The position numbers were made by a program, and so were the translations under genes. From positions 1 through 64,000 of the forward strand of contig PBNY01000025.1 in NCBI GenBank assembly GCA_002723385.1: a stretch of 64,000 bases of DNA, written 5' to 3'. Below the pieces are notes generated by a model. That model was not told where the DNA came from. It worked only from the letters and a program-made list of their open reading frames with translations, and ran no database searches. The stretch's first letter is position 1. The number at the start of each line of letters is the position of its first letter. Shown piece after piece: positions 1-64,000 of this stretch. The stretch comes from Oceanospirillaceae bacterium. GTDB lineage: Bacteria > Pseudomonadota > Gammaproteobacteria > Pseudomonadales > Oceanobacteraceae.

Positions 1-87
1 GCTTTTACAACCAACAACGGCCACATAGTGTGAATGATGGAATCAGTCCTCACGCTGCAGAAGAAAAACTTAAAACCGTGTCCGGAA

Positions 88-186
88 TCAGTTGACCACT
101 ACAGTACAAACCGGATCAGGTTCAAGGGGTTTACGCAGCTGGCGTATCTCAGGCTCCGAGTTCATCGAGCCACCCCCTGGGACGGG
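88..186 (-). promoter_or_regulatory. TPP (thiamine pyrophosphate) riboswitch
   Basis: Read on the minus strand, this stretch carries the two hallmark thi-box blocks: CCTGAGAT, and ACCCCTTGAACCTGATCCGG at about 130 to 111. GGGGGT near 175 can pair with ACCCC (P2), GGCTC with GAGCC (P3), and ACGC with GCGT around CAGCT (P3a). The 3' end is less canonical, reading GTGGTCAA where AGGGAA is usual. The regulated gene lies beyond the left edge, presumably for thiamine synthesis or uptake. A possible start codon is at 26 in the minus direction, but too little of that frame is present to name it. Confidence 0.85.
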
Positions 187-225
187 AAGCAGTATACAAG
201 GCTGTACAAGGAAAGGAATCCAGTT

Positions 226-579
226 CTAGTTCTGGTCGGTATTTTCCGCCGTTAAAGGCTCAATACACAGCCCGTGTATCTCAATGACGTTCTTGTAATG
301 GAAAGGCTGCGGTTTTCGTACCAATGTGGTGCTGATTCCGGTGATGCGGCCATCACATTGGCGCATCAGACCTTCGTAAGCATTCAACACCACTTCCTTG
401 TTATTCAACACCAGTCCAAGTACCAGCGATTGTTCAGCCTGAAAGAAGATCTGTCGGGTCGTAAATCCCTCTGGGACAGGATCAATGTCACTCATATGGC
501 GCTGTAGAACAAACGCAGAACTGGCCTGACAAACCGCTAGCAACACCGCTCCCAGAGCAGCTTTCAGCGGCCCGTTCAT
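226..579 (-). CDS. small exported protein, unknown function (tandem paralog 3)
   Basis: This 117-residue protein has a hydrophobic N-terminal signal (about residues 5 to 23, ending ASSA) and no clear lipobox. Its C-terminal half has the pattern QC-G-I-GI followed about 30 residues later by HGLC. A similar Cys-Gly ... Gly-x-Cys layout occurs in the two genes upstream, so the three look like old tandem duplicates. The ATG at 579 overlaps the stop of the upstream gene (ATGA), which points to translational coupling. An in-frame start at 600 would lie inside that gene and was not used. I do not recognise the family. The disulfide implied by the paired cysteines is inference. Confidence 0.7.
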   Translation of the reverse strand: MNGPLKAALGAVLLAVCQASSAFVLQRHMSDIDPVPEGFTTRQIFFQAEQSLVLGLVLNNKEVVLNAYEGLMRQCDGRITGISTTLVRKPQPFHYKNVIEIHGLCIEPLTAENTDQN

Positions 580-887
580 GGCTGTGCCCCTTCCACGCAA
601 AAGCCAGTCACTTCAACAGTGCGCACCAGAATCGGGAAGAAGAAGGTATGGTCGTATTGGGTCAGAACACCTTCAACCTGTCCCTGAGGGCACTGCTGCT
701 GGATATCCAGCATGGCGTCATCGACAAAATCGTTGCTAAAGGCAATTCCCAGAAAGGACCACTGGTCACTTTCAGCAACGACACGCTGACTGCGATCCTT
801 TGGAATCTGTGAAATCGATACCGACTGAAGCGATGTGCATCCAGCCAGGATCAGGGCGGCCATCAGGCATGTCAGTTTAGACAGCAT
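576..887 (-). CDS. small lipoprotein, unknown function (tandem paralog 2)
   Basis: This 103-residue lipoprotein has the signal MLSKLTCLMAALILAGC, a clear lipobox (LAGC) ending at about residue 17, so it should be anchored in the envelope. The mature part ends with QQC-QGQVEGV, then an aromatic stretch (HTFFFP), then TGFC, the same Cys-Gly ... Gly-x-Cys layout as its neighbours. The start at 887 was preferred to an upstream in-frame ATG at 968 because it places the signal at the N-terminus and leaves a 4-base gap to the preceding gene. It is the middle gene of a tight three-gene minus-strand operon. Function unknown. Confidence 0.75.
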   Translation of the reverse strand: MLSKLTCLMAALILAGCTSLQSVSISQIPKDRSQRVVAESDQWSFLGIAFSNDFVDDAMLDIQQQCPQGQVEGVLTQYDHTFFFPILVRTVEVTGFCVEGAQP

Positions 888-891
888 AGGG

Positions 892-1368
892 TTATTCCTT
901 AACTTGAACGGTCGGCGAATCGGCATCAGGACTGGCTGTTTCCAGCAGGCAGTCGGCGTCAAATCCATGATGGGTTTTGTAGATCAGGAAGTAATCGGTG
1001 CCTTCAGTAATGGTACGGATATTGGCCAGCCGTCCAGATGGGCAATCGGCCATCAACTGCGCGACCCAGTCCATTTTTCCGGTCAACTCGGATTGATACA
1101 CAACCGGTCCTCGGGCATCACCGGTGGATAATATCGCGGCGGCGGCCAGCACGCTGATGACGCTCCCCGCTTTGCTATTCGAATGCGCCGCCAGCTGCGA
1201 CAGGTTTTGCATGTTAATGGCGCTTGCATCGAGCCGAACGGAAATCGGTTTGGAAGCCACATCGTTGACGGGCGTGATGCGGTTCATATGGACGGAGTGC
1301 AATCTGGCGCAACCAGACTGGGCCAGCAATGCAGCCAGTAGAAACCATACCCCTGGTTTTACATTCAT
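892..1368 (-). CDS. lipoprotein, unknown function (tandem paralog 1)
   Basis: This 158-residue lipoprotein has the signal MNVKPGVWFLLAALLAQSGC, with Cys20 as the lipidated residue. A central Ala-rich hydrophobic stretch (VISVLAAAAIL) could contact the membrane. The C-terminal part (ADCPSGRLANI ... YFLIY ... DADC) aligns by eye with the two downstream genes. It is the first gene of the operon that continues into the genes ending at 576 and 226. It is transcribed away from htpX, with a shared intergenic region of about 190 bp. I recognise no enzymatic motif. Confidence 0.75.
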   Translation of the reverse strand: MNVKPGVWFLLAALLAQSGCARLHSVHMNRITPVNDVASKPISVRLDASAINMQNLSQLAAHSNSKAGSVISVLAAAAILSTGDARGPVVYQSELTGKMDWVAQLMADCPSGRLANIRTITEGTDYFLIYKTHHGFDADCLLETASPDADSPTVQVKE

Positions 1369-1558
1369 CGGACGTTCCTGATTGAGTTGTCACTTGCGCA
1401 AGATATCGAATCTTCCGACCAATGCCTACCCGTTTCCTTAACGCCCTTGTCTTATCCGAGTGTTGAAATCGGGTATATTGCATTGAAATTGAAGTAACCG
1501 TCACCATCTGACGGTCATAACTACGCGCTTTGCAACCCATTTAAGGAGAGACCTATCC

Positions 1559-2446
1559 ATGATGCGCATCGTTTTGTTCCTGGCCACTAACCTGGCCGTC
1601 ATTCTGGTGGCCAGTGTCACCCTGACGATACTCGGCGTTGGCAGCTACATGAGTGCCCAGGGACTTCACCTGGGCAATCTGCTGGCTTTCTGTCTGGTAT
1701 TCGGCATGGTGGGATCCATCATTTCCCTGTTGATTTCCAAGTGGATGGCCAAGAAAACCATGGGCGTCCAGATCATTGAGCAACCACAGAACGCCGGTGA
1801 GCAGTGGCTGCTGAGCACGGTTCAGGAACTGTCGGAAAAAGCCGGTATTGGCATGCCGGAAGTCGGTATTTTCGGCGCTGGCGAACCCAACGCCTTTGCC
1901 ACTGGCTGGAATAAAAACAACGCTCTGGTAGCCGTCTCCACCGGTCTGCTGCAGCGCATGGACAAAGAAGAAGTGAAAGCGGTTCTGGGCCACGAAATCG
2001 GCCACGTTGCCAACGGCGACATGGTGACCCTGGCACTGATCCAGGGCGTTGTGAACGCGTTTGTGATGTTCTTCGCCCGCATCATTGGTGATTTTGTTGA
2101 CCGCATGCTGGCGGGTGACGACGAGGAATACACAGGTCCTGGTATCGCTTTCTACGTGACGTCTTTCATCGCTGAGATGATTCTGGGCATTCTGGCCTCG
2201 TCCATCGTGGCCTGGTTCAGCCGGCGCCGTGAGTATCGTGCCGATGAAGCCGGTGCCGAGCTGGTCAGCCCGGCAGCCATGATCAGTGCTCTGGCGCGCT
2301 TGAAAGAAACACATGACGAGCCAAGCACTATGAATGGCGAGATGGTGGCATTCGGCATCAGTGGCGGCAAAATGGCCGCCATGTTCGCGTCTCACCCTCC
2401 ACTGGATGACCGTATCGAAGCATTGCGTCAGCGTTACGGCGCCTGA
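1559..2446 (+). CDS. htpX: membrane zinc metalloprotease HtpX
   Basis: HtpX is an M48-family inner-membrane protease that degrades damaged or misassembled membrane proteins. The 295-residue length is normal for the family. Two N-terminal membrane helices span about residues 3 to 28 and 38 to 60. The zinc motif HEIGH is at residues 145 to 149, with the third-ligand Glu expected in the [10 protein letters not shown] segment after two more helices (about 155 to 220). The start [14 protein letters not shown] matches the enteric protein, and AAGGAG lies about ten bases upstream. It is a single gene followed by a strong hairpin terminator. Upstream sequence has a TATATT that could be a -10, but I saw no convincing heat-shock promoter. 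Confidence 0.95.
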
Positions 2447-2461
2447 ATATCCGCTTGCCCC

Positions 2462-2493
2462 AGCAGCGCTGATCCTTGATCAGCGCTGCTTTT
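2462..2493. terminator. bidirectional hairpin terminator (htpX / DUF6471 gene)
   Basis: A perfect 13-bp stem (AGCAGCGCTGATC, loop CTT, GATCAGCGCTGCT) is followed by TTT on the plus strand. It lies between the convergent htpX and DUF6471 genes and contains the stop codon of the latter. Confidence 0.8.
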
Positions 2494-2767
2494 CCTCTTC
2501 CCGAATTTTCTTCAGCTTTAGCAGCGCCTCTTCTTCGACCTCAAGCACCTCAAAAATCGCCATCAGCAAATCGGCCGCAAAGGCTCCTTTGCTCACCTTG
2601 CTGCGTAAATTATCACTGGTAAGCACAATTCCGCGCTGTTCCAGACCTGACGCAAGATCTTCGTAACGTTTGTTTTTCAAGATCATGGTTGACCGGATAA
2701 AGCGGCTGATTGAGTCACGATACGGAGCCAGACTGGCTTTGTTGGTCACGCTTTGTTCAGGTTTCAT
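2480..2767 (-). CDS. DUF6471-like small cytoplasmic protein
   Basis: This 95-residue protein contains the segment KRYEDLASGLEQRG...SDNLRSKVSKGAFAADLLMAIFEVL, which resembles DUF6471, a small helical domain of unknown, possibly DNA-related, function. The C-terminus is highly charged (LKLKKIREEEKQR). The start at 2767 (MKPEQSV) has GAGAG upstream; the in-frame extension to 2824 runs into the promoter region of the divergent yjfI operon and is less likely. It is convergent with htpX and shares its terminator. The fold assignment is by motif reading only. Confidence 0.65.
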   Translation of the reverse strand: MKPEQSVTNKASLAPYRDSISRFIRSTMILKNKRYEDLASGLEQRGIVLTSDNLRSKVSKGAFAADLLMAIFEVLEVEEEALLKLKKIREEEKQR

Positions 2768-2839
2768 GGCGGCTTCTCTCGGGAACGTCGAACGCATGGT
2801 AACCAGCGTGACCAGTTGCATCAATATGCAAAAAATTGG

Positions 2840-2867
2840 TTGACATTGTGAATTTTAAATCTAAATT
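2840..2867 (+). promoter_or_regulatory. sigma-70 promoter of the yjfI-yjfC operon
   Basis: A perfect -35 (TTGACA, 2840 to 2845) is followed after 16 bp by TAAATT (2862 to 2867), about 40 bp before the yjfI start. This differs from the classical sigma-54-driven pspA operon of E. coli. Confidence 0.6.
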
Positions 2868-2907
2868 GTTACTTATTTTCCACACCACGATATTTGAGGG
2901 AAACACT

Positions 2908-3309
2908 ATGGCCTGGGATCTTGAAAGCATCAAAGCACTGGCGGACACGCAGGAGGGCTGGTCCATCGAAGTGGAAGAGCACTGCCTGAGCATCTCCAAC
3001 GACGAAGGGGTAGACGTGTTTGTGTATCCCGGTGAGCAACAGCTGATCGCCGAGTCGTTGTTGTTCCCTCTCGCCAGCGTCAAGGACGTCGATGGTTTGA
3101 ACGCTCTGGTGCTGCGCACCCATCAGTTGTTGCCACTGACCACCATTGGCATCAAACAGATTGCTGGCGAGGACTACTACATTGCCTTTGGCGCTCTGTC
3201 TTCCGACAGCAAGGACACCGTGGTGGTGGAAGAAATCGACACCCTGTTCGCAAACGTCGGCGAGTTTCTTGAGCTGTACGCCGAATTCCTGACCCATGAG
3301 GAGGTATAA
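2908..3309 (+). CDS. yjfI: YjfI family protein (DUF2170)
   Basis: This 133-residue acidic cytoplasmic protein matches the DUF2170/YjfI family, always found beside a PspA-like YjfJ. The start MAWDLESIKAL is typical of the family and follows GAGGG by seven bases; the longer in-frame ORF from 2836 would start inside the promoter. It is the first gene of a seven-gene plus-strand operon (yjfI, yjfJ, K+ channel, yjfK, yjfL, yjfM, yjfC) and ends two bases before yjfJ. Function is unknown; by context it serves the PspA-type membrane-protection system. Confidence 0.85.
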   Translation: MAWDLESIKALADTQEGWSIEVEEHCLSISNDEGVDVFVYPGEQQLIAESLLFPLASVKDVDGLNALVLRTHQLLPLTTIGIKQIAGEDYYIAFGALSSDSKDTVVVEEIDTLFANVGEFLELYAEFLTHEEV

Positions 3310-3311
3310 CC

Positions 3312-4007
3312 ATGAGCCTGTCTAAACTCTGGACTGCCCTGAAAGGCGGATTCAACGAAGCCACTGAAGCGGCTGCCGATTCCCAATCCCTGCGCATTCT
3401 GGATCAGGAACTGCGCGAAGCCAAAGACGAACTGTTGGCTGCGGATCAAAGCCTGACCAAGATCGTCGCCAAGCGTAAACTGGCCGAAAACAAGGCCAAG
3501 GCGCTGCAGGCCGACATCGACACCTACTCCACCCACGCCATTGCAGCGATGGAAAAAGGTGACGAAGCGCTGGCCATCGAATGTGCCGACAAGGTTGCTG
3601 AACTGGAAACGGCCATGGCGCAAGAAAACGAGATGCTGGCCAGCTTCCAAAAAGCAGAAGGCACGCTGAAAGCCAACATCGCCAAGGCCAAGACCAACGT
3701 GCGCCGTATGGAGCAGCAGATCGATCAGATCAAGGCCACGGAATCGGTTCAGAAAGCTCAGGTGGCTGTTTCCAGCCGTCACATGGGCGCCAACAGCAAG
3801 GTCAAGACCGCGCTGGACAGCATGGAGCGCATCAAGGCCAAGCAAGTCCAGAAAGCGGCCGAGCTGGAAGCTGCTGAAGAAATGGCCGATGCCGAATCCG
3901 GCAGCGACCTCGATGCCAAGCTGCGTTCCGCCGGTATCGTTCCGGGCGCGCCGACGTCCGGCAAGGACAAACTGGCGCAACTGATGGCCGCGAAGAAAGC
4001 TCAGTGA
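3312..4007 (+). CDS. yjfJ: PspA/IM30 family protein YjfJ
   Basis: This 231-residue protein is a member of the PspA/IM30 (ESCRT-III-like) family, peripheral membrane proteins that assemble on stressed inner membranes. It is almost entirely predicted coiled coil: heptad-like Glu/Lys/Ala runs extend from about residue 25 to 190, with an N-terminal amphipathic segment (SLSKLWTALKGGFNEA). The C-terminus carries a small conserved tail (LDAKLRSAGIVPG). It follows yjfI by two bases. In this operon type it works with YjfK, YjfL and YjfM, but the exact target is unknown. The downstream hairpin (4020 to 4045) lacks a U-tract and probably does not stop transcription. Confidence 0.9.
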   Translation: MSLSKLWTALKGGFNEATEAAADSQSLRILDQELREAKDELLAADQSLTKIVAKRKLAENKAKALQADIDTYSTHAIAAMEKGDEALAIECADKVAELETAMAQENEMLASFQKAEGTLKANIAKAKTNVRRMEQQIDQIKATESVQKAQVAVSSRHMGANSKVKTALDSMERIKAKQVQKAAELEAAEEMADAESGSDLDAKLRSAGIVPGAPTSGKDKLAQLMAAKKAQ

Positions 4008-4105
4008 CACGTGTCTCAGCCTCTGTCGGTAATTCCGGTCAGAGGCTTTGCCATTCTCCGAATTTCTGACAAGCTTGCCCGACCACCGGTTTGTCAGAGA
4101 TTTTC

Positions 4106-5155
4106 ATGCCCCTGTTTGTTCGATTTCGTCATCTGCTGGTTCGCCTGATCCACAAAACCAGCGCATGGGCCGCTCTGGCCGCATTGCTGTTCTATCTGGT
4201 GTCCAGCTGGCTGATGATGAGACTGGCCGGCGAAACCGATCTGGTGGCGCTGGACACGTTCTTTTACTGGATTGTGGTAACCGCATCGACGGTTGGATAC
4301 GGCGACTACTCACCATCCAGCCCACTGGGAAAGCTGCTGACAGCGCTGTGGATCATTCCCGCCGGATTGAGCCTGTTTGCTCTGGTGGTGACACGCATCG
4401 GGTTGTTGATCCAGTCTCTTGTTTTTCGCGGTCGTAAAGGTCTTCTTATGCTCAAGCACTCCCATCATACGCTGATCATCGGCTGGAACGGCTCCCGCAC
4501 ACTGCGTCTGATCGAACTCCTGTTAGCCAAACAGGATGCTCATCAGGAAGCTCTGGTGCTGTGCGTGACCGATGATATGGAAAACCCGTTACCGGGACGC
4601 ATCGACTTCGTCCGGGCCGAATCGTTTACCCATCCCGAGTCCATGCAACGTGCCGGTATTACATCAGCAGCCAGAATCATTATCGACACCGATCAGGATG
4701 ACGTCACCGTGACCACCGCCCTGTTCTGTGCTGATATCAACCCGGATGCTCACAAGACTGCCTACTTCCAACAGGAATCATTGGCCGACTTGTTACGTAC
4801 GCATTGCCCCAAGGTAGAAGTTATTCCTTCTGTTGCGGTTGAAATGCTGGCACGCTCAAGCCTCGATCCCGGCTCCAGCCTGCTGCACAAACAACTGCTC
4901 GACAGCACCGATGGCATGACCCAGTACAGTATTCCGTACTCGGGCGATGACACCCGCATCGAACCACTGTTCAGGCATTTCAAGCAGCAACTGGCAGCGA
5001 CATTGATCGGTGTCCAACCAGTTGACTGTGAACACATGAATCTGAATCCGGATTTGAATCAGACGGTGCGTTCGGGCGACACCCTGTTCTACATTGCTGC
5101 CAAACGATTGACCGCCGAGCAATGCTTCGGCAAGGAAGAACTCGATGTTCGATAA
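4106..5155 (+). CDS. two-TM potassium channel with cytoplasmic RCK-like domain
   Basis: This 349-residue protein has a first membrane helix at about residues 20 to 40, a pore loop with the K+ selectivity filter TVGYGD at 62 to 67, a second helix at about 70 to 95, and a cytoplasmic domain starting TLIIGWNGSRTLRLIELL that resembles a TrkA-N/RCK nucleotide-binding fold. The usual GxGxxG is reduced to GWNGSR. It is therefore a tetrameric Kir/Kch-type channel. The ATG at 4106 was chosen; a TTG five codons earlier is possible. It sits between yjfJ and yjfK and overlaps yjfK by 11 bases, so it is translationally embedded in the stress operon, an arrangement absent from the E. coli yjf cluster. Confidence 0.85.
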   Translation: MPLFVRFRHLLVRLIHKTSAWAALAALLFYLVSSWLMMRLAGETDLVALDTFFYWIVVTASTVGYGDYSPSSPLGKLLTALWIIPAGLSLFALVVTRIGLLIQSLVFRGRKGLLMLKHSHHTLIIGWNGSRTLRLIELLLAKQDAHQEALVLCVTDDMENPLPGRIDFVRAESFTHPESMQRAGITSAARIIIDTDQDDVTVTTALFCADINPDAHKTAYFQQESLADLLRTHCPKVEVIPSVAVEMLARSSLDPGSSLLHKQLLDSTDGMTQYSIPYSGDDTRIEPLFRHFKQQLAATLIGVQPVDCEHMNLNPDLNQTVRSGDTLFYIAAKRLTAEQCFGKEELDVR

Positions 5156-5789
5156 ACTGTTCGGAAAAAAAGCACCGGAAAAACCCCAGACTCCCACCAT
5201 CCTGGGGTTACGAGTGGGCTTCAGCTTTGATATCGACACTCTGATGCTGCGATTGATTGAAGATCAACTGGTGGTCAAGCAGGTCGCGCCATCACAACTG
5301 ATACAGGCAGTCGGTCTGGTCGATATGGGCAATGCCTGGATCTTCCGTTTTTATACTGATGATGAAGCCTTCCTGCAGGTCGTCACGCAAGGCGGAAAAA
5401 GTGATGAGCACGTAGTGGACGTCAAGCTGTTCCACTATTACGACACTCTGGACGTCACCAGCCAGTCCGATTGGGACCGACTGCTGAAAGAACAGATTGG
5501 TACTCCCACTTACCAGCTGGATGATTGTCACTATGAACGTGTATGGACCAGCACCAGCGAGTATCACAACCCGGTAGCCATGACCGAAACCACCTGGGAT
5601 GACAACGGCGATAGCAGCTCCACTGATCAGTTCACCATGCTGTTCGAACGCCCACTCAGCGATGGCAACACCGAATCGCTGTTTTTATCCGCTGAAGAAA
5701 TTGAAGAAACCACTGGCCAGCTGTCGCGCTGTCTGGTGATCAGTACCGGCATCACCCTGACCCCAAGCCAAATTACCATACACGGATAA
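5145..5789 (+). CDS. yjfK: YjfK family protein (DUF2491)
   Basis: This 214-residue cytoplasmic protein matches DUF2491/YjfK. It begins MFDKLFGKKAPEKPQTP, a basic flexible start, followed by a beta-rich domain with many aromatic and acidic residues (WDRLLKEQIGTPTYQLDDCHYERVW). Its start lies inside the end of the channel gene, with GGAAG seven bases upstream, so the two are likely coupled. Function is not established. Constant linkage with yjfJ and yjfL suggests a role in the same membrane-stress machinery. Confidence 0.85.
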   Translation: MFDKLFGKKAPEKPQTPTILGLRVGFSFDIDTLMLRLIEDQLVVKQVAPSQLIQAVGLVDMGNAWIFRFYTDDEAFLQVVTQGGKSDEHVVDVKLFHYYDTLDVTSQSDWDRLLKEQIGTPTYQLDDCHYERVWTSTSEYHNPVAMTETTWDDNGDSSSTDQFTMLFERPLSDGNTESLFLSAEEIEETTGQLSRCLVISTGITLTPSQITIHG

Positions 5790-5807
5790 CCAGCATCGGA
5801 GGACCCC

Positions 5808-6209
5808 ATGCTACTGACCGCCATTGGCAGCTTCTTGCTGTATTTCGCCCTCGCTATTGGCGCCTTGATCTTGTTCAAGGTGGTTTACACCCGCATCACG
5901 CCACACGACGAATGGAAGCTGATCAAGGAAGACCAGAACATTGCTTCTGCGATTGCCTTCGGCGGCGCCATCGTAGGTTTTGCCCTGGCCCTGTCCGGCG
6001 CCATCAGCAACTCCGTCAGCCTGGTCGACTTTCTGGTCTGGGCCATTGTCGCCCTGATCGCCCAGACCGTTGCCTTTGCCATCGTTCGCTACGTGTTTAT
6101 GCCCAAAATCGTTGCCCGTATTGAACAAAACGAGATCAGTGCGGGCATTATCCTCGGCGCCGTTTCTGTGGCTGTCGGTTTAATCAACGCCGCATCCATG
6201 ACTTACTGA
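5808..6209 (+). CDS. yjfL: YjfL family inner-membrane protein (DUF350)
   Basis: This 133-residue DUF350 protein has four hydrophobic helices at about residues 3 to 25, 44 to 65, 72 to 93 and 108 to 130. A short charged loop lies between the first two (ITPHDEWKLIKEDQNIASA, the family signature). GGAGG precedes the ATG. It is the integral-membrane member of the yjf operon and a plausible docking site for the PspA-like YjfJ, although that is inference. Confidence 0.9.
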   Translation: MLLTAIGSFLLYFALAIGALILFKVVYTRITPHDEWKLIKEDQNIASAIAFGGAIVGFALALSGAISNSVSLVDFLVWAIVALIAQTVAFAIVRYVFMPKIVARIEQNEISAGIILGAVSVAVGLINAASMTY

Positions 6210-6222
6210 GTCGGGAGGTCGT

Positions 6223-6846
6223 ATGACACGGAAACGGACACGCACTATCGACCTGATGCAGATGCGCAAGGTCGTTAACAAACCGGCGATCAAGCCTCTG
6301 TTAGCCGCCATTGCTGGCGTTGGCCTGGTGGGCTGCTCCAGCAAGGAAGAGGTCAGCATTGCCTATTCCATTGACGACTGCGCTGACAACACCAGCCTGA
6401 CCGAAGCACAGTGTGAAGTGGCCTATCGCAATGCCCTCATGGAAGCAGAGCGTTCGTCACCCAAGTTTGTCGATTTGAACGACTGCGAGGCCAACTACGG
6501 CTTTAACAATTGCACACAGGATAACAACGGCTGGTTTATGCCAGCGTTAGTGGGTTTTGTTGTTGCTGAAGTGATTGATGAAGTGGGTGATACCTTTGAG
6601 CGCCGCCATTACAGCCCGGTTTACAGAAATCGGGATCGTGATCTGGTGTTTTCAGATGGTGGTGCGATCAGCTACGGTGGCCATGGTAAATACCAGATCC
6701 CAAAAGGTAGCAACGCCCCCAAAACCAAGGTCAAGAAGCCTTATCCCAAGGGCACCAAAACCCTGTCGCGAGGTGGCTTCGGCTCGACGGCCTCAGCCAA
6801 ATCAAGCTGGGGTGGTGGCAAGTCTTCCCGCAGCTGGGGCGGCTAG
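6223..6846 (+). CDS. yjfM: YjfM family lipoprotein (DUF1190)
   Basis: This 207-residue protein resembles YjfM/YgiB (DUF1190). A basic N-terminus (MTRKRTRTIDLMQMRK) precedes a hydrophobic stretch ending LVGC with Cys38 as lipobox. The mature part has a DUF1190-type Cys pattern (DDCADN, EAQCEVAY, NDCEANYGFNNC) and a Gly/Ser/Lys-rich low-complexity tail ending SSWGGGKSSRSWGG. The last codon abuts yjfC. In E. coli the paralogous pair ygiB-ygiC has the same arrangement, with a glutathionylspermidine-synthase-like partner. Confidence 0.85.
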   Translation: MTRKRTRTIDLMQMRKVVNKPAIKPLLAAIAGVGLVGCSSKEEVSIAYSIDDCADNTSLTEAQCEVAYRNALMEAERSSPKFVDLNDCEANYGFNNCTQDNNGWFMPALVGFVVAEVIDEVGDTFERRHYSPVYRNRDRDLVFSDGGAISYGGHGKYQIPKGSNAPKTKVKKPYPKGTKTLSRGGFGSTASAKSSWGGGKSSRSWGG

Positions 6847-8028
6847 GTGTTTCGTCATCGCATTCAGGAACGCGCAGACTGGCAGCAGAAAGCCGTCGAG
6901 TACGGCTTTCACTTCCATACCATGTACGGTGAGCGTTACTGGGACGAATCGGCCTACTACCAGTTCTCATTGCAACAGATCGAACAGGATCTGGAAGACC
7001 CCACCGCCGAATTGCACCAGATGTGCCTCCATATTGTTGATCAGGTCGTCGACGACGACGCACTGATGCGACGCTTCGCCATCCCTGAAACCCACTGGGA
7101 TTTTGTCCGTCAGAGCTGGCACAAACGCGATCCCAGCTTGTACGCACGTCTCGACTTCGCCTACACCGGCCAGGGCCCGGCCAAACTGTATGAGAACAAC
7201 GCCGATACCCCGACCAGCCTCTACGAGACTGGCTTCTGGCAATGGCTGTGGCTGGAAGAACAGGTCGATCGAAGTCGTCTGCCGCACCGGGCAGACCAAT
7301 TCAACAGTTTGCAGGAAAAGCTGATCCAGCGTTTTGCCGCGCTGGCAGCCTTCCAGGCCGACAATGATGCCTCACCGGTACTGCATCTGGCTTGCTGCAA
7401 GGACACCAAAGAAGATCGGGGAACCGTTCAATATCTGGAAGACTGCGCCAACGCAGCAGGTGTGGAAACCCGTTTTGTCTACGTTGAAGACATCGGTCGC
7501 GATGCCGACGGCCAGCTGACCGACCTGGATGACAATGTCATCGAATGGCTGTTCAAACTGTATCCATGGGAATTCATGATGCAGGAAGAATACGCCGAAC
7601 TACTGGGCCAGCATCCTGTCCGGTTCCTTGAACCGCCCTGGAAAGCCATCCTCTCCAACAAGGCCCTGCTACCGCTGCTGTGGCGAGAGTTTCCGAACCA
7701 TCCCAACCTGTTGCCGTCTTTTTTTGAGGACGAGCTGCACCTCGCCAGGGATTGCCCGGCGCTGGTCAAGAAGCCGATTTTTTCTCGTGAAGGGGCGAAC
7801 ATCAGCCTGATTCGCAATGGCGAAGAAACCCACTTTTCGTCAGGTCCTTACGGCGAAGAAGGCTTTGTGTATCAGCAAGCGCATATGCTGCCGCGTTTCG
7901 AAGACAACTACACCCTGATTGGCAGTTGGCTGGTCAATGATCAACCGGCGGGAATCTCCGTTCGTGAAGACTCCGGCCCGGTCACTCAGGACATGAGCCG
8001 CTACCTGCCGCACATCATCCTGGACTGA
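6847..8028 (+). CDS. yjfC: glutathionylspermidine synthase-like ATP-grasp protein YjfC
   Basis: This 393-residue protein matches YjfC/YgiC, which have the preATP-grasp plus ATP-grasp fold of the glutathionylspermidine synthetase C-terminal domain but without the amidase half. Family motifs visible are [25 protein letters not shown] near residue 115, [10 protein letters not shown] near 240, [18 protein letters not shown] near 270 and [12 protein letters not shown] near 318. It likely ligates an amine or peptide through an acyl-phosphate; the substrate is unknown. The start is GTG, directly after the yjfM stop. It is the last gene of the operon, before a bidirectional terminator. Confidence 0.88.
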
Positions 8029-8062
8029 GACCGTCTCACACGCCCCTCTTGCCTCCAGAAAC

Positions 8063-8092
8063 AAATAAACCCGCCTGGAAGCGGGTTTATTT
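8063..8092. terminator. bidirectional terminator between yjfC and the malic enzyme gene
   Basis: A 12-bp perfect stem (AAATAAACCCGC, loop CTGGAA, GCGGGTTTATTT) has flanking A and T tracts, so it can act on both strands. Confidence 0.85.
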
Positions 8093-8144
8093 GTGCGTAC
8101 TGATTAACCCATCAGACTGGATGGCCAGCCTGACTCGCGATCAA

Positions 8145-9407
8145 TCAGATGTCTGCGATGGACTGCAGCGGGTAGTTCGCTGGCAGTGGGCCTTCAGCAG
8201 AACCGGTATCGATCGCTGCCTGAGCAACGGCGGTGGATACCACACCCAGCAAGCGAGAATCGGTCGCTTTCGGGATGATGTAGTCCTTGCCGAATTCCAG
8301 AGAATCCAGACCGTATGCGTCCAGAACTTCCTGAGTCACAGGCTCTTTTGCCAGACCAGCCAGCGCTTTGGCTGCTGCCAGCTTCATTTCTTCGTTGATG
8401 CGCTTGGCACGTACGTCCAGAGCACCGCGGAAGATGAATGGGAAGCCCAGTACGTTGTTTACCTGGTTCGGGAAGTCAGAACGGCCAGTTGCCATGATGG
8501 CGTCGGAACGGGCTTCTGCAACCACGTCGGGCATGATTTCCGGAACAGGGTTCGCACAGGCAAAGATGATTGGGTTCTCAGCCATGGCTTTGATCTGCTC
8601 ACCAGTCACCATGTTTGGACCAGACAGACCCAGGAAGATATCAGCACCAGCCAGTGCGTCATCAACCGTACGCTTGTCGGTTTCAACAGCAAACATTGCT
8701 TTGTACTGATTCAGATCGTCACGACCGGTGTGGATCACACCTTTACGGTCACACATGAAGATATTCTCTGGCTTCATGCCAGCCAGAATCAGCAACTTGG
8801 AACAAGAGATTGCGGCAGCACCGGCACCGAGTACGGCCATGGTGGCGTCTTCAATCTTCTTGCCCTGAATTTCCAGTGCGTTCAGAACACCGGCAACGGT
8901 TACGATCGCAGTACCGTGCTGGTCATCGTGGAAAACAGGAATATCACACTGCTCGATCAGAGTGCGTTCAATTTCAAAGCACTCAGGTGCCTTGATGTCT
9001 TCCAGATTGATACCGCCAAAGGTGTTGGCGATACGACGTACAGTGTCAATAAAGGCTTGCGGGCTTTCAGACTCAACTTCGATGTCGATGGAGTCTACGC
9101 CAGCAAAGCGTTTGAACAGCAAGGATTTCCCTTCCATTACAGGCTTGGAGGCCAATGGCCCCAGAGCACCCAGGCCAAGAATGGCGGTACCGTCAGAAAT
9201 GACCGCCACCAGGTTGCCCTTGGCCGTGTATTTGTAGGCGTTCTCAGGGTCAGCGGCAATTTCCTTCACCGGCTCTGCAACACCCGGGCTATAGGCCAGA
9301 GAAAGATCACGAGCAGTTTCAGCCGGAGTGCTCAGTTCAATACTGATTTTGCCCGGCTTGGGGTTCGCGTGATAGTCCAGAGCGGCTTGTTTCAAATCTT
9401 CTGACAT
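8145..9407 (-). CDS. malic enzyme, short form (malate to pyruvate + CO2)
   Basis: This 420-residue enzyme performs oxidative decarboxylation of malate to pyruvate using NAD(P)+. Visible landmarks are LAYSPGVAEP (catalytic Tyr39), KGNLVAVISDGTAILGLG with the catalytic Lys, FHDDQHGTA (metal-binding Asp pair) and the Rossmann loop AVLGAGAAA. The length matches the short bacterial form; the C-terminal phosphotransacetylase-like domain of MaeB is absent. The start at 9407 (MSEDLKQAALDYH) is best supported because GGATGAG lies suitably upstream; an ATG at 9416 is too close to any ribosome-binding site. Cofactor preference cannot be decided here. With pckA 5 kb away, the region carries two C4-to-C3 conversion genes. 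Confidence 0.92.
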   Translation of the reverse strand: MSEDLKQAALDYHANPKPGKISIELSTPAETARDLSLAYSPGVAEPVKEIAADPENAYKYTAKGNLVAVISDGTAILGLGALGPLASKPVMEGKSLLFKRFAGVDSIDIEVESESPQAFIDTVRRIANTFGGINLEDIKAPECFEIERTLIEQCDIPVFHDDQHGTAIVTVAGVLNALEIQGKKIEDATMAVLGAGAAAISCSKLLILAGMKPENIFMCDRKGVIHTGRDDLNQYKAMFAVETDKRTVDDALAGADIFLGLSGPNMVTGEQIKAMAENPIIFACANPVPEIMPDVVAEARSDAIMATGRSDFPNQVNNVLGFPFIFRGALDVRAKRINEEMKLAAAKALAGLAKEPVTQEVLDAYGLDSLEFGKDYIIPKATDSRLLGVVSTAVAQAAIDTGSAEGPLPANYPLQSIADI

Positions 9408-9651
9408 AGTGCTCATCCAGGTTTTATTTGGTTTTTTAAATGTCCCTTCGCACATCCATTGAACTATGGTCTAGCAGACAATAGGGTGCTGAGGCCGTCT
9501 TTAATAGCAAAAAGATATGCGGTTTTCCACTATAACTGTGGGTTTATCCACCTGGCTCAGGCAATTGAGCAGCAATTGCTACCTGCTTTGGTATTGCTAC
9601 CAGAAGCGGATTCAATACAGCGAATATGGAACGGAAATTGATTCCTTTGGC

Positions 9652-10668
9652 TCAATGATCCAGCAAGGTGGCCAACCAGCGGCTTTGGGGATTGGTTTCC
9701 AGCGCGATCTTGACCACCATGGTCAACGGAATCGACAACAGCATGCCCACCGGGCCGAGAATCCAGCCCCAGAAGACCAGAGAGAGAAACACCACCAGTG
9801 TCGACAGACCCAGTGTGCGTCCCATCATGCGGGGTTCAATCACGTTACCAAACAGCGTGTTGATCACAATGTAGGAAATGGCCGTACCCAGAGCCGCTGC
9901 CGGACCAATCTGGATCAAGGCCACCAGCACCGCAGGCACTGCAGCAATGATGGAACCGATGTTCGGAATGTAATTCAGCAAGAACGCCACCAGCGCCCAT
10001 ACCGGCGCGTAATCCACGCCAATAATCCACAACACAATGCCGATGGTCAGACCGGTTCCCAGGCTCATCAGGGTCTTGATTGCCAGATAACGCTGCACCA
10101 GATCACTGAAACGCTCAAAGTGCTCCAGTGCGGTGGTTTGCTCGCCAAATGCCGTTTTGAGCTTGGCTGGCATTCCTGAGGCCTCCAGCAGAATAAACAC
10201 CACGGTAAACAGGATCAGAAACGTGTTGGTCAACACGCTCCCCAAACCGTTAAACACCCGGGTCACCGTCCCCATCACCACACCAGGGTTGATGGCGTCT
10301 TGCAGCACGTTGTCCGGAATGTCCAGGCCAAAGCCCCGAATCCAGTCAACCGTCCCCGCCAACATGGTTTCCAGTTTGGTTTCATACAAGGGAATGTCTT
10401 TGTAAAACGCATTCAAAGTACCACCCAGGAAGGTGGCCAGTGCGGTTCCCAGAATCAACAGACCAGACACCAGAATCAGCACGGCAGCCACATCCGGAAT
10501 ATGACGGCGTGTCAGCCAGCGCATCAGGGGCGCCGACAACACCGCAATAAATATCGCCAGTAAAAACGGCACCAGCATATCCGCGGCGCTTTTGATGCCA
10601 GCGATGATGATGACGGCTGCCGCACCGCTCAGAAACAGATTGCTGGCCATGTGTTTGTCTTGCGACAT
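9652..10668 (-). CDS. AI-2E family transporter (PerM/TqsA-like)
   Basis: This 338-residue inner-membrane protein has about eight hydrophobic helices and the family signature in its second half (ALVAFLLNYIPNIGSIIAAVPAVLVALIQ and GNVIEPRMMGRTLGLS). Members export autoinducer-2 or other small molecules or act as ion antiporters, so the substrate cannot be read from sequence. The hydrophilic domain at about residues 90 to 130 is the usual variable insertion. It is followed by about 245 bp before malic enzyme, where I see no clear terminator, so it may be monocistronic or read into that gene. Confidence 0.88.
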   Translation of the reverse strand: MSQDKHMASNLFLSGAAAVIIIAGIKSAADMLVPFLLAIFIAVLSAPLMRWLTRRHIPDVAAVLILVSGLLILGTALATFLGGTLNAFYKDIPLYETKLETMLAGTVDWIRGFGLDIPDNVLQDAINPGVVMGTVTRVFNGLGSVLTNTFLILFTVVFILLEASGMPAKLKTAFGEQTTALEHFERFSDLVQRYLAIKTLMSLGTGLTIGIVLWIIGVDYAPVWALVAFLLNYIPNIGSIIAAVPAVLVALIQIGPAAALGTAISYIVINTLFGNVIEPRMMGRTLGLSTLVVFLSLVFWGWILGPVGMLLSIPLTMVVKIALETNPQSRWLATLLDH

Positions 10669-10792
10669 AGTCGAATCCTTGCAGTTGAGTTCCGATGCGA
10701 ATCAGTTAAGCAGATTGAAGGCGACACAATACCGGAAACGATACCGTAAAAAGCAGACGAATCCTGCTTGCCTGACAAGTTCTACAGACGTA

Positions 10793-10821
10793 TTGGCAAA
10801 AAAAGAATGCTCAGGTATTAT
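10793..10821 (+). promoter_or_regulatory. tRNA-Leu promoter
   Basis: TTGGCA (10793 to 10798) and TATTAT (10816 to 10821) are separated by exactly 17 bp and followed by a GC-rich discriminator (GCGCGCC), typical of stringently controlled stable-RNA promoters. The predicted start is about nine bases before the tRNA. Confidence 0.8.
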
Positions 10822-10836
10822 GCGCGCCTCTTCTGT

Positions 10837-10921
10837 GCGGAAGTGGCGAAATTGGTAGACGCACTGGATTTAGGTTCCAGCGCCGCAAGGTGTGAGAGTT
10901 CGAGTCTCTCCTTCCGCACCA
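10837..10921 (+). tRNA. leuW: tRNA-Leu (anticodon UAG)
   Basis: The 85-base cloverleaf has acceptor arms GCGGAAG (10837 to 10843) and CTTCCGC (10911 to 10917), discriminator A and an encoded CCA. The anticodon stem CTGGA/TCCAG encloses the loop TTTAGGT, giving anticodon TAG. A long variable arm (CGCCGCAAGGTGT) marks it as type II, and the T arm reads GAGAGTTCGAGTCTCTC. It decodes CUA and other CUN leucine codons. It closely matches E. coli leuW. No terminator separates it from lrgA, 44 bases downstream. Confidence 0.97.
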
Positions 10922-10965
10922 CTCTCGAATTTATCTTCGGCTTTCCTTATCTCTGAGGAGTAGCT

Positions 10966-11292
10966 GTGCCCGGTTTACTGATCTTGCTTGCCTTTCTGAT
11001 GGCAGGTACATTGCTCCAGCACTGGACATCCGCTCCCATTCCTTCGGCCATCCTCGGCATGCTGTTGCTGCTGGTATTCCTGCTGTTCAACCGCAAGGTT
11101 CCCCCATCGCTGGCACAAACAACCAGCACCCTGGCGCCACTGCTGCCGCTATTATTAATGCCGGTCAGTGTCGGTATTGTGACGCACGAAGATCTGATCC
11201 GAACCCACGGCATCACCTTGCTTGCGATTCTGGTGATCAGCCTGATTCCCGGCATTCTGGTTTGTGGCTGGATCATGTCGAGGGGGAAATAG
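10966..11292 (+). CDS. lrgA: CidA/LrgA family membrane protein
   Basis: This 108-residue, four-helix membrane protein is of the CidA/LrgA holin-like family (IPSAILGMLLLLVFLL near residue 25, then LLPLLLMPVSVGIV). LrgA and LrgB are associated with murein-hydrolase control and, in several bacteria, with pyruvate or small-acid transport. The start is GTG at 10966 with GAGGAG five bases upstream. One base separates its stop from the ATG of lrgB. It lies directly behind tRNA-Leu and may be transcribed from the tRNA promoter. Confidence 0.88.
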   Translation: MPGLLILLAFLMAGTLLQHWTSAPIPSAILGMLLLLVFLLFNRKVPPSLAQTTSTLAPLLPLLLMPVSVGIVTHEDLIRTHGITLLAILVISLIPGILVCGWIMSRGK

Positions 11293-11293
11293 C

Positions 11294-11989
11294 ATGTCTG
11301 TGTTGTTCAATATGCCACTGTTCTGGGCCGGGCTCACCATTGGTGGTTTTCTGTTGGGTCAACGGGTCTATCAGCTGACTGGCAAGCAACCGTTCCTGCC
11401 TCCCATGCTCACCGGCATCATTCTGGTCATTACCACGCTGAAACTGACGGACACGTCCTATGAGGTGTACATGACCGGCGGCCACTACCTGCACGATTTG
11501 CTGGGCCCGGTGATTGTGATGCTGGCCGTGCCGTTGTTCCAGCAACTCAAGGCGATCAGCCAGAATGCTGTCAGAATCCTGCTGGCTGTCACACTGGGCA
11601 GTGCCACGACCATATTCTGTGCCTGGGGGCTGGCCTATTGGTGGATCGGAGAGCAAACGCTGGCCAATACCCTGTTGACCAAGTCGATTACCACTCCGGT
11701 AGCCGTCGCGATAGTACCGCAACTTGGCGGGGAGGCTTCGCTGGCGGCGGGCTTTGTGATCCTGACCGGTATGATCGGCGTGATCATGATCATACCGATG
11801 TTGTCGTTATTGAAGATGAACAGCCCGGCAGCGAATGGCATCACGCTTGGAGTTTGTGCTCACGCCATTGGTACAGCCCGCGCCCTGGAGCTGGGAGAAC
11901 AGGAGTCGGCCTATGCGGCCAGCGCCATGACATTAACGGCGACCTTGCATGCGGTGGTATTACCCTTGCTGGCCCCGTTGGTGACCTGA
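11294..11989 (+). CDS. lrgB: LrgB/CidB family membrane protein
   Basis: This 231-residue LrgB-family protein has about six or seven hydrophobic helices. The family signature appears as KSITTPVAVAIVPQLGGEASL in the centre and CAHAIGTARALELGEQESAYAASAM near the C-terminus. It is the partner of lrgA, whose stop codon is one base upstream; AGGGGG inside lrgA provides the ribosome-binding site. The in-frame extension to 11264 would overlap lrgA and is unnecessary. Role: probable antiholin-like or small-metabolite membrane transporter with LrgA. Confidence 0.9.
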   Translation: MSVLFNMPLFWAGLTIGGFLLGQRVYQLTGKQPFLPPMLTGIILVITTLKLTDTSYEVYMTGGHYLHDLLGPVIVMLAVPLFQQLKAISQNAVRILLAVTLGSATTIFCAWGLAYWWIGEQTLANTLLTKSITTPVAVAIVPQLGGEASLAAGFVILTGMIGVIMIIPMLSLLKMNSPAANGITLGVCAHAIGTARALELGEQESAYAASAMTLTATLHAVVLPLLAPLVT

Positions 11990-12023
11990 CCAGAGAACTC
12001 AATCCCGACTCGCAAGTCTGATG

Positions 12024-12593
12024 TCACTCCGACAGTACCTCGCCAGACAGACGGCCTTCCAGAAAAGATTTAGCCAGGGTCAGGCCAGCAATGGCACGGC
12101 CTTCGCTGAAATCATCACGGGCAAAGAGTTGATCCAGCTCTGACAGTTTCCACGGTACCAGTTCGAGCGGTTCGGGTTCGTCGCCTTCCAGTTTGGAAGG
12201 ATACAGATCACGAGCCAGTATCAGCGAGATACCGGCACGCATGTAACCGGGCGACAGGCTGATGCGTTTCAGCAAGGTAAATTCTCTGGCGCCAAAACCG
12301 ATCTCTTCCTGAAGCTCGCGGTTGCTGGCGTCACGCAGCGATTCCCCCATATCTACAGCGCCTTTGGGCAAGGTCAGCGTATAATCTTCAATACCGCCAC
12401 CATATTCTCGAATCAGAGCCACGGTATCGTCGTCCAGCAACGCGACCACCATCACCGCACCGCCGCCGCCCGGCACCAGTCTCTCGTACGTGCGTTCGAC
12501 ACCATTGCTGAAACGCAAATCCAGCGACTCAATACGGAACAATCGGCTTTCAGCGACCAGTGAGCGATGTAGAATCTGAGGTTTTTTATCCAT
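12024..12593 (-). CDS. nudE: ADP compounds hydrolase NudE (Nudix)
   Basis: This 189-residue Nudix hydrolase carries the full Nudix box at about residues 78 to 100 (GAVDMGE...RELQEEIGF), with the catalytic Glu cluster intact. NudE cleaves ADP-ribose, NADH and diadenosine polyphosphates, releasing AMP. Context supports the name, since nudE is divergent from yrfG-hslR-hslO-pckA in enteric genomes exactly as here. It is convergent with lrgB, with 34 bases between the stops. The divergent intergenic region with yrfG is only 46 bases, so their promoters must overlap the gene starts. Confidence 0.93.
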   Translation of the reverse strand: MDKKPQILHRSLVAESRLFRIESLDLRFSNGVERTYERLVPGGGGAVMVVALLDDDTVALIREYGGGIEDYTLTLPKGAVDMGESLRDASNRELQEEIGFGAREFTLLKRISLSPGYMRAGISLILARDLYPSKLEGDEPEPLELVPWKLSELDQLFARDDFSEGRAIAGLTLAKSFLEGRLSGEVLSE

Positions 12594-12639
12594 GAACAGC
12601 CTGATTTAATAGATCAATCAACCCTGAGAGTATAGTCCC

Positions 12640-13305
12640 ATGAGCCTACCGGACTGGCAGAAAATTGACACCGTACTGCTTGATATGGACGGCACCCTGC
12701 TTGATCTGCATTTTGACAATCATTTCTGGCTGGTTCATGTGCCAGCGGCCTATGCCCGGAAACACGGTCTCAGCAATGAAGCGGCATTGGCAGAACTGAA
12801 CAAGAGCTTTATCGGTTTGCGCGGTACGCTGAACTGGTACTGTCTGGATTACTGGAGTGAGCTGACCGACCTCCCCATCGCCAAACTCAAGGAAGATGTC
12901 GCTGACAAAATCCGTTTTCGTCCCCATGTTCGGGAATTTCTGCAGCTGCTGGGCAAGGCGGGGAAACGCCGGGTCATTGTCACCAACGCCCATCGGGACA
13001 GTGTGAATCTCAAGTTTGACCGTACCGGACTCGACCAACTGGTCGACCGGGTTATCAGCTCCCATGACTATCGGGAACCGAAGGAAAGTCAGGCCTTCTG
13101 GGATCACCTGCAACAGCAAGAACAGTTTGATCCAGAGCGCACCCTGCTGATTGATGACAGCGAAGCTGTGCTAGAATCCGCCCAACGCTGGGGTATCCGG
13201 CACTTGCTCGCCATCTACCACCCGGACAGCCAGAAAGCTCCGGTGGTCTCAGAACGTTTTCCCGGTATTCATCATTTCAATGAACTGAACGAGCCTGATT
13301 CGTGA
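12640..13305 (+). CDS. yrfG: GMP/IMP nucleotidase YrfG (HAD family)
   Basis: This 221-residue HAD-superfamily phosphatase is YrfG-like and dephosphorylates purine mononucleotides. Motif I DMDGTLLDL starts with the nucleophile Asp15 and acid/base Asp17; motif II is VTNAH near residue 127 and motif IV LLIDDSEAVLESA near 168. It begins the plus-strand cluster yrfG-hslR-hslO and overlaps hslR by four bases (GTGA). Confidence 0.92.
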   Translation: MSLPDWQKIDTVLLDMDGTLLDLHFDNHFWLVHVPAAYARKHGLSNEAALAELNKSFIGLRGTLNWYCLDYWSELTDLPIAKLKEDVADKIRFRPHVREFLQLLGKAGKRRVIVTNAHRDSVNLKFDRTGLDQLVDRVISSHDYREPKESQAFWDHLQQQEQFDPERTLLIDDSEAVLESAQRWGIRHLLAIYHPDSQKAPVVSERFPGIHHFNELNEPDS

Positions 13306-13709
13306 CAGAACATTCTTCAGACGCCAAAATTCGGCTGGACAAATGGCTTTGGGCGGCCCGTTTTTTCAAAACACGTGCCTTGGCCAAGACCGCTATCGAA
13401 GGCGGTAAAGTGCATTACAACGGCCAGCGCAGCAAGGTCAGCAAAACGGCTGAAATCGGTGCGCTGGTGACCATTCGCCAGGGGTTCGATACCAGGGAAG
13501 TCGAGATCCGGGCCTTGTCCGATCAGCGACGAGGGGCACCCGAAGCCCGGCTTCTGTACGAAGAGACCCCCGCCAGTATCAAGCGGCGCATGGACCATGG
13601 TGAGCAACGTCGAATCCTCCGTGCTGCCACTCATATGCCAGACCACAAACCCAACAAGAAAGAACGTCGCGACATGCGCCGTTTTCAAGAAAACCAGCCA
13701 GATTATTAA
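13302..13709 (+). CDS. hslR: ribosome-associated heat-shock protein Hsp15
   Basis: This 135-residue S4-domain protein (RLDKWLWAARFFKTRALAKTAI at residues 11 to 32) matches Hsp15, which binds free 50S subunits still carrying a nascent tRNA-peptide and helps recycle them. The basic C-terminal tail (KPNKKERRDMRRF) is typical. It starts with GTG, overlapping the yrfG stop, so translation is coupled. hslO follows 14 bases later, forming the conserved heat-shock pair. Confidence 0.93.
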   Translation: MTEHSSDAKIRLDKWLWAARFFKTRALAKTAIEGGKVHYNGQRSKVSKTAEIGALVTIRQGFDTREVEIRALSDQRRGAPEARLLYEETPASIKRRMDHGEQRRILRAATHMPDHKPNKKERRDMRRFQENQPDY

Positions 13710-13723
13710 CAGGTGATCGCTCT

Positions 13724-14581
13724 ATGACGCACCCCAGTGCCGACCTGCTGCAACGCTTTTCCTTTGATGACACTGTCATACGGGGCGAAATCGCGCACCT
13801 CAATACCAGTTATCAGGAAGTTCTGGATCGACACCAATACCCGGATGTCGTCGCTCGCCCGCTGGGAGAACTGATGGCCGCCACTGCCTTGCTGAGCAGC
13901 AGCCTGAAATTCAAGGGGAGGCTGACACTGCAAGTTCGACTGCCAGGCAATATTTCGCTATTGCAATCCGAAACCGATGAGCAGGGTCGTCTGCGCGCCA
14001 TCGCCCGCTACAACACTGAACAGGCGTCAGATGAACTGACACTGGTTGATGGTCAGCTGGTCATCACGCTGGAGCCGGAACAGGGTCAGCGTTATCAAGG
14101 CATCGTTGCTATCGATGGCGGCAATGTCGCCGAAGCGCTGGAAAATTATTTCGAACAATCCGAGCAATTACCAACCCGGTTCTGGCTCGCCTGCAACACA
14201 GGTACTGCCGCCGGCTTTATGCTCCAGCGCATGCCGGAAACCACAACCGCAAAACATGACCCGGATGACTGGAATCGCATCCATCATCTGGCGACCACAC
14301 TCAAGCATGATGAACTGCTCCAGCTGGGTAACGAAACACTGCTGCACCGCCTCTACCACGAGGAAGATATCCGTCTGTATCCGGCCACAGATCTGAGTTT
14401 CTATTGCACCTGTTCGCACCCTCGAATTGCCACCGCTCTCAAACAGCTGGGAGAGGCGGAGCTGAGAAACATCATCGAAGAATCCGGTCGCGTTGAAATC
14501 AACTGTGATTTTTGTCAGCAGCAGTACCAGTTCACTTCTGACGACGTGGATGAAATGTTCGCTCAATCCAAAGTACACTAA
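13724..14581 (+). CDS. hslO: redox-regulated holdase chaperone Hsp33
   Basis: This 285-residue Hsp33 protects unfolding proteins under oxidative stress. Its C-terminal redox switch is complete: Cys228-x-Cys230 (YCTCSH) and Cys261-x-x-Cys264 (NCDFCQ), which bind zinc when reduced. The N-terminal domain shows the family segments RPLGELMAATALLSSSLKFKGRL and a beta-rich substrate-binding core. It is the last gene of the yrfG-hslR-hslO operon and is followed by an A/T-rich inverted repeat. Confidence 0.95.
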   Translation: MTHPSADLLQRFSFDDTVIRGEIAHLNTSYQEVLDRHQYPDVVARPLGELMAATALLSSSLKFKGRLTLQVRLPGNISLLQSETDEQGRLRAIARYNTEQASDELTLVDGQLVITLEPEQGQRYQGIVAIDGGNVAEALENYFEQSEQLPTRFWLACNTGTAAGFMLQRMPETTTAKHDPDDWNRIHHLATTLKHDELLQLGNETLLHRLYHEEDIRLYPATDLSFYCTCSHPRIATALKQLGEAELRNIIEESGRVEINCDFCQQQYQFTSDDVDEMFAQSKVH

Positions 14582-14586
14582 CGCTC

Positions 14587-14609
14587 TATATGAGAGCCAT
14601 TCTCATATA
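14587..14609. repeat. perfect 9-bp inverted repeat downstream of hslO
   Basis: TATATGAGA and TCTCATATA flank a GCCAT loop. There is no T-tract, so a terminator is unlikely. TGAGAGCCATTCTCA resembles a Fur-type operator core by eye, but it lies about 60 bp upstream of the pckA promoter, so function is open. Confidence 0.5.
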
Positions 14610-14668
14610 ATCTCACGCGGCATATGAAGACAGATCAATTGATCAGCACCTGAGTGCGCCGCGACCGA

Positions 14669-14697
14669 TTAGCGCAAGCCGTATTTTCTGGCATAAT
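14669..14697 (+). promoter_or_regulatory. probable pckA promoter (extended -10)
   Basis: TTAGCG (14669 to 14674), a 17-bp spacer ending TGG and CATAAT (14692 to 14697) form an extended -10 promoter. The predicted leader of about 110 bases contains two short possible stems and no riboswitch that I recognise. Confidence 0.5.
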
Positions 14698-14813
14698 CGC
14701 CGGTCTCAGACTTTAGAGCCTCGTCCGTTCATTAGACGGCGAATGTACGAATGACTTGGTAGCGGCCGCATTTTCGGCCAACCGCAACTGCGAGGAACCC
14801 TCAGGGTATCGAT

Positions 14814-16349
14814 ATGACCACTGTATACACGGATTTATCTACGCCTTTACTGGTTGAACAAGCCATTGCCCGTGGCGAAGGCCAGCTGCAAGATAATGGC
14901 GCGCTGGTAATCAAAACCGGCAAGCGCACCGGCCGTTCTCCAATGGATAAGTACATCGTTGAAGAGCCAAGCAGCAAAGATGCGATCGACTGGAACAACA
15001 TCAACCGTCCTTTCAGCGCTGAAAAATTCGATGCATTGTGGGATCGCGTAGAAGAATTCCTGGCGCAGCAGGACAGCTTCGTATCTCACGTCCACGTTGG
15101 TTCCGATTCCCAGCACTACCTGCCCGTTAAAATGACCACTCAGACTGCATGGCAGAATCTGTTCGGTCGTAACCTGTTCATCCTTCCGGAAGCCTACAAC
15201 CCGGCTGACAAGGAAGAGTGGCAAATCCTGAACGTTGCCAACTTCGAGTGTGTTCCAGAGCGCGATGGCACCAACTCTGACGGTTGTGTGATTGTAAACT
15301 TCGCTCAACGCAAGGTTCTGCTGGCTGGCATGCGCTACGCCGGTGAAATGAAGAAAGCCATGTTCGGTGTTCAGAACTTCCTGTTGCCAGAAAAAGACGT
15401 GCTGCCAATGCACTGTTCTGCCAACGTGGGTGAAGACGGTGATACCTGTCTGTTCTTCGGTCTGTCCGGCACTGGCAAGACCACCCTGTCTGCTGACCCT
15501 GAGCGCTACCTGATTGGTGACGACGAGCACGGTTGGGGTAAAGGTACTGTGTTCAACCTGGAAGGTGGTTGCTACGCCAAGACCATCAACCTGTCCAAGA
15601 AGAACGAGCCAATTATTTGGGATGCCATTCGTTTCGGTGCCATCGTTGAAAACGTTGCCATCGACGAAGTAACCCGCACCGCCGACTACGACGACACCAG
15701 CCTGACTGAAAACGGTCGCTGTGCTTACCCGCTGGAGCACGTTGAGAAACGCGTTCTGGAAAACAAGGGTGGCGAGCCTAAAGCGGTTATCTTCCTGACC
15801 TGCGACATGACGGGCGTGCTGCCTCCTGTGTCCATCCTGACCAAGGAACAGGCTGCATATCACTTCCTGAGCGGTTACACCGCACTGGTTGGCTCCACTG
15901 AAATGGGCGGCGTCAAAGGCCTGCGTTCTACCTTCTCCACGTGTTTCGGTGCGCCGTTCTTCCCGCGTCCTGCTGGTGAGTACGCCGAACTGCTGATCAA
16001 ACGTGTTACTGAATTCGACTCCCAGGTTTACCTGGTAAACACCGGCTGGACTGGCGGTGCCAACGGCGCTGGCGGTGAGCGCTTCTCCATCCCGACGACT
16101 CGTGCTGTGATCAGTGCAATTCAGACTGGCGCTCTGCGTAATGCAGAAACTGAGACTCTGCCAGTATTCGGTCTGAACGTACCAACCAGCGTCGACGCCG
16201 TAGAAACCAAGCTGCTGAACCCGATCGCGGCATGGGGTGATGAAGCAGCATGGACCGAATCTGCCAAGAACCTGGCTGCCCAGTTCGTCGAGAACTTCAA
16301 AAAGTACGACGTATCTGACGCCATCATGGCTGCTGCTCCAAAGCTGTAA
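14814..16349 (+). CDS. pckA: phosphoenolpyruvate carboxykinase (ATP)
   Basis: This 511-residue enzyme converts oxaloacetate plus ATP to phosphoenolpyruvate and CO2, the entry step of gluconeogenesis. The P-loop [11 protein letters not shown] lies at about residues 216 to 226, followed by the metal-binding DDEHGW segment and a downstream [15 protein letters not shown] block. The N-terminal [10 protein letters not shown] segment is the substrate-binding region. Codon use is strongly biased, suggesting high expression. It follows hslO as in enteric bacteria, but has its own promoter and a double hairpin at the 3' end. Confidence 0.97.
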
Positions 16350-16358
16350 TACGTTAAT

Positions 16359-16390
16359 CAGATGCCTTTCCTGCTTCGGTAAGGCATCTG
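16359..16390 (+). terminator. 3' hairpin of pckA
   Basis: A perfect 10-bp stem (CAGATGCCTT / AAGGCATCTG) encloses a 12-base loop, nine bases after the pckA stop. There is no U-tract; it may be an mRNA-stabilising 3' structure ahead of the true terminator. Confidence 0.5.
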
Positions 16391-16402
16391 GCAGTCAGAC
16401 AT

Positions 16403-16440
16403 AAAAAAACGCGTGTTCCGAAAGGAGCACGCGTTTTTTT
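16403..16440. terminator. strong terminator of pckA
   Basis: The GCGTGTTCC / GGAGCACGC stem with a GAAA loop and one G-U pair is flanked by seven A and seven T residues, giving a textbook intrinsic terminator usable in both directions. Confidence 0.92.
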
Positions 16441-16534
16441 ATGTTCAGCCGGGGGGTGCTGTGGCTGCGTAAAATCAGAATGAAGCCGTATTACGTCCTG
16501 CAATCGCTCACTTCATTCTGGTCACTGCTTCGAG

Positions 16535-17014
16535 TTACAAACTGACTGTCCAGTTCATAGTATCTTCCGATCTTGACCAAAAATGCTGAACTGGTTCTGC
16601 ATTTGGAACATACGACCAAACTTCCAGACCAAGTCCTTCAACATCATTACCCACGTTAAATGTACCACTATAAGCTCCGTCTAAAATCGGGGTTTTTACC
16701 AAACACCGACCTCTATCTAACGTTTCATTGGTTTCCAAATGGCATACGTACAAATAAGCACGCTGTTCTGGCAATCCTGCAATAGACAAATCAAGCTCCA
16801 GAGTCTCAGTCGATTTCAGCTCAAACTCCGCAGTAGTCTTCAAGTCTGCTGTAGATTTGATTACTGGCTCTGGCTCTGGCTCTGGCGTATTGTCGCTGAT
16901 TGAGCTATCACTACCTGCCGGATTGTCATCTGCTGGAGAGGTTTCACTGGTGCCTCCACAAGCGGAAAGGATTGCCGCAAAGAACAAATACACAAACATT
17001 CTATAAACGTTCAT
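16535..17014 (-). CDS. lipoprotein, unknown function (LruC operon)
   Basis: This 159-residue lipoprotein has a signal ending LSAC (about Cys19), then a Gly/Ser/Asp-rich linker with a PEPEPEP run, then a compact domain with a Cys pair (YVCHLE ... GRCLVK) and a C-terminal Trp-rich strand (WSRSEDTMNWTVSL). The start lies 14 bases after the stop of the LruC gene on the same strand, so it is almost certainly expressed from the same sigma-54 promoter. No family recognised. The linker suggests a surface- or periplasm-exposed domain held away from the membrane. Confidence 0.75.
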   Translation of the reverse strand: MNVYRMFVYLFFAAILSACGGTSETSPADDNPAGSDSSISDNTPEPEPEPVIKSTADLKTTAEFELKSTETLELDLSIAGLPEQRAYLYVCHLETNETLDRGRCLVKTPILDGAYSGTFNVGNDVEGLGLEVWSYVPNAEPVQHFWSRSEDTMNWTVSL

Positions 17015-17028
17015 AACTACCCTCTCCC

Positions 17029-19140
17029 TTAGTCGTTTTGTATAACACGGTTGTTAACGGAATTCTGGAATAAATACCAGGTTTTGTTATTTATACCGAG
17101 AGATTCCACAAATGGTCGGAATCCGGTGTAAGCCTCCATTACGTCCTCGGTTTCTTTCGGGTGAGCCCAGACAATCGGCAGCTCAAGAGCCCAAGGCATA
17201 TTGTTATCTGTCAGGAAAGTCAGGTTGTTGTCCGGATCGGAATTATCATCAGCCAAGCCAAAGAAGCTGGTGTTGAACTGAGCCGATACCGGTTTGTTCT
17301 TCAGATGAATCTCCAAGGTGCGACCTGGGTGAACTTGCCCTTCTACCGACAAGCCAGGTCCGTGGAATGCACCGGGTGTCGCAAAGATAAACGGATTGAG
17401 AACATCCGCTGGCGCATCCGCTACCGGCACACCATTGACCAAAGATACACTCAACTCGAAGCGGAATTCCTGCTCACTGTCACAGCCGTCTTCAGTACGG
17501 AAGTAGGAGCAACCCGGATCGGCCGTCACCTCTTCCCACAAATCGTTGGAAATAATCAGCACGGCATCATCAGTCGGGGCATTCTGCTCCAGAGGCTCAG
17601 CAGTGGTGACTTCCCCATTCACTTTCAGATAAACACGATCCTCATCAATGTTGTTGGTCGCAACACCATCCAGCTGCACCGCAAAGCCACTGTGATAGGA
17701 AGCACCTACTGCCAGCAGCTTGCCGCTCATGACATAACGCACCGCGTTGCTGGAAGCATCCACGTATTTTCTGGTCTGGAACGAAACCACCACATCGTTC
17801 ATGTCGTAGTCACCCTGATGCGGCCAGTTATCTTCGTACGCCAGACTGACGAAGCTGCCTTCACCGGGATAAGTGATCACGCCGACACCGGATTCAGTGA
17901 CGGTAATGGCGTAATCTTCCACTTCGCCGTCAGAGACACCACCGTTCGGTCCAATTCCTTCCTGAGAGGAGTATCGGAAACGCCCCCAGGTATCACCCGG
18001 AGTGGCATCTTCGGGTACATCAATCACCAATCGATTGATGCCGTCATCCATCGGCTCGTCGGTGATAACCTGTTCGTCGTTATCGAATGTGCCGTTGTGA
18101 TCCCAGTCCACCCAGCCATTCAGAGCACCACCACCCTGAGCGTCAACTTGCACCAGAGAACCTTCACCCGTCGCAGCACCAGTGATCAACTGAACCCCGT
18201 CGTTGGAACCCAGTTCGCCCAGTTTCATGCCTTCATTCTTCTCATGGCGGGCACCGTTGTTTTCAATCGAAGTGCCGTAACTGTCTGGCGCGTCACCAAA
18301 GTCTGGAAGCTCGTCCTGACTGCTTGGCAGGATATCGGCCTTGGCACAGCGTGCACCGTCGTTATTACCGGATGCCGGGCCAAAGGCGAAGAATTCAGCG
18401 ACAGGATTCGGGTCATCGACAGCAATCCGGAAGATATAACCATCACTGTTGCGGCTGATGTACAGATTACCGTGGACATCAAAATACACCGCTCCGAAAG
18501 TGCCGCTCTGACCGACGTTGCCAAGTACCTGTGAGCTGCCATCCGAGCCATCAATGCGAATCAAACGTCCATTGCGATCCACGCTGTACAGGGAACCGTT
18601 GTCGGGGTGGAAGGCAAAATCGAAGATGGCGTAATTCAAGGTACTACCGCTAATAATCCGGCTTACGACCAGATAATCGTCGGCTTCTGGATCCAATCCG
18701 ATACGAAACAACCCGTGAGCGTTACCACCTCTGTAGATGTAGTACGCATTTTCATTCACCGATACGTCACCAATGTAAAAGCCGGTCTGCAACAGGTTGT
18801 TATTAACCAGGCTGGATCTCGGAATTGGCTGAGCGATGAAATCGTCACCCATTTTAAAAATGCTGTTGTGGGCGTAACTCCAACCATAGATATGGTCATC
18901 GTGGAAGTTGTAACCTACCGCATTGGCCTTGCCATCACCTTCGATGATGGTTTTCGGAATCTTGTCTTCCGGCAGGTCTTCATAAGACCCGGTTGCCAGA
19001 TTCACACCGAAGGTAGTAGAAGCAGAGCCCTGCACCAGAAATGCTTGCGTTGGACACTCTGCAAATGGTGCTGCACCTACCTGACTGGCCAGACCAGCCG
19101 CCAAAATGGCCGCCGCTAATTGTGTGTGTTTCACGATCAT
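17029..19140 (-). CDS. exported LruC-domain protein with DUF6923-like propeller and GEVEDY domain
   Basis: This exported protein has up to 703 residues. A signal peptide ending SQVGA precedes an N-terminal propeller-like region (about 25 to 270, PFAECPTQAFLVQG and similar; DUF6923-like). A GEVEDY-type beta domain follows (about 280 to 415, DFGDAPDSYGT ... DGEVEDYAIT), and then an LruC domain (about 420 to 700, starting YPGEGSFVSLAYEDNWP and containing DYDMNDVVV). Such proteins are surface or extracellular. No enzymatic role is known. The ATG at 19140 sits against GGGGG; a GTG at 19134 has better spacing and may be the real start. It has a sigma-54 promoter and LuxO-like sites upstream, and the lipoprotein gene follows in the same operon. 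Confidence 0.85.
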   Translation of the reverse strand: MIVKHTQLAAAILAAGLASQVGAAPFAECPTQAFLVQGSASTTFGVNLATGSYEDLPEDKIPKTIIEGDGKANAVGYNFHDDHIYGWSYAHNSIFKMGDDFIAQPIPRSSLVNNNLLQTGFYIGDVSVNENAYYIYRGGNAHGLFRIGLDPEADDYLVVSRIISGSTLNYAIFDFAFHPDNGSLYSVDRNGRLIRIDGSDGSSQVLGNVGQSGTFGAVYFDVHGNLYISRNSDGYIFRIAVDDPNPVAEFFAFGPASGNNDGARCAKADILPSSQDELPDFGDAPDSYGTSIENNGARHEKNEGMKLGELGSNDGVQLITGAATGEGSLVQVDAQGGGALNGWVDWDHNGTFDNDEQVITDEPMDDGINRLVIDVPEDATPGDTWGRFRYSSQEGIGPNGGVSDGEVEDYAITVTESGVGVITYPGEGSFVSLAYEDNWPHQGDYDMNDVVVSFQTRKYVDASSNAVRYVMSGKLLAVGASYHSGFAVQLDGVATNNIDEDRVYLKVNGEVTTAEPLEQNAPTDDAVLIISNDLWEEVTADPGCSYFRTEDGCDSEQEFRFELSVSLVNGVPVADAPADVLNPFIFATPGAFHGPGLSVEGQVHPGRTLEIHLKNKPVSAQFNTSFFGLADDNSDPDNNLTFLTDNNMPWALELPIVWAHPKETEDVMEAYTGFRPFVESLGINNKTWYLFQNSVNNRVIQND

Positions 19141-19183
19141 CCCCCTTCAAACCGTCCCGTGTTCTTGATTAGTGATGAATAAA

Positions 19184-19198
19184 GCATCATACGTGCCA
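19184..19198 (-). promoter_or_regulatory. sigma-54 promoter of the LruC operon
   Basis: Read on the minus strand, TGGCACGTATGATGC matches the -24/-12 consensus with GG and GC separated by exactly 10 bp and one mismatch in TTGC. Transcription should start near 19172, about 30 bases before the gene. Confidence 0.75.
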
Positions 19199-19243
19199 CG
19201 CAAACAGACCTCAAAGAGTCACAAAAAGACCATTAATTAGGCG

Positions 19244-19314
19244 TTTTGCAACCCTGGAAATTGCATTTTGCAAACCCGCACGGAGTAAACCTAGATGTGA
19301 TTTGCATTTTGCAA
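19244..19314 (-). promoter_or_regulatory. tandem LuxO-type enhancer sites (TTGCATTTTGCAA)
   Basis: Two identical palindromes TTGCATTTTGCAA lie at 19261 to 19273 and 19302 to 19314, and a half site TTTTGCAA at 19244 to 19251. They fit the known LuxO consensus TTGCA-WWW-TGCAA exactly. Relative to the predicted sigma-54 start they lie at about -75, -95 and -136, the usual enhancer range. Half-site spacings of 22 and 41 bp place them on about one helical face. Confidence 0.7.
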
Positions 19315-19536
19315 CGGCTACTGATCACCGTTATTCATCAGAGTTCGTTCATTGACAACTTCATGGTCTGCCTCAGGCTTCATAAGTGAAATGACCTGCC
19401 GCAATCCGTCTCGTGAAGACACAATTGCTTACAAAACTGTCTCCACAAGCCTCTTCATCGGAGTGGAATTATTACCGGTCACAACCCGCTGCAATCGCTA
19501 TACTGCGCACACGTATTCCAACCGATAAGAATATCC

Positions 19537-21885
19537 ATGTTGCTTGAGTCTATTGGCCGTCGCATCGCCGACGAACTGAACATCCGTCCGCAGCAAGTGA
19601 CTGCGGCTGTTGAACTGCTGGATGACGGCGCGACCGTGCCCTTTATCGCTCGCTACCGTAAGGAAGTCACCGGCGCACTGGATGACAGCCAGCTGCGTCA
19701 GCTGGAAGAACGTCTCCGTTACCTGCGTGAAATGGAAGAACGTCGCACAGCCATTCTCAAAAGCATTGAGGAGCAGGACAAGCTGACGCCGGAACTGCAG
19801 CGTGACATCCTCGCCGCCGACAGCAAAACGCGTCTGGAAGATCTGTATCTGCCCTATAAACCCAAGCGTCGCACCAAGGGACAAATGGCCATCGAAGCCG
19901 GGCTCGAACCACTCGCCGATAACCTGTTTGGGAATCCTCAACTAACGCCTGAAGAAGCCGCGGCTGAATTTGTGGATGCCGACAAGGGCGTGGCCGACAC
20001 CAAGGCCGCTCTCGACGGCGCCAAATACATTCTGATGGAACGCTTCGCGGAAGATGCCAACCTGCTGGCCAAACTGCGCCAGTTTTTGCAGCAAGAAGCG
20101 ACTCTTTCGGTCCGAGTAGTGGCAGGGAAAGAAAACGAAGGCAGCAAGTTTGCCGATTATTTCGAGCACGACGAAGCACTGGCCAAGGTTCCAAGTCATC
20201 GGGCGCTGGCCATTCTTCGTGGTCGCAACGAAGGCGTTCTGTCATTCAGTCTGGTGACCGGAGATCCGTCCGAAGACAAGCTCGCTGCCAGTCCTTGCGA
20301 AGCCATGATTGCGGGACACACAGGCATTGAAAATCAGCAACGCCCGGCCGATCGCTGGTTGGCTGAAGTCGTCAAATGGACCTGGCGTATCAAGCTGCTG
20401 ACTCACCTGGAGACCGAACTGGTTGGCCAGTTAAGAGAACGTGCGGAAGAGTCCGCTATCAAGGTGTTTGCCGACAACCTGAAAGACCTGTTGCTGGCCG
20501 CTCCTGCCGGTCCTCATGCCACCATCGGCCTGGATCCCGGATTGCGTACCGGTGTGAAGGTCGCGGTGGTTGACCAGACCGGCAAGGTGGTTGATCACGC
20601 GACGATTTACCCGACCCCACCCCAAAACCGGTTCGCCGAATCCGAAGCCGTGCTCATGGCCCTGATCGCCCGTCATCAAGTGGATCTGATCGCTATCGGT
20701 AACGGTACCGGCAGCCGGGAAACCGATAAATTTGTTGGTGATATGCTGAAGAAGGTCAACAGCGGCGGTGGCAAGGTCCAGAAAATCATGGTCAACGAAG
20801 CCGGAGCTTCGGTGTATTCCGCTTCCGAGCTGGCCGCCAGAGAATTCCCGGAACTGGACGTCACCATCCGTGGTGCCGTATCCATTGCCCGTCGCCTGCA
20901 AGACCCTCTGGCCGAACTGGTGAAGATTGAACCCAAGTCCATCGGTGTTGGCCAGTACCAGCACGACGTCAACCAGAACCAGCTGGCGCGTTCGCTGGAT
21001 GCCGTCGTCGAAGACTGCGTGAACTCAGTCGGTGTGGATCTGAACACCGCTTCCGCGCCCCTGTTGAGCCGTATTTCCGGTCTGAACCAGACGCTGGCCA
21101 ATAACATCGTTCGTTTCCGGGATGACAACGGCGCCTTTGACAGCCGCAAGGCGCTGCTGAAAGTCCCTCGTCTGGGCGCGAAAACCTTCGAGCAGGCCGC
21201 AGGATTTCTGCGCATTATGAATGGCAGCAACCCGCTGGATGGCTCTGCGGTTCACCCGGAATCCTACCCGGTGGTCACTCGAATGGCGCAACAACTGCAG
21301 CAGGATGTCGCCACCCTGATTGGTAACCGGGATGCTCTGAAAGCCGTGAATGCCGAGCAATTTGTGACCGAACAGGCGGGCCTGCTGACCGTGAAAGACA
21401 TCGTCTCCGAACTGGAGAAACCGGGCCGCGATCCACGCCCGGAATTCCGCTTTGCTGAATTCCAGGAGGGTGTCGAGTCGATCAGCGACCTGAAGCCGAA
21501 CATGGTGCTGGAAGGCGTTATCACCAACGTCGCCGCTTTCGGTGCCTTTGTTGACATCGGTGTGCATCAGGACGGTCTGGTGCACATTTCGGCACTGTCC
21601 GACACCTTCGTCAAAGACCCGCGCGACGTCGTCAAAGCGGGCGATATCGTCAAGGTCAAAGTGATGGAAGTTGATGTTCCCCGCAAACGCATTGGCCTGT
21701 CGATGCGATTAAGTGACGATGCCAACGAAAAAGCAGCGGAGAAATCCGAGCGTTCTGGCGCTGGCCGAGGTGGGCACAAACAGCGCGGTGGCAAACAAAA
21801 GACCTCCTTTGGTGACGACAAGGGCAATCAGGGCGCTATGGCTGGAGCGATGGCAGCGGCATTTGCCAAGGCCAAAAAACGCTGA
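19537..21885 (+). CDS. tex: Tex family RNA-binding transcription accessory protein
   Basis: This 782-residue Tex protein has an N-terminal helical Tex domain (1 to about 200), a YqgF/RNase-H-like domain around [20 protein letters not shown] near residue 325, helix-hairpin-helix repeats (about 495 to 560, [24 protein letters not shown]) and a C-terminal S1 domain (about 650 to 720, [19 protein letters not shown]). The tail is basic and Gly/Lys-rich. Tex binds nucleic acids and affects transcription and ribosome function. TATACT at 19499 to 19504 is a candidate -10. The gene stands alone on the plus strand, divergent from the LruC operon. Confidence 0.95.
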
Positions 21886-22050
21886 TACGAGCTGCGGCAG
21901 CAATGCCAAATACGGGAATACGGCCTGCCGAAAACAGGCCGTTAAACAGACTTTCCCAGCAAGCTCCCGTTGCAAACTCCGCTTGCCTCTTACTCATATC
22001 GCTGGCTTTTCCTATAATCCGCCGACATTTGCCCTGAATTGAGACGAACC

Positions 22051-23637
22051 TTGACCGCATACACTGATTCTTCCTACCGGGAAGCCCTGGCGCTGCTGGA
22101 TCAATCCGGCAACACAAGCCTGCTGGCGCAACTCAAGCGCGGCATCGAGAAAGAAGGCCTGCGTTGCAACAATCAGGGCATCATCAGCCAAAAGCCACAC
22201 CCGAAAGGGCTGGGCTCGGCCTTGACACACCCTTCGATCACGACGGATTACTCCGAGGCACTGCTGGAATTTATCACTCCTGCGTATGAGTCAGGTCACG
22301 AAGCCATTGCCCATCTGGACATCGCCCATCGTTACGCCTTGAGCCAGATGGAAGCCGAGTTGATCTGGCCGAATTCCATGCCTTGTATTCTTCAGGGAGA
22401 AATGAGCGTTCCGATTGCGAATTACGGTTCATCCAACGTCGGCCAGCTCAAGCACATTTACCGTCATGGTCTGTGGCACCGCTATGGTCGAATCATGCAG
22501 TGCATTGCCGGCATTCATTACAACTTCTCTATTCCAGACGCCCTGTGGGACAAACTCAGGGAAACGGATTCTGATGCTGCCCAACTGTCGCGTCAGGATT
22601 ATATTTCGGCGCGCTACTTTGGCTTGCTGAGAAACTTCCGTCGTTATTCCTGGTTGCTGGTGTATCTGTTTGGCGCATCTCCTGCGGTTTGCAGTACCTT
22701 TCTGGCCGGTCGTGAACACCAACTGGAACCGCTGCACAAACACACCTTGCACCTGCCATATGCGACGTCGTTGCGCATGAGCGATCTGGGCTATCAGAGC
22801 AATGCACAGTCCAGTTTGCGCGTTTGCTATAACCAGATCGAGACCTATATCGACACTCTGGGAGAAGCGGTGAATGTTCCGGTCGAGCTGTATCAGGGCA
22901 TCGGTATCAAGGATGACAGCGGTCAGTACAAACAGCTGAATACCAACCTGCTGCAGATCGAAAACGAGTTCTACAGCGATGTGCGTCCCAAGCGAGTCGC
23001 TCGTAACGGAGAAAAACCGCTGGAAGCCCTCGGACAACACGGCGTTGAATACATCGAAGTCCGCTGTACCGACCTCAACCCGTTCCTGCCACTGGGCATT
23101 GACGTCCCACAGACCACGTTTATGGATTTGTTCCTGTGCTATTGCCTGTTCAAATCCAGCCCTGACAGTGACACGGCAGAATACGAACGCATGCAGTCCA
23201 ACCTTCAATCGACAGTGATGGAAGGTCGCAAACCAGGCCTGATGCTGACCAACCACAATGGCGAGGAACAGCTGTTAACCGATTGGGGAACTGAGCTGCT
23301 GGATGACATGCGGGCGCTGGCTTCGCTGCTGGATCAGGCCAACGGTCACAGCTTCCACCTGGATGCGCTGAATCAGCAACGACTGAAGCTTGCGGACAGC
23401 AGCCTCACTCCGTCTGCTCAGGTTCTGAACGCGCTGACAGAACAACAGCTGGAATTCAGTGAGTTCACACTGCAACAGGCACTGGCTCATCGCAAGGTGT
23501 TGTCCGAGCCTCTGGACAAGGCAGTACGCAAGTCCTGGTCGGATGAAGCCGCAGCCTCCCTGAAGGCTCAGGCCGATCAAGAAGCCAGTGATACGCTGAG
23601 CTTTGATGACTTTCTGGCCAACTATCTGAAACGCTGA
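22051..23637 (+). CDS. gshA: glutamate-cysteine ligase, proteobacterial type
   Basis: This 528-residue enzyme makes gamma-glutamylcysteine from glutamate, cysteine and ATP, the first step of glutathione synthesis. Family segments include RGIEKEGLRCN, GLGSALTHPSITTDYSEALLEFITP, the IWPNSMPC block and YIEVRCTDLNPFLPLGI. There is no ATG near the start: two in-frame TTG codons at 22039 and 22051 are the candidates. The second was chosen because GAG lies seven bases upstream; enteric gshA also uses TTG. It is followed by 154 bp without a clear terminator before dsbB. Confidence 0.93.
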   Translation: MTAYTDSSYREALALLDQSGNTSLLAQLKRGIEKEGLRCNNQGIISQKPHPKGLGSALTHPSITTDYSEALLEFITPAYESGHEAIAHLDIAHRYALSQMEAELIWPNSMPCILQGEMSVPIANYGSSNVGQLKHIYRHGLWHRYGRIMQCIAGIHYNFSIPDALWDKLRETDSDAAQLSRQDYISARYFGLLRNFRRYSWLLVYLFGASPAVCSTFLAGREHQLEPLHKHTLHLPYATSLRMSDLGYQSNAQSSLRVCYNQIETYIDTLGEAVNVPVELYQGIGIKDDSGQYKQLNTNLLQIENEFYSDVRPKRVARNGEKPLEALGQHGVEYIEVRCTDLNPFLPLGIDVPQTTFMDLFLCYCLFKSSPDSDTAEYERMQSNLQSTVMEGRKPGLMLTNHNGEEQLLTDWGTELLDDMRALASLLDQANGHSFHLDALNQQRLKLADSSLTPSAQVLNALTEQQLEFSEFTLQQALAHRKVLSEPLDKAVRKSWSDEAAASLKAQADQEASDTLSFDDFLANYLKR

Positions 23638-23791
23638 TTTATCCCGCTTTCTGCGGAACCAATTCGTTTCAGGAGCGACAGACCAAGCACTCTGGATTCT
23701 GGCGGCATTAGCCTGTCGAGTCACAATTAACCGGAATAAGCCGTGATACACTCGCGGCTTTTGTTGGCCTGTCTACCTAGCGAATCATCCT

Positions 23792-24313
23792 ATGAAACTG
23801 AAGCTGCTTCACTATGCCTATCTGCTTGGCTTTGCAACCTGTGCTGGCTTGCTGGCCACCGCTTACTACTTCGAGTACTACCTGTTTATGGAGCCGTGTC
23901 CACTGTGCATGGTGCAGCGACTTGCCACATTGCTGATTGGTCTCGGCTTCCTGGCCGCCTATGTTCTGGATGAATATCGCTGGCCCACACGCGTCGCTCT
24001 TGCCTTTGTCATCGCCTCTTCGGTGTTCGGCTATGTCACCGCCGATCATCATGTCTACCTGCAGAATTTACCCCCTGAAGAAGTCCCCGCCTGTGGCCCA
24101 AGTTTTGACTACCTGTTAGAAACCATGCCAATGGAAGAGCTATGGAAAGTCATGCTCCACGGTAACGGCAACTGCGCCGAAGTATCCTGGATGATGTTGG
24201 GCAAGAGCATGCCCGAATGGACACGCATTGTGTTCTTCTGGTTTGCCGTATCCGGCGTATTTGCCCTGGTCGTGCGCTGGCGGGAAGAAGAAAAGAACAA
24301 GGCAACTGATTGA
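23792..24313 (+). CDS. dsbB: disulfide bond formation protein DsbB
   Basis: This 173-residue inner-membrane protein passes electrons from DsbA to the quinone pool. Four membrane helices are evident, with periplasmic loops carrying both redox pairs: Cys36-Pro-Leu-Cys39 and Cys101/Cys128. Arg after the first pair (MVQRL) is the conserved quinone-site residue. The charged C-terminus (RWREEEKNKATD) is cytoplasmic. The next gene is rsd, as in pseudomonads where dsbH and algQ are neighbours. Confidence 0.93.
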   Translation: MKLKLLHYAYLLGFATCAGLLATAYYFEYYLFMEPCPLCMVQRLATLLIGLGFLAAYVLDEYRWPTRVALAFVIASSVFGYVTADHHVYLQNLPPEEVPACGPSFDYLLETMPMEELWKVMLHGNGNCAEVSWMMLGKSMPEWTRIVFFWFAVSGVFALVVRWREEEKNKATD

Positions 24314-24428
24314 TTTCAGTGCCTTTTCTTGTGATTCCATGGATAAGTGGCTGCAATTGAGGCTTGCGCCGTCATTTTGTATCAGCCTATAGTCGAAGCG
24401 GTCAGAGCATAGAGAACAGGAGGCGAGC

Positions 24429-24908
24429 ATGCTAAACCAGATTGAGACAGCCCAGGAACGTTGGGGTGGTGTGCACAAAATGATCGACACCTGGCTGAAC
24501 AGTCGCAGAGAGCTGATCGTTCAGTACTATGAATTGTCATCATGCAAGCCATTGTCCATTGGCTCACAGCCGTTAGCCGACCGCATTCAGGCATTCTGCC
24601 AGTCGATGATGGACTATTGCTCTGCCGGTCACTTCGAGATTTACGAGCAACTCATGACCGAGGCACGGGAGTTTGATGACGGCGGTGTCGAATTCGCAGA
24701 AACCGTTGTGCCGGTTCTGGACCGATTGACTGGCCGCTGCGTCGATTTCAATGACCAGTATGATGCTGAATGCCCGTTCGACGCCCTGGCAACCCTACCG
24801 GATGAACTGTCTGCATTGGGTGAAACTCTGGAAGAACGTTTTCAGCTTGAAGACCAGTTGATTGAGCGCCTTCACAACGCACATCGGGAACAACTCAGCC
24901 CTGCCTGA
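24429..24908 (+). CDS. rsd: sigma-70 regulator Rsd/AlgQ
   Basis: This 159-residue all-alpha protein matches Rsd/AlgQ, the anti-sigma-70 factor that binds region 4 in stationary phase. The start region ETAQERWGGVHKMIDTWLNSRRELIVQYYEL and the segment PLADRIQAFCQSMMDYCSAGHFEIYEQL are diagnostic. GGAGG lies six bases upstream. It stands alone between dsbB and a convergent small gene; a terminator serving the convergent gene follows. Confidence 0.92.
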   Translation: MLNQIETAQERWGGVHKMIDTWLNSRRELIVQYYELSSCKPLSIGSQPLADRIQAFCQSMMDYCSAGHFEIYEQLMTEAREFDDGGVEFAETVVPVLDRLTGRCVDFNDQYDAECPFDALATLPDELSALGETLEERFQLEDQLIERLHNAHREQLSPA

Positions 24909-24929
24909 TTCGGACTACCGGCTCACTCA

Positions 24930-24954
24930 AAAAAACAGGGCGCGATTAGCGCCC
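24930..24954 (-). terminator. terminator of the DUF4124-like gene
   Basis: On the minus strand GGGCGC TAATC GCGCCC is followed by TG and seven T residues. The stop codon TAA lies in the loop. Confidence 0.85.
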
Positions 24955-25380
24955 TACTTCGTCAATCAATTTCGCCCTGTCATCCAGCACACCCTGTAAC
25001 GCTTTGGCATTTTCTACCGCGTCCTGAGCGGCTCCCGGGTTCAATATCGCATTGGTTCCAGGCTTCGGAATTTCAGGTTTGAATTCCCTGGGGGCCGTCG
25101 CCGTTGTCGGTGCAACCTTGTCTGAGCGTAAAATATTCGCGGCTGTATCTACGTTGACCGCAATTTTGGCGACGCCTTCTGGCGGATTGTCACCAAATTG
25201 CCAGACACCGTCACCGTCTTGCCATTTGTAAAAGGTCTGACGGGTTTGTTCGGTTGAAATGGTGGTATCAATGTCGAGATCCATTAACGGCTTGCCATCT
25301 GGCCCTTTCATAAAATAGGGAAACGCAAACGCACCACCAACCAGAACTCCCAATATGATTATGTTTTTTGTTTTCAACAT
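24946..25380 (-). CDS. membrane-anchored DUF4124-like protein
   Basis: This 144-residue protein has a single N-terminal membrane anchor (residues 6 to 24, IIILGVLVGGAFAFPYF) and a short domain of the DUF4124 type (FYKWQDGDGVWQFGDNPPEG, about residues 50 to 70), then a Pro/Ala-rich stretch and a helical tail. These domains are common in periplasmic proteins of gammaproteobacteria and have no known activity. The terminator overlaps its stop codon. It is convergent with rsd and lies downstream of the TIGR02444 gene on the same strand. Confidence 0.75.
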   Translation of the reverse strand: MLKTKNIIILGVLVGGAFAFPYFMKGPDGKPLMDLDIDTTISTEQTRQTFYKWQDGDGVWQFGDNPPEGVAKIAVNVDTAANILRSDKVAPTTATAPREFKPEIPKPGTNAILNPGAAQDAVENAKALQGVLDDRAKLIDEVGR

Positions 25381-25447
25381 CTCAAAAGCTCTCCCTGGGT
25401 CGAGTTATTCCGTAGTTTAACTCATCAATTTCGGCAAAATATCAGTA

Positions 25448-25999
25448 TTATTGCTCTAATTTGTGACTATCATTCCTTTCTATCTGACATTGGTCGATTT
25501 GGCCCAGAAGTACCTCCATCGCTTCCGATGCCAACACTGTTTCTACTTGTTGTTCGTCGAGTTGTCGCTCCAGTACCAGAGCCAGATTATCCTCCGCCAG
25601 CAGGCCGTCAGCATCCCATCGCTCTGCTTCAACAGCACTGAGTAACGAAAATACACCCGCCAATCCCAGCTGTTCAGATTCCAGCTCCAGAGCCTTCACC
25701 TGCCCACGGAAGTCGGCCAGATCCTGCCTGGGCAAGTGTCGTCTAACCTGACGCAATGGCATGATGACGTGATCACGCCAGCCCTCATAGTCTCTCAGGC
25801 CAGTGTCAAAATCGTCATCCCGAGGCCATTCAAAACCTTCTGAAGCCAGCCAGCATGCCGCCAATAGCAGCAGTACGTCGGCTCCCCAGTTGTCTTGTAA
25901 TTCCAGCAGTGCGGTCTCGACTCCATCTCGCTGATAAAATTCCTGCGCAAACCACCACAGTGGGTTCTCCACTGGATCTGTGGCACACTCCGCCGCCAT
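25448..25999 (-). CDS. TIGR02444 family protein
   Basis: This 183-residue acidic cytoplasmic protein matches TIGR02444 (NPLWWFAQEFYQRDGVETALLELQDNWGADVLLLLAACWLA near the N-terminus, RRHLPRQDLADFRGQVKALELESEQ in the middle). Function is unknown. It is divergent from yheS with only 35 bases between the starts, a conserved arrangement in pseudomonads as I recall it. AAGG precedes the ATG. Its product is rich in Leu, Glu and Trp and probably fully helical. Confidence 0.85.
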   Translation of the reverse strand: MAAECATDPVENPLWWFAQEFYQRDGVETALLELQDNWGADVLLLLAACWLASEGFEWPRDDDFDTGLRDYEGWRDHVIMPLRQVRRHLPRQDLADFRGQVKALELESEQLGLAGVFSLLSAVEAERWDADGLLAEDNLALVLERQLDEQQVETVLASEAMEVLLGQIDQCQIERNDSHKLEQ

Positions 26000-26034
26000 T
26001 GCCGTTACCTTATTATTTGTCTTGTTGGTTCATT

Positions 26035-27933
26035 ATGATCGAATTTAATCAGGTTTCCCTTCAGCGGGGAACGCAAATGCTGTTGAAAGACGCATCCCTG
26101 CGGATTCACGACGGGCAAAAACTGGCTCTGATCGGCGCCAATGGTGCCGGGAAATCGAGTCTTTTTGCACTGTTGAACGCTGAACTGGGGGTTGATGGCG
26201 GTGATTTATCCATTCCGGCAAAGTGGCGAATTGCCCATATGGCCCAGGAAGTCGAAGCCAGTGAACGCTCTGCGCTCGACTACGCTATGGACGGAGACAG
26301 GCACTACCGGGTGATCGAAAACAACATTGCCAGCGCTGCCGACGACAATCAGCTGGCACACTGGCTGGATCAGATGGATCAGCACAAGGGTTATGAGGTA
26401 CCGGTAAAAGCTGAACAATTGTTGCACGGCCTCGGTTTTTCCAACGACGATCTGAAGCGCTCGGTGAAAGACTTTTCCGGTGGCTGGCGCATCCGCCTGA
26501 ATCTGGCTCAGGCTCTGATGATGCCATCCGATCTGCTACTGCTCGACGAACCCACCAACCACCTGGATCTGGAAGCCACCATGTGGCTCGAGGGATGGCT
26601 GCGCAAATACCCGGGCACCTTGTTGTTCATCTCGCACGACCGGGATTTTATCGATGGCGTGGCCAACAATATCGTCCACCTGTATGAACAGAAGCTGACG
26701 GTGTATCCCGGCAACTACAGTGCCTATGAGCGCATGCGCGCCGAGAAACTGGCCCAGCAACAAACCCTGTACGAGAAGCAGCAAACCCGTGTGGCTGAAA
26801 TCGAGAAGTTCGTCAGTCGCTTCCGGGCCAAGGCCACCAAGGCCAAACAGGCCCAGAGCCGATTGAAAGAACTGCAGCGCATGGAGCTGATCGCACCGGC
26901 TCACGTTGATTCGCCGTTCCGGTTTGAATTTCCCTGCCATGAGCAGATGTCGACGCCACTGCTGACGCTGCAACAGGCCAGCCTGGGTTACGCCGACAAG
27001 CCCATTCTGCCCGATGTAAAAGTCTCCATTGTGCCCGGCCACCGCATCGGATTGCTTGGCCCCAACGGTGCGGGTAAATCCACCCTGTTGAAAACCTTGT
27101 GCGAAGATCTGCCGCTGATCACAGGCGAACGCACCCAGGGCGAGCACCTGCACATCGGTTACTTTGCCCAGCACCAGCTGGAATCACTCGATACCAGTGT
27201 CAGCGGCTCACTGATTCTGCAACGCATGCGTCCACAAGCCAGCGAACAGGAAATTCGAAATTTCCTCGGCGGTTTTGGTTTTCACGGTGATCGGGCACTG
27301 GAAGTGATCGAACCGTTTTCTGGCGGTGAAAAAGCCCGACTGGCGCTGGCTTGTGTGGCCTGGATGAAACCCAACCTGCTGATTCTCGATGAGCCAACCA
27401 ACCATCTGGACATCGAAATGCGTGAAGCGCTGACGCTGGCGTTGCAGAATTTCCCCGGTGCCATCCTGATCGTCAGCCACGATCGTCACCTGCTCAAGGC
27501 CAGTGTTGATGAGTACTGGCTGGTTGACCATGGCAAGGTCACCCCGTTTGATGGCGACCTGGATGACTATCACAGCTATATGCAGGAACGCGAACAGGTC
27601 TCGCCAGACACCACTCAGAATGCCGAGGAATCCGCTGCTCCGGCCGTTTCGTCAAGTCAAAATCGTAAGGAGCAAAAACGTCTGGAAGCTGAACGCCGCC
27701 AACGACTGGCGCCCCTGCGTAAAAAGCAGCAAGCCGCTGAGAAGAAGATGGAGAAACTTCAAAGCCAGCTGGATGAGCTCGAAAACCAGCTTGCCGATAC
27801 CGGCCTTTACGAGGATGCCCGCAAGGACGAACTGAAAACCCTGTTGGCGAAACAGGCAGATACCAAGGCCGATCTGGAAGAGATTGAAATGGCGTGGATG
27901 GAGCTGACGGAAGAGCTGGAAAACGCGGAATAA
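26035..27933 (+). CDS. yheS: ABC-F ATPase YheS
   Basis: This 632-residue ABC-F protein has two ATP-binding cassettes and no membrane domain; such proteins act on ribosomes. Walker A motifs are at about residues 34 to 42 (GANGAGKSS) and 342 to 350 (GPNGAGKST), and signatures read DFSGGWR and FSGGEKAR. Both Walker B segments are LLDEPTNHLD or ILDEPTNHLD. The linker RFRAKATKAKQAQSRLKELQRMELI and a C-terminal coiled coil (about 540 to 630) are typical of YheS. The ATG at 26035 gives MIEFNQVSLQRG; the upstream 60 codons of the same frame overlap the divergent gene and are not part of it. Confidence 0.95.
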   Translation: MIEFNQVSLQRGTQMLLKDASLRIHDGQKLALIGANGAGKSSLFALLNAELGVDGGDLSIPAKWRIAHMAQEVEASERSALDYAMDGDRHYRVIENNIASAADDNQLAHWLDQMDQHKGYEVPVKAEQLLHGLGFSNDDLKRSVKDFSGGWRIRLNLAQALMMPSDLLLLDEPTNHLDLEATMWLEGWLRKYPGTLLFISHDRDFIDGVANNIVHLYEQKLTVYPGNYSAYERMRAEKLAQQQTLYEKQQTRVAEIEKFVSRFRAKATKAKQAQSRLKELQRMELIAPAHVDSPFRFEFPCHEQMSTPLLTLQQASLGYADKPILPDVKVSIVPGHRIGLLGPNGAGKSTLLKTLCEDLPLITGERTQGEHLHIGYFAQHQLESLDTSVSGSLILQRMRPQASEQEIRNFLGGFGFHGDRALEVIEPFSGGEKARLALACVAWMKPNLLILDEPTNHLDIEMREALTLALQNFPGAILIVSHDRHLLKASVDEYWLVDHGKVTPFDGDLDDYHSYMQEREQVSPDTTQNAEESAAPAVSSSQNRKEQKRLEAERRQRLAPLRKKQQAAEKKMEKLQSQLDELENQLADTGLYEDARKDELKTLLAKQADTKADLEEIEMAWMELTEELENAE

Positions 27934-27959
27934 CAACCGCCTGATCGTTAGTCATTCAA

Positions 27960-27979
27960 GCCCGCCCCGAAAGGCGGGC
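27960..27979. terminator. weak bidirectional hairpin between yheS and glmU
   Basis: A perfect 7-bp GC stem (GCCCGCC / GGCGGGC) with loop CCGAAA lies between the convergent genes. The U-tract is poor on both strands, so efficiency is uncertain. Confidence 0.55.
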
Positions 27980-28028
27980 AACCAAACCTCACCAGAAGTG
28001 AGATTCAGACATCACACAATCGGACTGT

Positions 28029-29408
28029 TCAGGATTTTTTCTCAGGCCGTTTCCAGCCGGAAATATTGCGCTGTCGACCGCGCGCCACCGCCAGATGATG
28101 ATCGTCGACCGGTGAAGTAATCACAGATCCGGCAGCCACTGTCACGCCAGCACCGATGTTGGCAGGTGCGACCAGGGCCGAGTTGGAACCGATAAAGGCC
28201 CCGTCACCGATAATGGTTTTGTACTTGTTCACGCCGTCGTAATTGCAGGTAATGGTGCCCGCGCCGACGTTCACATCTTCACCAATTTCCGCATCGCCAA
28301 CGTAAGTCAGGTGGTTCACCTTGGAACCCTTGCCGACGAAGGATTTCTTGATCTCGCAGAAATTCCCGACCTTGGCCTGTTCCGCCAGTTCGGCACCCGG
28401 ACGCAAACGTGCGTAAGGGCCAACAACACAATCGTTTGCTGTCGTGGCCTGTTCCACCAGACTGAACGCGTCAACACGCGTACCAGCCCCCAGACGAGCG
28501 CTCTTGATCACACAGTTCGGCCCAATGCGTACGCCGTCTTCCAGCGTGACGTCTCCTTCGAACACGCAACCCACATCGATAAACACGTCACGACCAACCG
28601 TCAGCGTGCCACGGACATCCACACGAGCCGGGTCGGCCATGGCAACGCCCTGGCGCAGCAAATCTTCCGCAACTTTGGACTGATACACGCGCTCCAGCTG
28701 TGCCAGCTGTACCCGGTCATTCACACCCTGCACTTCTTCTTCGGAAGAAGCGAAGATCGCGCGGACTGCCGTGCCTTCTTCTACTGCCATGGCCACGATA
28801 TCCGTCAGGTAGTATTCGCCCTGGGCGTTGTTGGATGACAGGGCTGGCAACCAGCGATTAAGGTGCGCGGCGGACGCCGCCAGAATGCCGGTGTTGACTT
28901 CACAAATGGCCCGTTGCTCTTCCGACGCGTCCTTGTGTTCAACAATCGCCTGAATGTTCCCGGCATCGTCGCGAACGATGCGACCGTAACCGGTAGGATC
29001 ATCCAGTTCCACCGTCAGCAGAGCAAGACCGCCCGGATTGTCAGTCTGATGATGGGTTTCAGCCAACAGCGCCGTCAGTGTCTCAGTGGTGATGAGAGGC
29101 ACGTCACCGTACAGAACCAGTACCGTGGCGTCGTCGGCAACGTTCGGCATGGCCTGGGCCACTGCGTGTCCGGTACCGTTTTGTTCAGTCTGCATCGCCC
29201 ACTGAATGTCGGCACCCTCGAAGGTTTGCTGAACTTTCTCTGCGCCGTGACCAATGACGACATGCTGCGTGGCCTGTTCCAGTTGCGAGGCACTGTCCAG
29301 TACGTGACCCAGCATGGGCTTGCCCGCCAGTGTGTGCAAAACCTTGGGCAAATCGGATTTCATGCGAGAGCCTTTGCCAGCGGCAAGGGTAACAACAGCC
29401 AGAGTCAT
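28029..29408 (-). CDS. glmU: bifunctional UDP-GlcNAc pyrophosphorylase / GlcN-1-P acetyltransferase
   Basis: This 459-residue protein performs the last two steps to UDP-GlcNAc, precursor of peptidoglycan and lipopolysaccharide. The N-terminal uridylyltransferase starts with LAAGKGSRMKSDLPKVLH and contains QTEQNGTGHAV and LYGDVPL. The C-terminal half (from about residue 250) is a left-handed beta-helix of hexapeptide repeats ending GAGTITCNYDGVNKYKT and GSNSALVAP. The ATG at 29408 has AAAGGA at ideal spacing; the ATG at 29417 is too close. It is convergent with yheS and is not linked to the atp operon here. Confidence 0.96.
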   Translation of the reverse strand: MTLAVVTLAAGKGSRMKSDLPKVLHTLAGKPMLGHVLDSASQLEQATQHVVIGHGAEKVQQTFEGADIQWAMQTEQNGTGHAVAQAMPNVADDATVLVLYGDVPLITTETLTALLAETHHQTDNPGGLALLTVELDDPTGYGRIVRDDAGNIQAIVEHKDASEEQRAICEVNTGILAASAAHLNRWLPALSSNNAQGEYYLTDIVAMAVEEGTAVRAIFASSEEEVQGVNDRVQLAQLERVYQSKVAEDLLRQGVAMADPARVDVRGTLTVGRDVFIDVGCVFEGDVTLEDGVRIGPNCVIKSARLGAGTRVDAFSLVEQATTANDCVVGPYARLRPGAELAEQAKVGNFCEIKKSFVGKGSKVNHLTYVGDAEIGEDVNVGAGTITCNYDGVNKYKTIIGDGAFIGSNSALVAPANIGAGVTVAAGSVITSPVDDHHLAVARGRQRNISGWKRPEKKS

Positions 29409-29533
29409 GATGGACATCCTTTCTATAAGTCTTTGGAATTACCAGTGAGATGGAGCTTTTCTGAGTGTAGCCAGCGATATATTACGGTTCCACCATTCCC
29501 TTTAGCTCAGAATCAAACCCTGAGCCAGCTCAG

Positions 29534-30388
29534 TTACTCGGCCACTTTTGGCTCACTTTCAACACTTAAAGTAGCGGACAGGCACTGCTTCGCCTGTTTC
29601 GCCATGTCCACCAGCATATTGGCGTAGCCGTCCTGATCGAGAGCAATGTGCATCGCCAGAGGGTCCAGTTCACCGCGACCGATATCCAGTCCATCAGTCA
29701 GGCGATTCACCAGCGCCGGAGAAAATTCAGGTTCGCTGAACACACACACCACGTCACCCCGTTCAAGTTGCTTGCGCATCTGACGCAAGGTGCGCAATCC
29801 GGGACGGTGTTCAGGCGACAGCGTAAAAGCCCCCAGCTGATTCAGCTGCAGGGCATTGACCCAGTGGTCATACGCGCGGTGGAAAACAAAAAAACCGCGC
29901 GACTGCAGCCCCGACAATTGCTCGTCACTCTTTTTCAGGGCTTCATCAACCGACCTGGCAAACGGAGCCGCATCCTGTTTCAGATACCCTGCCAGACGCG
30001 CCTGCAGCTGCTTCACCAACTCGGGAGCGAACCACAGGTGCGGATCTGACGTCATTCCAGGCGTTCTGAAATCGGCGGCGTTCAACCAGATTTTTTCAGG
30101 CCAGCGCTTGGCGAAACCACGCAGGTACGGTTCGTTGTCCACACCGGACCAGACGATGATGTCCGCCGACTGTATCAGGTCGATGTCTGACGGGCGCAAA
30201 CTGAAATCATGGGGCGTCATGCCGGGTGGAACCAGCACCTTGAGACGTTCGTTCGGAACGATCGACGCGGCAACCAGCGCCAGCGGATGAACACTGGCCA
30301 GAACCACAGGTTGATCCGGGCGCGCTTGGGCATTCAGGGAAGTCAGGCCAACGAGCAGCAAGCCCAGTGACAGCAAATAATTGATCAT
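29534..30388 (-). CDS. znuA: zinc ABC transporter substrate-binding protein
   Basis: This 284-residue periplasmic protein captures Zn2+ for ZnuBC. A signal peptide ends near LNAQA (residue 22). Likely zinc ligands are His60 (MTPHDFS), His117 (DPHLWF) and His170 or His175 (FHRAYDH). The segment after MTPHDFSLRPSD is identical in layout to enteric ZnuA, but the long His/Asp-rich loop is missing: PGMTSDPHLWF follows directly. It is divergent from zur-znuC-znuB across 55 bp that contain a Zur-box-like sequence, so it should be repressed by zinc. Confidence 0.9.
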   Translation of the reverse strand: MINYLLSLGLLLVGLTSLNAQARPDQPVVLASVHPLALVAASIVPNERLKVLVPPGMTPHDFSLRPSDIDLIQSADIIVWSGVDNEPYLRGFAKRWPEKIWLNAADFRTPGMTSDPHLWFAPELVKQLQARLAGYLKQDAAPFARSVDEALKKSDEQLSGLQSRGFFVFHRAYDHWVNALQLNQLGAFTLSPEHRPGLRTLRQMRKQLERGDVVCVFSEPEFSPALVNRLTDGLDIGRGELDPLAMHIALDQDGYANMLVDMAKQAKQCLSATLSVESEPKVAE

Positions 30389-30413
30389 TGTTTATCGCCG
30401 GAGGTGTCGTAGA

Positions 30414-30436
30414 ATCGCAACATTATAACCGAAGGT
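30414..30436. promoter_or_regulatory. putative Zur box
   Basis: GCAACATTATAAC (minus GTTATAATGTTGC) matches one half of the Zur palindrome TGTTATA-N-TATAACA well and the other half poorly. Its position in the 55-bp znuA/zur intergenic region is the main support. Confidence 0.45.
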
Positions 30437-30443
30437 CAGAAGA

Positions 30444-30923
30444 ATGACTCAGAACGTATACCGTCCACACGATCATTCCACTTGCATTGATAACGCTATG
30501 GAACAGGCCAAAGCGGTATGCGAGCAGAACGGTGCACGGCTTACGAAAGTCCGTCAACGGGTGCTCGAACTGGTCTGGAGCAGCCACAAGCCGGTCGGTG
30601 CCTACGACCTGCTGCCTCTGCTCGCCAACGAGGGCTTTAACTCTGCCCCGCCAACGGTTTACCGGGCGCTCGATTTCCTGCTCGAACTCGGTCTGATTCA
30701 CCGCCTCGCCTCACTGAATGCTTATGTCGGTTGTTCACATCCGGGACATGGCCGTGCCAGCTGCTTTTTTCTGTGCCAGAGCTGCGGCAAGGCACAAGAG
30801 CTGGAGAGCCAGCTCTACGATGACCTGTCCACCCGCGTTGAATCCACACTCGGCGTGAAAATCGATCACCAGATCACCGAATTATCAGGCATCTGTCCCA
30901 GCTGCCTCGACCAATCCTCATGA
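30444..30923 (+). CDS. zur: zinc uptake regulator Zur (Fur family)
   Basis: This 159-residue Fur-family repressor has a winged helix at about residues 25 to 90 (RLTKVRQRVLELVWSSHKPVGAYDLL, PPTVYRALDFLLELGLIHRL). The structural zinc site is the Cys4 set CQSC and CPSC, and His-rich residues sit near SHPGHGRASC. With Zn2+ bound it represses zinc import. It is co-directional with znuC and overlaps it by four bases (ATGA), so it autoregulates through the shared box. The assignment to Zur over Fur rests on the znu neighbours. Confidence 0.92.
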   Translation: MTQNVYRPHDHSTCIDNAMEQAKAVCEQNGARLTKVRQRVLELVWSSHKPVGAYDLLPLLANEGFNSAPPTVYRALDFLLELGLIHRLASLNAYVGCSHPGHGRASCFFLCQSCGKAQELESQLYDDLSTRVESTLGVKIDHQITELSGICPSCLDQSS

Positions 30924-31663
30924 GCTCAGATGCCCTGATCAGCGCTCACAACCTGTACCTGAATCGTCAGCACAAACAGGTGCTGGATAATGTATCGCTG
31001 CAAGTACTGCCCAGGCAAATCATCACTCTGATTGGCCCCAATGGTTGTGGCAAGTCCACCCTGCTCAAGGTCTTGCTGGGTCTGGAAAAAGCCGATTCTG
31101 GTGAGGTGATTCAGCGACAGGGACTTGGTATCGGCTATATGCCGCAGCGCCTGGCACTGGAACCCAGACTGCCGCTCACCGTGGACGGGTTTCTGAAACT
31201 GGCCAGAGGCGCCAGACAGGTACACATCGACTCCTGGCTGGAGCGGCTGGAAATTACCACGATACGCAATCAGGATGTCCAGGCACTTTCCGGCGGTGAG
31301 TGGCAGCGCGTACTGCTGGCTCGTGCCCTGCTGATTCAACCCGATATCCTGATGCTGGATGAACCGGTTCAGGGCGTTGACGTACAGGGCCAGATGGCGC
31401 TGTATCAGCTGATTCCACAGCTGCGGGACGAGCTCGGCTGCGCAGTTTTAATGGTCTCCCACGATTTGCACCTGGTCATGGCAGCCACTGACGAAGTGAT
31501 CTGCATGAACGGTCATATCTGCTGTTCCGGCCATCCCGATACCGTCACGCTGGATCCGGCCTATCAACAGTTATTCGGCCAGCCACTGGCACACTACACC
31601 CACCACCACGACCATCAACATTGTCTTGACGGACATATCGAACCGGCGCAACCGACAGAATGA
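30920..31663 (+). CDS. znuC: zinc ABC transporter ATP-binding protein
   Basis: This 247-residue ATPase of the zinc importer has Walker A GPNGCGKST (about residues 39 to 47), signature LSGGEWQ (about 124 to 130), Walker B ILMLDEP and an H-loop VSHDLH. Its C-terminus carries a His-rich run (HYTHHHDHQHCLDGH, about 223 to 237), which may bind zinc. It overlaps zur and znuB by four bases each. Confidence 0.93.
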   Translation: MSSDALISAHNLYLNRQHKQVLDNVSLQVLPRQIITLIGPNGCGKSTLLKVLLGLEKADSGEVIQRQGLGIGYMPQRLALEPRLPLTVDGFLKLARGARQVHIDSWLERLEITTIRNQDVQALSGGEWQRVLLARALLIQPDILMLDEPVQGVDVQGQMALYQLIPQLRDELGCAVLMVSHDLHLVMAATDEVICMNGHICCSGHPDTVTLDPAYQQLFGQPLAHYTHHHDHQHCLDGHIEPAQPTE

Positions 31664-32454
31664 ACTGGCTTACTGACATCTGGTGGCTGCCCGCGCTCTT
31701 CAGCGGTGTCCTGCTGGCCGCCATAACCGGCCCACTCGGCAGCTTCGTAGTCTGGCGTCGAATGGCCTTCTTTGGAGACACTCTGGCACACGGTGCCTTG
31801 CTGGGCATCACACTGGGTATTGTTGCCGAGATTGATCCGGTGATCGCACTGATGCTCAGCTCGGTCATATTGGCGGTGCTGTTGTATCCACTTCAGCGCA
31901 CCTCAGCGCTTTCCGCTGATACCCTGCTCGGGATTGTTTCCCACAGCATGCTGGCCATCGGACTGGTGACCCTGAGCCTGACCGATGGCATTCGCGTCGA
32001 TCTGATGGGGTACCTGTTCGGCGACCTGCTGGCCGTCGACTACACCGATGTACTCTGGGTCGCTGCCATCGGTGTGACGTGCGGCGGGCTGATGTTTGCC
32101 AACTGGCGTGGTCTGGTCGCTGCCACCGTGAGTCAGGAACTGGCGTCGATTGATGGCTACCCGGTCAGAAAACTCAATCTGATGCTGGTGATCATGCTGG
32201 CACTGACTGTCGCTCTGGCGATGAAGATCGTCGGTATTCTGCTGGTCAGCGCGCTGTTGATCATTCCTCCGGCAGCCGCACGAGCGCTGTCCCGCACTCC
32301 CGAACAAATGGCCTTGATCGCCAGTGGACTCGGCATTCTGGCCGTGCTGTCAGGCATGGCTGCCTCTTTCCAGTGGGACACACCGACCGGCCCCAGCGTG
32401 GTCGTTGCAGCAGCGACGATGTTTGTCTGCAGCCTGATGATCAGGCGTTCCTGA
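31660..32454 (+). CDS. znuB: zinc ABC transporter permease
   Basis: This 264-residue membrane subunit has about eight or nine hydrophobic helices. Family segments are GPLGSFVVWRRMAFFGDTLAHGALLG near residue 22 and IVGILLVSALLIIPPAAARALSRTP near residue 190. It starts within the end of znuC (ATGA) and ends the zur-znuC-znuB operon. A small hairpin (32464 to 32480) follows before the convergent sigma factor gene. Confidence 0.93.
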   Translation: MNWLTDIWWLPALFSGVLLAAITGPLGSFVVWRRMAFFGDTLAHGALLGITLGIVAEIDPVIALMLSSVILAVLLYPLQRTSALSADTLLGIVSHSMLAIGLVTLSLTDGIRVDLMGYLFGDLLAVDYTDVLWVAAIGVTCGGLMFANWRGLVAATVSQELASIDGYPVRKLNLMLVIMLALTVALAMKIVGILLVSALLIIPPAAARALSRTPEQMALIASGLGILAVLSGMAASFQWDTPTGPSVVVAAATMFVCSLMIRRS

Positions 32455-32463
32455 ACAACACCG

Positions 32464-32480
32464 GACCCTCCGGCAGGGTC
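32464..32480. terminator. weak hairpin between znuB and the sigma factor gene
   Basis: GACCCT and AGGGTC pair around CCGGC. There is no T-tract on the plus strand, so terminator function is doubtful. Confidence 0.35.
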
Positions 32481-32493
32481 TGGCAGGTATTGT

Positions 32494-33759
32494 TCAGGTA
32501 TCGGTAAAATCCTGATAGCGTCGAAAACGACGCTTCAGTGCAGAGCGGATGTGCTGGTTAGGGGCCGCAGACAATGCTTTCCCGGCACTGCCGTTGCCAT
32601 CGTCCATGTGACCTGAGCGAAAGCAAAGATCGGCCTTGACGGCATACCAGTAATACGAACACTCAAACCATCCCGGCAGTACCATCGTACTCAAAACAGC
32701 CAGCCCTGCTTCGGCATCCTGATGTTCCGCCAGCGCCAGTGCTCTGCCCAGGCGATACATGGGCGACGGTGCCAGTCGCTCCAGCAGTTCATAGGATGAT
32801 GCTATTCGCTCCCACCGGGTTTGCTCAAACGAACTGGCCATACAGTGTTCCGCAGCGATACCGGCTTCGATGTGAAACCGGCTGAGTTGTTCTCCCTCGG
32901 CGGCCTGATTCAGCAGCGCCAGTCCCGTCACGATCAGGCCCCAATCCCAGTCATTGCGTTGCTGATGCTCCAGCAATACCAGCGCGCCATCATGATCCTG
33001 TCGCGTTGTCAGCCGTGCCCGGTGCAAGTACATAAGCGCCAGCAAAGCTCGAGATTCGGGGTGCTGACCCGCCCGGCTTTCAACCAGCAGGTGTCCAAGC
33101 CGAATCGCTTCGTCGCAGAGGTCTTTTCGAATGGCGAGGTCCGGATGAGAAGACAGGTAACCTTCAGTGAACATCAGATAAATCACCTTGTGTACCTGCT
33201 CCAGCCGTCGCTCGGTTTCAGCATCGTTCAGTTGCCCAGACAAATCGGCATCCAGACGGAGCTGCTGTCTGGCGCGAGAAAACCGCTTGTAGGCATTGGC
33301 TTCAGACATAAATAATCGGGCTGCAATTTCAGCGATGCTGAAGCCACACAGGCTCTTGAGGGTGAAAACAAGCTGGGAATGAACCGGAAGGTCAGGATGA
33401 CAACTGGCGAACAGCATTTTAAGAAAGGCATCCGTCAGCTCCCCGCCAAAACCAATCGGGGGGTCGGCGAACGCCTCAACGTCTGGCAACACCTCTGAGG
33501 CTTCACCGGCCCCCAGTGTTTCCAGTAACTGCTGACGACGGCGCTGCGCACGGAATTCCGACACCAGCCGACGCTCGGCGACACGATACAACCAGGCTGA
33601 AGGAACCTCCGGTTCGCCACTATGCGGCCAATGTTCCAGTGCCTTGAGCAAAGCATCCTGAACCGCGTCTTCGACAGCAGCAAGATGCCCCACACCCAAA
33701 CGGCGGGTCAGTAACGCCACGAGAGGTCCATACTCGTGACGAAACAGGTGCTGATTCAC
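32494..33759 (-). CDS. ECF sigma factor, ECF42-type (DUF6596)
   Basis: This 421-residue sigma factor has region 2 near residues 15 to 80 (VEDAVQDALLKALEHWP, PSAWLYRVAERRLVSEFRAQRRR), region 4 near 135 to 190 (LVFTLKSLCGFSIAEIAARLFMSEANAYKRFSRAR) and a long C-terminal helical DUF6596/TPR-like domain (about 195 to 415). That extension, the absence of an adjacent anti-sigma gene, and a DGPF partner gene are the traits of group ECF42. The C-terminal domain probably controls activity. Its start overlaps the stop of the YCII gene by four bases. Confidence 0.9.
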   Translation of the reverse strand: MNQHLFRHEYGPLVALLTRRLGVGHLAAVEDAVQDALLKALEHWPHSGEPEVPSAWLYRVAERRLVSEFRAQRRRQQLLETLGAGEASEVLPDVEAFADPPIGFGGELTDAFLKMLFASCHPDLPVHSQLVFTLKSLCGFSIAEIAARLFMSEANAYKRFSRARQQLRLDADLSGQLNDAETERRLEQVHKVIYLMFTEGYLSSHPDLAIRKDLCDEAIRLGHLLVESRAGQHPESRALLALMYLHRARLTTRQDHDGALVLLEHQQRNDWDWGLIVTGLALLNQAAEGEQLSRFHIEAGIAAEHCMASSFEQTRWERIASSYELLERLAPSPMYRLGRALALAEHQDAEAGLAVLSTMVLPGWFECSYYWYAVKADLCFRSGHMDDGNGSAGKALSAAPNQHIRSALKRRFRRYQDFTDT

Positions 33760-34106
33760 TGGGTACTGATTTCTCGAATCTCGATGCTGGTCCCCGGATT
33801 CGCAACCATCGGGCTGGCCTGGATGACGGCGATCGCCTCTTCCAGTGATGCGGCAGACAGCATCATATAGCCACCGAGAATTTCCTTGATCTCAACAAAA
33901 GGGCCATCAGCCACGGCATCGTGTCGAACAACGGCACCTTGCTGACTCAGCTTGCCGCCCATATCGAGAATATTGTCAGCGTACTTCTGCTGCCAGTCTG
34001 CAAATCGGGCATACATAGCCTCCATTTCTGACGGCGAGGGCTTCTCACAGCCCCCGGACTCACTGCGCAGCATGCAAAGGTACTTGTTGCTTGTCTGATC
34101 GTTCAT
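33756..34106 (-). CDS. YCII/DGPF-domain protein, partner of the ECF42 sigma factor
   Basis: This 116-residue YCII-related protein has the diagnostic motif DGPF at about residue 71 (ADGPFVEIKEILGGYMML). The ATG at 34106 gives MNDQTSNKYLCMLRSESG, with AGGAG upstream; the long open extension to 34472 overlaps the SHOCT gene and is not coding. DGPF proteins are consistently linked to ECF42 sigma factors and are often their main regulon members. It is upstream of, and translationally coupled to, the sigma gene. The biochemical role is unknown. Confidence 0.88.
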   Translation of the reverse strand: MNDQTSNKYLCMLRSESGGCEKPSPSEMEAMYARFADWQQKYADNILDMGGKLSQQGAVVRHDAVADGPFVEIKEILGGYMMLSAASLEEAIAVIQASPMVANPGTSIEIREISTQ

Positions 34107-34238
34107 GTCATCACTCCTGAATCTGTACGTAGAGGTATCAGCAACGGTTTGTTTGCTGACAACAGAATGACGTTTGCGAACAGCCAGGTTGGACACTCTG
34201 CAGCCGCTTTTTGCCAATACAACCGATTGCGTCCCTTT

Positions 34239-34270
34239 CGATACTGGCTCCGGTCGATACTGGCTCCGGT
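34239..34270. repeat. perfect 16-bp tandem duplication
   Basis: CGATACTGGCTCCGGT occurs twice without any gap, immediately after the stop codon of the SHOCT gene. It looks like a recent slippage duplication. Confidence 0.9.
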
Positions 34271-34272
34271 GA

Positions 34273-35073
34273 TTACAAGCGTTGCAGCAACTCGGCTTTT
34301 TTACTGGAGAATTCCTGATCCGTAAGAACACCAGCAGCATGCAGGCTGGCGAGTTTTTCAATCGCATCCAGAACCTCGGCGGTATTGGTCGCAGAAACCG
34401 CATCATTGGTAGCAGCAGGCATGCTGTTGGCCGGAACGTTTTCAAACGGCGCTGCCGAAGCGGCGTTAACAATCGGTTCTGGTGACGTCGCTGGCGCGGA
34501 TGAAGGGCCCATAAACGGATTGAATCCCGACAAAATGGGCAGGTTTTCCAACCAGACGTTGCCGTACTGGCTGCTGAACGTCAGCGACATGCCATTGCCC
34601 TGCTGCTGACTGACACCAGAGATCATGTGATCGCCCGTGTCATAGGTGCTGACTTCCCCGTTCATTTCCAGTGCCAGACGCCGACAATGTGGAAAGATCG
34701 CATAGCGAATGCCGTTCTGCGCCCCGGATGATGCCGGAGAACCCCATTCACCGGGCCACCAGTTTGGCCCTGTTCCTGACCGGTTGATCGCTGGCGGCTG
34801 GAAAATCATTCCTTGTTGCATGGCATTGGAAAGCTCACCGCACAGATTACTGACTGTACTCTGCAGCTGGTTGTTGAACATATCCCCGACCATGGTCATG
34901 CCGCCCTGCATCCACTGACCACCACCACCCAGTTCGGGGCAGTAGAACTGGGCCATGGTGCCGTTGCCGTTGCACACTGCCTCGGCCATCGTGATCACGC
35001 TTTCGGGCATCAGGCTGTAACGCAAGGCCAGATCATTCACCAGCCGTTGACCATACTCTGTGAGTGGGTTCAT
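34273..35073 (-). CDS. SHOCT-domain protein
   Basis: This 266-residue protein has a C-terminal SHOCT domain (about residues 236 to 266, VLDAIEKLASLHAAGVLTDQEFSSKKAELLQRL), a short oligomerisation-like helix pair. The N-terminal part contains three Cys (AVCNGNG, YCPELGGG, NLCGELS) and aromatic segments (GPNWWPGEWGSP). A Pro/Ala/Ser-rich linker lies at about 185 to 230. No signal peptide is evident. It is the first of three minus-strand genes leading into the YCII and sigma genes, with 166 bp in between. The function is unknown. Confidence 0.75.
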   Translation of the reverse strand: MNPLTEYGQRLVNDLALRYSLMPESVITMAEAVCNGNGTMAQFYCPELGGGGQWMQGGMTMVGDMFNNQLQSTVSNLCGELSNAMQQGMIFQPPAINRSGTGPNWWPGEWGSPASSGAQNGIRYAIFPHCRRLALEMNGEVSTYDTGDHMISGVSQQQGNGMSLTFSSQYGNVWLENLPILSGFNPFMGPSSAPATSPEPIVNAASAAPFENVPANSMPAATNDAVSATNTAEVLDAIEKLASLHAAGVLTDQEFSSKKAELLQRL

Positions 35074-35163
35074 TGCGTCTCTCCTGCCTTCAATTAATGT
35101 AACCGCAGGCTAACAGGAATAGCTTCCGATGTTGTGACAAACGGGTACCGCCTGTCGCCTTCT

Positions 35164-35799
35164 TCAAAATTCGTACGAGGCAGCTGACTCAGCCAGAATT
35201 TCAAATGCCTCCACCAATGCATCCCGTTTGAAGGGCGGCTCGATATAGCCACGGTATTGCCAGCTGTCGTCCACCAGCATCAGGTTGCTGGAATGATCCA
35301 TCAGGTAAGCCATTCCATCTTCTCGTTCGACCCGGGCGTAAAAACCGTTGAGCTGCTCGGCCAGTCGCTCCAGCGACGCGACGTTGCCCGTCATGGCCAT
35401 GAATTCCGGATTAAAGTAGGCCAGGTAAGGGGCCAGGGATTCCGGCGTATCGCGCTCTGGATCAATGGATACAAACACCACCTGAACGCTTTGCTGCGCT
35501 TGTGGAGACAGTTTTTTCCAGACCCGATTGAGATCCGCCAGTGTCGTCGGGCAAATGTCCGGGCAGAAGGTGTAGCCGAAAAAGACCAGACGCCAACCCG
35601 GTTTAAAGCTCGACTTGTCCACCGCATTGCCATGCTGGTCAATGAACTGAAAGTCATCCACCGCCAGCCCCGAGCCAAACAGTGTCACTCCGGGCACCGT
35701 ATTCAGATCGGTTTGCGTTATGCTGCCGCGAAACAGCCCGGTACCCAGAGCAATGACCAGCAGCACGCCCAACACGGCTGCCTGATGGGTTGATTTCAT
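35164..35799 (-). CDS. SCO1/SenC family copper-binding protein
   Basis: This 211-residue thioredoxin-fold protein delivers copper to cytochrome oxidase or acts as a periplasmic redox protein. An N-terminal anchor (about residues 5 to 22) precedes the domain. The copper site is complete: CPDIC in the FCPDICPTT segment, and the distal His in LMDHSSN. The ATG at 35799 has AGGGG upstream; an ATG-like extension to 35817 is not needed. It is divergent from the MATE gene with 42 bases between starts. No cytochrome oxidase genes are in the window. Confidence 0.9.
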   Translation of the reverse strand: MKSTHQAAVLGVLLVIALGTGLFRGSITQTDLNTVPGVTLFGSGLAVDDFQFIDQHGNAVDKSSFKPGWRLVFFGYTFCPDICPTTLADLNRVWKKLSPQAQQSVQVVFVSIDPERDTPESLAPYLAYFNPEFMAMTGNVASLERLAEQLNGFYARVEREDGMAYLMDHSSNLMLVDDSWQYRGYIEPPFKRDALVEAFEILAESAASYEF

Positions 35800-35841
35800 G
35801 TGGTTCCCCTGCCTCAAACACGTTGCGGAAGTATATCAGTC

Positions 35842-37164
35842 ATGCCCTCGGACTCTGCCTCATCCACTCCCCACTGGCGTGCGACACAAGGTCGCATCCT
35901 GCAGATTGCCTGGCCGGTGATGCTCAGCAATATCACAGTGCCTTTGCTAGGCCTGGTGGACGCCGCGATTCTCGGACATTTGCCGGATGTGCATCACCTC
36001 GGCGCGGTGGCGATTGGGGCGCAGCTGTTTACCCTGCTGTGCTGGAGCTTCTCTTTTTTGCGCATGGGCACCACCGCGGCCAGTGCACGCACGGCGACGC
36101 CGGACGATGCCCTGGACGCGCTGAAGCAAAGTCTGTGGCTGGCGTTGCTGCTGGTGGTTCCGGTTCTGATGCTGGCGCTAACGCTGCTGATTCCCGTACT
36201 GCTGCCGATGATGGGCGCAACGACTCTGGTGGAGCAGGGCGCCCAGCAATACCTGGCCATTCGCGTCTGGTCGGTACCCGCCACCTTTGCCCAGTATGTG
36301 ATTCTGGGCTGGTTTATTGGGCAGGGAAAAACCCGGGTACCGCTGATACTGATGACGGTGACCAATCTGGTCAACGCCGCTCTGGACTACCTGTTGGTGT
36401 ACCACTTTGACATGACCAGTGACGGCGTAGCGCTCGGCAGTGTCTGTGCCGACTACACCAGTCTGGCGCTGGGCATCTGGTTCATCCGACGAGAAGGCCT
36501 GACTCGACTGGGACACCTTCCGTCCTGGCAACGGCTGTCACCGTTGGTTGAGGTCAACAGTGATCTGTTCGTGCGGACAACTCTGCTGCTGGGCGTGCTG
36601 GCGTTCTTTCACGCCCAGGGAGCACAACAGGGCGATCTGATTCTGGCCGCCAACAGCCTGTTGCTACTGATTGCCAATGCTCTGGATGGCTTTGCCCACG
36701 CCGCAGAAAGCCTGATTGGCAGGGCTCTGGCCAGTCACCAGTTCGGTGCGATCAATCAGCTGATTGGCCTGACAGGCCTGAATTCGCTGCTGATGGCCCT
36801 GCTGCTGACACTGGGGTTCGTGAGTCTGGACGGCCAGCTCTGGCTGTGGCTCAGCGACAACCCGGATCTGCTTCCTGTCATGGCGGATTATCAGTGGTAT
36901 CTGTTCGCGCTTCCTCTGGTTGGCGTCGGCAGTTTCTGGGTCGATGGCCTGTGCATCGGCAGCGGAGCAACCCGCCTGATGCGAAATGTGATGATTCTGT
37001 CGATCGCACTGGTTTTTGTGCCCCTCTGGTGGTTTGGCCAGGCGATGGGAAATCACGGTTTGTGGATGGCATTTCTGGCCATGTTGATTGCCCGCTTTGT
37101 ATTCGCAATCAGTATTGTTTATGGTCTGATACGACACCCAGTGCGTTACACTCCTGACGCATAA
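35842..37164 (+). CDS. MATE family efflux transporter (DinF-like)
   Basis: This 440-residue protein has twelve hydrophobic helices in two six-helix halves. The family segments are IAWPVMLSNITVPLLGLVDAAILGHLP near residue 23 and the related ANSLLLLIANALDGFAHAAESLIGRAL near 270. It belongs to the DinF branch of MATE transporters, which export drugs or oxidants with Na+ or H+. ATG at 35842 has GGAAG ten bases upstream. Codon and base use match the neighbours. Substrate unknown. Confidence 0.9.
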   Translation: MPSDSASSTPHWRATQGRILQIAWPVMLSNITVPLLGLVDAAILGHLPDVHHLGAVAIGAQLFTLLCWSFSFLRMGTTAASARTATPDDALDALKQSLWLALLLVVPVLMLALTLLIPVLLPMMGATTLVEQGAQQYLAIRVWSVPATFAQYVILGWFIGQGKTRVPLILMTVTNLVNAALDYLLVYHFDMTSDGVALGSVCADYTSLALGIWFIRREGLTRLGHLPSWQRLSPLVEVNSDLFVRTTLLLGVLAFFHAQGAQQGDLILAANSLLLLIANALDGFAHAAESLIGRALASHQFGAINQLIGLTGLNSLLMALLLTLGFVSLDGQLWLWLSDNPDLLPVMADYQWYLFALPLVGVGSFWVDGLCIGSGATRLMRNVMILSIALVFVPLWWFGQAMGNHGLWMAFLAMLIARFVFAISIVYGLIRHPVRYTPDA

Positions 37165-37248
37165 ACGTCAGCGATGAGCCTGATTAAGGGGCTTTTGAAG
37201 AAAGTATTCACTCACGGCTTTTAGAATATTTAACGAAGCTTTAATAAC

Positions 37249-37296
37249 TATTTGGTCTTTTGAGCACTTTTCGGTCAACTATACTGAGACCAAATA
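37249..37296. promoter_or_regulatory. 10-bp inverted repeat straddling a candidate promoter
   Basis: TATTTGGTCT (37249 to 37258) and AGACCAAATA (37287 to 37296) are a perfect inverted repeat with 28 bp between. A candidate -10 (TATACT, 37280 to 37285) lies inside, with TTTTGA 16 bp upstream. The layout suggests an operator around the promoter of the unknown gene at 37461. A second short hairpin, GCCCGG/CCGGGC, lies at 37351 to 37370 in the presumed leader. Confidence 0.5.
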
Positions 37297-37460
37297 CAGA
37301 ATATCCACCAACAACAACGATAGCTTCAGAACCTTGTTGTGTAGCCATTGGCCCGGATCTTTACCCGGGCTTGTAGTCAATCGGCACCAGGCAAAAACCA
37401 TGAATCTGTTCGTCAACACCTCAGCAGTCCAGTCAGGGATTTCCTAAATGGGAGGGAACC

Positions 37461-38099
37461 ATGCGTAAGCCATCCAACAGCGCTTCTCGCTACGGCCAGC
37501 ACCGAGTGCCCCAAGCGACGCTGGAACATCACATTGATAAGGCGATTCTCAGTCTCTCAACCATGATCCATATCCCGGAAGAACACGCTCCAACACATTT
37601 AAACCGATTCATCACCGACTATTACCAATACATGCAACGGGAATTCCGCTCCTGGTCAGAGCTGGATGACACAGCGCCGGGCATGCCCGGCCTGCAACTT
37701 CATCTTGAACGCCACCAGGACGACAGCTCTCATCCCCAGCTCGATCAGCTGGGTGAGGCCTACATTGCCATGCGGGTATTGGAAGAAGTCAACGACCACT
37801 ACATTGGCAAGAATCAGCAGCCACTGACTCGCTACGACGTCAGCATCGCCAATGTGATCGCCGGAACCCTGCTGGGCGAACACGGAACCGACCGTGCCGA
37901 ACAAATCGTTAACCGTCTTCTGGATGAATGGAACCGCAAGCGCGACGGGTCAACAACCACCGGTGACGCTTCATCGAGCAACGCCGGAACTGCACGCATT
38001 TACTATCAATGGCCCTGTCTGGCCAGCCAGTTTGGATTCTCCAGCTCATTGGCCGACCTGCCTACTCTGGAGGGTTTGCAGGTATCCGCTGGAGAATAA
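37461..38099 (+). CDS. hypothetical protein, unknown function
   Basis: This 212-residue cytoplasmic protein has no signal peptide or membrane helix. The first 130 residues look helical and His/Gln-rich (LEHHIDKAILSLSTMIHIPEEHAPTHLNRF and YYQYMQREFRSWSELDD). The region ending TLLGEHGTDRAEQIVNRLLDEWNRKR is strongly charged, followed by a Ser/Thr linker (DGSTTTGDASSSNAG). GGGAGG precedes the ATG. The gene has a 296-bp upstream region with an inverted repeat, and its last 38 bases overlap the convergent LysR gene. No family recognised. Confidence 0.7.
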   Translation: MRKPSNSASRYGQHRVPQATLEHHIDKAILSLSTMIHIPEEHAPTHLNRFITDYYQYMQREFRSWSELDDTAPGMPGLQLHLERHQDDSSHPQLDQLGEAYIAMRVLEEVNDHYIGKNQQPLTRYDVSIANVIAGTLLGEHGTDRAEQIVNRLLDEWNRKRDGSTTTGDASSSNAGTARIYYQWPCLASQFGFSSSLADLPTLEGLQVSAGE

Positions 38100-38991
38100 A
38101 GTCCAGCAAGGCCCTGATACGGGAGCTGCCACGCATATCCTTGTGATAGACGAACCACATTTTGGTCGGTTCTGACAGGATGCCCAGCTCCACCTGCTGC
38201 AGGCCTTCAATGGAAACGGAATTCACATCCCGCCATTCCAGACCGCCAATCCCGACCGGGCCAATGCCCATGCCAGCCCTCACAGCTGCAAAAATGTCCG
38301 GGAAACTGTTGCTCTGGTACACAATCCGGGCCGGATCAACCTGTTCAACCACCTCCTGAATACCGGAAATATGCTGTTTCCTGCCTGTGGGCAATACCCA
38401 GGAATGCTGATTGATGCCCGCCATTGACTCCGGTACACCGTGCTCTGCAACGTAATCCGCCGATGCATAAAACCGCTGTGGAAACGACAGCAAATAGCGT
38501 GCAATCAAATCGGGTTCGGTAGGCTCCTCCCCCATCCGGATACTGACGTGCACATTGCCTTGCGCCAGTGACAACACTTCATCTGTCGCAACAATCTGCA
38601 AGCGTGTGTGGGGATACTCCTTGCGAAACTCCCTTAGCAAGGGCGAAAAGAAGCCGGAAAAGTCCGACACTGTGGATAACTTCAGCGTCGCTGATGGCAC
38701 ACTCTCCATCACAGACAGAGCCGCCACCAGGCGCTGCATGTCTTCGTTCAGGGGCGTCATTCGCTGTAGCAGCAGGCGCCCTGCTTCGGTCATTCGATAG
38801 CCGCGTTGATGACGGATAAACAGCCGTGTCCCCAGGGATTTTTCCAGACGATTGATGCGCCGCAGGATCGTCGAGTGATTCATACCGAGCTGCTCCGCAC
38901 TGCGGCTGAGACTGCCGCTTCCGGCCACATCGTAGGCCACCCTGAGATCATCCCAATTGACGGATTCTTCTGCCACTTGCTGCGTCCTCAC
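38062..38991 (-). CDS. LysR family transcriptional regulator
   Basis: This 309-residue regulator has an N-terminal winged helix at about residues 13 to 72 (DDLRVAYDVAGSGSLSRSAEQLGMNHSTILRRINRLEKSLGTRLF). The C-terminal effector domain starts near 95. The helix-turn-helix variant NHSTILRRINRLE is typical of the group that includes regulators without known ligands. It is divergent from the cytochrome b561 gene with about 140 bp between them, so it may regulate it. A nearer start (VNWDDL, residue 11) is also possible. The ligand cannot be inferred. Confidence 0.9.
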   Translation of the reverse strand: MRTQQVAEESVNWDDLRVAYDVAGSGSLSRSAEQLGMNHSTILRRINRLEKSLGTRLFIRHQRGYRMTEAGRLLLQRMTPLNEDMQRLVAALSVMESVPSATLKLSTVSDFSGFFSPLLREFRKEYPHTRLQIVATDEVLSLAQGNVHVSIRMGEEPTEPDLIARYLLSFPQRFYASADYVAEHGVPESMAGINQHSWVLPTGRKQHISGIQEVVEQVDPARIVYQSNSFPDIFAAVRAGMGIGPVGIGGLEWRDVNSVSIEGLQQVELGILSEPTKMWFVYHKDMRGSSRIRALLDFILQRIPANPPE

Positions 38992-39133
38992 GTAAGCGTT
39001 CCGGGGGTATCTGGCGGAACAGACAGTCTATTTTTACTGTGCATTTTTGCACAGAAGTTTTCTGAGAATAGCAACTATTAGCAGACGTTGGGATTGCGTA
39101 AGGTTGCAGATATTGTTTACGCAGGAGTTCAAC

Positions 39134-39673
39134 ATGATTCGCAATACCGCATCTGGCTATGGCGTCGTAGCCATTGCCTTGCATTGGCTGATGGCACTGG
39201 CCATTTTCGGCATGTTCGGACTCGGTCTTTATATGGTGGAGCTGACCTACTACGACAGCTGGTACCGTGGCTCACTGGAACTGCACAAGTCGGCGGGGGT
39301 CATACTCGCCTTTGTATGGATGTTCCGACTGGTATGGCGTCAGATCAATACTGTGCCCACCGGACTGTCCCAAAAACCGATTGAAAATCTTGCTGCCCAT
39401 CTGGCGCATCTGGCGATTTACGCCCTGCTCGCGGCGCTGTTTGTCAGTGGTTACCTGATTTCCACCGCCGACGGTCGCAGCATTGATGTGTTCGGCCTGT
39501 TCGAACTGGGTGCCACTCTCACCGGTGACAACCAGGAAGACGTTGCTGGCGACATTCACGAAATTCTCGCCTGGCTGCTGATGGGGCTGATTGGCGTGCA
39601 CATGCTCGCGGCACTCAAGCACCATTTCGTCGAAAAAGATCGAACGCTGTCACGCATGATCAAACCCGAATAA
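39134..39673 (+). CDS. cytochrome b561 family protein
   Basis: This 179-residue membrane cytochrome has four helices at about residues 12 to 32, 48 to 66, 88 to 110 and 140 to 163. The b-heme ligands are expected among His18 (ALHWLM), the His in LELHKSAG, the His in DIHEILAW and the His in GVHMLAAL. It likely transfers electrons from the quinol pool to a periplasmic partner. The ATG at 39134 has AGGAG six bases before it. It is followed 47 bases later by yceI, a frequent b561 neighbour, and is divergent from the LysR gene. Confidence 0.9.
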   Translation: MIRNTASGYGVVAIALHWLMALAIFGMFGLGLYMVELTYYDSWYRGSLELHKSAGVILAFVWMFRLVWRQINTVPTGLSQKPIENLAAHLAHLAIYALLAALFVSGYLISTADGRSIDVFGLFELGATLTGDNQEDVAGDIHEILAWLLMGLIGVHMLAALKHHFVEKDRTLSRMIKPE

Positions 39674-39720
39674 TTGAATCCGCTATAACCAGAAAGACTT
39701 TCACTCAACAGGAGAACGAT

Positions 39721-40296
39721 ATGAAAAAGTTACTGCTTGCTGCCGCCTTCTCAGCCGCTGCGATGACCGCAGGATTGGCCAACGCTGCAGACTACCAGGT
39801 CGACGTAAAAGGCGCTCATGCTTCCGTTAACTTCAAAATCCAGCACCTGGGTTACAGCTGGCTGACTGGCCGTTTCAACCAGTTTGATGGCCAGTTCCAG
39901 TGGGATGCCAACAAGCCGGAAGCTGCAGCAATTGAAGTAACCATCGATACCGCCTCTATCGACTCCAACCACGCTGAGCGCGACAAGCACCTGCGCGGCG
40001 GCGACTTCCTGGACGTGAAAAAGTACCCAACGGCTACTTTCAAAAGCACCAGCTACAAGCCGACCGGCAAAACCGAAGGTGTTCTGACTGGCGACCTGAC
40101 TCTGCACGGCGTGACCAAGCGCATCAGCTTCCCGGTGACCAAGCTGGGTGAAGGCAAAGACCCATGGGGCGGCTACCGCGCCGGTTTCGCAGGCAGCACC
40201 AAGCTGAAGCTGTCCGACTACGGCATCGATTACAACCTGGGTCCTGCCTCTACCCACGTTGAAATGGAACTGCACATTGAAGGTATTCGCCAGTAA
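39721..40296 (+). CDS. yceI: YceI family periplasmic lipid-binding protein
   Basis: This 191-residue periplasmic protein has a signal peptide cleaved after ANA at residue 22. The mature protein is the YceI beta barrel that binds an isoprenoid quinone-like lipid: ADYQVDVKGAHASVNFKIQHLGYSWLTGRFNQFDG and DGQFQWD are the family start, with KHLRGGDFLDVKKYPTATFKS in the middle. Context with cytochrome b561 fits a redox or lipid role. Codon bias suggests good expression. A hairpin follows. Confidence 0.95.
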   Translation: MKKLLLAAAFSAAAMTAGLANAADYQVDVKGAHASVNFKIQHLGYSWLTGRFNQFDGQFQWDANKPEAAAIEVTIDTASIDSNHAERDKHLRGGDFLDVKKYPTATFKSTSYKPTGKTEGVLTGDLTLHGVTKRISFPVTKLGEGKDPWGGYRAGFAGSTKLKLSDYGIDYNLGPASTHVEMELHIEGIRQ

Positions 40297-40322
40297 TTAT
40301 TTGCCTGGCTCCAGCCTTCCAG

Positions 40323-40344
40323 ACCGGCATCGACCGATGCCGGT
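40323..40344 (+). terminator. hairpin terminator after yceI
   Basis: An 8-bp perfect stem, ACCGGCAT / ATGCCGGT, with loop CGACCG lies 27 bases after the yceI stop; the T-tract is short. Confidence 0.6.
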
Positions 40345-40470
40345 TTGCCAATGTTGATTTTGTGAACAACGTCCCGCATTTCGTCCCTGCTCCCTTTTCG
40401 ACGGCCTCACTGGCGGCATAATCCTGTATCCCACGTTAGCTGCGTCCACTAACACTCGTCAGGTGAGATC

Positions 40471-41055
40471 GTGTTTCAACGTTTGTGTGCCGTAACCCTG
40501 GTTACCTTGTTGACCAGCTGTTCTCTGTTGCCGGAGCAATCGGGCCTGTCGGATATTGGCTTTTTACGCTCATTGCTCGAACAGCAGCCTCATCAGCCTG
40601 CCATGGAAACCCTGATTCCTGCGGATCACTCATACCCCGCACTCACCGCCAATTATCGCGTCAGCCCGGATTCACCGGACATTCATTTGGGAATGCGTTT
40701 GCAATGTCTGGAGCAGGAAAGAAATCTGCAGCTGGAAGCCGATCTGGATGATCTGCTGATTCTGGTTTGTGGCAAGGAAGCCCAGGTCGGTTTTATCTAT
40801 CTGGCATCGGAAGAGATTTTTCTGCAGGAACGCTCACAGCCAGAGCGTCATATGTATCTGAGCCTGTTTCAGCTCGACCAGCCGCTGACGGAAGCTCTGG
40901 TCGACAGTCTGGTGCTGGAATTCGGAGCCAGTCAGATTCGCTCCATGAACACCCCTCATCACCATCAACAACGCCCGATCAACGATCCCTACATCGACCC
41001 GGACATCCTGCACCGGTTACTCAGCCAGCTGATGAAGGTGAATCCACACAGCTGA
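40471..41055 (+). CDS. putative lipoprotein, unknown function
   Basis: This 194-residue lipoprotein has a signal ending LLTSC (about Cys17). The mature part has a conserved-looking Cys (LQCLEQE) and a second Cys (LVCGKEAQ) about 30 residues apart, an acidic Leu-rich middle (LQLEADLDDLLIL) and a His-rich tail stretch (NTPHHHQQRP). The start is GTG with AGGTGAG upstream. It is convergent with the LPP20 gene, 27 bases apart. No family recognised; the His run could bind metal. Confidence 0.7.
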   Translation: MFQRLCAVTLVTLLTSCSLLPEQSGLSDIGFLRSLLEQQPHQPAMETLIPADHSYPALTANYRVSPDSPDIHLGMRLQCLEQERNLQLEADLDDLLILVCGKEAQVGFIYLASEEIFLQERSQPERHMYLSLFQLDQPLTEALVDSLVLEFGASQIRSMNTPHHHQQRPINDPYIDPDILHRLLSQLMKVNPHS

Positions 41056-41082
41056 TCCGGCAACCGGTTTCAGGCGGTCAGA

Positions 41083-42156
41083 CTAGCGCAGCTTGTCGAC
41101 CAGCGTCGCGGCCAGTTCAGTACCCAGCTGCTCCGCCACGGCGGAGGCCGCTTTCTGGCGCGCCAGATCCTCCAGCCCGGATACTCCCTTGGCAGTCTGA
41201 TTAAACGAGCTCAATGCACGACCACTGGCGTCTCGAATGGTCAGACGACTGTTAGCGAACACATACACACGCCCGTTCTGCTGTTTGTCGGACAACTCGG
41301 TGGTCAGATCCATCACCAGATCTGCAGAACTGTCCCGATCCGAGATATTCAGACCCTGCTCGGTCAGTGCTTCCAACACATCGCCGATCATGGCCGCTGC
41401 TGCGTCATTCAGTGGATTAAGCACCACACGCAACTTGTCCAGATTCTGATAGATGCGCTGCTGCAAGGCGCGATGCTCTGGCGACAACGCCGGTGAGGTA
41501 TGGTTCTGGCTCACCAGCTCCAGCTGACTGGCCAAAGCATCCCGGCGTGCAAACAGGTCCAGCGCAGGAAGCAGACTTCTGAGAGCATCCAGAGGGGCTT
41601 TGTTATCCACATTGGCACGATCCATCAGCGTCACAAACTCATCCAGCTCACTCTCGACCTCACCAATCAGGCGGCGGAAACGGGCCGATGCCGCCGCGCG
41701 ATCCAGCTCCACCAACGCATAGGCAAAACCATTGACCAGCTCGGAATCCGCCAACACCGCATCTTCAAGCTCCACGGGCTTGACCTGGCTGCGAACGTGG
41801 TTGCGAACGTTCTTCTGTACCTGAGTCAGCTGGCCGGTACCACGGGTTTCCGTGGTCGTGCTGCTGAAGTCGCCCGACACTGTCACCCGCAACTGGCTCA
41901 CCAGATCAATACGGCCCAGTTCGGTCGCTCGACGCACAGCATCAGCTGGATCGGCCAGCACTTCGATACTGCCAACACCGTAGGCCATGCCCGTTCGCTG
42001 AGGAGGCTGCAATGCCCAATCGGGCACTTCGATCGCTGCCTGGGCACGTTCCGCCGCCGACTTTTTGGCCTCGGCTTGCTGATGCGATGCACAACCGCCC
42101 AGAGCTGTTCCCAGCGCGGCTGCCATCACCAGCATGGCCAGTGTTGACTGTTTCAT
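41083..42156 (-). CDS. LPP20-type lipoprotein
   Basis: This 357-residue lipoprotein has lipobox LGGC (about Cys22), then an Ala/Lys-rich linker and an LPP20 domain (about residues 42 to 175, VPDWALQPPQRTGMAYGVGSIEVLADPADAVRRATELGRIDL). The C-terminal half is a second domain with VMDLTTELSDKQQNGRVYVFANSRLTIRDASG, similar to LpoB-type folds. It is the last of three lipoprotein genes: COG3014, LpoB-like, then this one, four bases after the LpoB-like stop. Envelope role inferred. Confidence 0.85.
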   Translation of the reverse strand: MKQSTLAMLVMAAALGTALGGCASHQQAEAKKSAAERAQAAIEVPDWALQPPQRTGMAYGVGSIEVLADPADAVRRATELGRIDLVSQLRVTVSGDFSSTTTETRGTGQLTQVQKNVRNHVRSQVKPVELEDAVLADSELVNGFAYALVELDRAAASARFRRLIGEVESELDEFVTLMDRANVDNKAPLDALRSLLPALDLFARRDALASQLELVSQNHTSPALSPEHRALQQRIYQNLDKLRVVLNPLNDAAAAMIGDVLEALTEQGLNISDRDSSADLVMDLTTELSDKQQNGRVYVFANSRLTIRDASGRALSSFNQTAKGVSGLEDLARQKAASAVAEQLGTELAATLVDKLR

Positions 42157-42159
42157 AAC

Positions 42160-42768
42160 TCAGAACCCGAATGATGATTTCTTCTGGAATTTCTGGATCT
42201 TCTTCTGACCGTTCCAGACTTCCAGGTTGGACTCCAGATCGATCAGCTTGAGATCCACCTGATAGAAGGTCACGCGCTTGTTATCGACCTTGTCCACCAG
42301 CGAGTTAACACTGCCGGACAATGCGAAATCCGCTGCTTGTTCCTGGCCCTGTTGCTTGGCCTCTTTGGCGTTTAGCTCCTGATCCAGGCGTTCTTCACGC
42401 ACCGCTTCACGCTCTTCACCACCCGCAACGAAGGCGGCTTTGCCAGAACGAATCACACTGCGCTTGATATCGTTCACAAAAGTATCCAGTGCGATGTGCT
42501 CGTGAGACTTGTTGGCGATGCGCTGGATGATGACGGTCGGCAGACGATCGTTCTGCAGTTCGAACTGGCTGGCCCATGGGAAGGACAGCATGTCGGCGAT
42601 CATTTCTTCCGCCACCAGGCGTGAATCGGTGGCATTCCAGCGATCGGACAGCGCCACTTCTTCCTTGGCATCAATGCGCTTGACCTCTGTGCTACCACAG
42701 CCTGTCAGGCCGGATACGGCAGCGACGCCCATCAGTGTCACTGCAACAGACTTGGAGATGTATTTCAT
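42160..42768 (-). CDS. lpoB: LpoB-like penicillin-binding protein activator
   Basis: This 202-residue lipoprotein has Cys24 in LTGC and the LpoB domain (about 50 to 200: VAEEMIADML, PTVIIQRIANKSHEHIALDTFVNDIKRSVIRSG, SGSVNSLVDKVDNKRVTFYQVDLKLIDLESNLEVWNGQKKIQKF). LpoB activates PBP1b in E. coli from the outer membrane. The copy here differs from enteric LpoB by lacking a long Pro-rich linker and by its neighbours, so its partner may differ. Start at 42768 (MKYISK) places the lipobox normally. Confidence 0.85.
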   Translation of the reverse strand: MKYISKSVAVTLMGVAAVSGLTGCGSTEVKRIDAKEEVALSDRWNATDSRLVAEEMIADMLSFPWASQFELQNDRLPTVIIQRIANKSHEHIALDTFVNDIKRSVIRSGKAAFVAGGEEREAVREERLDQELNAKEAKQQGQEQAADFALSGSVNSLVDKVDNKRVTFYQVDLKLIDLESNLEVWNGQKKIQKFQKKSSFGF

Positions 42769-42804
42769 AGGTTGTCTTCCTGTGAACAAACAGATTGGTG
42801 GTTT

Positions 42805-44505
42805 CTATCGCTTCTGATCCGGCAAGGAACGAACTTGCCAGATGACTATTTTATCGGCTTCCAGCTGTTTGCTGGTCTGCTCCTGAGACATCTGCCCCGG
42901 AGCCAGATTCGACGCCAGCTGCAGCTGGTACTCGCCCGGCTCCAGTGCCACTCGACGAATCCGGATGTCATTAGGCAACAACAACCAGCTACGGGTTTCC
43001 GACGCCTCGGTCAGTTGGGTCGCCAGCTTGCCCGCCAGCGCCAGCAAGCTGCTGCCCTCGCCTTTCTTATCGGTCAAACCGAATGCCTGTGCAGTCAGCA
43101 ACTTCACCGCACTGCGGGTCAGCGCCTGATGCACGTCGTCGTTGGCATTGACCATACGTTCCTGAATCCCCAGCTGAGCCGGACTGGCCGCCTTGATCAT
43201 ACGGCTTGGCTGGACAGCGTTCTGACCGTTACTGGCGCTCACCGTCAAGGTCGAATCGCCCATCACTTCCGGCACCGAATAGTAGGGCACGGTAATTCTC
43301 AGTGAGGCACCCACGGCCTGATCCAGCCCCAGTTCCTGGGCAACGTTCCAGGCCGGGCCGAGTAAAATGGTCTTGGTAAACGGGTTGTAGAATTCCGGCA
43401 GATGCTGCCCATCCAGGAACGACGTCAACGCCTTGTAGATTCCCTTGTCAGCATAGAGCAGATAGAACCAGGCCAATGCGTCCCTGTCCTCAAAACCCAC
43501 ATATGGCTGCATCTGGAAGGCCCGCAAGGTCGGGTTGGCCCACAGTTCCAGACTCATTTCCTTGAGTTCGGGCGCCAGTCCCTTGTGTTCGATCACCAGC
43601 AGCTGGGCCTTGCCGTCCCAGCTCGCCAGCTCATCGCGTTTGGCTTTGGAGAGTTTCTGCTTCGCCAGTCGCGGCCATTCGGATTCATAACCTCCGGCCC
43701 GTCGCATCACCCGAACGGTGTCGAACCAGGCTTGTTCAATCATGACGGTATCGAGGCGGAATTGTTTGGCGTAACCACCTTCATAGGCTTCGGCGGATTT
43801 GCGATAGCTAATACGCGCATTATCCAGTTCGCCATTCATTTCGAAGGTCACACCGGCCAGATAATGCGACAGAGCATCATCGCGGAAGCGGAAATCATCC
43901 GTATCGATATTGCCGTTCAACTTGTTGAAGATGTTGAACACCTTGTAGGAGGTTTTCTCCTTGTCTTCGCGGCGTTCGTCGTAGTCACCCTCTTCGTCGT
44001 TAAGGCTGTTGAGGCGGATATTCATGCGGCGAATTTCAACTCGTGCCCCTTCAAGGGCATTCAGGCGTTCATCACGACGGGTTTCTTTCTGGGCAATCGC
44101 GATGTAGTTGAGGGCCTTGAAGTAGTTGAGATAGAGCTTTTCGTGGGTCGTGCCCGCGTAGGAACCCTGACGAGGATTGGAGAGCAATTCAAAGAATTCA
44201 CCGGTCAGGCTGGACGTTTCGAGATTTTCAGCGATCCGTTCAGCGTTTCCCAGCAGCCGGTTACTGCCAACGTAGTCGCCTTGCAGGTGCTTGATCACAC
44301 CCAGCTCAAGAAAGTACAACAGGCGATCGTCACCGGAATCTGACAGCGTTTTCTTTAACGACGCTTCGGAGGCGTTCCAGTCACCACGACGAACATCTTT
44401 CAGCACGTCCTGAACATCGGCACCGTAGGTGGCACAGCCCTGCACGACCACAATCGCCAGCAGGCATAACCACGTCCATCCCGACTGCAACGGATTCCTT
44501 GCCAT
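42805..44505 (-). CDS. COG3014 family lipoprotein
   Basis: This 566-residue protein has a signal ending VVQGC (about Cys24) and matches COG3014, an uncharacterised TPR-like envelope family. It has helical repeats at about 30 to 270 (ASLKKTLSDSGDDRLLYFLELGVIKHLQGDY, EKLYLNYFKALNYIAIAQ) and a beta-rich C-terminal half. The ATG at 44505 sits six bases after GGAG, the ATG at 44511 directly against it. It heads the operon with lpoB and the LPP20 gene, a grouping that recurs in vibrios and related bacteria. Confidence 0.85.
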   Translation of the reverse strand: MARNPLQSGWTWLCLLAIVVVQGCATYGADVQDVLKDVRRGDWNASEASLKKTLSDSGDDRLLYFLELGVIKHLQGDYVGSNRLLGNAERIAENLETSSLTGEFFELLSNPRQGSYAGTTHEKLYLNYFKALNYIAIAQKETRRDERLNALEGARVEIRRMNIRLNSLNDEEGDYDERREDKEKTSYKVFNIFNKLNGNIDTDDFRFRDDALSHYLAGVTFEMNGELDNARISYRKSAEAYEGGYAKQFRLDTVMIEQAWFDTVRVMRRAGGYESEWPRLAKQKLSKAKRDELASWDGKAQLLVIEHKGLAPELKEMSLELWANPTLRAFQMQPYVGFEDRDALAWFYLLYADKGIYKALTSFLDGQHLPEFYNPFTKTILLGPAWNVAQELGLDQAVGASLRITVPYYSVPEVMGDSTLTVSASNGQNAVQPSRMIKAASPAQLGIQERMVNANDDVHQALTRSAVKLLTAQAFGLTDKKGEGSSLLALAGKLATQLTEASETRSWLLLPNDIRIRRVALEPGEYQLQLASNLAPGQMSQEQTSKQLEADKIVIWQVRSLPDQKR

Positions 44506-44608
44506 CGACATCTCCAGTTCCGGAATTGAGCTAAAAATATGAGCCGCAGTCTAGCGGCCCACACGATTGGATTCCAGACGAGCCATCAGCCGCTCGTCAG
44601 GATGTGCA

Positions 44609-44875
44609 TCAGTCGTCCAGACCGATGATCTTCAGCGGTTTTTCTTCGTCATCCAGCAACACCTTGCCATCAACCGGTGTCACTCGTGTTGCCAGCTCCT
44701 GGGATTGACGATCTTCTTCGGCCTGCTCGGTGGAGGTCTGGACAAAACCACAGCTGACACATTCGCGCACTTCTTCGCCCGCGTCGTTGGTGTACATCAC
44801 CGTTTTATCCATTTCTGCACACTTGGGACAAACAGCACCGGCGATAAAGCGGCGCGGACGTTTTGGCGTGGTCAT
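44609..44875 (-). CDS. yheV: YheV family zinc-ribbon protein
   Basis: This 88-residue protein has two zinc-ribbon knuckles, CPKC (VCPKCAEMD) and CVSC (RECVSCGF), and matches YheV. The C-terminus is acidic and carries a conserved-looking KPLKIIGLDD. It starts with ATG inside the stop codon of prlC (TGATG) and is cotranscribed with it, the same order as in enteric and pseudomonad genomes. Function unknown, perhaps nucleic-acid- or protein-binding. Confidence 0.92.
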   Translation of the reverse strand: MTTPKRPRRFIAGAVCPKCAEMDKTVMYTNDAGEEVRECVSCGFVQTSTEQAEEDRQSQELATRVTPVDGKVLLDDEEKPLKIIGLDD

Positions 44876-46953
44876 CAGGCAATCTCCTCATTCACTTCAA
44901 TGCCGCAATGACGCAGCAGTGGTTCTACAGACGGTGAACGGCCCCGGAAGTTCGCAAACAGTTCGGAGGCTTCGCGGCTACCACCCTGACTGAGAATTTC
45001 GTCCAGAAAGCTCTGGCCGGTCTCGGCGTTGAAGATACCTTCTTCTTCAAAGCGGGAGAAGGCATCCGCGCTCAACACTTCCGCCCATTTATAAGAGTAA
45101 TACCCGGCAGCGTAACCACCGGCAAAAATGTGGGTGAAACCGTGCTGAAAGCGACCAAACGGCACTGTCGGCACCACAGTGACCTGAGATCGCACATCGT
45201 TCAGCAACGCCTGAACATCCAGCGGCTCGCTGCGATACTCATGGTGCAAATGGAAATCAAACAATCCAAACTCCAGCTGGCGCATGGTACCCATGGCGCT
45301 CTGGAAGTTTTTCGCCGCCAGCAGTTTATCCAGCAGCGCCTGTGGCAGCGGCTCACCCTGATGCTGGTAATGACCAGAGATAAACGCCAGTGCTTCCGGC
45401 TCATAACACCAGTTCTCCAGGAACTGGCTTGGCAGCTCGACCGCATCCCAGGCAACACCGGCGATGCCACTCACCGCCGACACGTCCATACGGGTCAGCA
45501 TGTGGTGCAGGCCATGGCCAAATTCATGGAACAGCGTGGTCAGTTCATCGTGAGTCAGCAACGCAGGCTGATCGCCAACCGGCGGCGTGAAGTTACACAC
45601 CAGATAGGCCACTGGCAATTGCACTCCAGAATCCGCCAGACGACGGGTTCGACACACATCCATCCAGGCACCACCACGCTTTTTCTCGCGGGCGTACAAA
45701 TCGAGATAGAAGGCCGCCAGCGGCTCGCCGTCTTTGGTGACATTGAAGAAACGTACGTCTGCGTGGTAGCGATCAAACTCGGTCTGTTCCTCAAACTGCA
45801 CACCAAACAGGCGTGAGACCGTCTCGAACATGCCCTTGATGACGGTATCCACCGGCAAATACGGACGAATATCTTCCTGTGAAATCGAATAACGCTGCTG
45901 ACGCAACTTCTCGGCGAAGTAGGTCACGTCCCATGGCATCAGTTCATCGGCACCAAATTCACCATCAGCCTGACACTCGTTAGCGAACTGGCTCAGCTCG
46001 GCAAATTCACGCTGTGCCTGAGGCTTGGCTTTCAGGGCCAGATCGTTGAGGAAACCGAGCACCTGATCCGCCGATTCCGCCATTTTGCTGGCAACCGAAT
46101 ATTCGGCGTAGCTTTCAAAACCCAACAGTTGCGCCATTTCATAACGCAACTGCAAAATCTCGTTCATGTTGTCGGTGTTATCGAACTTGCCAGCGTCCGG
46201 GCCTTGATCAGACGCACGTGTCACAAATGCGGTGTAGACCTCTTCGCGCAGCGAACGATTGTCGGCATACGTCATGATTGGCAGGTAAGACGGGAAATCC
46301 AGCGTCACCACATAGCCTTCCAGATTGCGCTGCAGGGCCTGCTGAGCCAACAACGACACAGCGCTGTCCGGCAATCCCGCCAGCTCGGCCTTATCAGTGA
46401 TGTGCTTGCTCCAGGACTGGGTAGCATCGAGCACGTTCTCGCTGAACTTGCTGGTCAATTCCGACAAACGCTGGCTAATCTCACTGTAACGCTCCTTCTT
46501 GTCTTGCGGCAGATCGACACCGGCCAGACGGAAATCACGCAGTGCATGCTCGATAGTGGTTTTCTGCTGCTGGTTCAGCGTCTCGAATTCGTCCGATGCC
46601 TGCAGCGCCTTATAGGCGTTGCACAAGTCGACGTTCTGGCCCAGCTCGGTGGAATACAGGCTCAGCAATGGCAAACAGGCGTTATAGGCTTCGCGCAGCT
46701 CATCCGTATTCGACACACCGTTCATATGCCCAACTGGCGACCAGGCCTGACTCAATTCGTCTTCCCACTGCTCCAGCGGAGCAACCAGAGACGCCCAGGT
46801 CGGCGTTTCACCGGATGCTTTCAGCGACGCCAGTAAACTGGCGATGCGCTCACGGTTACGATCCAGCAGCGACTCAATCGCCGGTTTTACGTGCTCCGGC
46901 AGAATGGAAGAAAACGGTGGTAACAGGTGGGATTCAAGCAGCGGATTGGACAT
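44875..46953 (-). CDS. prlC: oligopeptidase A (M3 family)
   Basis: This 692-residue cytosolic metallopeptidase degrades oligopeptides and signal-peptide remnants. The zinc site HEFGH lies in TLFHEFGHGLHHM, with the third ligand Glu downstream (about 28 residues later, in ELPSQFLENW). N-terminal MSNPLLESHLLPPFSSI matches the family; the ATG at 46953 has AAGGG eight bases upstream. A TTG nine codons earlier is unlikely. Followed immediately by yheV. Confidence 0.95.
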   Translation of the reverse strand: MSNPLLESHLLPPFSSILPEHVKPAIESLLDRNRERIASLLASLKASGETPTWASLVAPLEQWEDELSQAWSPVGHMNGVSNTDELREAYNACLPLLSLYSTELGQNVDLCNAYKALQASDEFETLNQQQKTTIEHALRDFRLAGVDLPQDKKERYSEISQRLSELTSKFSENVLDATQSWSKHITDKAELAGLPDSAVSLLAQQALQRNLEGYVVTLDFPSYLPIMTYADNRSLREEVYTAFVTRASDQGPDAGKFDNTDNMNEILQLRYEMAQLLGFESYAEYSVASKMAESADQVLGFLNDLALKAKPQAQREFAELSQFANECQADGEFGADELMPWDVTYFAEKLRQQRYSISQEDIRPYLPVDTVIKGMFETVSRLFGVQFEEQTEFDRYHADVRFFNVTKDGEPLAAFYLDLYAREKKRGGAWMDVCRTRRLADSGVQLPVAYLVCNFTPPVGDQPALLTHDELTTLFHEFGHGLHHMLTRMDVSAVSGIAGVAWDAVELPSQFLENWCYEPEALAFISGHYQHQGEPLPQALLDKLLAAKNFQSAMGTMRQLEFGLFDFHLHHEYRSEPLDVQALLNDVRSQVTVVPTVPFGRFQHGFTHIFAGGYAAGYYSYKWAEVLSADAFSRFEEEGIFNAETGQSFLDEILSQGGSREASELFANFRGRSPSVEPLLRHCGIEVNEEIA

Positions 46954-47338
46954 ACGGCAGACCCTTGCAAGTGAGGACAAAGAGTGAGGGGTTGAGAAAC
47001 CAGTTGATCGAGTATTTGGGCAAGCGTTCCGGAATTCAAGCGTGGCAAACAGGAGGGTTCGGCCAGGGACGACCAGCCTCGCCGGGATGCATCAGTTTCG
47101 CAGGGCGTAATAGCGCAGCGTATCGCACCATTCGATTTTGATGAATTACGTTCACGCTCCTGGCATAAAGTACTTTTGGCTCAAAAGGTGTAGTTAACAC
47201 AGGGGAGAATCTTTCATCGCTGGCGGCGGTTATTAAATGCGTTGCGTTTTTATGAACGAGCTATATGCTTATCAGCAATCCTTCGTTTTGTCATTTATCC
47301 TTGATAGCTGGCTTAGCGCTCACTATTTGAGGCGGCCA
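46954..47338. other. intergenic region, 385 bp
   Basis: No gene is supported here. It contains a short palindrome CTTTTG GCT CAAAAG at 47173 to 47187, a CATAAA that could be a -10 near 47164, and, from about 47140, a switch to A/T-rich sequence that continues into the methyltransferase gene. It separates prlC (leftward) from the methyltransferase (rightward), so it holds both promoters. Confidence 0.6.
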
Positions 47339-48004
47339 ATGACAAATATACGTTTATGCTACCAAACTATTGAGTTTGGCAAGATCGACATTCACCTTTG
47401 CACGCTACGAAACCGACAAGAATTTCACGACCCAGACGGAGAGGCGGAGCGTTTCGGAATTAATTCCGCAACCTGGCCAATATTCGGATTAATATGGCCC
47501 TCAGGCATAGTACTTGCCAACCACATGGCTCGATTTGACACTAGCTCAAAACGCATTTTAGAAATCGGGTGTGGAACCGCCATAACAAGTCTATTACTAA
47601 ACAAGCGGCACGATGATATTACTGCAACAGACCACCACCCTGAAGCAGGCAGATTTCTGGACAGAAATACCGATCTCAACCATGATGAAAAAATATCGTT
47701 TGTTAGGGCTGACTGGGCAGGAGAAAATACAGAACTTGGATTGTTCGATCTTATCATTGGAAGTGATCTCCTTTATGAGGACGAACATATCGAACTCGTT
47801 GGAAATTTTATAAATAGGCATGCCAAACAAGAGTGCGAGGTTATAATCGTAGATCCAGGGCGGGGAAGAAAAAATAAACTTTCAAAGAAAATGGAAAGTT
47901 TTGGTTACACATCATCGCACTTCAAGCCGACTGATACCGATTATCTGGATAAATCATTCAACGGCTATATATTGAATTTTGAACGATCTACGCAGAGTAT
48001 TTAA
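47339..48004 (+). CDS. class I SAM-dependent methyltransferase (methyltransferase-16-like)
   Basis: This 221-residue methyltransferase has motif I LEIGCGTAITSLLL at about residues 75 to 88, acidic loop ATDHHPEA, and motif DWAGENTELGLFDLIIGSDLLYE near 122 to 145. The pattern resembles the protein-lysine methyltransferase family 16. The ATG at 47339 has GAGG nine bases upstream; the ORF extension to 47237 is A/T-rich noncoding-like sequence. Base composition and codon use (many A/T-ending codons, ATA) differ from all neighbours, pointing to horizontal transfer. Target unknown. Confidence 0.82.
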   Translation: MTNIRLCYQTIEFGKIDIHLCTLRNRQEFHDPDGEAERFGINSATWPIFGLIWPSGIVLANHMARFDTSSKRILEIGCGTAITSLLLNKRHDDITATDHHPEAGRFLDRNTDLNHDEKISFVRADWAGENTELGLFDLIIGSDLLYEDEHIELVGNFINRHAKQECEVIIVDPGRGRKNKLSKKMESFGYTSSHFKPTDTDYLDKSFNGYILNFERSTQSI

Positions 48005-48269
48005 AACCAATTCAAACTCCATAAAAGCGTGCCAGACTGGAGTTTCCCGTATTGTAGTGAACAATACCTGAATTGTTCCGCTAGCTATAGGTTATCCAGC
48101 CCATTGTATTTTTCCTTAATCGATATTGGGTTGGACATCTCACCTGAAAATTGTACCCGTCTAGCAGCGCTTTATCGTCCATGCCGGTGTTTGATCACAA
48201 TGCCGCTGGCTTTTCAGCGCTTTTTCGGAAGAATAGCCCACCCAGACAACCTTTAAGGATCGATTCAAC

Positions 48270-48560
48270 ATGCCTTGGTTTATCAACGCTTTCTTCGCCA
48301 TTTACATCGGCTTTGCCCTGTTTCTGTTGCTCCGCACACTGTGGTTGGCCAGTAGCAGCGAGCGCATCGATACCTATTTGCGGGAGAGCAAAAAGGGGCA
48401 GAAGTGGCTCGAACAGTACGGTTATGACAAGTCGCTGGCGATGTTCAAGAAGATTGGTATTCCGGTCGGTATCATCGCTCCAATCCTGTTCATTGGTGTT
48501 GGCATTGGTATGTACATGCTGATCTATCAGGCGATCAGTTCCGGTCAGGCACAGTTTTAA
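48270..48560 (+). CDS. small two-helix membrane protein
   Basis: This 96-residue protein has two membrane helices at about residues 4 to 25 and 63 to 88, with a 35-residue charged loop (SSERIDTYLRESKKGQKWLEQYGYDKSLAMFKKI) between them. AAGGA precedes the ATG. It ends before a hairpin terminator and is convergent with the response regulator gene. No family recognised; the 265 bp upstream hold no other gene. Confidence 0.75.
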   Translation: MPWFINAFFAIYIGFALFLLLRTLWLASSSERIDTYLRESKKGQKWLEQYGYDKSLAMFKKIGIPVGIIAPILFIGVGIGMYMLIYQAISSGQAQF

Positions 48561-48588
48561 GCAGGCGTTTTCTTTCGGTACGGATGTC

Positions 48589-48618
48589 GGGGGATGATGT
48601 TCATTCCCCTGGCTTTTT
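48589..48618 (+). terminator. terminator after the small membrane protein gene
   Basis: GGGGGATGA and TCATTCCCC form a 9-bp stem with one G-U pair and loop TGT, followed by TGGC and five T residues. Confidence 0.7.
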
Positions 48619-49247
48619 CAAAGCCCCTGCTCCATCACAAACCGTGCGGCTTCGGCACGGGAGTGGATTTTGAGCTTGCGGTAGGCTTCCTTGATGTAAC
48701 CGTTGACGGTGTGCGGGCTGAGTTCCATGGCTTTGGCGGTTTCCTTGACGGTGTAACCTCGGGAGATGAGTTTCAGCGTTTCCTGTTCTCGCGGCGCCAG
48801 CCGTTCAAAGTCGGAGTGAGCGGCCTGTTCGGCGGGCTGGAAGAACTGCATCATGCGCTGGGCAACCGCTGGTGACAGCGGTGGTTTGCCGTCAATAATG
48901 CCTTGCAGACAGCTTTTCAGTTCGGATTCTGGCTGGTCTTTCAGCAGGTAACCATCGGCTCCGACGCGCAGTGAGCTGAACAGCGATTCGTCGTCATCGA
49001 AGCTGGTCAGCACCACACAACGGGTTTCTGGCATCGAAGCTTTGACTCTGGCAATCAATTCCTGGCCCTTGCCGTCGGGCAGGTTGAGATCCACCATGAT
49101 CAGCTGGGGATGCAACCCAAGGTGAGGTTCGCAGCTTTCCAGTGAATGCGCGGTGTGAATCATCGCATTCGGGAATATCGCATTCAGCAACGAACAAACC
49201 CACTCCTGCACCGAGGGATGATCTTCCAGCACCAGTATCCGCTTCAT
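48618..49247 (-). CDS. NarL/LuxR-type response regulator
   Basis: This 209-residue regulator has a receiver domain (1 to about 120) with acidic pocket Glu8/Asp9, phospho-acceptor Asp53 (IMVDLNLPDGKG), Thr near 81 and Lys near 103. The C-terminal LuxR helix-turn-helix (about 150 to 205) reads LAPREQETLKLISRGYTVKETAKAMELSPHTVNGYIKEAYRKL. It is 54 bases downstream of the histidine kinase gene on the same strand, so the two form a two-component system. The target may include the divergent lipoprotein gene at 51703 (inference). Confidence 0.93.
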   Translation of the reverse strand: MKRILVLEDHPSVQEWVCSLLNAIFPNAMIHTAHSLESCEPHLGLHPQLIMVDLNLPDGKGQELIARVKASMPETRCVVLTSFDDDESLFSSLRVGADGYLLKDQPESELKSCLQGIIDGKPPLSPAVAQRMMQFFQPAEQAAHSDFERLAPREQETLKLISRGYTVKETAKAMELSPHTVNGYIKEAYRKLKIHSRAEAARFVMEQGL

Positions 49248-49301
49248 ATCACTGCACCTTTTTTACAACGTCGACTGCTTCCAGGTACGACTTCGGTTTC
49301 T

Positions 49302-51461
49302 TCAAAGCGGCACTCGAATCCTCAGTGCCACGCGGTCGTCCGTCAGCGAACGCCATTCGATACTGCCTTGCAGCTGCTCCGCCCGCTGCACCAGGTGATT
49401 CATCCCTCTGCCCTTGCGCCAGCGTTCGGGCGGTTGGTCAACGCCATCGTGCTCCAGACACGCCATCAGGTCATTGCCATCCAGGTGAATGCGAATATCC
49501 ACCGCCTGAGCCTGACTGTGGCGCACCGCATTGACCAACCCTTCTCGCAGCATCTGACCGATGTTCAGCCGCTGAAGCCCGTTCAGCTGCTGTTCCGTCT
49601 GATATAACACATCGTCGATATCGAATCTGAGCTCCACATCGTCTTCCGCCACCAGCCGATTCAGAATCGTGCGCCAGTTGACCACACTCTGGGACAACAG
49701 CGTCGGGCCGGTATCCAGCGACGACAGAATGTCTCGCAGTTCACTCCAGGCGTAACGCCCCATTTGGCGGATACGGCTGTCTCTGGATTGCTGGATGATG
49801 GCGAGCAGGTAACCACCCAGCGAGTCGTGCATATCCTGACGAATGCGTTCCCGCTCCAGCCGTCGGCCTTCCTGACGGGCGTCACTGGATTCCAGCGCCT
49901 GCTCGAACAGATGCATCATCGAACGGGTGATTGATACATCCGAACTATTGAACAGGCGCTTGCCGGAATCCGCATGGGTCAACTCCAGCGTGCCATGCTG
50001 TTGCGGCAGCGGGATATACAACTTCAGGCCTTCTTCGGCGATGCAGACATCCGGGTGTTGGGTTTCCAGCAGGCGTTTTTCCAACGGCGAAAACACGCTC
50101 TGGAAGCATTGCTGAATATTGCCGAGGATTTCGCTCTGACTGCTGGTTCCGGAAACCGCCGCCACCAGGTCTGGTAACGTGGCGTCCAGCGACAGGCGAT
50201 ATTTGCGCAGGATGTGATGAATCAGAAACTGGCGTACCGGGAAATACATCCAGCCAGCAGCGGCCAGTGCAATCCAGGTCGCCTGTTGATAGGTCACATC
50301 CAGCAACGCCAGAATGGCGATATCCAGCACCACGATGATGGCCCCCGAGAGCAGCCAGAGTCCGGCTTCAAACCACCAGCGTCCGAGGTCAAACAGGCGG
50401 TATCGCGCCACACCAACCGCCAGAGAGATGTAAATACTCAGAAACAGGGTGAAGGCGATGCTCTGCGACATCAGCGGCTCGTAGCCAAGCATGGGTGGCA
50501 GAAAAATCACCATCACAAAACTCGACGCCCCCACCACCATGGTCAGCAGGAACCAGGTCACGGCCATGCGATTGGCCGGTTGTCCAGCGGTACGGCGCCA
50601 GTGGAAAACAATCAGCACCAACGTAATGAACACCAGCAGAATCGGCACCAGTCGAACCGTCCAGTTGAAGCTCGGCACCCATTGCAGAGTGTTCAGCAAC
50701 CAGATCAGCATCATGGTCAGATACGACCAGCGCACGAATGGCCGCTGACTCAGGGGCGTTGGGAACAACCAGACCAACGATAGAATCGCTGCTGCAAACA
50801 GAAACAGCCCGAAGTGATCGAGAACCGAGAGAACGTGAAAAAAGCCTCCGTCCATGGCCAGTGGCCGGGTGCTGTAGAGCGCTGCGGGCAAGATCACCAC
50901 CAGTAATGCCAGCCCCAGCATGCAATATTGACTCACCGCCGGATCGCCACGGCGGAATATCCACAGCAGCAGCGCCACCAGCATGGCAATGTCCGCCACT
51001 GCCAACTGCAACCAGAATGCGCCCGGCAGATCGCTCCAGTGACGACTGGCAACGGCTTCGGTCAGTACCTCGCCACGATCGGTCAACAGCAAGACTTGCG
51101 GTTGCTGCAGCATTTGACTGATCTCGGTCTGACGCTCGAACAGGCGGTTGTAGTCGTCAAACCAGGTCAGAAAATCCGGTTCTTCAACCAGATCGTTGCG
51201 CTCCAGCGGATACCAGTCGATCGCGTCATGACCGGCAGAGTCCGGCAAGGCTGTATTCAACAAAACAGGGGCCGGTAAAGCCATCGCCTGAATCACCCAG
51301 GACTGCTGGTCACGTTGATACACCAGCCCGGTTTCCGTCTGCTGCCACTCGCCCAGTAGCGCAGGCAACGACTGTGCAATCAACACGCACACCAGATTCA
51401 ACAATAACAGCACACCGACACCGAAGGATGTCAGGCGTGAAGGCGTAACAGACAACGGCAT
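49302..51461 (-). CDS. membrane sensor histidine kinase (HisKA_3-like)
   Basis: This 719-residue kinase has an N-terminal helix (about 12 to 34), a periplasmic domain of about 115 residues, then eight or so membrane helices (about 150 to 420), a cytoplasmic linker with a GAF-like stretch, the phospho-acceptor His545 (ERIRQDMHDSLGGYLL) and a HATPase domain (NAVRHS, GMNHLVQRAEQL). The H-box departs from the usual RxLHD form, reading RQDMHDSLGG. The ATG at 51461 has GGAG seven bases upstream. It pairs with the downstream response regulator. Confidence 0.88.
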   Translation of the reverse strand: MPLSVTPSRLTSFGVGVLLLLNLVCVLIAQSLPALLGEWQQTETGLVYQRDQQSWVIQAMALPAPVLLNTALPDSAGHDAIDWYPLERNDLVEEPDFLTWFDDYNRLFERQTEISQMLQQPQVLLLTDRGEVLTEAVASRHWSDLPGAFWLQLAVADIAMLVALLLWIFRRGDPAVSQYCMLGLALLVVILPAALYSTRPLAMDGGFFHVLSVLDHFGLFLFAAAILSLVWLFPTPLSQRPFVRWSYLTMMLIWLLNTLQWVPSFNWTVRLVPILLVFITLVLIVFHWRRTAGQPANRMAVTWFLLTMVVGASSFVMVIFLPPMLGYEPLMSQSIAFTLFLSIYISLAVGVARYRLFDLGRWWFEAGLWLLSGAIIVVLDIAILALLDVTYQQATWIALAAAGWMYFPVRQFLIHHILRKYRLSLDATLPDLVAAVSGTSSQSEILGNIQQCFQSVFSPLEKRLLETQHPDVCIAEEGLKLYIPLPQQHGTLELTHADSGKRLFNSSDVSITRSMMHLFEQALESSDARQEGRRLERERIRQDMHDSLGGYLLAIIQQSRDSRIRQMGRYAWSELRDILSSLDTGPTLLSQSVVNWRTILNRLVAEDDVELRFDIDDVLYQTEQQLNGLQRLNIGQMLREGLVNAVRHSQAQAVDIRIHLDGNDLMACLEHDGVDQPPERWRKGRGMNHLVQRAEQLQGSIEWRSLTDDRVALRIRVPL

Positions 51462-51533
51462 CACCCGGCTCCAGACTCACTTGAGAAACAGCACAAATCG
51501 ACAGGCTTATAGCAGCATAGCCAACCTCTGCTA

Positions 51534-51590
51534 CCCCTTGAATACGGGGGATTGGCCAATTTTTTCCTTTATTGACACCCCTGTTCGGGG
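51534..51590. promoter_or_regulatory. two GC-rich dyads in the kinase/lipoprotein intergenic region
   Basis: CCCC (51534 to 51537) and GGGG (51546 to 51549) around TTGAATAC, and CCCC (51578 to 51581) and GGGG (51587 to 51590) around TGTTC, are spaced 44 bp apart in the 241-bp divergent region. TTGACA at 51572 to 51577 touches the second dyad. They could be operators for the two-component regulator. Confidence 0.35.
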
Positions 51591-51702
51591 GGCGGTCTGA
51601 ATGCCCCGGATTCGTATCCTATTGATAACAAACATCAAGTTTTCACTTCGCCTTTGAGGCGGCGGACTGGATTGAACAGATCCAAACGAACCGGGGGATA
51701 TC

Positions 51703-53049
51703 ATGACTCATTCAAGAAACCTGCTGGCCCTGTTGATTGCTGCGGCTTTGCTTAGCGCCTGCGGTGGTAGCGGAGGCAGCAGTGGCGACGATACTGGTGC
51801 CAGTAAAGATGCAGACAATGGCGATCAAACCGGCGGTCCATCCGATGATGGTTCGTCTGGTGGCGACTCTTCTGGTGGGAACAACAGCATTCAGTTGCCC
51901 AGCAGCCTGGCGGGTAACGAGTTTCAGCTACAGTTCACCACCGCCAACAACGGCGCTCCCTTCAACCTGAACGACATCGTCACGGCTTCTTTTTCAGCTC
52001 CGGATACCCTCGCACTGGACTACAACCCGGATGCCAACGATGGCAATGAGCTGACCTTGGACAATGCGACTGAAGACAACGGTGAATATCGCTGGGTGGA
52101 TTCGGCAACCAGCGTTGCCTATGTGGTGTCTCTCAGTAATGACACCCTGAATGAGATCAACCTGTTTCCGGCCAACAGCAGCGCATTCCTGGGCCAGTTT
52201 ACGCCGTACAGCGACACTGGCGTGGCCAATCTGAATCTGGTCACGGCACTGGCAGGTACCTATCAGGTCGACTCGGTGACCCGTGGCAGCCACAGCCGCA
52301 ATACCGTCGTCATTGGTGACGATGGCCATATCGATTTCGATACCAATGTGCAGTTCGCCGCAACGCAAATTCAGGTGATCTACGATCGCACCAACATTAC
52401 TACCGAGCCACGGATTCAAATCAGCTACGGTGCGGATGACGATGCGGAAGTGATCAACCTGTATCTGACACCGGGTGACACCAGCACATTGGCATCGGTG
52501 CAATTCCGACACATCAACGGCTCGATTGATCTGGAAGTCGCGGTTTCCCCCCAATCGGATTCGTCTGACGGGGCAGGTTCAGGCTCAGGAGATGGTGATG
52601 GCTCTGGAGACGGTTCGGGTTCGGGCAACGGCACGGACTTGCTGAACGGCAACATGGGCATCGCTGCCAATGTGGCAGGCATGGACATCATCAAAACCCA
52701 AACCACGTTTAACTTTGTCAATGGCAGCAACATGGTAACGGCCAGCGCGACCGAGGATGGGATGTCCTGGTCAATGCAATTCCCCAACGCTTCTGGGACT
52801 TACGTCTGTGACGATGTGACGTCGGATGGCGACACCTCGACCGATACCTTCATTAACGTGGGTTTTATGGAGGATGGCAACGTTCGAATCGTGAATACCG
52901 ATCAGGCCAATAACCCAACACCCACATGCAGCATTCAGGTCACCAAAGACGACAGCAATTTTCAGGGCACCTTCTCGGGTCAATTATCCGGGCATGGCAA
53001 GCTGTACGCCGTCACCAATGGTCAGTTCAACTTCAACCTGAGTTTCTGA
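51703..53049 (+). CDS. large lipoprotein, unknown function
   Basis: This 448-residue lipoprotein has a signal ending LLSAC (about Cys20), then a Gly/Ser/Asp linker (GGSGGSSGDD...), a first beta-rich domain (about 60 to 285), a second flexible linker rich in Gly, Ser and Asp (about 288 to 306), and a C-terminal domain (about 310 to 448) with a Cys pair (YVCDDVTS ... PTCSIQ). Both domains look like extended beta-sheet surface modules. It is divergent from the kinase gene and ends in a strong terminator. No family recognised. Confidence 0.75.
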   Translation: MTHSRNLLALLIAAALLSACGGSGGSSGDDTGASKDADNGDQTGGPSDDGSSGGDSSGGNNSIQLPSSLAGNEFQLQFTTANNGAPFNLNDIVTASFSAPDTLALDYNPDANDGNELTLDNATEDNGEYRWVDSATSVAYVVSLSNDTLNEINLFPANSSAFLGQFTPYSDTGVANLNLVTALAGTYQVDSVTRGSHSRNTVVIGDDGHIDFDTNVQFAATQIQVIYDRTNITTEPRIQISYGADDDAEVINLYLTPGDTSTLASVQFRHINGSIDLEVAVSPQSDSSDGAGSGSGDGDGSGDGSGSGNGTDLLNGNMGIAANVAGMDIIKTQTTFNFVNGSNMVTASATEDGMSWSMQFPNASGTYVCDDVTSDGDTSTDTFINVGFMEDGNVRIVNTDQANNPTPTCSIQVTKDDSNFQGTFSGQLSGHGKLYAVTNGQFNFNLSF

Positions 53050-53089
53050 TCAGTCCCGACAAACATCACCTCTGCACACACACTCCATT

Positions 53090-53118
53090 GCCCGACTGCT
53101 CACTGATCGGGCTTTTTT
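53090..53118 (+). terminator. terminator of the large lipoprotein gene
   Basis: GCCCGA and TCGGGC pair around an 11-base loop and are followed by six T residues. Confidence 0.85.
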
Positions 53119-53247
53119 GTGTCTCGCTTTTTATCTCGTCTGCAGATCTTACCAATACGTCTCGGCTGGCGCTGAAAGCCTTGCACTTACTGTTTAAAGA
53201 CCGCACATTCAGTCTATACAACAAATATCCGATGAATGGAGAACAGC

Positions 53248-53796
53248 ATGGCAAGCGTAAGAAGCTATCAGGGCATGACCCCGAAACTGGGTGAACGAGT
53301 ATTTGTCGATTCAACCGCCGTAGTCATTGGCGACGTTGAAATCGGTGAAGACAGCTCGGTATGGCCCCTGACCGTGATTCGTGGCGACATGCACAAAATT
53401 CGCATCGGCGAACGCACCAGCGTTCAGGACGGCTCCATCCTGCACATCACCCACGCCAGTGACTACAACCCCGGCGGCTACCCGCTGATCATTGGCGATG
53501 ACGTCACCATTGGCCATCAGGCCATGCTGCATGGCTGCACCGTTGGCAACCGCGTTCTGATCGGCATGAAATCCATGATCATGGACGGCGCTGTGGTTGA
53601 AGACGAAGTCATCGTCGGTGCTGGTGCGACCGTCACACCAGGCAAGATATTGAAAAGTGGCTACGTCTACATGGGCAGCCCGGCCAAACAGGTACGCGAG
53701 CTGAGCGAGAAAGAGCGCAGCTTCTTCAAATACACAGCTGCCAACTACGCCAAGCTGAAAGACAAACACGCGGCTGAAGGTTACGCCGAGGATTGA
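53248..53796 (+). CDS. yrdA: gamma-carbonic anhydrase family protein YrdA
   Basis: This 182-residue left-handed beta-helix protein belongs to the gamma-carbonic anhydrase family. The metal-binding histidines are visible as SILHITHASD, IGHQAMLHGC. The hexapeptide repeats span about residues 15 to 150 and a C-terminal helix follows (LSEKERSFFKYTAANYAKLKDKH). Whether it hydrates CO2 or is an acyltransferase-like relative is not clear. The ATG at 53248 has GGAG seven bases upstream. It is a single gene. Confidence 0.92.
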   Translation: MASVRSYQGMTPKLGERVFVDSTAVVIGDVEIGEDSSVWPLTVIRGDMHKIRIGERTSVQDGSILHITHASDYNPGGYPLIIGDDVTIGHQAMLHGCTVGNRVLIGMKSMIMDGAVVEDEVIVGAGATVTPGKILKSGYVYMGSPAKQVRELSEKERSFFKYTAANYAKLKDKHAAEGYAED

Positions 53797-53816
53797 TCTT
53801 CCCCGTCAAACACAGG

Positions 53817-53867
53817 CGCTGTTGATTCCTGTGGCAGACCCCATGTGTCTGCCGCAGGAATTCAGCG
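53817..53867. repeat. long imperfect hairpin between yrdA and arsS
   Basis: A stem of about 20 bp (CGCTG, ATTCCTG and GGCAGAC paired with GTCTGCC, CAGGAAT and CAGCG; one bulge and one G-U) has loop CCCATGT. No T-tract follows, so it is not a standard terminator. Confidence 0.7.
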
Positions 53868-53984
53868 TCAGACCAACCACCATTCTTGATCAAGCGATCA
53901 TTATTTTCTGAATTCGCGTAAGAAATCCGCTCCAGCGTCGACCACACTGTAAGAGACGCCTTTTGCCTGGTACCGGAGCACCTT

Positions 53985-54935
53985 ATGCACGCCACCTTAC
54001 CCCTGCTGGAAATCACGGATTTTCCGGCCATTCATCGCAAACCGCTGGAAACCCTGCAAGTCAACCTGGGTTACCGATGCAACCAGCGTTGTTTGCACTG
54101 TCATGTGAATGCCGGGCCGACTCGCAAGGAGATGATGACGCGAACAACCCTGGAGCTGATTGTGCCGGTGTTAAAAGCACGCCAGATCAAGACGCTGGAT
54201 TTAACCGGTGGCGCCCCCGAATTGCATGAGGATTTCCGTTATCTGGTGGCCGAAGCTACAGCAGCCGGGGTCAAGGTGATGGATCGTTGCAACCTCACCA
54301 TTTTGTTTGAACCCGGCCAGGAAGGCTTGGCGGAGTTTCTCGCTGAGCACAAGGTGGAAGTGGTGGCGTCGATGCCTTGTTACTCACTGAAAAATGTTGA
54401 CCAGCAACGTGGTGAAGGAGTCTTCGACAAGAGCATCGCCGGGCTGCAAAAACTGAACACATTGGGATACGGCAAACCTGGTACCGGCCTGACGTTGAAT
54501 CTGGTCTATAACCCGTTAGGGCCGTCGCTGCCGCCCAACCAGCAGATGCTGGAAGCGGATTACCGCCGTGAGCTGAAAAGCCATTTCAATATCGAGTTCA
54601 CCCAGCTGTTTGCCTTGACCAATATGCCGATCAAACGTTTTGGTTCCACACTGATCTCCAAGGGCCAGTTCAACGACTATATGCACTTGCTGAAAGGCAA
54701 CTACCAGACCGCCAACCTCGACGGCCTAATGTGCCGTTCGCTGATCAGTGTCGACTGGCAAGGCAAGCTCTACGACTGCGACTTCAACCAGCAGCTCGAC
54801 CTGCCGCTTGGTGCAGGCTCCGGGCATCTGCGCGATTTGCTCAACGATTCCTTTGATAACCAGCCCATTGCGGTGGCTGACCATTGTTACGGCTGTACCG
54901 CCGGACAAGGCAGCAGCTGCGGCGGCGCTTTGTAA
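53985..54935 (+). CDS. arsS: arsenosugar biosynthesis radical SAM protein ArsS
   Basis: This 316-residue radical SAM enzyme has Cys32-x3-Cys36-x2-Cys39 (YRCNQRCLHCH) for the 4Fe-4S cluster. ArsS attaches a 5'-deoxyadenosyl group to dimethylarsenite, giving the precursor of arsenosugars. C-terminal auxiliary cysteines are present (MCRSLI, YDCDF, HCYGCTAGQGSSCGG), as in the family. The ATG has GGAG upstream. It starts the cluster of seven to eight arsenosugar-linked genes; the next gene begins 23 bases later. Confidence 0.9.
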   Translation: MHATLPLLEITDFPAIHRKPLETLQVNLGYRCNQRCLHCHVNAGPTRKEMMTRTTLELIVPVLKARQIKTLDLTGGAPELHEDFRYLVAEATAAGVKVMDRCNLTILFEPGQEGLAEFLAEHKVEVVASMPCYSLKNVDQQRGEGVFDKSIAGLQKLNTLGYGKPGTGLTLNLVYNPLGPSLPPNQQMLEADYRRELKSHFNIEFTQLFALTNMPIKRFGSTLISKGQFNDYMHLLKGNYQTANLDGLMCRSLISVDWQGKLYDCDFNQQLDLPLGAGSGHLRDLLNDSFDNQPIAVADHCYGCTAGQGSSCGGAL

Positions 54936-54958
54936 GGCCACGGAACAGGTACCTGACG

Positions 54959-57199
54959 ATGAAAAAACTTGCCTTGATCGCTGCTTTTGCCGCGCTGGTG
55001 TTCGGCTTCTTTGCTTTCGACTTGCATCAACTGCTGACGCTGGAAGGACTGAAAGCCGGTTGGGCTGACTTTGAAACCCAACGGGCTGCCGAGCCGATAC
55101 TCACTGCAGGATTATTTCTGCTGGCGTATGTGTTGGTGACGGCGCTGTCGCTGCCCGGTGCAGCGGTAATGACACTGGCCGCCGGAGCCTTGTTCGGCCT
55201 CAGCTGGGGCACCCTGATTGTGTCGTTCGCCAGCTCGATTGGCGCAACCCTCGCCTTTCTGGCCTCGCGGTACGTGTTGCGAGATTCAGTGCAAGCGCGT
55301 TTTGGTGATCGCTTGCAGGCCATCAACGAGGGCATGCGCAAGGACGGCGCTTTCTACCTGTTCACCTTGCGTCTGGTGCCGGTATTCCCGTTCTTTTTGA
55401 TCAATCTGCTGATGGGCCTGACGCCCATCAAGGCCGTGACTTTTTACCTCGTCAGTCAGGTTGGCATGTTCGCCGGAACCATCGTCTATGTGAACGCTGG
55501 CACCCAGCTGGCGCAGCTGGACAGTCTGTCGGGTATTTTGTCGCCGTCGTTGCTGCTGTCGTTTGCTCTGCTGGGAGTTTTCCCCTTGATCGCCAGGAAA
55601 ATTCTGGCCGTGATCAAGGCCCAGCGCGTGTATCAGGGCTATGAACGTCCAAAGCAATTTGACCGCAACCTGGTGGTGATCGGGGCCGGGGCCGGTGGAC
55701 TGGTCACGGCGTATATCGCTGCGGCGGTGAAAGCCAAGGTCACATTGATCGAGGCCAACAAGATGGGCGGCGACTGCCTGAACTATGGCTGCGTGCCCAG
55801 CAAGGCGCTGATCAAAAGTGCCAAGGTTGTGCATCAGATGCAGCACGCTGATCACTTTGGTCTTGAAAAAAGTGGCTTGGAGAAAAGCGGTCTTGAAAAG
55901 AGCGAATCAAAGGCAAGCAATTTAGAAAAACAGAAGCCAACCTTCTCATTCCGCAAGGTAATGGCCCGCGTGCATGAAGTAATCAAGGCCATCGAACCCC
56001 ACGACAGTGTCGAACGCTACACCAAGCTTGGCGTTGAGGTGATTCAGGGCTACGCCAGGGTTGTCGATCCCTGGACGGTGGAGATCCAGCTGAGCGACGG
56101 CGGCACCCAACGACTGACCACCCGTTCGATTGTGTTGGCTACCGGTGCCCGTCCAGCCGTGCCGCCGATTCCGGGTCTGGAAGAGGTCGGCTACGTCACC
56201 AGCGATACGCTGTGGGATACCTTTGCAGAACTGGATCAGGTTCCCAAACGCCTGGTGGTACTGGGTGGCGGGCCGATTGGTTGTGAACTGTCCCAGAGCT
56301 TTGCTCGCCTGGGTTCTGAGGTGATTCAGGTCGAACGCGGCAGCCGGGTGCTGGCGCGGGAGGATGAGGAAGTTTCCGAGCTGGCTGCCGATGCGCTTAT
56401 CGAATCTGGCGTTCAGTTGATGACCAACCACCAGGCCATTCGCTGCGAACGTGACGGCGACACCAAGCGTCTGATTCTGGCTCCGCTAGACGCCAACGGC
56501 ACAGTGCTGTCAGATGCTGAGGTCAGTATTGAATTTGACCAGCTGCTCTGTGCTACCGGCCGCGTCGCTCGCCTTGACGGGTATGGCCTTGAGAACCTCG
56601 GCATCGAAACCCAGCACACCATCGTCACCAACGAGTATCTGGAAACCCTGTACCCGAACATTTACGCCGCTGGCGACGTTGCCGGGCCGTATCAATTTAC
56701 CCATACCGCAGCGCATCAAGCCTGGTACGCAGCCGTGAATGCCCTGTTCGGCCAGTTCAAGAAGTTCAAGGTCGACTACCGTGTGATTCCGGCCACAACC
56801 TTTCTTGACCCGGAGGTGGCCCGTGTCGGCCTGAACGAGCAAGAGGCCAAAGCTCAGGGCATCGCCTATGAAGTCAGCCGTTATCCACTGGATGATCTGG
56901 ATCGTGCCATCACCGACGGCGCAGCTCACGGCTTTGTGAAAGTGCTGACGGAACCGGGTAAAGATCGCATCCTCGGCGTCACCATCGTGGGTGAACACGG
57001 CGGCGATTTGCTGGCGGAATTTGTATTGGCGATGAAACACGGCCTTGGGCTGAACAAGATTCTCGGCACCATTCACGCCTACCCGACCTGGGCGGAAGCG
57101 AACAAATACGTGGCTGGGGAATGGAAACGCGCCCATGCCCCGCAACAATTGCTGCGCTGGGTCGAGAAATACCACAACTGGAGACGCGGTCATGGCTAA
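54959..57199 (+). CDS. fusion of TVP38/TMEM64 membrane domain and mercuric-reductase-like flavoprotein
   Basis: This 746-residue protein has a TVP38/TMEM64 (DedA-like) membrane domain at about 1 to 220 (LPGAAVMTLAAGALFG, FTLRLVPVFPFFLINLLMGL) and a class-I pyridine nucleotide-disulfide oxidoreductase at about 235 to 740. FAD motif IGAGAGG is at 241 to 247, redox Cys273/Cys278 in GGDCLNYGCVPSKAL, NAD motif VVLGGGPIGCE near 438, and a C-terminal dimerisation domain. Between the redox Cys and the FAD site is a low-complexity GLEKS repeat (301 to 315). It is the second gene of the ars cluster and overlaps the DUF547 gene by eight bases. Substrate inferred to be a thiol or arsenic-linked disulfide. 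Confidence 0.88.
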   Translation: MKKLALIAAFAALVFGFFAFDLHQLLTLEGLKAGWADFETQRAAEPILTAGLFLLAYVLVTALSLPGAAVMTLAAGALFGLSWGTLIVSFASSIGATLAFLASRYVLRDSVQARFGDRLQAINEGMRKDGAFYLFTLRLVPVFPFFLINLLMGLTPIKAVTFYLVSQVGMFAGTIVYVNAGTQLAQLDSLSGILSPSLLLSFALLGVFPLIARKILAVIKAQRVYQGYERPKQFDRNLVVIGAGAGGLVTAYIAAAVKAKVTLIEANKMGGDCLNYGCVPSKALIKSAKVVHQMQHADHFGLEKSGLEKSGLEKSESKASNLEKQKPTFSFRKVMARVHEVIKAIEPHDSVERYTKLGVEVIQGYARVVDPWTVEIQLSDGGTQRLTTRSIVLATGARPAVPPIPGLEEVGYVTSDTLWDTFAELDQVPKRLVVLGGGPIGCELSQSFARLGSEVIQVERGSRVLAREDEEVSELAADALIESGVQLMTNHQAIRCERDGDTKRLILAPLDANGTVLSDAEVSIEFDQLLCATGRVARLDGYGLENLGIETQHTIVTNEYLETLYPNIYAAGDVAGPYQFTHTAAHQAWYAAVNALFGQFKKFKVDYRVIPATTFLDPEVARVGLNEQEAKAQGIAYEVSRYPLDDLDRAITDGAAHGFVKVLTEPGKDRILGVTIVGEHGGDLLAEFVLAMKHGLGLNKILGTIHAYPTWAEANKYVAGEWKRAHAPQQLLRWVEKYHNWRRGHG
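55859..55903 (+). repeat. three 15-bp in-frame repeats coding GLEKS
   Basis: Three tandem units each code Gly-Leu-Glu-Lys-Ser, with silent differences between units (GGTCTTGAAAAAAGT, GGCTTGGAGAAAAGC, GGTCTTGAAAAGAGC). They lie inside the flavoprotein domain of the fusion gene, in an insertion rich in Lys, Glu and Ser. Confidence 0.9.
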
Positions 57200-58022
57200 T
57201 CCATTTTCTGAATCCTCCTTGTCGGGACGTCAAAAACCCTGGCTAACTACGCTGTTGTTTTGTCTGATTACCTGGCCTGCCCAGGCCGATGAGTTTGATC
57301 ACAGTCTGTGGGACCAACTGCTGGTCGAGAATGTTTCGTCGGACAACGGTGGCCGTAGCACCAGCGTGGATTATCAGGGCATGGCCAACCAACGCAGTCA
57401 GCTAACAACCTATCTGACCGCGTTGGGCAAGGTCAGTCAGAAGCAGTTTGATCGCTGGGGCCAGGAGCAACAGCTGGCGTTTCTGATCAATGCTTATAAC
57501 GCCTGGACGGTGGAATTGATCCTGACCGAATGGCCCAAGCTGGATTCCATTCGGGATTTAGGCAGCTGGTTTCGCTCGCCCTGGAGCAAGAAATTTATTC
57601 CGCTGTTTGGCAAAACTGTGACACTGGATCATATCGAGCATGAGCTGATTCGAGGTTCAGGACGCTACAACAATCCATTGATCCATTTTGCCGTGAACTG
57701 CGCCAGCATCGGCTGTCCGGCCTTGCGTCAGGAGGCCTACGTCGGAGACACACTGGAAGCGCAACTGGATGAGCAGACCCGGTTATTTCTGTCCAACCGC
57801 GAGCAAAATCGCTTGAGTGGCGACACCCTGGCCATATCGTCGATTTTCAAATGGTATCGGGAAGATTTTGAGAAAGGCTGGCACGGTTATCGTCGTTTGG
57901 AAGACTTCTTCCTCGCCTACTCTGACACCATGGCGTTACCCGATTCTGCGGTGAAACGCCTTCTAACGGGCGATCAGGATATCGAGTATCTGGATTATGA
58001 CTGGCGACTTAACCAACGTTAA
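57192..58022 (+). CDS. DUF547 family exported protein
   Basis: This 276-residue protein has an N-terminal hydrophobic segment (about 16 to 33, WLTTLLFCLITWPAQA) and a DUF547 domain (QQLAFLINAYNAWTVELIL near 95, HFAVNCASIGCPALR near 175, SIFKWYREDFE). These proteins are common in marine bacteria beside arsenosugar or redox genes and have no proven activity; the conserved NCAS-IGCP Cys pair may be catalytic. The ATG at 57192 overlaps the upstream gene by eight bases and the next gene starts inside its end. Confidence 0.85.
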   Translation: MANPFSESSLSGRQKPWLTTLLFCLITWPAQADEFDHSLWDQLLVENVSSDNGGRSTSVDYQGMANQRSQLTTYLTALGKVSQKQFDRWGQEQQLAFLINAYNAWTVELILTEWPKLDSIRDLGSWFRSPWSKKFIPLFGKTVTLDHIEHELIRGSGRYNNPLIHFAVNCASIGCPALRQEAYVGDTLEAQLDEQTRLFLSNREQNRLSGDTLAISSIFKWYREDFEKGWHGYRRLEDFFLAYSDTMALPDSAVKRLLTGDQDIEYLDYDWRLNQR

Positions 58023-58767
58023 TACCTCTACCGAAGACAAGAGTCTCACGGTGTCTATTGTCGTGCCGGTATTGAACGAAATCGAGGCGTTGCCGGAATT
58101 GCTCAGGCATCTGTCGCGCTTGGATCAATCCAACGTCGTTAACCACGACATCGTGCTGGTGGATGGCGGCAGCAACGACGGCACAGTACAGGCCGCGACT
58201 CAGGCTGGATTTCGTGTGATTGAAAGTCCCAGAGGTCGCGCCCGACAGATGAACGCCGGAGCCAATGCGACCCGTGGCGACATCTTGCTGTTCTTGCATG
58301 CTGATACCCGGCTTCCCGCAAATGCGCTTGAGCAAGTACAATACGCGCTTGAACAGGCGCACGATGCTTTCGGACAGGAGATAGAAAAGCCACATCATCA
58401 GCCAAGCTGGGGGCGGTTTGATGTTCGTATCACTGGCGATGTCTTTACGCTCAAAATCGTTGCCCGGATGACGAATCTGCGCTCTCGCATCACCGGCATT
58501 GCAACCGGTGATCAGGCAATTTTTATCCATCGTTCGCTGTTTGATCAAGTGGGCGGCTTCCCGGACCAGCCTCTGATGGAAGATGTTGAGCTATCCCAGC
58601 GCTTGTGCCGAATCAAACGCCCGGTGTGTTTGCGCTCCCGAGTCGTCACATCCGGTCGACGCTGGATCGACAACGGCGTCTGGAAAACCATCGTGCTGAT
58701 GTGGCAACTGCGCTGGGCCTATTGGCGCGGTATTCCGGCGGAGCAACTGGCGGAGCGCTACAAATGA
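57997..58767 (+). CDS. TIGR04283-type arsenosugar glycosyltransferase
   Basis: This 256-residue family-2 glycosyltransferase matches the type repeatedly found with ArsS: SIVVPVLNE near residue 20, VDGGSNDGT near 51, GRARQMNAGA near 75 and LHADTRLP near 98, with GRFDVRI and QAIFIHRSLF downstream. The DxD-like LHADTR binds nucleotide-sugar and metal. It probably adds a sugar or builds the ribosyl moiety of arsenosugars; the exact reaction is not established. Its ATG overlaps the DUF547 gene by 26 bases and its stop overlaps the next ATG (ATGA). Confidence 0.87.
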   Translation: MTGDLTNVNTSTEDKSLTVSIVVPVLNEIEALPELLRHLSRLDQSNVVNHDIVLVDGGSNDGTVQAATQAGFRVIESPRGRARQMNAGANATRGDILLFLHADTRLPANALEQVQYALEQAHDAFGQEIEKPHHQPSWGRFDVRITGDVFTLKIVARMTNLRSRITGIATGDQAIFIHRSLFDQVGGFPDQPLMEDVELSQRLCRIKRPVCLRSRVVTSGRRWIDNGVWKTIVLMWQLRWAYWRGIPAEQLAERYK

Positions 58768-59390
58768 TGGCTTCCGATGTGCGTCCCATTCGGATTGTGA
58801 TTTTCGCCAAGGCACCACTGCCCGGATACGCCAAAACCCGGCTGATTCCTCAACTCGGACTGGATGGTTCCGCCAGATTGGCTTGCAAGCTGTTGCAACA
58901 CGCTATTGAACAGGCGTTAGCTGCCAACCTAGGCCAGGTTGAATTGTGTGTCAGCCCTTCGGAACACCACCCGGTATGGAAGCAGTTGGATTTGCCCTCG
59001 GAGCTGAGCTGGTCGTATCAGAGCGAAGGTGACCTCGGCGAGAGAATGGCCCGAGCCATCAAACGTGTGACTCAGAATGGAGAATCCATTCTGCTGATGG
59101 GCACAGACTGCCCGGATTTGGATGCTGAAACGCTGCGAGCGGCATCCAAAGCACTTGCAAGTCACGACGCCTGCCTGGTGCCCGTGCTGGATGGTGGTTA
59201 TTCGCTGGTGGGATTACACCATCCGCTGGAAGCCATATTCAGGGATATGCCCTGGAGCACGGAACAGGTGGGGCAGCTGACCCGGCAACGCATCGCCGCT
59301 GCTGGTAAAACACTGGCCGAGCTGGAGATTCTGTACGACATTGATGTACCTGCCGATTTGAATCACTTGCCCGACCACTGGTTTGAATGA
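58764..59390 (+). CDS. TIGR04282-type arsenosugar glycosyltransferase (DUF2064)
   Basis: This 208-residue nucleotidyl/glycosyltransferase-fold protein has IVIFAKAPLPGYAKTRLIP near residue 11, LLMGTDCPDLD near 116 and PVLDGGYSLVGLHHP near 142, all diagnostic of DUF2064/TIGR04282. It is the usual partner of the TIGR04283 enzyme in arsenosugar clusters. Start at 58764 (MMASDVRP) overlaps the upstream stop by four bases; the in-frame extension to 58605 lies inside the upstream gene. The reaction is inferred only. Confidence 0.88.
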   Translation: MMASDVRPIRIVIFAKAPLPGYAKTRLIPQLGLDGSARLACKLLQHAIEQALAANLGQVELCVSPSEHHPVWKQLDLPSELSWSYQSEGDLGERMARAIKRVTQNGESILLMGTDCPDLDAETLRAASKALASHDACLVPVLDGGYSLVGLHHPLEAIFRDMPWSTEQVGQLTRQRIAAAGKTLAELEILYDIDVPADLNHLPDHWFE

Positions 59391-59392
59391 AA

Positions 59393-59893
59393 TCAGAAAC
59401 TGTCCACAACCCACTGGGCCAGCAGTGATTTTTGCAGCATTTCGGGTTGGGTCACGGCCAGTTTTTCATCCAGATATCGCAGCCGACGGCTGAGCTCTCG
59501 CATCAGGTTGGCCTGAATCTGAATAAACTGTTCAGGGTCGTGTTGCCTCAGGGCGTACAGGTTGTCCGCCGAGATTTCCATCGCCTGACAGTCGTTGGTG
59601 GCCATGACCGTGGCACCGCGGGGCTGGTTATCGACGATGGCCATTTCACCGAAACAGTCACCGGGGTTCAGGTAACTCAGTCGGCGTAAATCCGGGTCGC
59701 ACTTTTTCAGCACTTCCGCTTCACCGGATTCAAGGATAAACAAAGAGGATGCGGGATCCCCTTCATTAAAAAAGGCATCTCCGAGCAGGATGGTGCGGGT
59801 TTCACAACGGCTTTCGATGAACTCCAGCGCTGATTCGCTCAGGGCACTGAAGATCGGCATGTTCTGCAACAACTTAAGGCGATTGGCATCCAT
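59393..59893 (-). CDS. cyclic-nucleotide-binding domain protein without a DNA-binding domain
   Basis: This 166-residue protein is a single cNMP-binding beta barrel (about 10 to 130): PIFSALSESALEFIE, NEGDPASSLFILESGEAEV, and the phosphate-binding cassette FGEMAIVDNQPRGATV. A helical tail (QANLMRELSRRLRYLDEKL) follows. The usual Crp-type winged helix is missing, so it is not a direct transcription factor. The gene is convergent with the DUF2064 gene at a distance of two bases. Ligand unknown. Confidence 0.85.
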   Translation of the reverse strand: MDANRLKLLQNMPIFSALSESALEFIESRCETRTILLGDAFFNEGDPASSLFILESGEAEVLKKCDPDLRRLSYLNPGDCFGEMAIVDNQPRGATVMATNDCQAMEISADNLYALRQHDPEQFIQIQANLMRELSRRLRYLDEKLAVTQPEMLQKSLLAQWVVDSF

Positions 59894-60063
59894 GGGTGTC
59901 TCCTGTCATTCCGCAATGTGAACGTATGGACTTTACATGCTAGTGCACTTGCCACTCATGAATGGTCTGCGAATGTGTTGTTTCAGACCGACTTGCTAAC
60001 AATGGACTTATTAGCCCCACCACTTCAATAACACGCCGCTATCGCAGTACTCTAACGCAGCAC

Positions 60064-60151
60064 AGGTCACTGCAAAGATTAGTCCAGCAGGAGTCCTCCG
60101 GTGACCGAGAGTCCGCATCGATAGAGCCGGTGCCCCGCAAACACTGTAAGA
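60064..60151 (+). promoter_or_regulatory. structured arsM leader resembling part of a cobalamin riboswitch
   Basis: The leader contains, in the order of the B12 riboswitch core, TCCGGTG (60097), TCCG (60112), AGCCGGTGCCCCGC (60125 to 60138) and ACTGTAAG (60143). The 3' half of that riboswitch, including the GGAGACCTGCC arm, is not seen, and ACA is inserted before ACTGTAAG. It may be a degenerate or variant element or chance. It lies within the 318-bp region between the cNMP gene and arsM, where I see no other gene. Confidence 0.3.
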
Positions 60152-60211
60152 AAGCAGCCATCTGAACGACCAACGAAAGTATCTCTTTTTTCCCGCTGGG
60201 AGCTTCTTCTT

Positions 60212-61240
60212 ATGCACGACGTTGTTCAGGACTACTACGGCAAACAGCTGCAAAGCAGCAACGATCTGAAAACCACCGCCTGTTGCGATGCCAGCGCCAT
60301 GCCCGCCTGGCTCAAGCCGCTGTTGTCACGTATCCACCCGGAAGTGCTTTCGCGTTACTACGGCTGCGGACTGGTCTGCCCAACCCAGCTCGAAGGCTGT
60401 CGTGTGCTGGATCTGGGTTCTGGCTCAGGCCGGGATGTGTACGCTCTGGCGCAGCTGGTCGGCTCCAGGGGGGAAGTGGTCGGTGTAGACATGACCGAAG
60501 AGCAACTCGACGTCGCCCGCCGTCATCAGAGCTGGCATGCGGACGCATTCGGATTCGACAACGTGCGTTTTATTCAGGGCTTTATCGAGAAACTGGACGA
60601 ACTCGATCTGGCACCGGAGTCCTTCGATGTGATTGTCTCCAACTGTGTGATCAACCTGTCACCGGAAAAGGCCGCTGTGCTGGAAGGTGTGCATCGTTTG
60701 TTAAAGCCCGGCGGTGAATTTTTCTTTTCTGATGTCTACGCGGATCGTCGCGTCCCGGAAGCGGTGCGGCTTGACCCGGTTCTGTACGGCGAGTGTCTGG
60801 GTGGCGCGCTGTACACAAGCGACTTTCTGAATCTGGCCAAAAGCAGCGGCTTCCGCGACCCTCGTCTGGTCGAAAGCCGACCTCTGGAAGTCACCGACGA
60901 TGAACTGGCGCGTCGGACTGGTAATCTGAATTTCTCATCCGCTACCTATCGCCTGTTCAAACTGGTGGGGCTGGAGCCGGAATGTGAGGACTATGGTCAG
61001 GCTGTGATCTATCAGGGGAGCGTGTCACAGTCACCGCATCGCTTTGAACTCGATGGCCACCACAGTATCGAAGCCGGTAAGGTGTTTCCTGTGTGTGGCA
61101 ACACCTGGATGATGCTGCGCAATACCCGCTTTGCTGAACACTTCCGTTTTATCGGCGACTTCAGCCAGCATTACGGTGCCTTTGACGGCTGCGGCTCTCC
61201 AGCTCTCGAAGCCGGTATTGAATCGGCACCTTGCTGCTAG
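60212..61240 (+). CDS. arsM: arsenite S-adenosylmethyltransferase ArsM
   Basis: This 342-residue methyltransferase converts arsenite stepwise to methylated and dimethylated arsenic using SAM. SAM motif LDLGSGSGRDVYAL lies at about 66 to 79. Conserved arsenic-binding cysteines are Cys145 (VSNCVINLS) and Cys195 (YGECLGGALY), with Cys52 in the YYGCG motif; an N-terminal CC pair (24, 25) and C-terminal CC complete the set. Its product is the substrate of ArsS. It has its own 318-bp upstream region and is followed by a hydroxylase gene 32 bases later. Confidence 0.93.
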   Translation: MHDVVQDYYGKQLQSSNDLKTTACCDASAMPAWLKPLLSRIHPEVLSRYYGCGLVCPTQLEGCRVLDLGSGSGRDVYALAQLVGSRGEVVGVDMTEEQLDVARRHQSWHADAFGFDNVRFIQGFIEKLDELDLAPESFDVIVSNCVINLSPEKAAVLEGVHRLLKPGGEFFFSDVYADRRVPEAVRLDPVLYGECLGGALYTSDFLNLAKSSGFRDPRLVESRPLEVTDDELARRTGNLNFSSATYRLFKLVGLEPECEDYGQAVIYQGSVSQSPHRFELDGHHSIEAGKVFPVCGNTWMMLRNTRFAEHFRFIGDFSQHYGAFDGCGSPALEAGIESAPCC

Positions 61241-61272
61241 CCCAACCAATCTGGCCATGTGAACATGGAACC

Positions 61273-62082
61273 ATGATGAACGAATTGCTCGATCACGAAC
61301 CTCAAGTCCGCATGGCGATGTTCTTGGGAGTCTTTGGCCTGATGATGCTGTGGGAAATCGGTTCGCCCCGCCGGGCCTTGTCGATGAGCAAACCCAAACG
61401 CTGGCTCAATAATCTCGGCCTGCTGGTGTTCAACAGTCTGGTATTGCGCCTGCTGTTTCCGGGCGCTGCGGTGGGCATTGCGGTTGTGGCAGAGTCCCGG
61501 CAATGGGGCTTGTTCCATCAGGACATTTTTGAGCATTGGCCAGCGGTTGTACTAACGGGTGTCAGCCTGTTATTGCTCGACGGTCTGATCTGGTGTCAGC
61601 ACCGCCTGTTTCACTCGGTTCCGGCATTGTGGCGCTTGCACCGGCTGCATCACGCCGATACCGATTTTGATGTCACCACTGCACTGCGCTTTCATCCACT
61701 GGAAATCTTGCTGTCGATTCTGATCAAGGCTGTGGTCGTGATTACTCTGGGGGTTCCGGTGCTTGCGGTGCTGGCTTTTGAGATTCTGCTGAACGCCAGC
61801 GCCATGTTTAACCACGCCAATATTCGGCTTTCAACCAGGACAGATCGTGTATTGCGCACACTGGTGGTCACACCGGACATGCACCGGGTGCATCATTCCT
61901 GGCACAGCGAAGAAACCCATTCAAACTTCGGTTTCTGCCTGTCCTGGTGGGACAAACTGGCGGGCACCTACATCGAACAGCCCAGAGACGGGCATCAGCA
62001 CATGGTGATTGGACTGCGGCAATTCCGCAAAGAACGGGATTCCCGACTGGATCACCTGCTGATGCAGCCGTTTGTGCGCTAA
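61273..62082 (+). CDS. sterol desaturase / fatty acid hydroxylase family membrane protein
   Basis: This 269-residue di-iron membrane enzyme has histidine boxes HRLFH (about 109), HRLHHAD (about 122) and HRVHHSWHSEE (about 202), with four or so membrane helices. These enzymes hydroxylate or desaturate lipids or sterol-like substrates using O2. The ATG at 61273 was chosen over ATG 61276 with no strong ribosome-binding site for either. Position directly after arsM suggests, but does not prove, work on an arsenolipid or a membrane lipid linked to the cluster. Confidence 0.85.
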   Translation: MMNELLDHEPQVRMAMFLGVFGLMMLWEIGSPRRALSMSKPKRWLNNLGLLVFNSLVLRLLFPGAAVGIAVVAESRQWGLFHQDIFEHWPAVVLTGVSLLLLDGLIWCQHRLFHSVPALWRLHRLHHADTDFDVTTALRFHPLEILLSILIKAVVVITLGVPVLAVLAFEILLNASAMFNHANIRLSTRTDRVLRTLVVTPDMHRVHHSWHSEETHSNFGFCLSWWDKLAGTYIEQPRDGHQHMVIGLRQFRKERDSRLDHLLMQPFVR

Positions 62083-62107
62083 TGTCTGAGAGAAGCGTCC
62101 CCTTGGC

Positions 62108-62833
62108 TCAACGCGTTTCCAGAATCGTAAAGCCTTTGGCAATCTCAAGAGGCGGCAGGTCGCCGTCCGGACCTGCGTATTCACCTTCAAATATGTGCAC
62201 GATGTCCGCGCTGTCATGACCGGTTTTTTCACGTGCCACGCAGACGATCCGGCCTGAGTTTTCTTCCATCCCCGCCTGACAGTACTGTCGATAGGTCGCC
62301 TCATCCGTAGAATAAAACAACTCGCTCATTGGCTGACCGACCTCGCCTTCCACCAGAGCTGCATTGGCACCGGACCGGGACACATAGGTTCCGGTTGCCG
62401 TTACGCCCATGCCCATACCACAGCCGCCTTGCTGCATGACACTGACCTCTCCTGCCGCAAAGCCGAATTCCAGCACACAATCCCACTCGTCGTTTTTGTA
62501 AATACCACCGGCGTTGGTCGGGTCATCGTTAAGAATAATCTCACCCGACGCTTCTCCCGTTCGCCCCTGTTCTGTCACTACCAGCAGGTTAAAAATCACC
62601 ATGCCTTCAGTCAGCTGAATATCCAGATCACCGGTTCCGGACGCGTATTTTCCATCCAGAGTGCCGTAATCGAACTCGGGTGCGGCGAGAACCGGTTGCT
62701 CAGCGGGTTGGTTCTCAGAGGCACTTTGCGGTGTATCAGAAACCGCATCAGGCTGCTTGTCGCACGCCACCAGCAGGGAAGAAATCAGTGCCACAGGCAG
62801 CACAGGGTTGCGCATCAATCGTAGCGTGGACAT
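62108..62833 (-). CDS. putative lipoprotein, unknown function
   Basis: This 241-residue lipoprotein has a signal ending LLVAC (about Cys24), a Pro/Gln/Ser-rich linker and a beta-rich domain with a Cys in WDCVLEFG, a Gly/Met run (QQGGCGMGMGVTATG) and paired Cys near the end (YCQAGMEENSGRIVCVAR). GAGGAG lies seven bases upstream of the ATG at 62833. It is convergent with the hydroxylase gene at 26 bases. Family not recognised. Confidence 0.7.
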   Translation of the reverse strand: MSTLRLMRNPVLPVALISSLLVACDKQPDAVSDTPQSASENQPAEQPVLAAPEFDYGTLDGKYASGTGDLDIQLTEGMVIFNLLVVTEQGRTGEASGEIILNDDPTNAGGIYKNDEWDCVLEFGFAAGEVSVMQQGGCGMGMGVTATGTYVSRSGANAALVEGEVGQPMSELFYSTDEATYRQYCQAGMEENSGRIVCVAREKTGHDSADIVHIFEGEYAGPDGDLPPLEIAKGFTILETR

Positions 62834-62878
62834 ACATCGCTCCTCTTCATCAATGAAACACGAATATCAGGAAAAAAT

Positions 62879-64000
62879 TCAGGTAAAAAACCAACCGCAG
62901 ATCAGAATGGCCGCCAGCATACCGGCGGCATCACAGGCCAATCCGGCCCACAAGGCGTAACGGATTCTGGCGATACCCACCACACCAAAATACACCGCCA
63001 ATACGTAAAACGTTGTTTCTGTACTGCCCTGCATCACCGCAGCCAGCAATCCGGCCAGAGAATCCACACCATGGGTGTTCATCACGTCCAGCATCATGGC
63101 GCGGGCACCGCTGCCGCTGAAGGGTTTCATAAAGGCGACTGGCATGGCATCGACAAACCAGGCGCTGATGCCCAGCCCATCCAACAGCCAGCGCAGGCCA
63201 TCCAGCAACAGGTCGAGTGCGCCACTGGCCCGAAACACTCCGACTGCCACCAGATAGGGAATCAACTGCACCGCCGTTTCAAAGCCACTTTTGGCTCCAG
63301 CGACAAAGTCTTCATAAACCGGGCGCTTCCGTTGGAGGCCAATGGCGATAAATCCACAAATCACCAGCATCAGAATGCCGTTGGCCAACTGACCAGACAC
63401 CCCGGACAATTGCTCAACGGGCAAGGCCCCCAGCCAGAACACCAGGGAGGCGACCAGGCTAACCAGTCCGCCCAGATAGGCCAGAATCACCAGATCCAGC
63501 CGAATCTTCTGCAGCCACATCACCAGCAACAGGCCGGTGAGTGTCGATGCCAGAGTCGCCATCAGAATCGGCAGAAAGACGTCCGCCGGGCTGGCGGCTC
63601 CAAGTTGCGCGCGGTACATAAAGATGGTCACAGGGAGCAAGGTGACCGAAGACGTATTCAGCACCAGAAACAGAATCTGGGCATTACTGGCGGTATCCTT
63701 GACCGGATTCAAGGCTTGCAACGCCTGCATCGCCTTGATCCCCAGCGGTGTAGCGGCATTATCCAGCCCGAGCATATTGGCGGCCAGGTTCATGGTGACA
63801 GCACCTTGTGCTTCATGCCCCTGGGGAACTTCCGGCATCAGGCGGCGAAACAAGGGCGCCAGACCACGTCCAAGCCATTGCACCAGCCCTGCTTTCTCAG
63901 CAATGGCAAACAATCCGGACCACAGTGCCAACAGGCCAACCAGACCAATAGCAATCTCAACCGCCAGTTTGGCCATATCAAAGCTGGCAGTGACCAGAGC
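62879..64000 (-). CDS. fused SpmA/SpmB-type nucleoside recognition domain protein (5' end missing)
   Basis: This multi-helix membrane protein, at least 374 residues within the window, joins two nucleoside-recognition (Gate) domains. The first half has WSGLFAIAEKAGLVQWLGRGLAPLFRRLMPEVP and LAANMLGLDNAATPLGIKAMQ (SpmA-like), the second AGAKSGFETAVQLIPYLVAVGVFRASGALD and KPFSGSGARAMML (SpmB-like). The reading frame stays open upstream of the ATG at 63976, and SpmA homologues have more N-terminal residues, so the true start is beyond the right edge. In non-sporulating bacteria it is probably a transporter. Confidence 0.85.
   Translation of the reverse strand, partial: ALVTASFDMAKLAVEIAIGLVGLLALWSGLFAIAEKAGLVQWLGRGLAPLFRRLMPEVPQGHEAQGAVTMNLAANMLGLDNAATPLGIKAMQALQALNPVKDTASNAQILFLVLNTSSVTLLPVTIFMYRAQLGAASPADVFLPILMATLASTLTGLLLVMWLQKIRLDLVILAYLGGLVSLVASLVFWLGALPVEQLSGVSGQLANGILMLVICGFIAIGLQRKRPVYEDFVAGAKSGFETAVQLIPYLVAVGVFRASGALDLLLDGLRWLLDGLGISAWFVDAMPVAFMKPFSGSGARAMMLDVMNTHGVDSLAGLLAAVMQGSTETTFYVLAVYFGVVGIARIRYALWAGLACDAAGMLAAILICGWFFT

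Follow-up and report, generated by a model that had tools for sequence, protein, structure and literature searches.

A predicted ECF-type promoter motif common to the arsS and arsM operons of an Oceanospirillaceae arsenosugar locus

How bacteria proceed beyond the product of the radical SAM enzyme ArsS in arsenosugar synthesis has, to our knowledge, not been worked out. The question is raised by a locus in the window, the 64,000-nucleotide stretch of Oceanospirillaceae DNA analyzed here, in which arsS and arsM lie among genes for membrane and redox proteins. Which of these neighbors belong with the pathway, and what ties them to it?

Two operons and their conservation with arsS

A first-pass annotation named eight genes at this locus, and open reading frame positions together with profile matches place all of them as it described. 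They are listed here with the predicted regulatory features.

53815-53869, + strand: long hairpin, recognized by its fold z-score, between a gamma-carbonic-anhydrase-like gene and the arsS promoter
53918-53943, + strand: predicted SigE/RpoE2-type (ECF) promoter for the arsS operon, GTAAGAA-N14-CGACC, 67 nt upstream of the ATG
53985-54935, + strand: arsS, radical SAM protein of arsenosugar synthesis (TIGR04167, 465 bits; cut-off 300)
54959-57199, + strand: VTT (DedA/TVP38-type) membrane domain joined to an FAD-dependent disulfide reductase, 746 aa (PF09335, PF07992, PF02852)
57192-58022, + strand: DUF547 protein, its N-terminal segment signal-like as judged by eye (PF04784, 91 bits)
57997-58767, + strand: TIGR04283 GT2 glycosyltransferase (270 bits; cut-off 182)
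58764-59390, + strand: TIGR04282/DUF2064 protein, proposed nucleotidyltransferase (199 bits; cut-off 134)
59393-59893, - strand: cNMP-binding protein between the two operons (PF00027)
60145-60173, + strand: predicted ECF promoter for the arsM operon, TGTAAGAA-N14-CGACCAA, 67 nt upstream of the ATG
60212-61240, + strand: arsM, arsenite S-adenosylmethionine methyltransferase (match to 5evj, E 1.4e-102)
61273-62082, + strand: FA_hydroxylase/sterol-desaturase-type membrane hydroxylase, 3′ of arsM (PF04116, 94 bits)

The genes for ArsS, the VTT/reductase fusion, DUF547, GT2, and TIGR04282 form one tight plus-strand run and arsM with the hydroxylase gene forms a second; the cNMP gene lies between them in the opposite orientation. 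The region around the hairpin (53797-53990) has a fold z-score of -4.99 against 200 shuffles, and the hairpin is a possible boundary 5′ of the arsS promoter. Upstream of arsM the predicted fold is not unusual (z 1.75), and a search of 53000-64000 for structured RNA 5′ of arsM and arsS found nothing in Rfam at E 5. The annotation had also reported that arsR, an arsenite pump, and an arsenate reductase are missing from the window; the whole contig has no match to Acr3, LMWP-type ArsC, PF03960 (ArsC), or PF01022 (ArsR-type HTH). Elsewhere in the genome, on contig C92, acr3 adjoins an LMWP-family gene.

The radical SAM cysteines of ArsS (CxxxCxxC; C32, C36, and C39) are invariant in eight sequences. 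Among proteins of solved structure, ArsM best matches the arsenite methyltransferase 5evj by sequence, over residues 4-336, with the cysteines of four motifs aligned; it scores below the cut-offs for NF038099 arsenosugar ArsM (86 bits versus 400) and PRK11873 arsenite methyltransferase (173 versus 263). NCBIfam groups arsS, TIGR04283, and TIGR04282 as arsenosugar genes, and the same three here all exceed their family cut-offs. Unlike that trio, the window adds the VTT/reductase, DUF547, arsM, and hydroxylase genes and arranges them in two operons with a common ECF-type motif.

We compared neighbors within 8 kb of arsS at 157 other loci (77 in set 1, 80 in set 2). Its usual companions, GT2 (123/157) and TIGR04282 relatives (120/157), are associated with arsS above chance. 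Conservation of the extra genes with arsS, which the annotation had named as the test of its proposal, was found in part for VTT with a disulfide reductase (68/157; 21/77 and 47/80), weakly for DUF547 (30/157; 12/77 and 18/80), rarely for the hydroxylase (9/157; 6/77 and 3/80), and nowhere for the cNMP-binding protein (0/157), which is probably outside the arsenosugar system. The cNMP gene was rejected as a system part along with a lipoprotein gene and a nucleoside-recognition-type gene; none has a relative near arsS at any of the 157 loci. The carbonic-anhydrase-like gene has one at two of them. In keeping with the pathway proposed below, the same genes form separate operons elsewhere: in two genomes, G023 (L052, L124) and G171 (L061, L123), arsS-arsM and VTT/reductase-DUF547-GT2-TIGR04282 are separate operons, and in G123 (L055, L122) they are split likewise, with arsM not seen adjoining arsS.

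Candidate enzymes for the steps after ArsS

ArsM would make dimethylarsenic and ArsS would adenosylate it. For what follows, the locus had been credited with two glycosyltransferases. This is accurate as database wording, but only the GT2 protein looks like one; the TIGR04282 model (pLDDT 95) has nucleotidyltransferases as its best fold matches. VIA gives Z scores of 24.9 for 3cgx, a putative nucleotide-diphospho-sugar transferase, 21.3 for 2i5e, and 20.8 for 3-phosphoglycerate guanylyltransferase, and the other VIA matches listed are Rv2983 (FbiD), IspD, TarI, GlmU, and similar nucleotidyltransferases. Sequence matches are likewise to nucleotidyltransferases. The protein thus resembles CofC, Rv2983, and 3-phosphoglycerate guanylyltransferase in fold and sequence, and it differs from CofC in matching the F420 CofC profile (TIGR03552) weakly and below its cut-off (42.5 bits versus 105).

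The NCBIfam name would instead make TIGR04282 a true glycosyltransferase, acting in sequence with TIGR04283 on a different sugar. GT-A-type folds are common to nucleotidyl- and glycosyltransferases, and the fold matches are compatible with this reading. We nonetheless consider it decidedly unlikely, given that sequence and fold agree on nucleotidyltransferases, that the CofC profile is weakly matched, and that one TIGR04282 gene is annotated as fbiD in a published study (PMC8801600).

We propose that TIGR04282 is a nucleotidyltransferase activating an arsenic-bearing ribose phosphate, as its predicted structure suggests, and that the TIGR04283 GT2 transfers the arsenic-bearing ribose. Combined with the presence of an MTA phosphorylase near arsS at 29/157 loci (10/77 and 19/80), the likeness of TIGR04282 to nucleotidyltransferases suggests a route from arsenic-bearing ribose 1-phosphate through NDP-arsenic-ribose to GT2 transfer. 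A nucleoside phosphorylase would remove the base to leave arsenic-bearing ribose 1-phosphate, TIGR04282 would activate this with an NTP, and TIGR04283 would pass the activated arsenic-ribose to glycerol, glycerol phosphate, or a phospholipid. The phosphorylase of this genome is of the S-methyl-5′-thioinosine type (339 bits against a cut-off of 223, and short of the cut-off for MTAP), its gene is unlinked to the window, and its contig has no match to the promoter pattern; the base-removing enzyme here is therefore only a candidate. An apparent GT2-TIGR04282 fusion in L107 was discarded, as it consisted of partial matches.

A common promoter motif and a candidate sigma factor

The sequence GTAAGAA-N14-CGACY lies about 67 nt upstream of both the arsS and the arsM-hydroxylase operons, and this common ECF-type promoter motif is new here. 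Within the genome, the arsS promoter pattern has nine matches versus two for its reversed control, and the arsM site is one of two strict matches, with none for the control. For the repeat CACTGTAAGARA, noticed first, 2 of 100 shuffles reach two matches, and it counted as a possible chance occurrence until relatives were compared.

Across 98 loci the strict motif occurs 15 times, in 13 cases no more than 200 nt ahead of a gene start, and across 80 further loci 20 times, 15 of them near pathway-gene starts; the same four control patterns gave no matches in either case. A relaxed form, searched in the 80 further loci, lies near pathway-gene starts in 37/54 occurrences versus 2/41, 0/8, and 0/9 for three controls. 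In set 2 it falls within 200 nt upstream of 28/299 core genes versus 4/931 other genes (p 3e-14, by a Fisher test that ignores relatedness), and the three controls precede 2/299 core genes in set 2 and 0/259 in set 1. These counts depend on gene calling, which kept arsS in 75/77 (set 1) and 73/80 (set 2) loci and dropped genes under 100 aa without a match. Conservation extends to positions not constrained in the search: a T (0.85) ahead of GTAAG, two A residues following it (0.67 and 0.82), and T (0.66), A (0.76), and A (0.84) following CGAC. The motif was initially derived from set 1, which has some genomes in common with set 2 (for example L186 and L048, both on 72,625-base contigs). Most arsS genes are without the motif, its relaxed form preceding 6/75 in set 1 and 17/73 in set 2. 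In 35 hand-picked whole genomes, the strict motif is not commoner than its reversed control (36 versus 44), and it is therefore informative only at these loci.

The genome encodes, on contig C96 and unlinked to the window, a sigma factor (TIGR02943, 243.5 bits; cut-off 162.2) followed by an anti-sigma factor (NF052368, 74.3 bits, cut-off 50; PF13490) with the zinc motif Cys4, His30-x3-Cys34-x2-Cys37, numbered from the second ATG. Five loci (L041, L045, L187, L191, and L195) have, no more than 5 kb from arsS, a sigma factor with 55-63% identity to this one; L187 and L195 are from strains of Caldimonas manganoxidans and Pseudogulbenkiania subflava, respectively. ECF genes lie near arsS in only 4/77 (set 1) and 15/80 (set 2) loci. 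The SigE system of Neisseria (PMC2893595) and the RpoE2/HrsE system of Haemophilus influenzae (PMC7907618) have a GTAAG-N16/17-CGNC promoter, as here, and, like our genome, a DoxX-type operon in the regulon. The Neisseria consensus is given as GTMAGBWTT-N12/13-CGTCTAAH, and the N. meningitidis anti-sigma factor NMB2145, also a small zinc protein, carries the same four residues (Cys4, His30, Cys34, and Cys37; PMC2893595). The -10 box differs, being CGAC here in place of CGTC, and so do the predicted targets, which here include arsS and arsM (PMC2893595, PMC7907618). The string "arsen" is absent from the Haemophilus paper (PMC7907618), and we found no link of arsenosugar genes to any sigma factor in the open-licence papers searched, most of them as titles and abstract openings.

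From these sequence comparisons, we infer that the C96 sigma factor would read the arsS and arsM promoters. The locus probably encodes a pathway for arsenosugars, possibly arsenosugar-lipids, in two operons, both with predicted promoters for a SigE/RpoE2-type ECF sigma factor restrained by a small zinc anti-sigma factor. A serious competitor, which we put somewhat short of an even chance, is that the motif marks a general envelope or oxidative-stress regulon in which arsenosugar synthesis is one passenger, the operons responding to oxidants or metals and not to arsenic. Consistent with it, other motif sites in the genome precede two HvfA-type RiPP genes and redoxin, MlaC-family, and YceI-family genes, and Haemophilus rpoE2 is induced by HOCl and H2O2 (PMC7907618). 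It accounts less well for the relatives of the sigma gene near arsS in several Betaproteobacteria and other loci, and for the absence of the motif at all four VTT/reductase fusions of L111-L114, whose genomes lack an above-cut-off ArsS.

Given the shared SigE-like promoters and a sigma/anti-sigma pair with relatives near arsS, the cluster seems to belong to a redox/thiol-stress regulon. Beyond adjacency, a regulon defined by its promoters names candidates: the MTA phosphorylase, which carries its own motif copy in L188 and L192; TIGR04282 as the activating enzyme; and the VTT/reductase pair. It would also suggest a physiological cue, in that oxidative or thiol stress, and not ArsR-governed detoxification alone, would call for arsenosugar synthesis. 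More speculatively, arsenosugar synthesis might be a redox-stress response in many Proteobacteria. Oxidants or trivalent arsenicals would strip the three-thiol zinc of the anti-sigma factor and release a SigE/RpoE2-type sigma factor, which would then induce arsM, arsS, an MTA-phosphorylase-type enzyme, TIGR04282 (supplying NDP-activated arsenic sugar), the membrane VTT/reductase, HvfA-type metal-binding RiPPs, and redoxins. If true, one sigma factor would link arsenic sugars with HvfA-type metal-binding peptides.

The VTT/reductase, DUF547, and hydroxylase genes

The annotation's "TVP38-flavoreductase fusion" is indeed a fusion, whose reductase part is better read as an FAD disulfide reductase (PF07992, PF02852). 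Its best sequence match of solved structure is a mercuric reductase. MerA has a C-terminal vicinal cysteine pair; the fusion lacks it, its last cysteine being residue 531 of 746, and scores below the MerA cut-off (TIGR02053, 355.5 bits versus 454.45). In a published study of DedA proteins, PF07992/PF02852 is reported as the commonest COG0398 fusion, with the Pfam domains of the window fusion, which is presumably a COG0398 member; that paper contains "arsen" nowhere and draws no link to arsenic, unlike the window (PMC10127716).

The annotation's view that the extra genes serve later steps, export, or arsenolipid assembly can be taken as a claim that the VTT/reductase, DUF547, and hydroxylase are dedicated to the pathway. 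Linkage speaks for it: besides the 68/157 loci above, of the 62 full-length fusions found in genomes with arsS, 19 are no more than 12 kb away from it versus about 0.4 expected (again a Fisher test that ignores relatedness), and the hydroxylase adjoins arsS or arsM in six loci (L092, L096, L098, L099, L191, and L231). The wider distribution speaks against it. The fusion occurs in 45/120 genomes without arsS and so is not arsenosugar-specific; these are 45 of the 104 genomes with a full-length fusion, and 88/107 full-length fusions lie more than 12 kb from arsS or in genomes without it. At 56/77 set-1 arsS loci, VTT plus reductase is missing within 8 kb. In L111-L114, four genomes with no ArsS match that reaches the cut-off, a fusion 76% identical to that of the window forms an operon with DUF547 beside MFS and TauE genes (and LysR in 3/4), which argues that these are not dedicated arsenosugar enzymes. 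In a quick-search tree with 20/73 inner branches drawn open, fusions linked to arsS do not separate from the others as two clades, yet the label is clustered (9 changes versus a shuffled mean of 17.8; 0/500 shuffles as low). We therefore regard dedicated roles as unlikely.

That clustering would also fit a neutral neighborhood inherited among related genomes. This seems very improbable, since both Beta- and Gammaproteobacteria have the pair, fused or as separate genes, and since in L099, L115, L188, and L255 the pair carries a motif of its own. Some set-2 loci without VTT also carry the motif. The promoter type common to both operons appears to connect these helper genes, which are poorly understood, with the pathway. 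The annotation's proposal is thus upheld in part: the common motif supports co-regulation of the extra operon genes and not a role in catalysis, export, or arsenolipid assembly, and we favor the three proteins as accessory membrane functions that would belong to the same stress regulon and not to the core steps.

An ArsS-VTT fusion in L233 was rejected because its open frame, though long, lies in GC-rich DNA and the reductase part changes frame within it. For DUF547 (model pLDDT 86), the best matches are weak (Foldseek E 3.1; VIA Z 4.3, from the candidates that Foldseek supplied; sequence profile E 0.033) and do not demonstrate a new fold. Two of its cysteines, C170 and C175, are invariant in 26 sequences.

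The arsenosugar locus and its neighborhood

The locus is a real arsenosugar locus of known kind, carried by a draft genome of 3.59 Mb and 90% completeness. All eight genes that the first-pass annotation had named in the window were found where it placed them. On the plus strand, arsS, the fusion of a VTT (DedA/TVP38-type) membrane domain to an FAD-dependent disulphide reductase, a DUF547 gene, and the TIGR04283 (GT2) and TIGR04282 genes form one run in which neighbors overlap or almost touch. A second plus-strand pair, arsM and the hydroxylase gene, follows, and the cNMP gene lies on the opposite strand to both. The likely fusion start is the ATG at 54959; some analyses took 54956, which adds one codon. 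A very stable long hairpin without a clear T run (53815–53869) lies between a carbonic-anhydrase-like gene and arsS. Outside the window, the genome holds an acr3 gene with an LMWP-family neighbor.

Among 194 genomes of the order, 74 scored above the TIGR04167 cut-off in a profile search, and 78 arsS loci were collected: our own and 77 others (set 1, an even draw from one order). Set 2 comprises 80 named loci from a second scan, mainly Beta- and Gammaproteobacteria, the best 80 of 589 confirmed stretches. Some genomes are common to both sets (for example, loci L186 and L048 are on contigs of equal length), and the counts are not rates for all bacteria.

Genes within 8 kb of arsS (set 1; set 2, best 80 of 589)
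GT2: 63/77; 60/80
TIGR04282: 64/77; 56/80
VTT and reductase, any form: 21/77; 47/80
ArsM: 18/77; 22/80
MTA phosphorylase: 10/77; 19/80
DUF547: 12/77; 18/80
ECF sigma factor: 4/77; 15/80
Hydroxylase: 6/77; 3/80
ArsC: 5/77; 1/80
Carbonic anhydrase: 1/77; 1/80
cNMP: 0/77; 0/80

The first-pass annotation had listed four extra genes as candidates for later steps, export, or arsenolipid assembly. The VTT/reductase genes lie near arsS at only part of the other loci, the DUF547 gene at fewer, the hydroxylase gene at few, and the cNMP gene at none of the 157. At four fetched loci (L041, L045, L070, L119), arsM is followed by an LMWP-family arsenate-reductase-like gene; the clusters of the first three also hold PstS- and PstC-like uptake genes, and in L119 genes of similar size lie downstream of the ArsC-like gene. 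In L099, arsS adjoins an ECF sigma factor relative together with what look like DoxX, DUF2063, DUF692, and DUF2282 genes (11290–14622).

A predicted promoter shared by the arsS and arsM operons

A repeat found upstream of arsS and arsM yielded the motif TGTAAGAA-N14/15-CGACTAA, a predicted ECF promoter. Across 98 loci (78 arsS loci including our own and 20 fusion loci; 1.81 Mb), some of which had shaped the motif, its strict form matched 15 times, 13 of them 57–144 nt before a gene (arsS, 5; arsM, 3, one being the window's; VTT/reductase, 2; ECF-holding operons, 2; other, 1), and reversed, swapped, and two wrong-spacing controls each gave no match. Set 2 (best 80 of 589) gave 20 strict matches and none for controls; 15 fell near a pathway gene, between 150 nt inside and 220 nt upstream of its mechanical start (arsS, 8; reductase, 3; MTA phosphorylase, 3; arsM, 1). 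Relaxing the motif placed 37 of 54 set 2 matches near such starts, versus 2/41, 0/8, and 0/9 for controls. Using greedy gene calls, the relaxed motif occurred within 200 nt upstream of 9/259 core versus 3/1039 other genes in set 1 (p = 6e-5) and 28/299 versus 4/931 in set 2 (p = 3e-14), with control patterns upstream of 0 and 2 core genes, respectively. Positions left free by the search were conserved as well in the 39 sites used for base counts. The majority of arsS genes lack the motif, and in 35 chosen whole genomes its strict form was no commoner than the reversed control (36 versus 44). The relaxed motif precedes arsS at 5/21 (set 1) and 13/47 (set 2) loci with VTT and reductase, and at 1/56 and 6/33 loci without them; among fusions away from arsS, 2/20 carry the motif (L115, L119).

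In our own genome, GTAAGAA-N14-CGACY matched nine times versus two for the reversed control, so about two of the nine may be chance.

Own-genome motif sites
Before arsS
Before arsM
Before an HvfA-type RiPP gene, followed by an MNIO enzyme gene
Before another HvfA-type RiPP gene, followed by DoxX-like and redoxin-like genes (both by eye) and adjoining an ECF sigma/anti-sigma pair
Before a redoxin gene
Before an MlaC-family gene
Before a YceI-family gene
Before a LysR-like gene (by eye)
Before a HAMP-domain gene

The RiPP genes, both with EGKCG repeats and the promoter motif seen before arsS, lie on contigs C4 (L171) and C96 (L137:1511–4536); the one on C96 is grouped with the sigma/anti-sigma pair as well as DoxX-like and redoxin-like genes.

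The sigma factor (C96, L137:3943–4536; TIGR02943) shares 55–63% identity with those encoded no more than 5 kb from arsS at L041, L045, L187, L191, and L195. Its anti-sigma factor carries Cys4, His30, Cys34, and Cys37, numbered from the second ATG, the same four positions reported for Neisseria NMB2145 (PMC2893595). Counted as the Neisseria SigE consensus is (GTMAGBWTT, spacer 12–13, CGTCTAAH; PMC2893595), our motif reads GTAAG, four bases, 12–13, and CGACTAA. The probable link to SigE/RpoE2 rests on anti-sigma motif, promoter, and family. What is new here is evidence placing both operons in a SigE/RpoE2-type regulon. The related Haemophilus RpoE2 is reported to respond to HOCl and H2O2 (PMC7907618), and SigE expression in Neisseria is described as unaltered by oxidative stimuli (PMC2893595). 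In the present genome the signal may be arsenic, an oxidant, or copper. Trivalent arsenicals could plausibly act on a zinc site of this kind, with its three thiols.

Candidate enzyme steps

ArsM gives a full-length alignment to an arsenite methyltransferase of solved structure. In oxo-arsenosugar synthesis, arsenic is reported to be adenosylated by a radical SAM enzyme, and the title of the reference cited for this names ArsS (PMC12159101). MTA phosphorylase may act next. This fits its presence near arsS at 29/157 loci (set 2 being the best 80 of 589), its usual substrate, which is the sulfur counterpart of the ArsS product, and its own motif copy in L188 and L192. An MTAP family search of our own genome found only S-methyl-5'-thioinosine phosphorylase.

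The family name of TIGR04282 is glycosyltransferase, although the closest matches to its model (pLDDT 95) are nucleotidyltransferases; its likeness to the CofC profile is weak and below cut-off. Residues K16, P18, K24, R26, L27, D115, and D143 do not vary among 24 sequences, and a TIGR04282 gene is named fbiD in one paper (PMC8801600). Reassignment of the glycosyltransferase name is plausible, and we propose that this protein would supply the GT2 enzyme with an NDP-activated arsenic sugar.

In the reductase, the CX4C pair is C273 and C278, and the C-terminal Cys pair is absent. Where related reductases have a catalytic His, it has Tyr, as does the aligned mercuric reductase. The VTT part contains no Cys, which disfavors a thiol relay through this domain. 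In DUF547, two Cys are invariant (C170 and C175).

Distribution of the VTT/reductase fusion

Such a domain fusion is already known (PMC10127716). A sequence search found 107 full-length relatives of ours in 104/194 genomes, including 59/74 with arsS versus 45/120 without (Fisher p = 1e-8, ignoring relatedness). Of the 107, 19 are no farther than 12 kb from arsS; the expectation for the 62 fusions carried by arsS genomes is about 0.4. The fusion is not arsenosugar-specific. L111–L114 come from four examined genomes whose best ArsS match stays below the cut-off; there, a fusion with 76% identity to the one in the window adjoins DUF547, MFS, and TauE genes. In these f27 genomes, three of the four loci have a LysR gene too, and VTT/reductase-DUF547 is the same module in another context.

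In a tree of 56 arsS-linked and 20 unlinked fusions, linkage labels clustered yet did not form two separate clades (9 changes versus a shuffled mean of 17.8; 0/500 shuffles as low). Two f24 genomes (G023, G171) carry arsS-arsM and VTT/reductase-DUF547-GT2-TIGR04282 as separate loci, suggesting that these two halves go together. At L129 (11200–12162) and L130 (11192–12106), the fusion directly adjoins a radical SAM protein other than ArsS, weakly like the Rv1681 family in L129 and assigned by clustering only in L130, where arsM and an ECF sigma factor are present as well.
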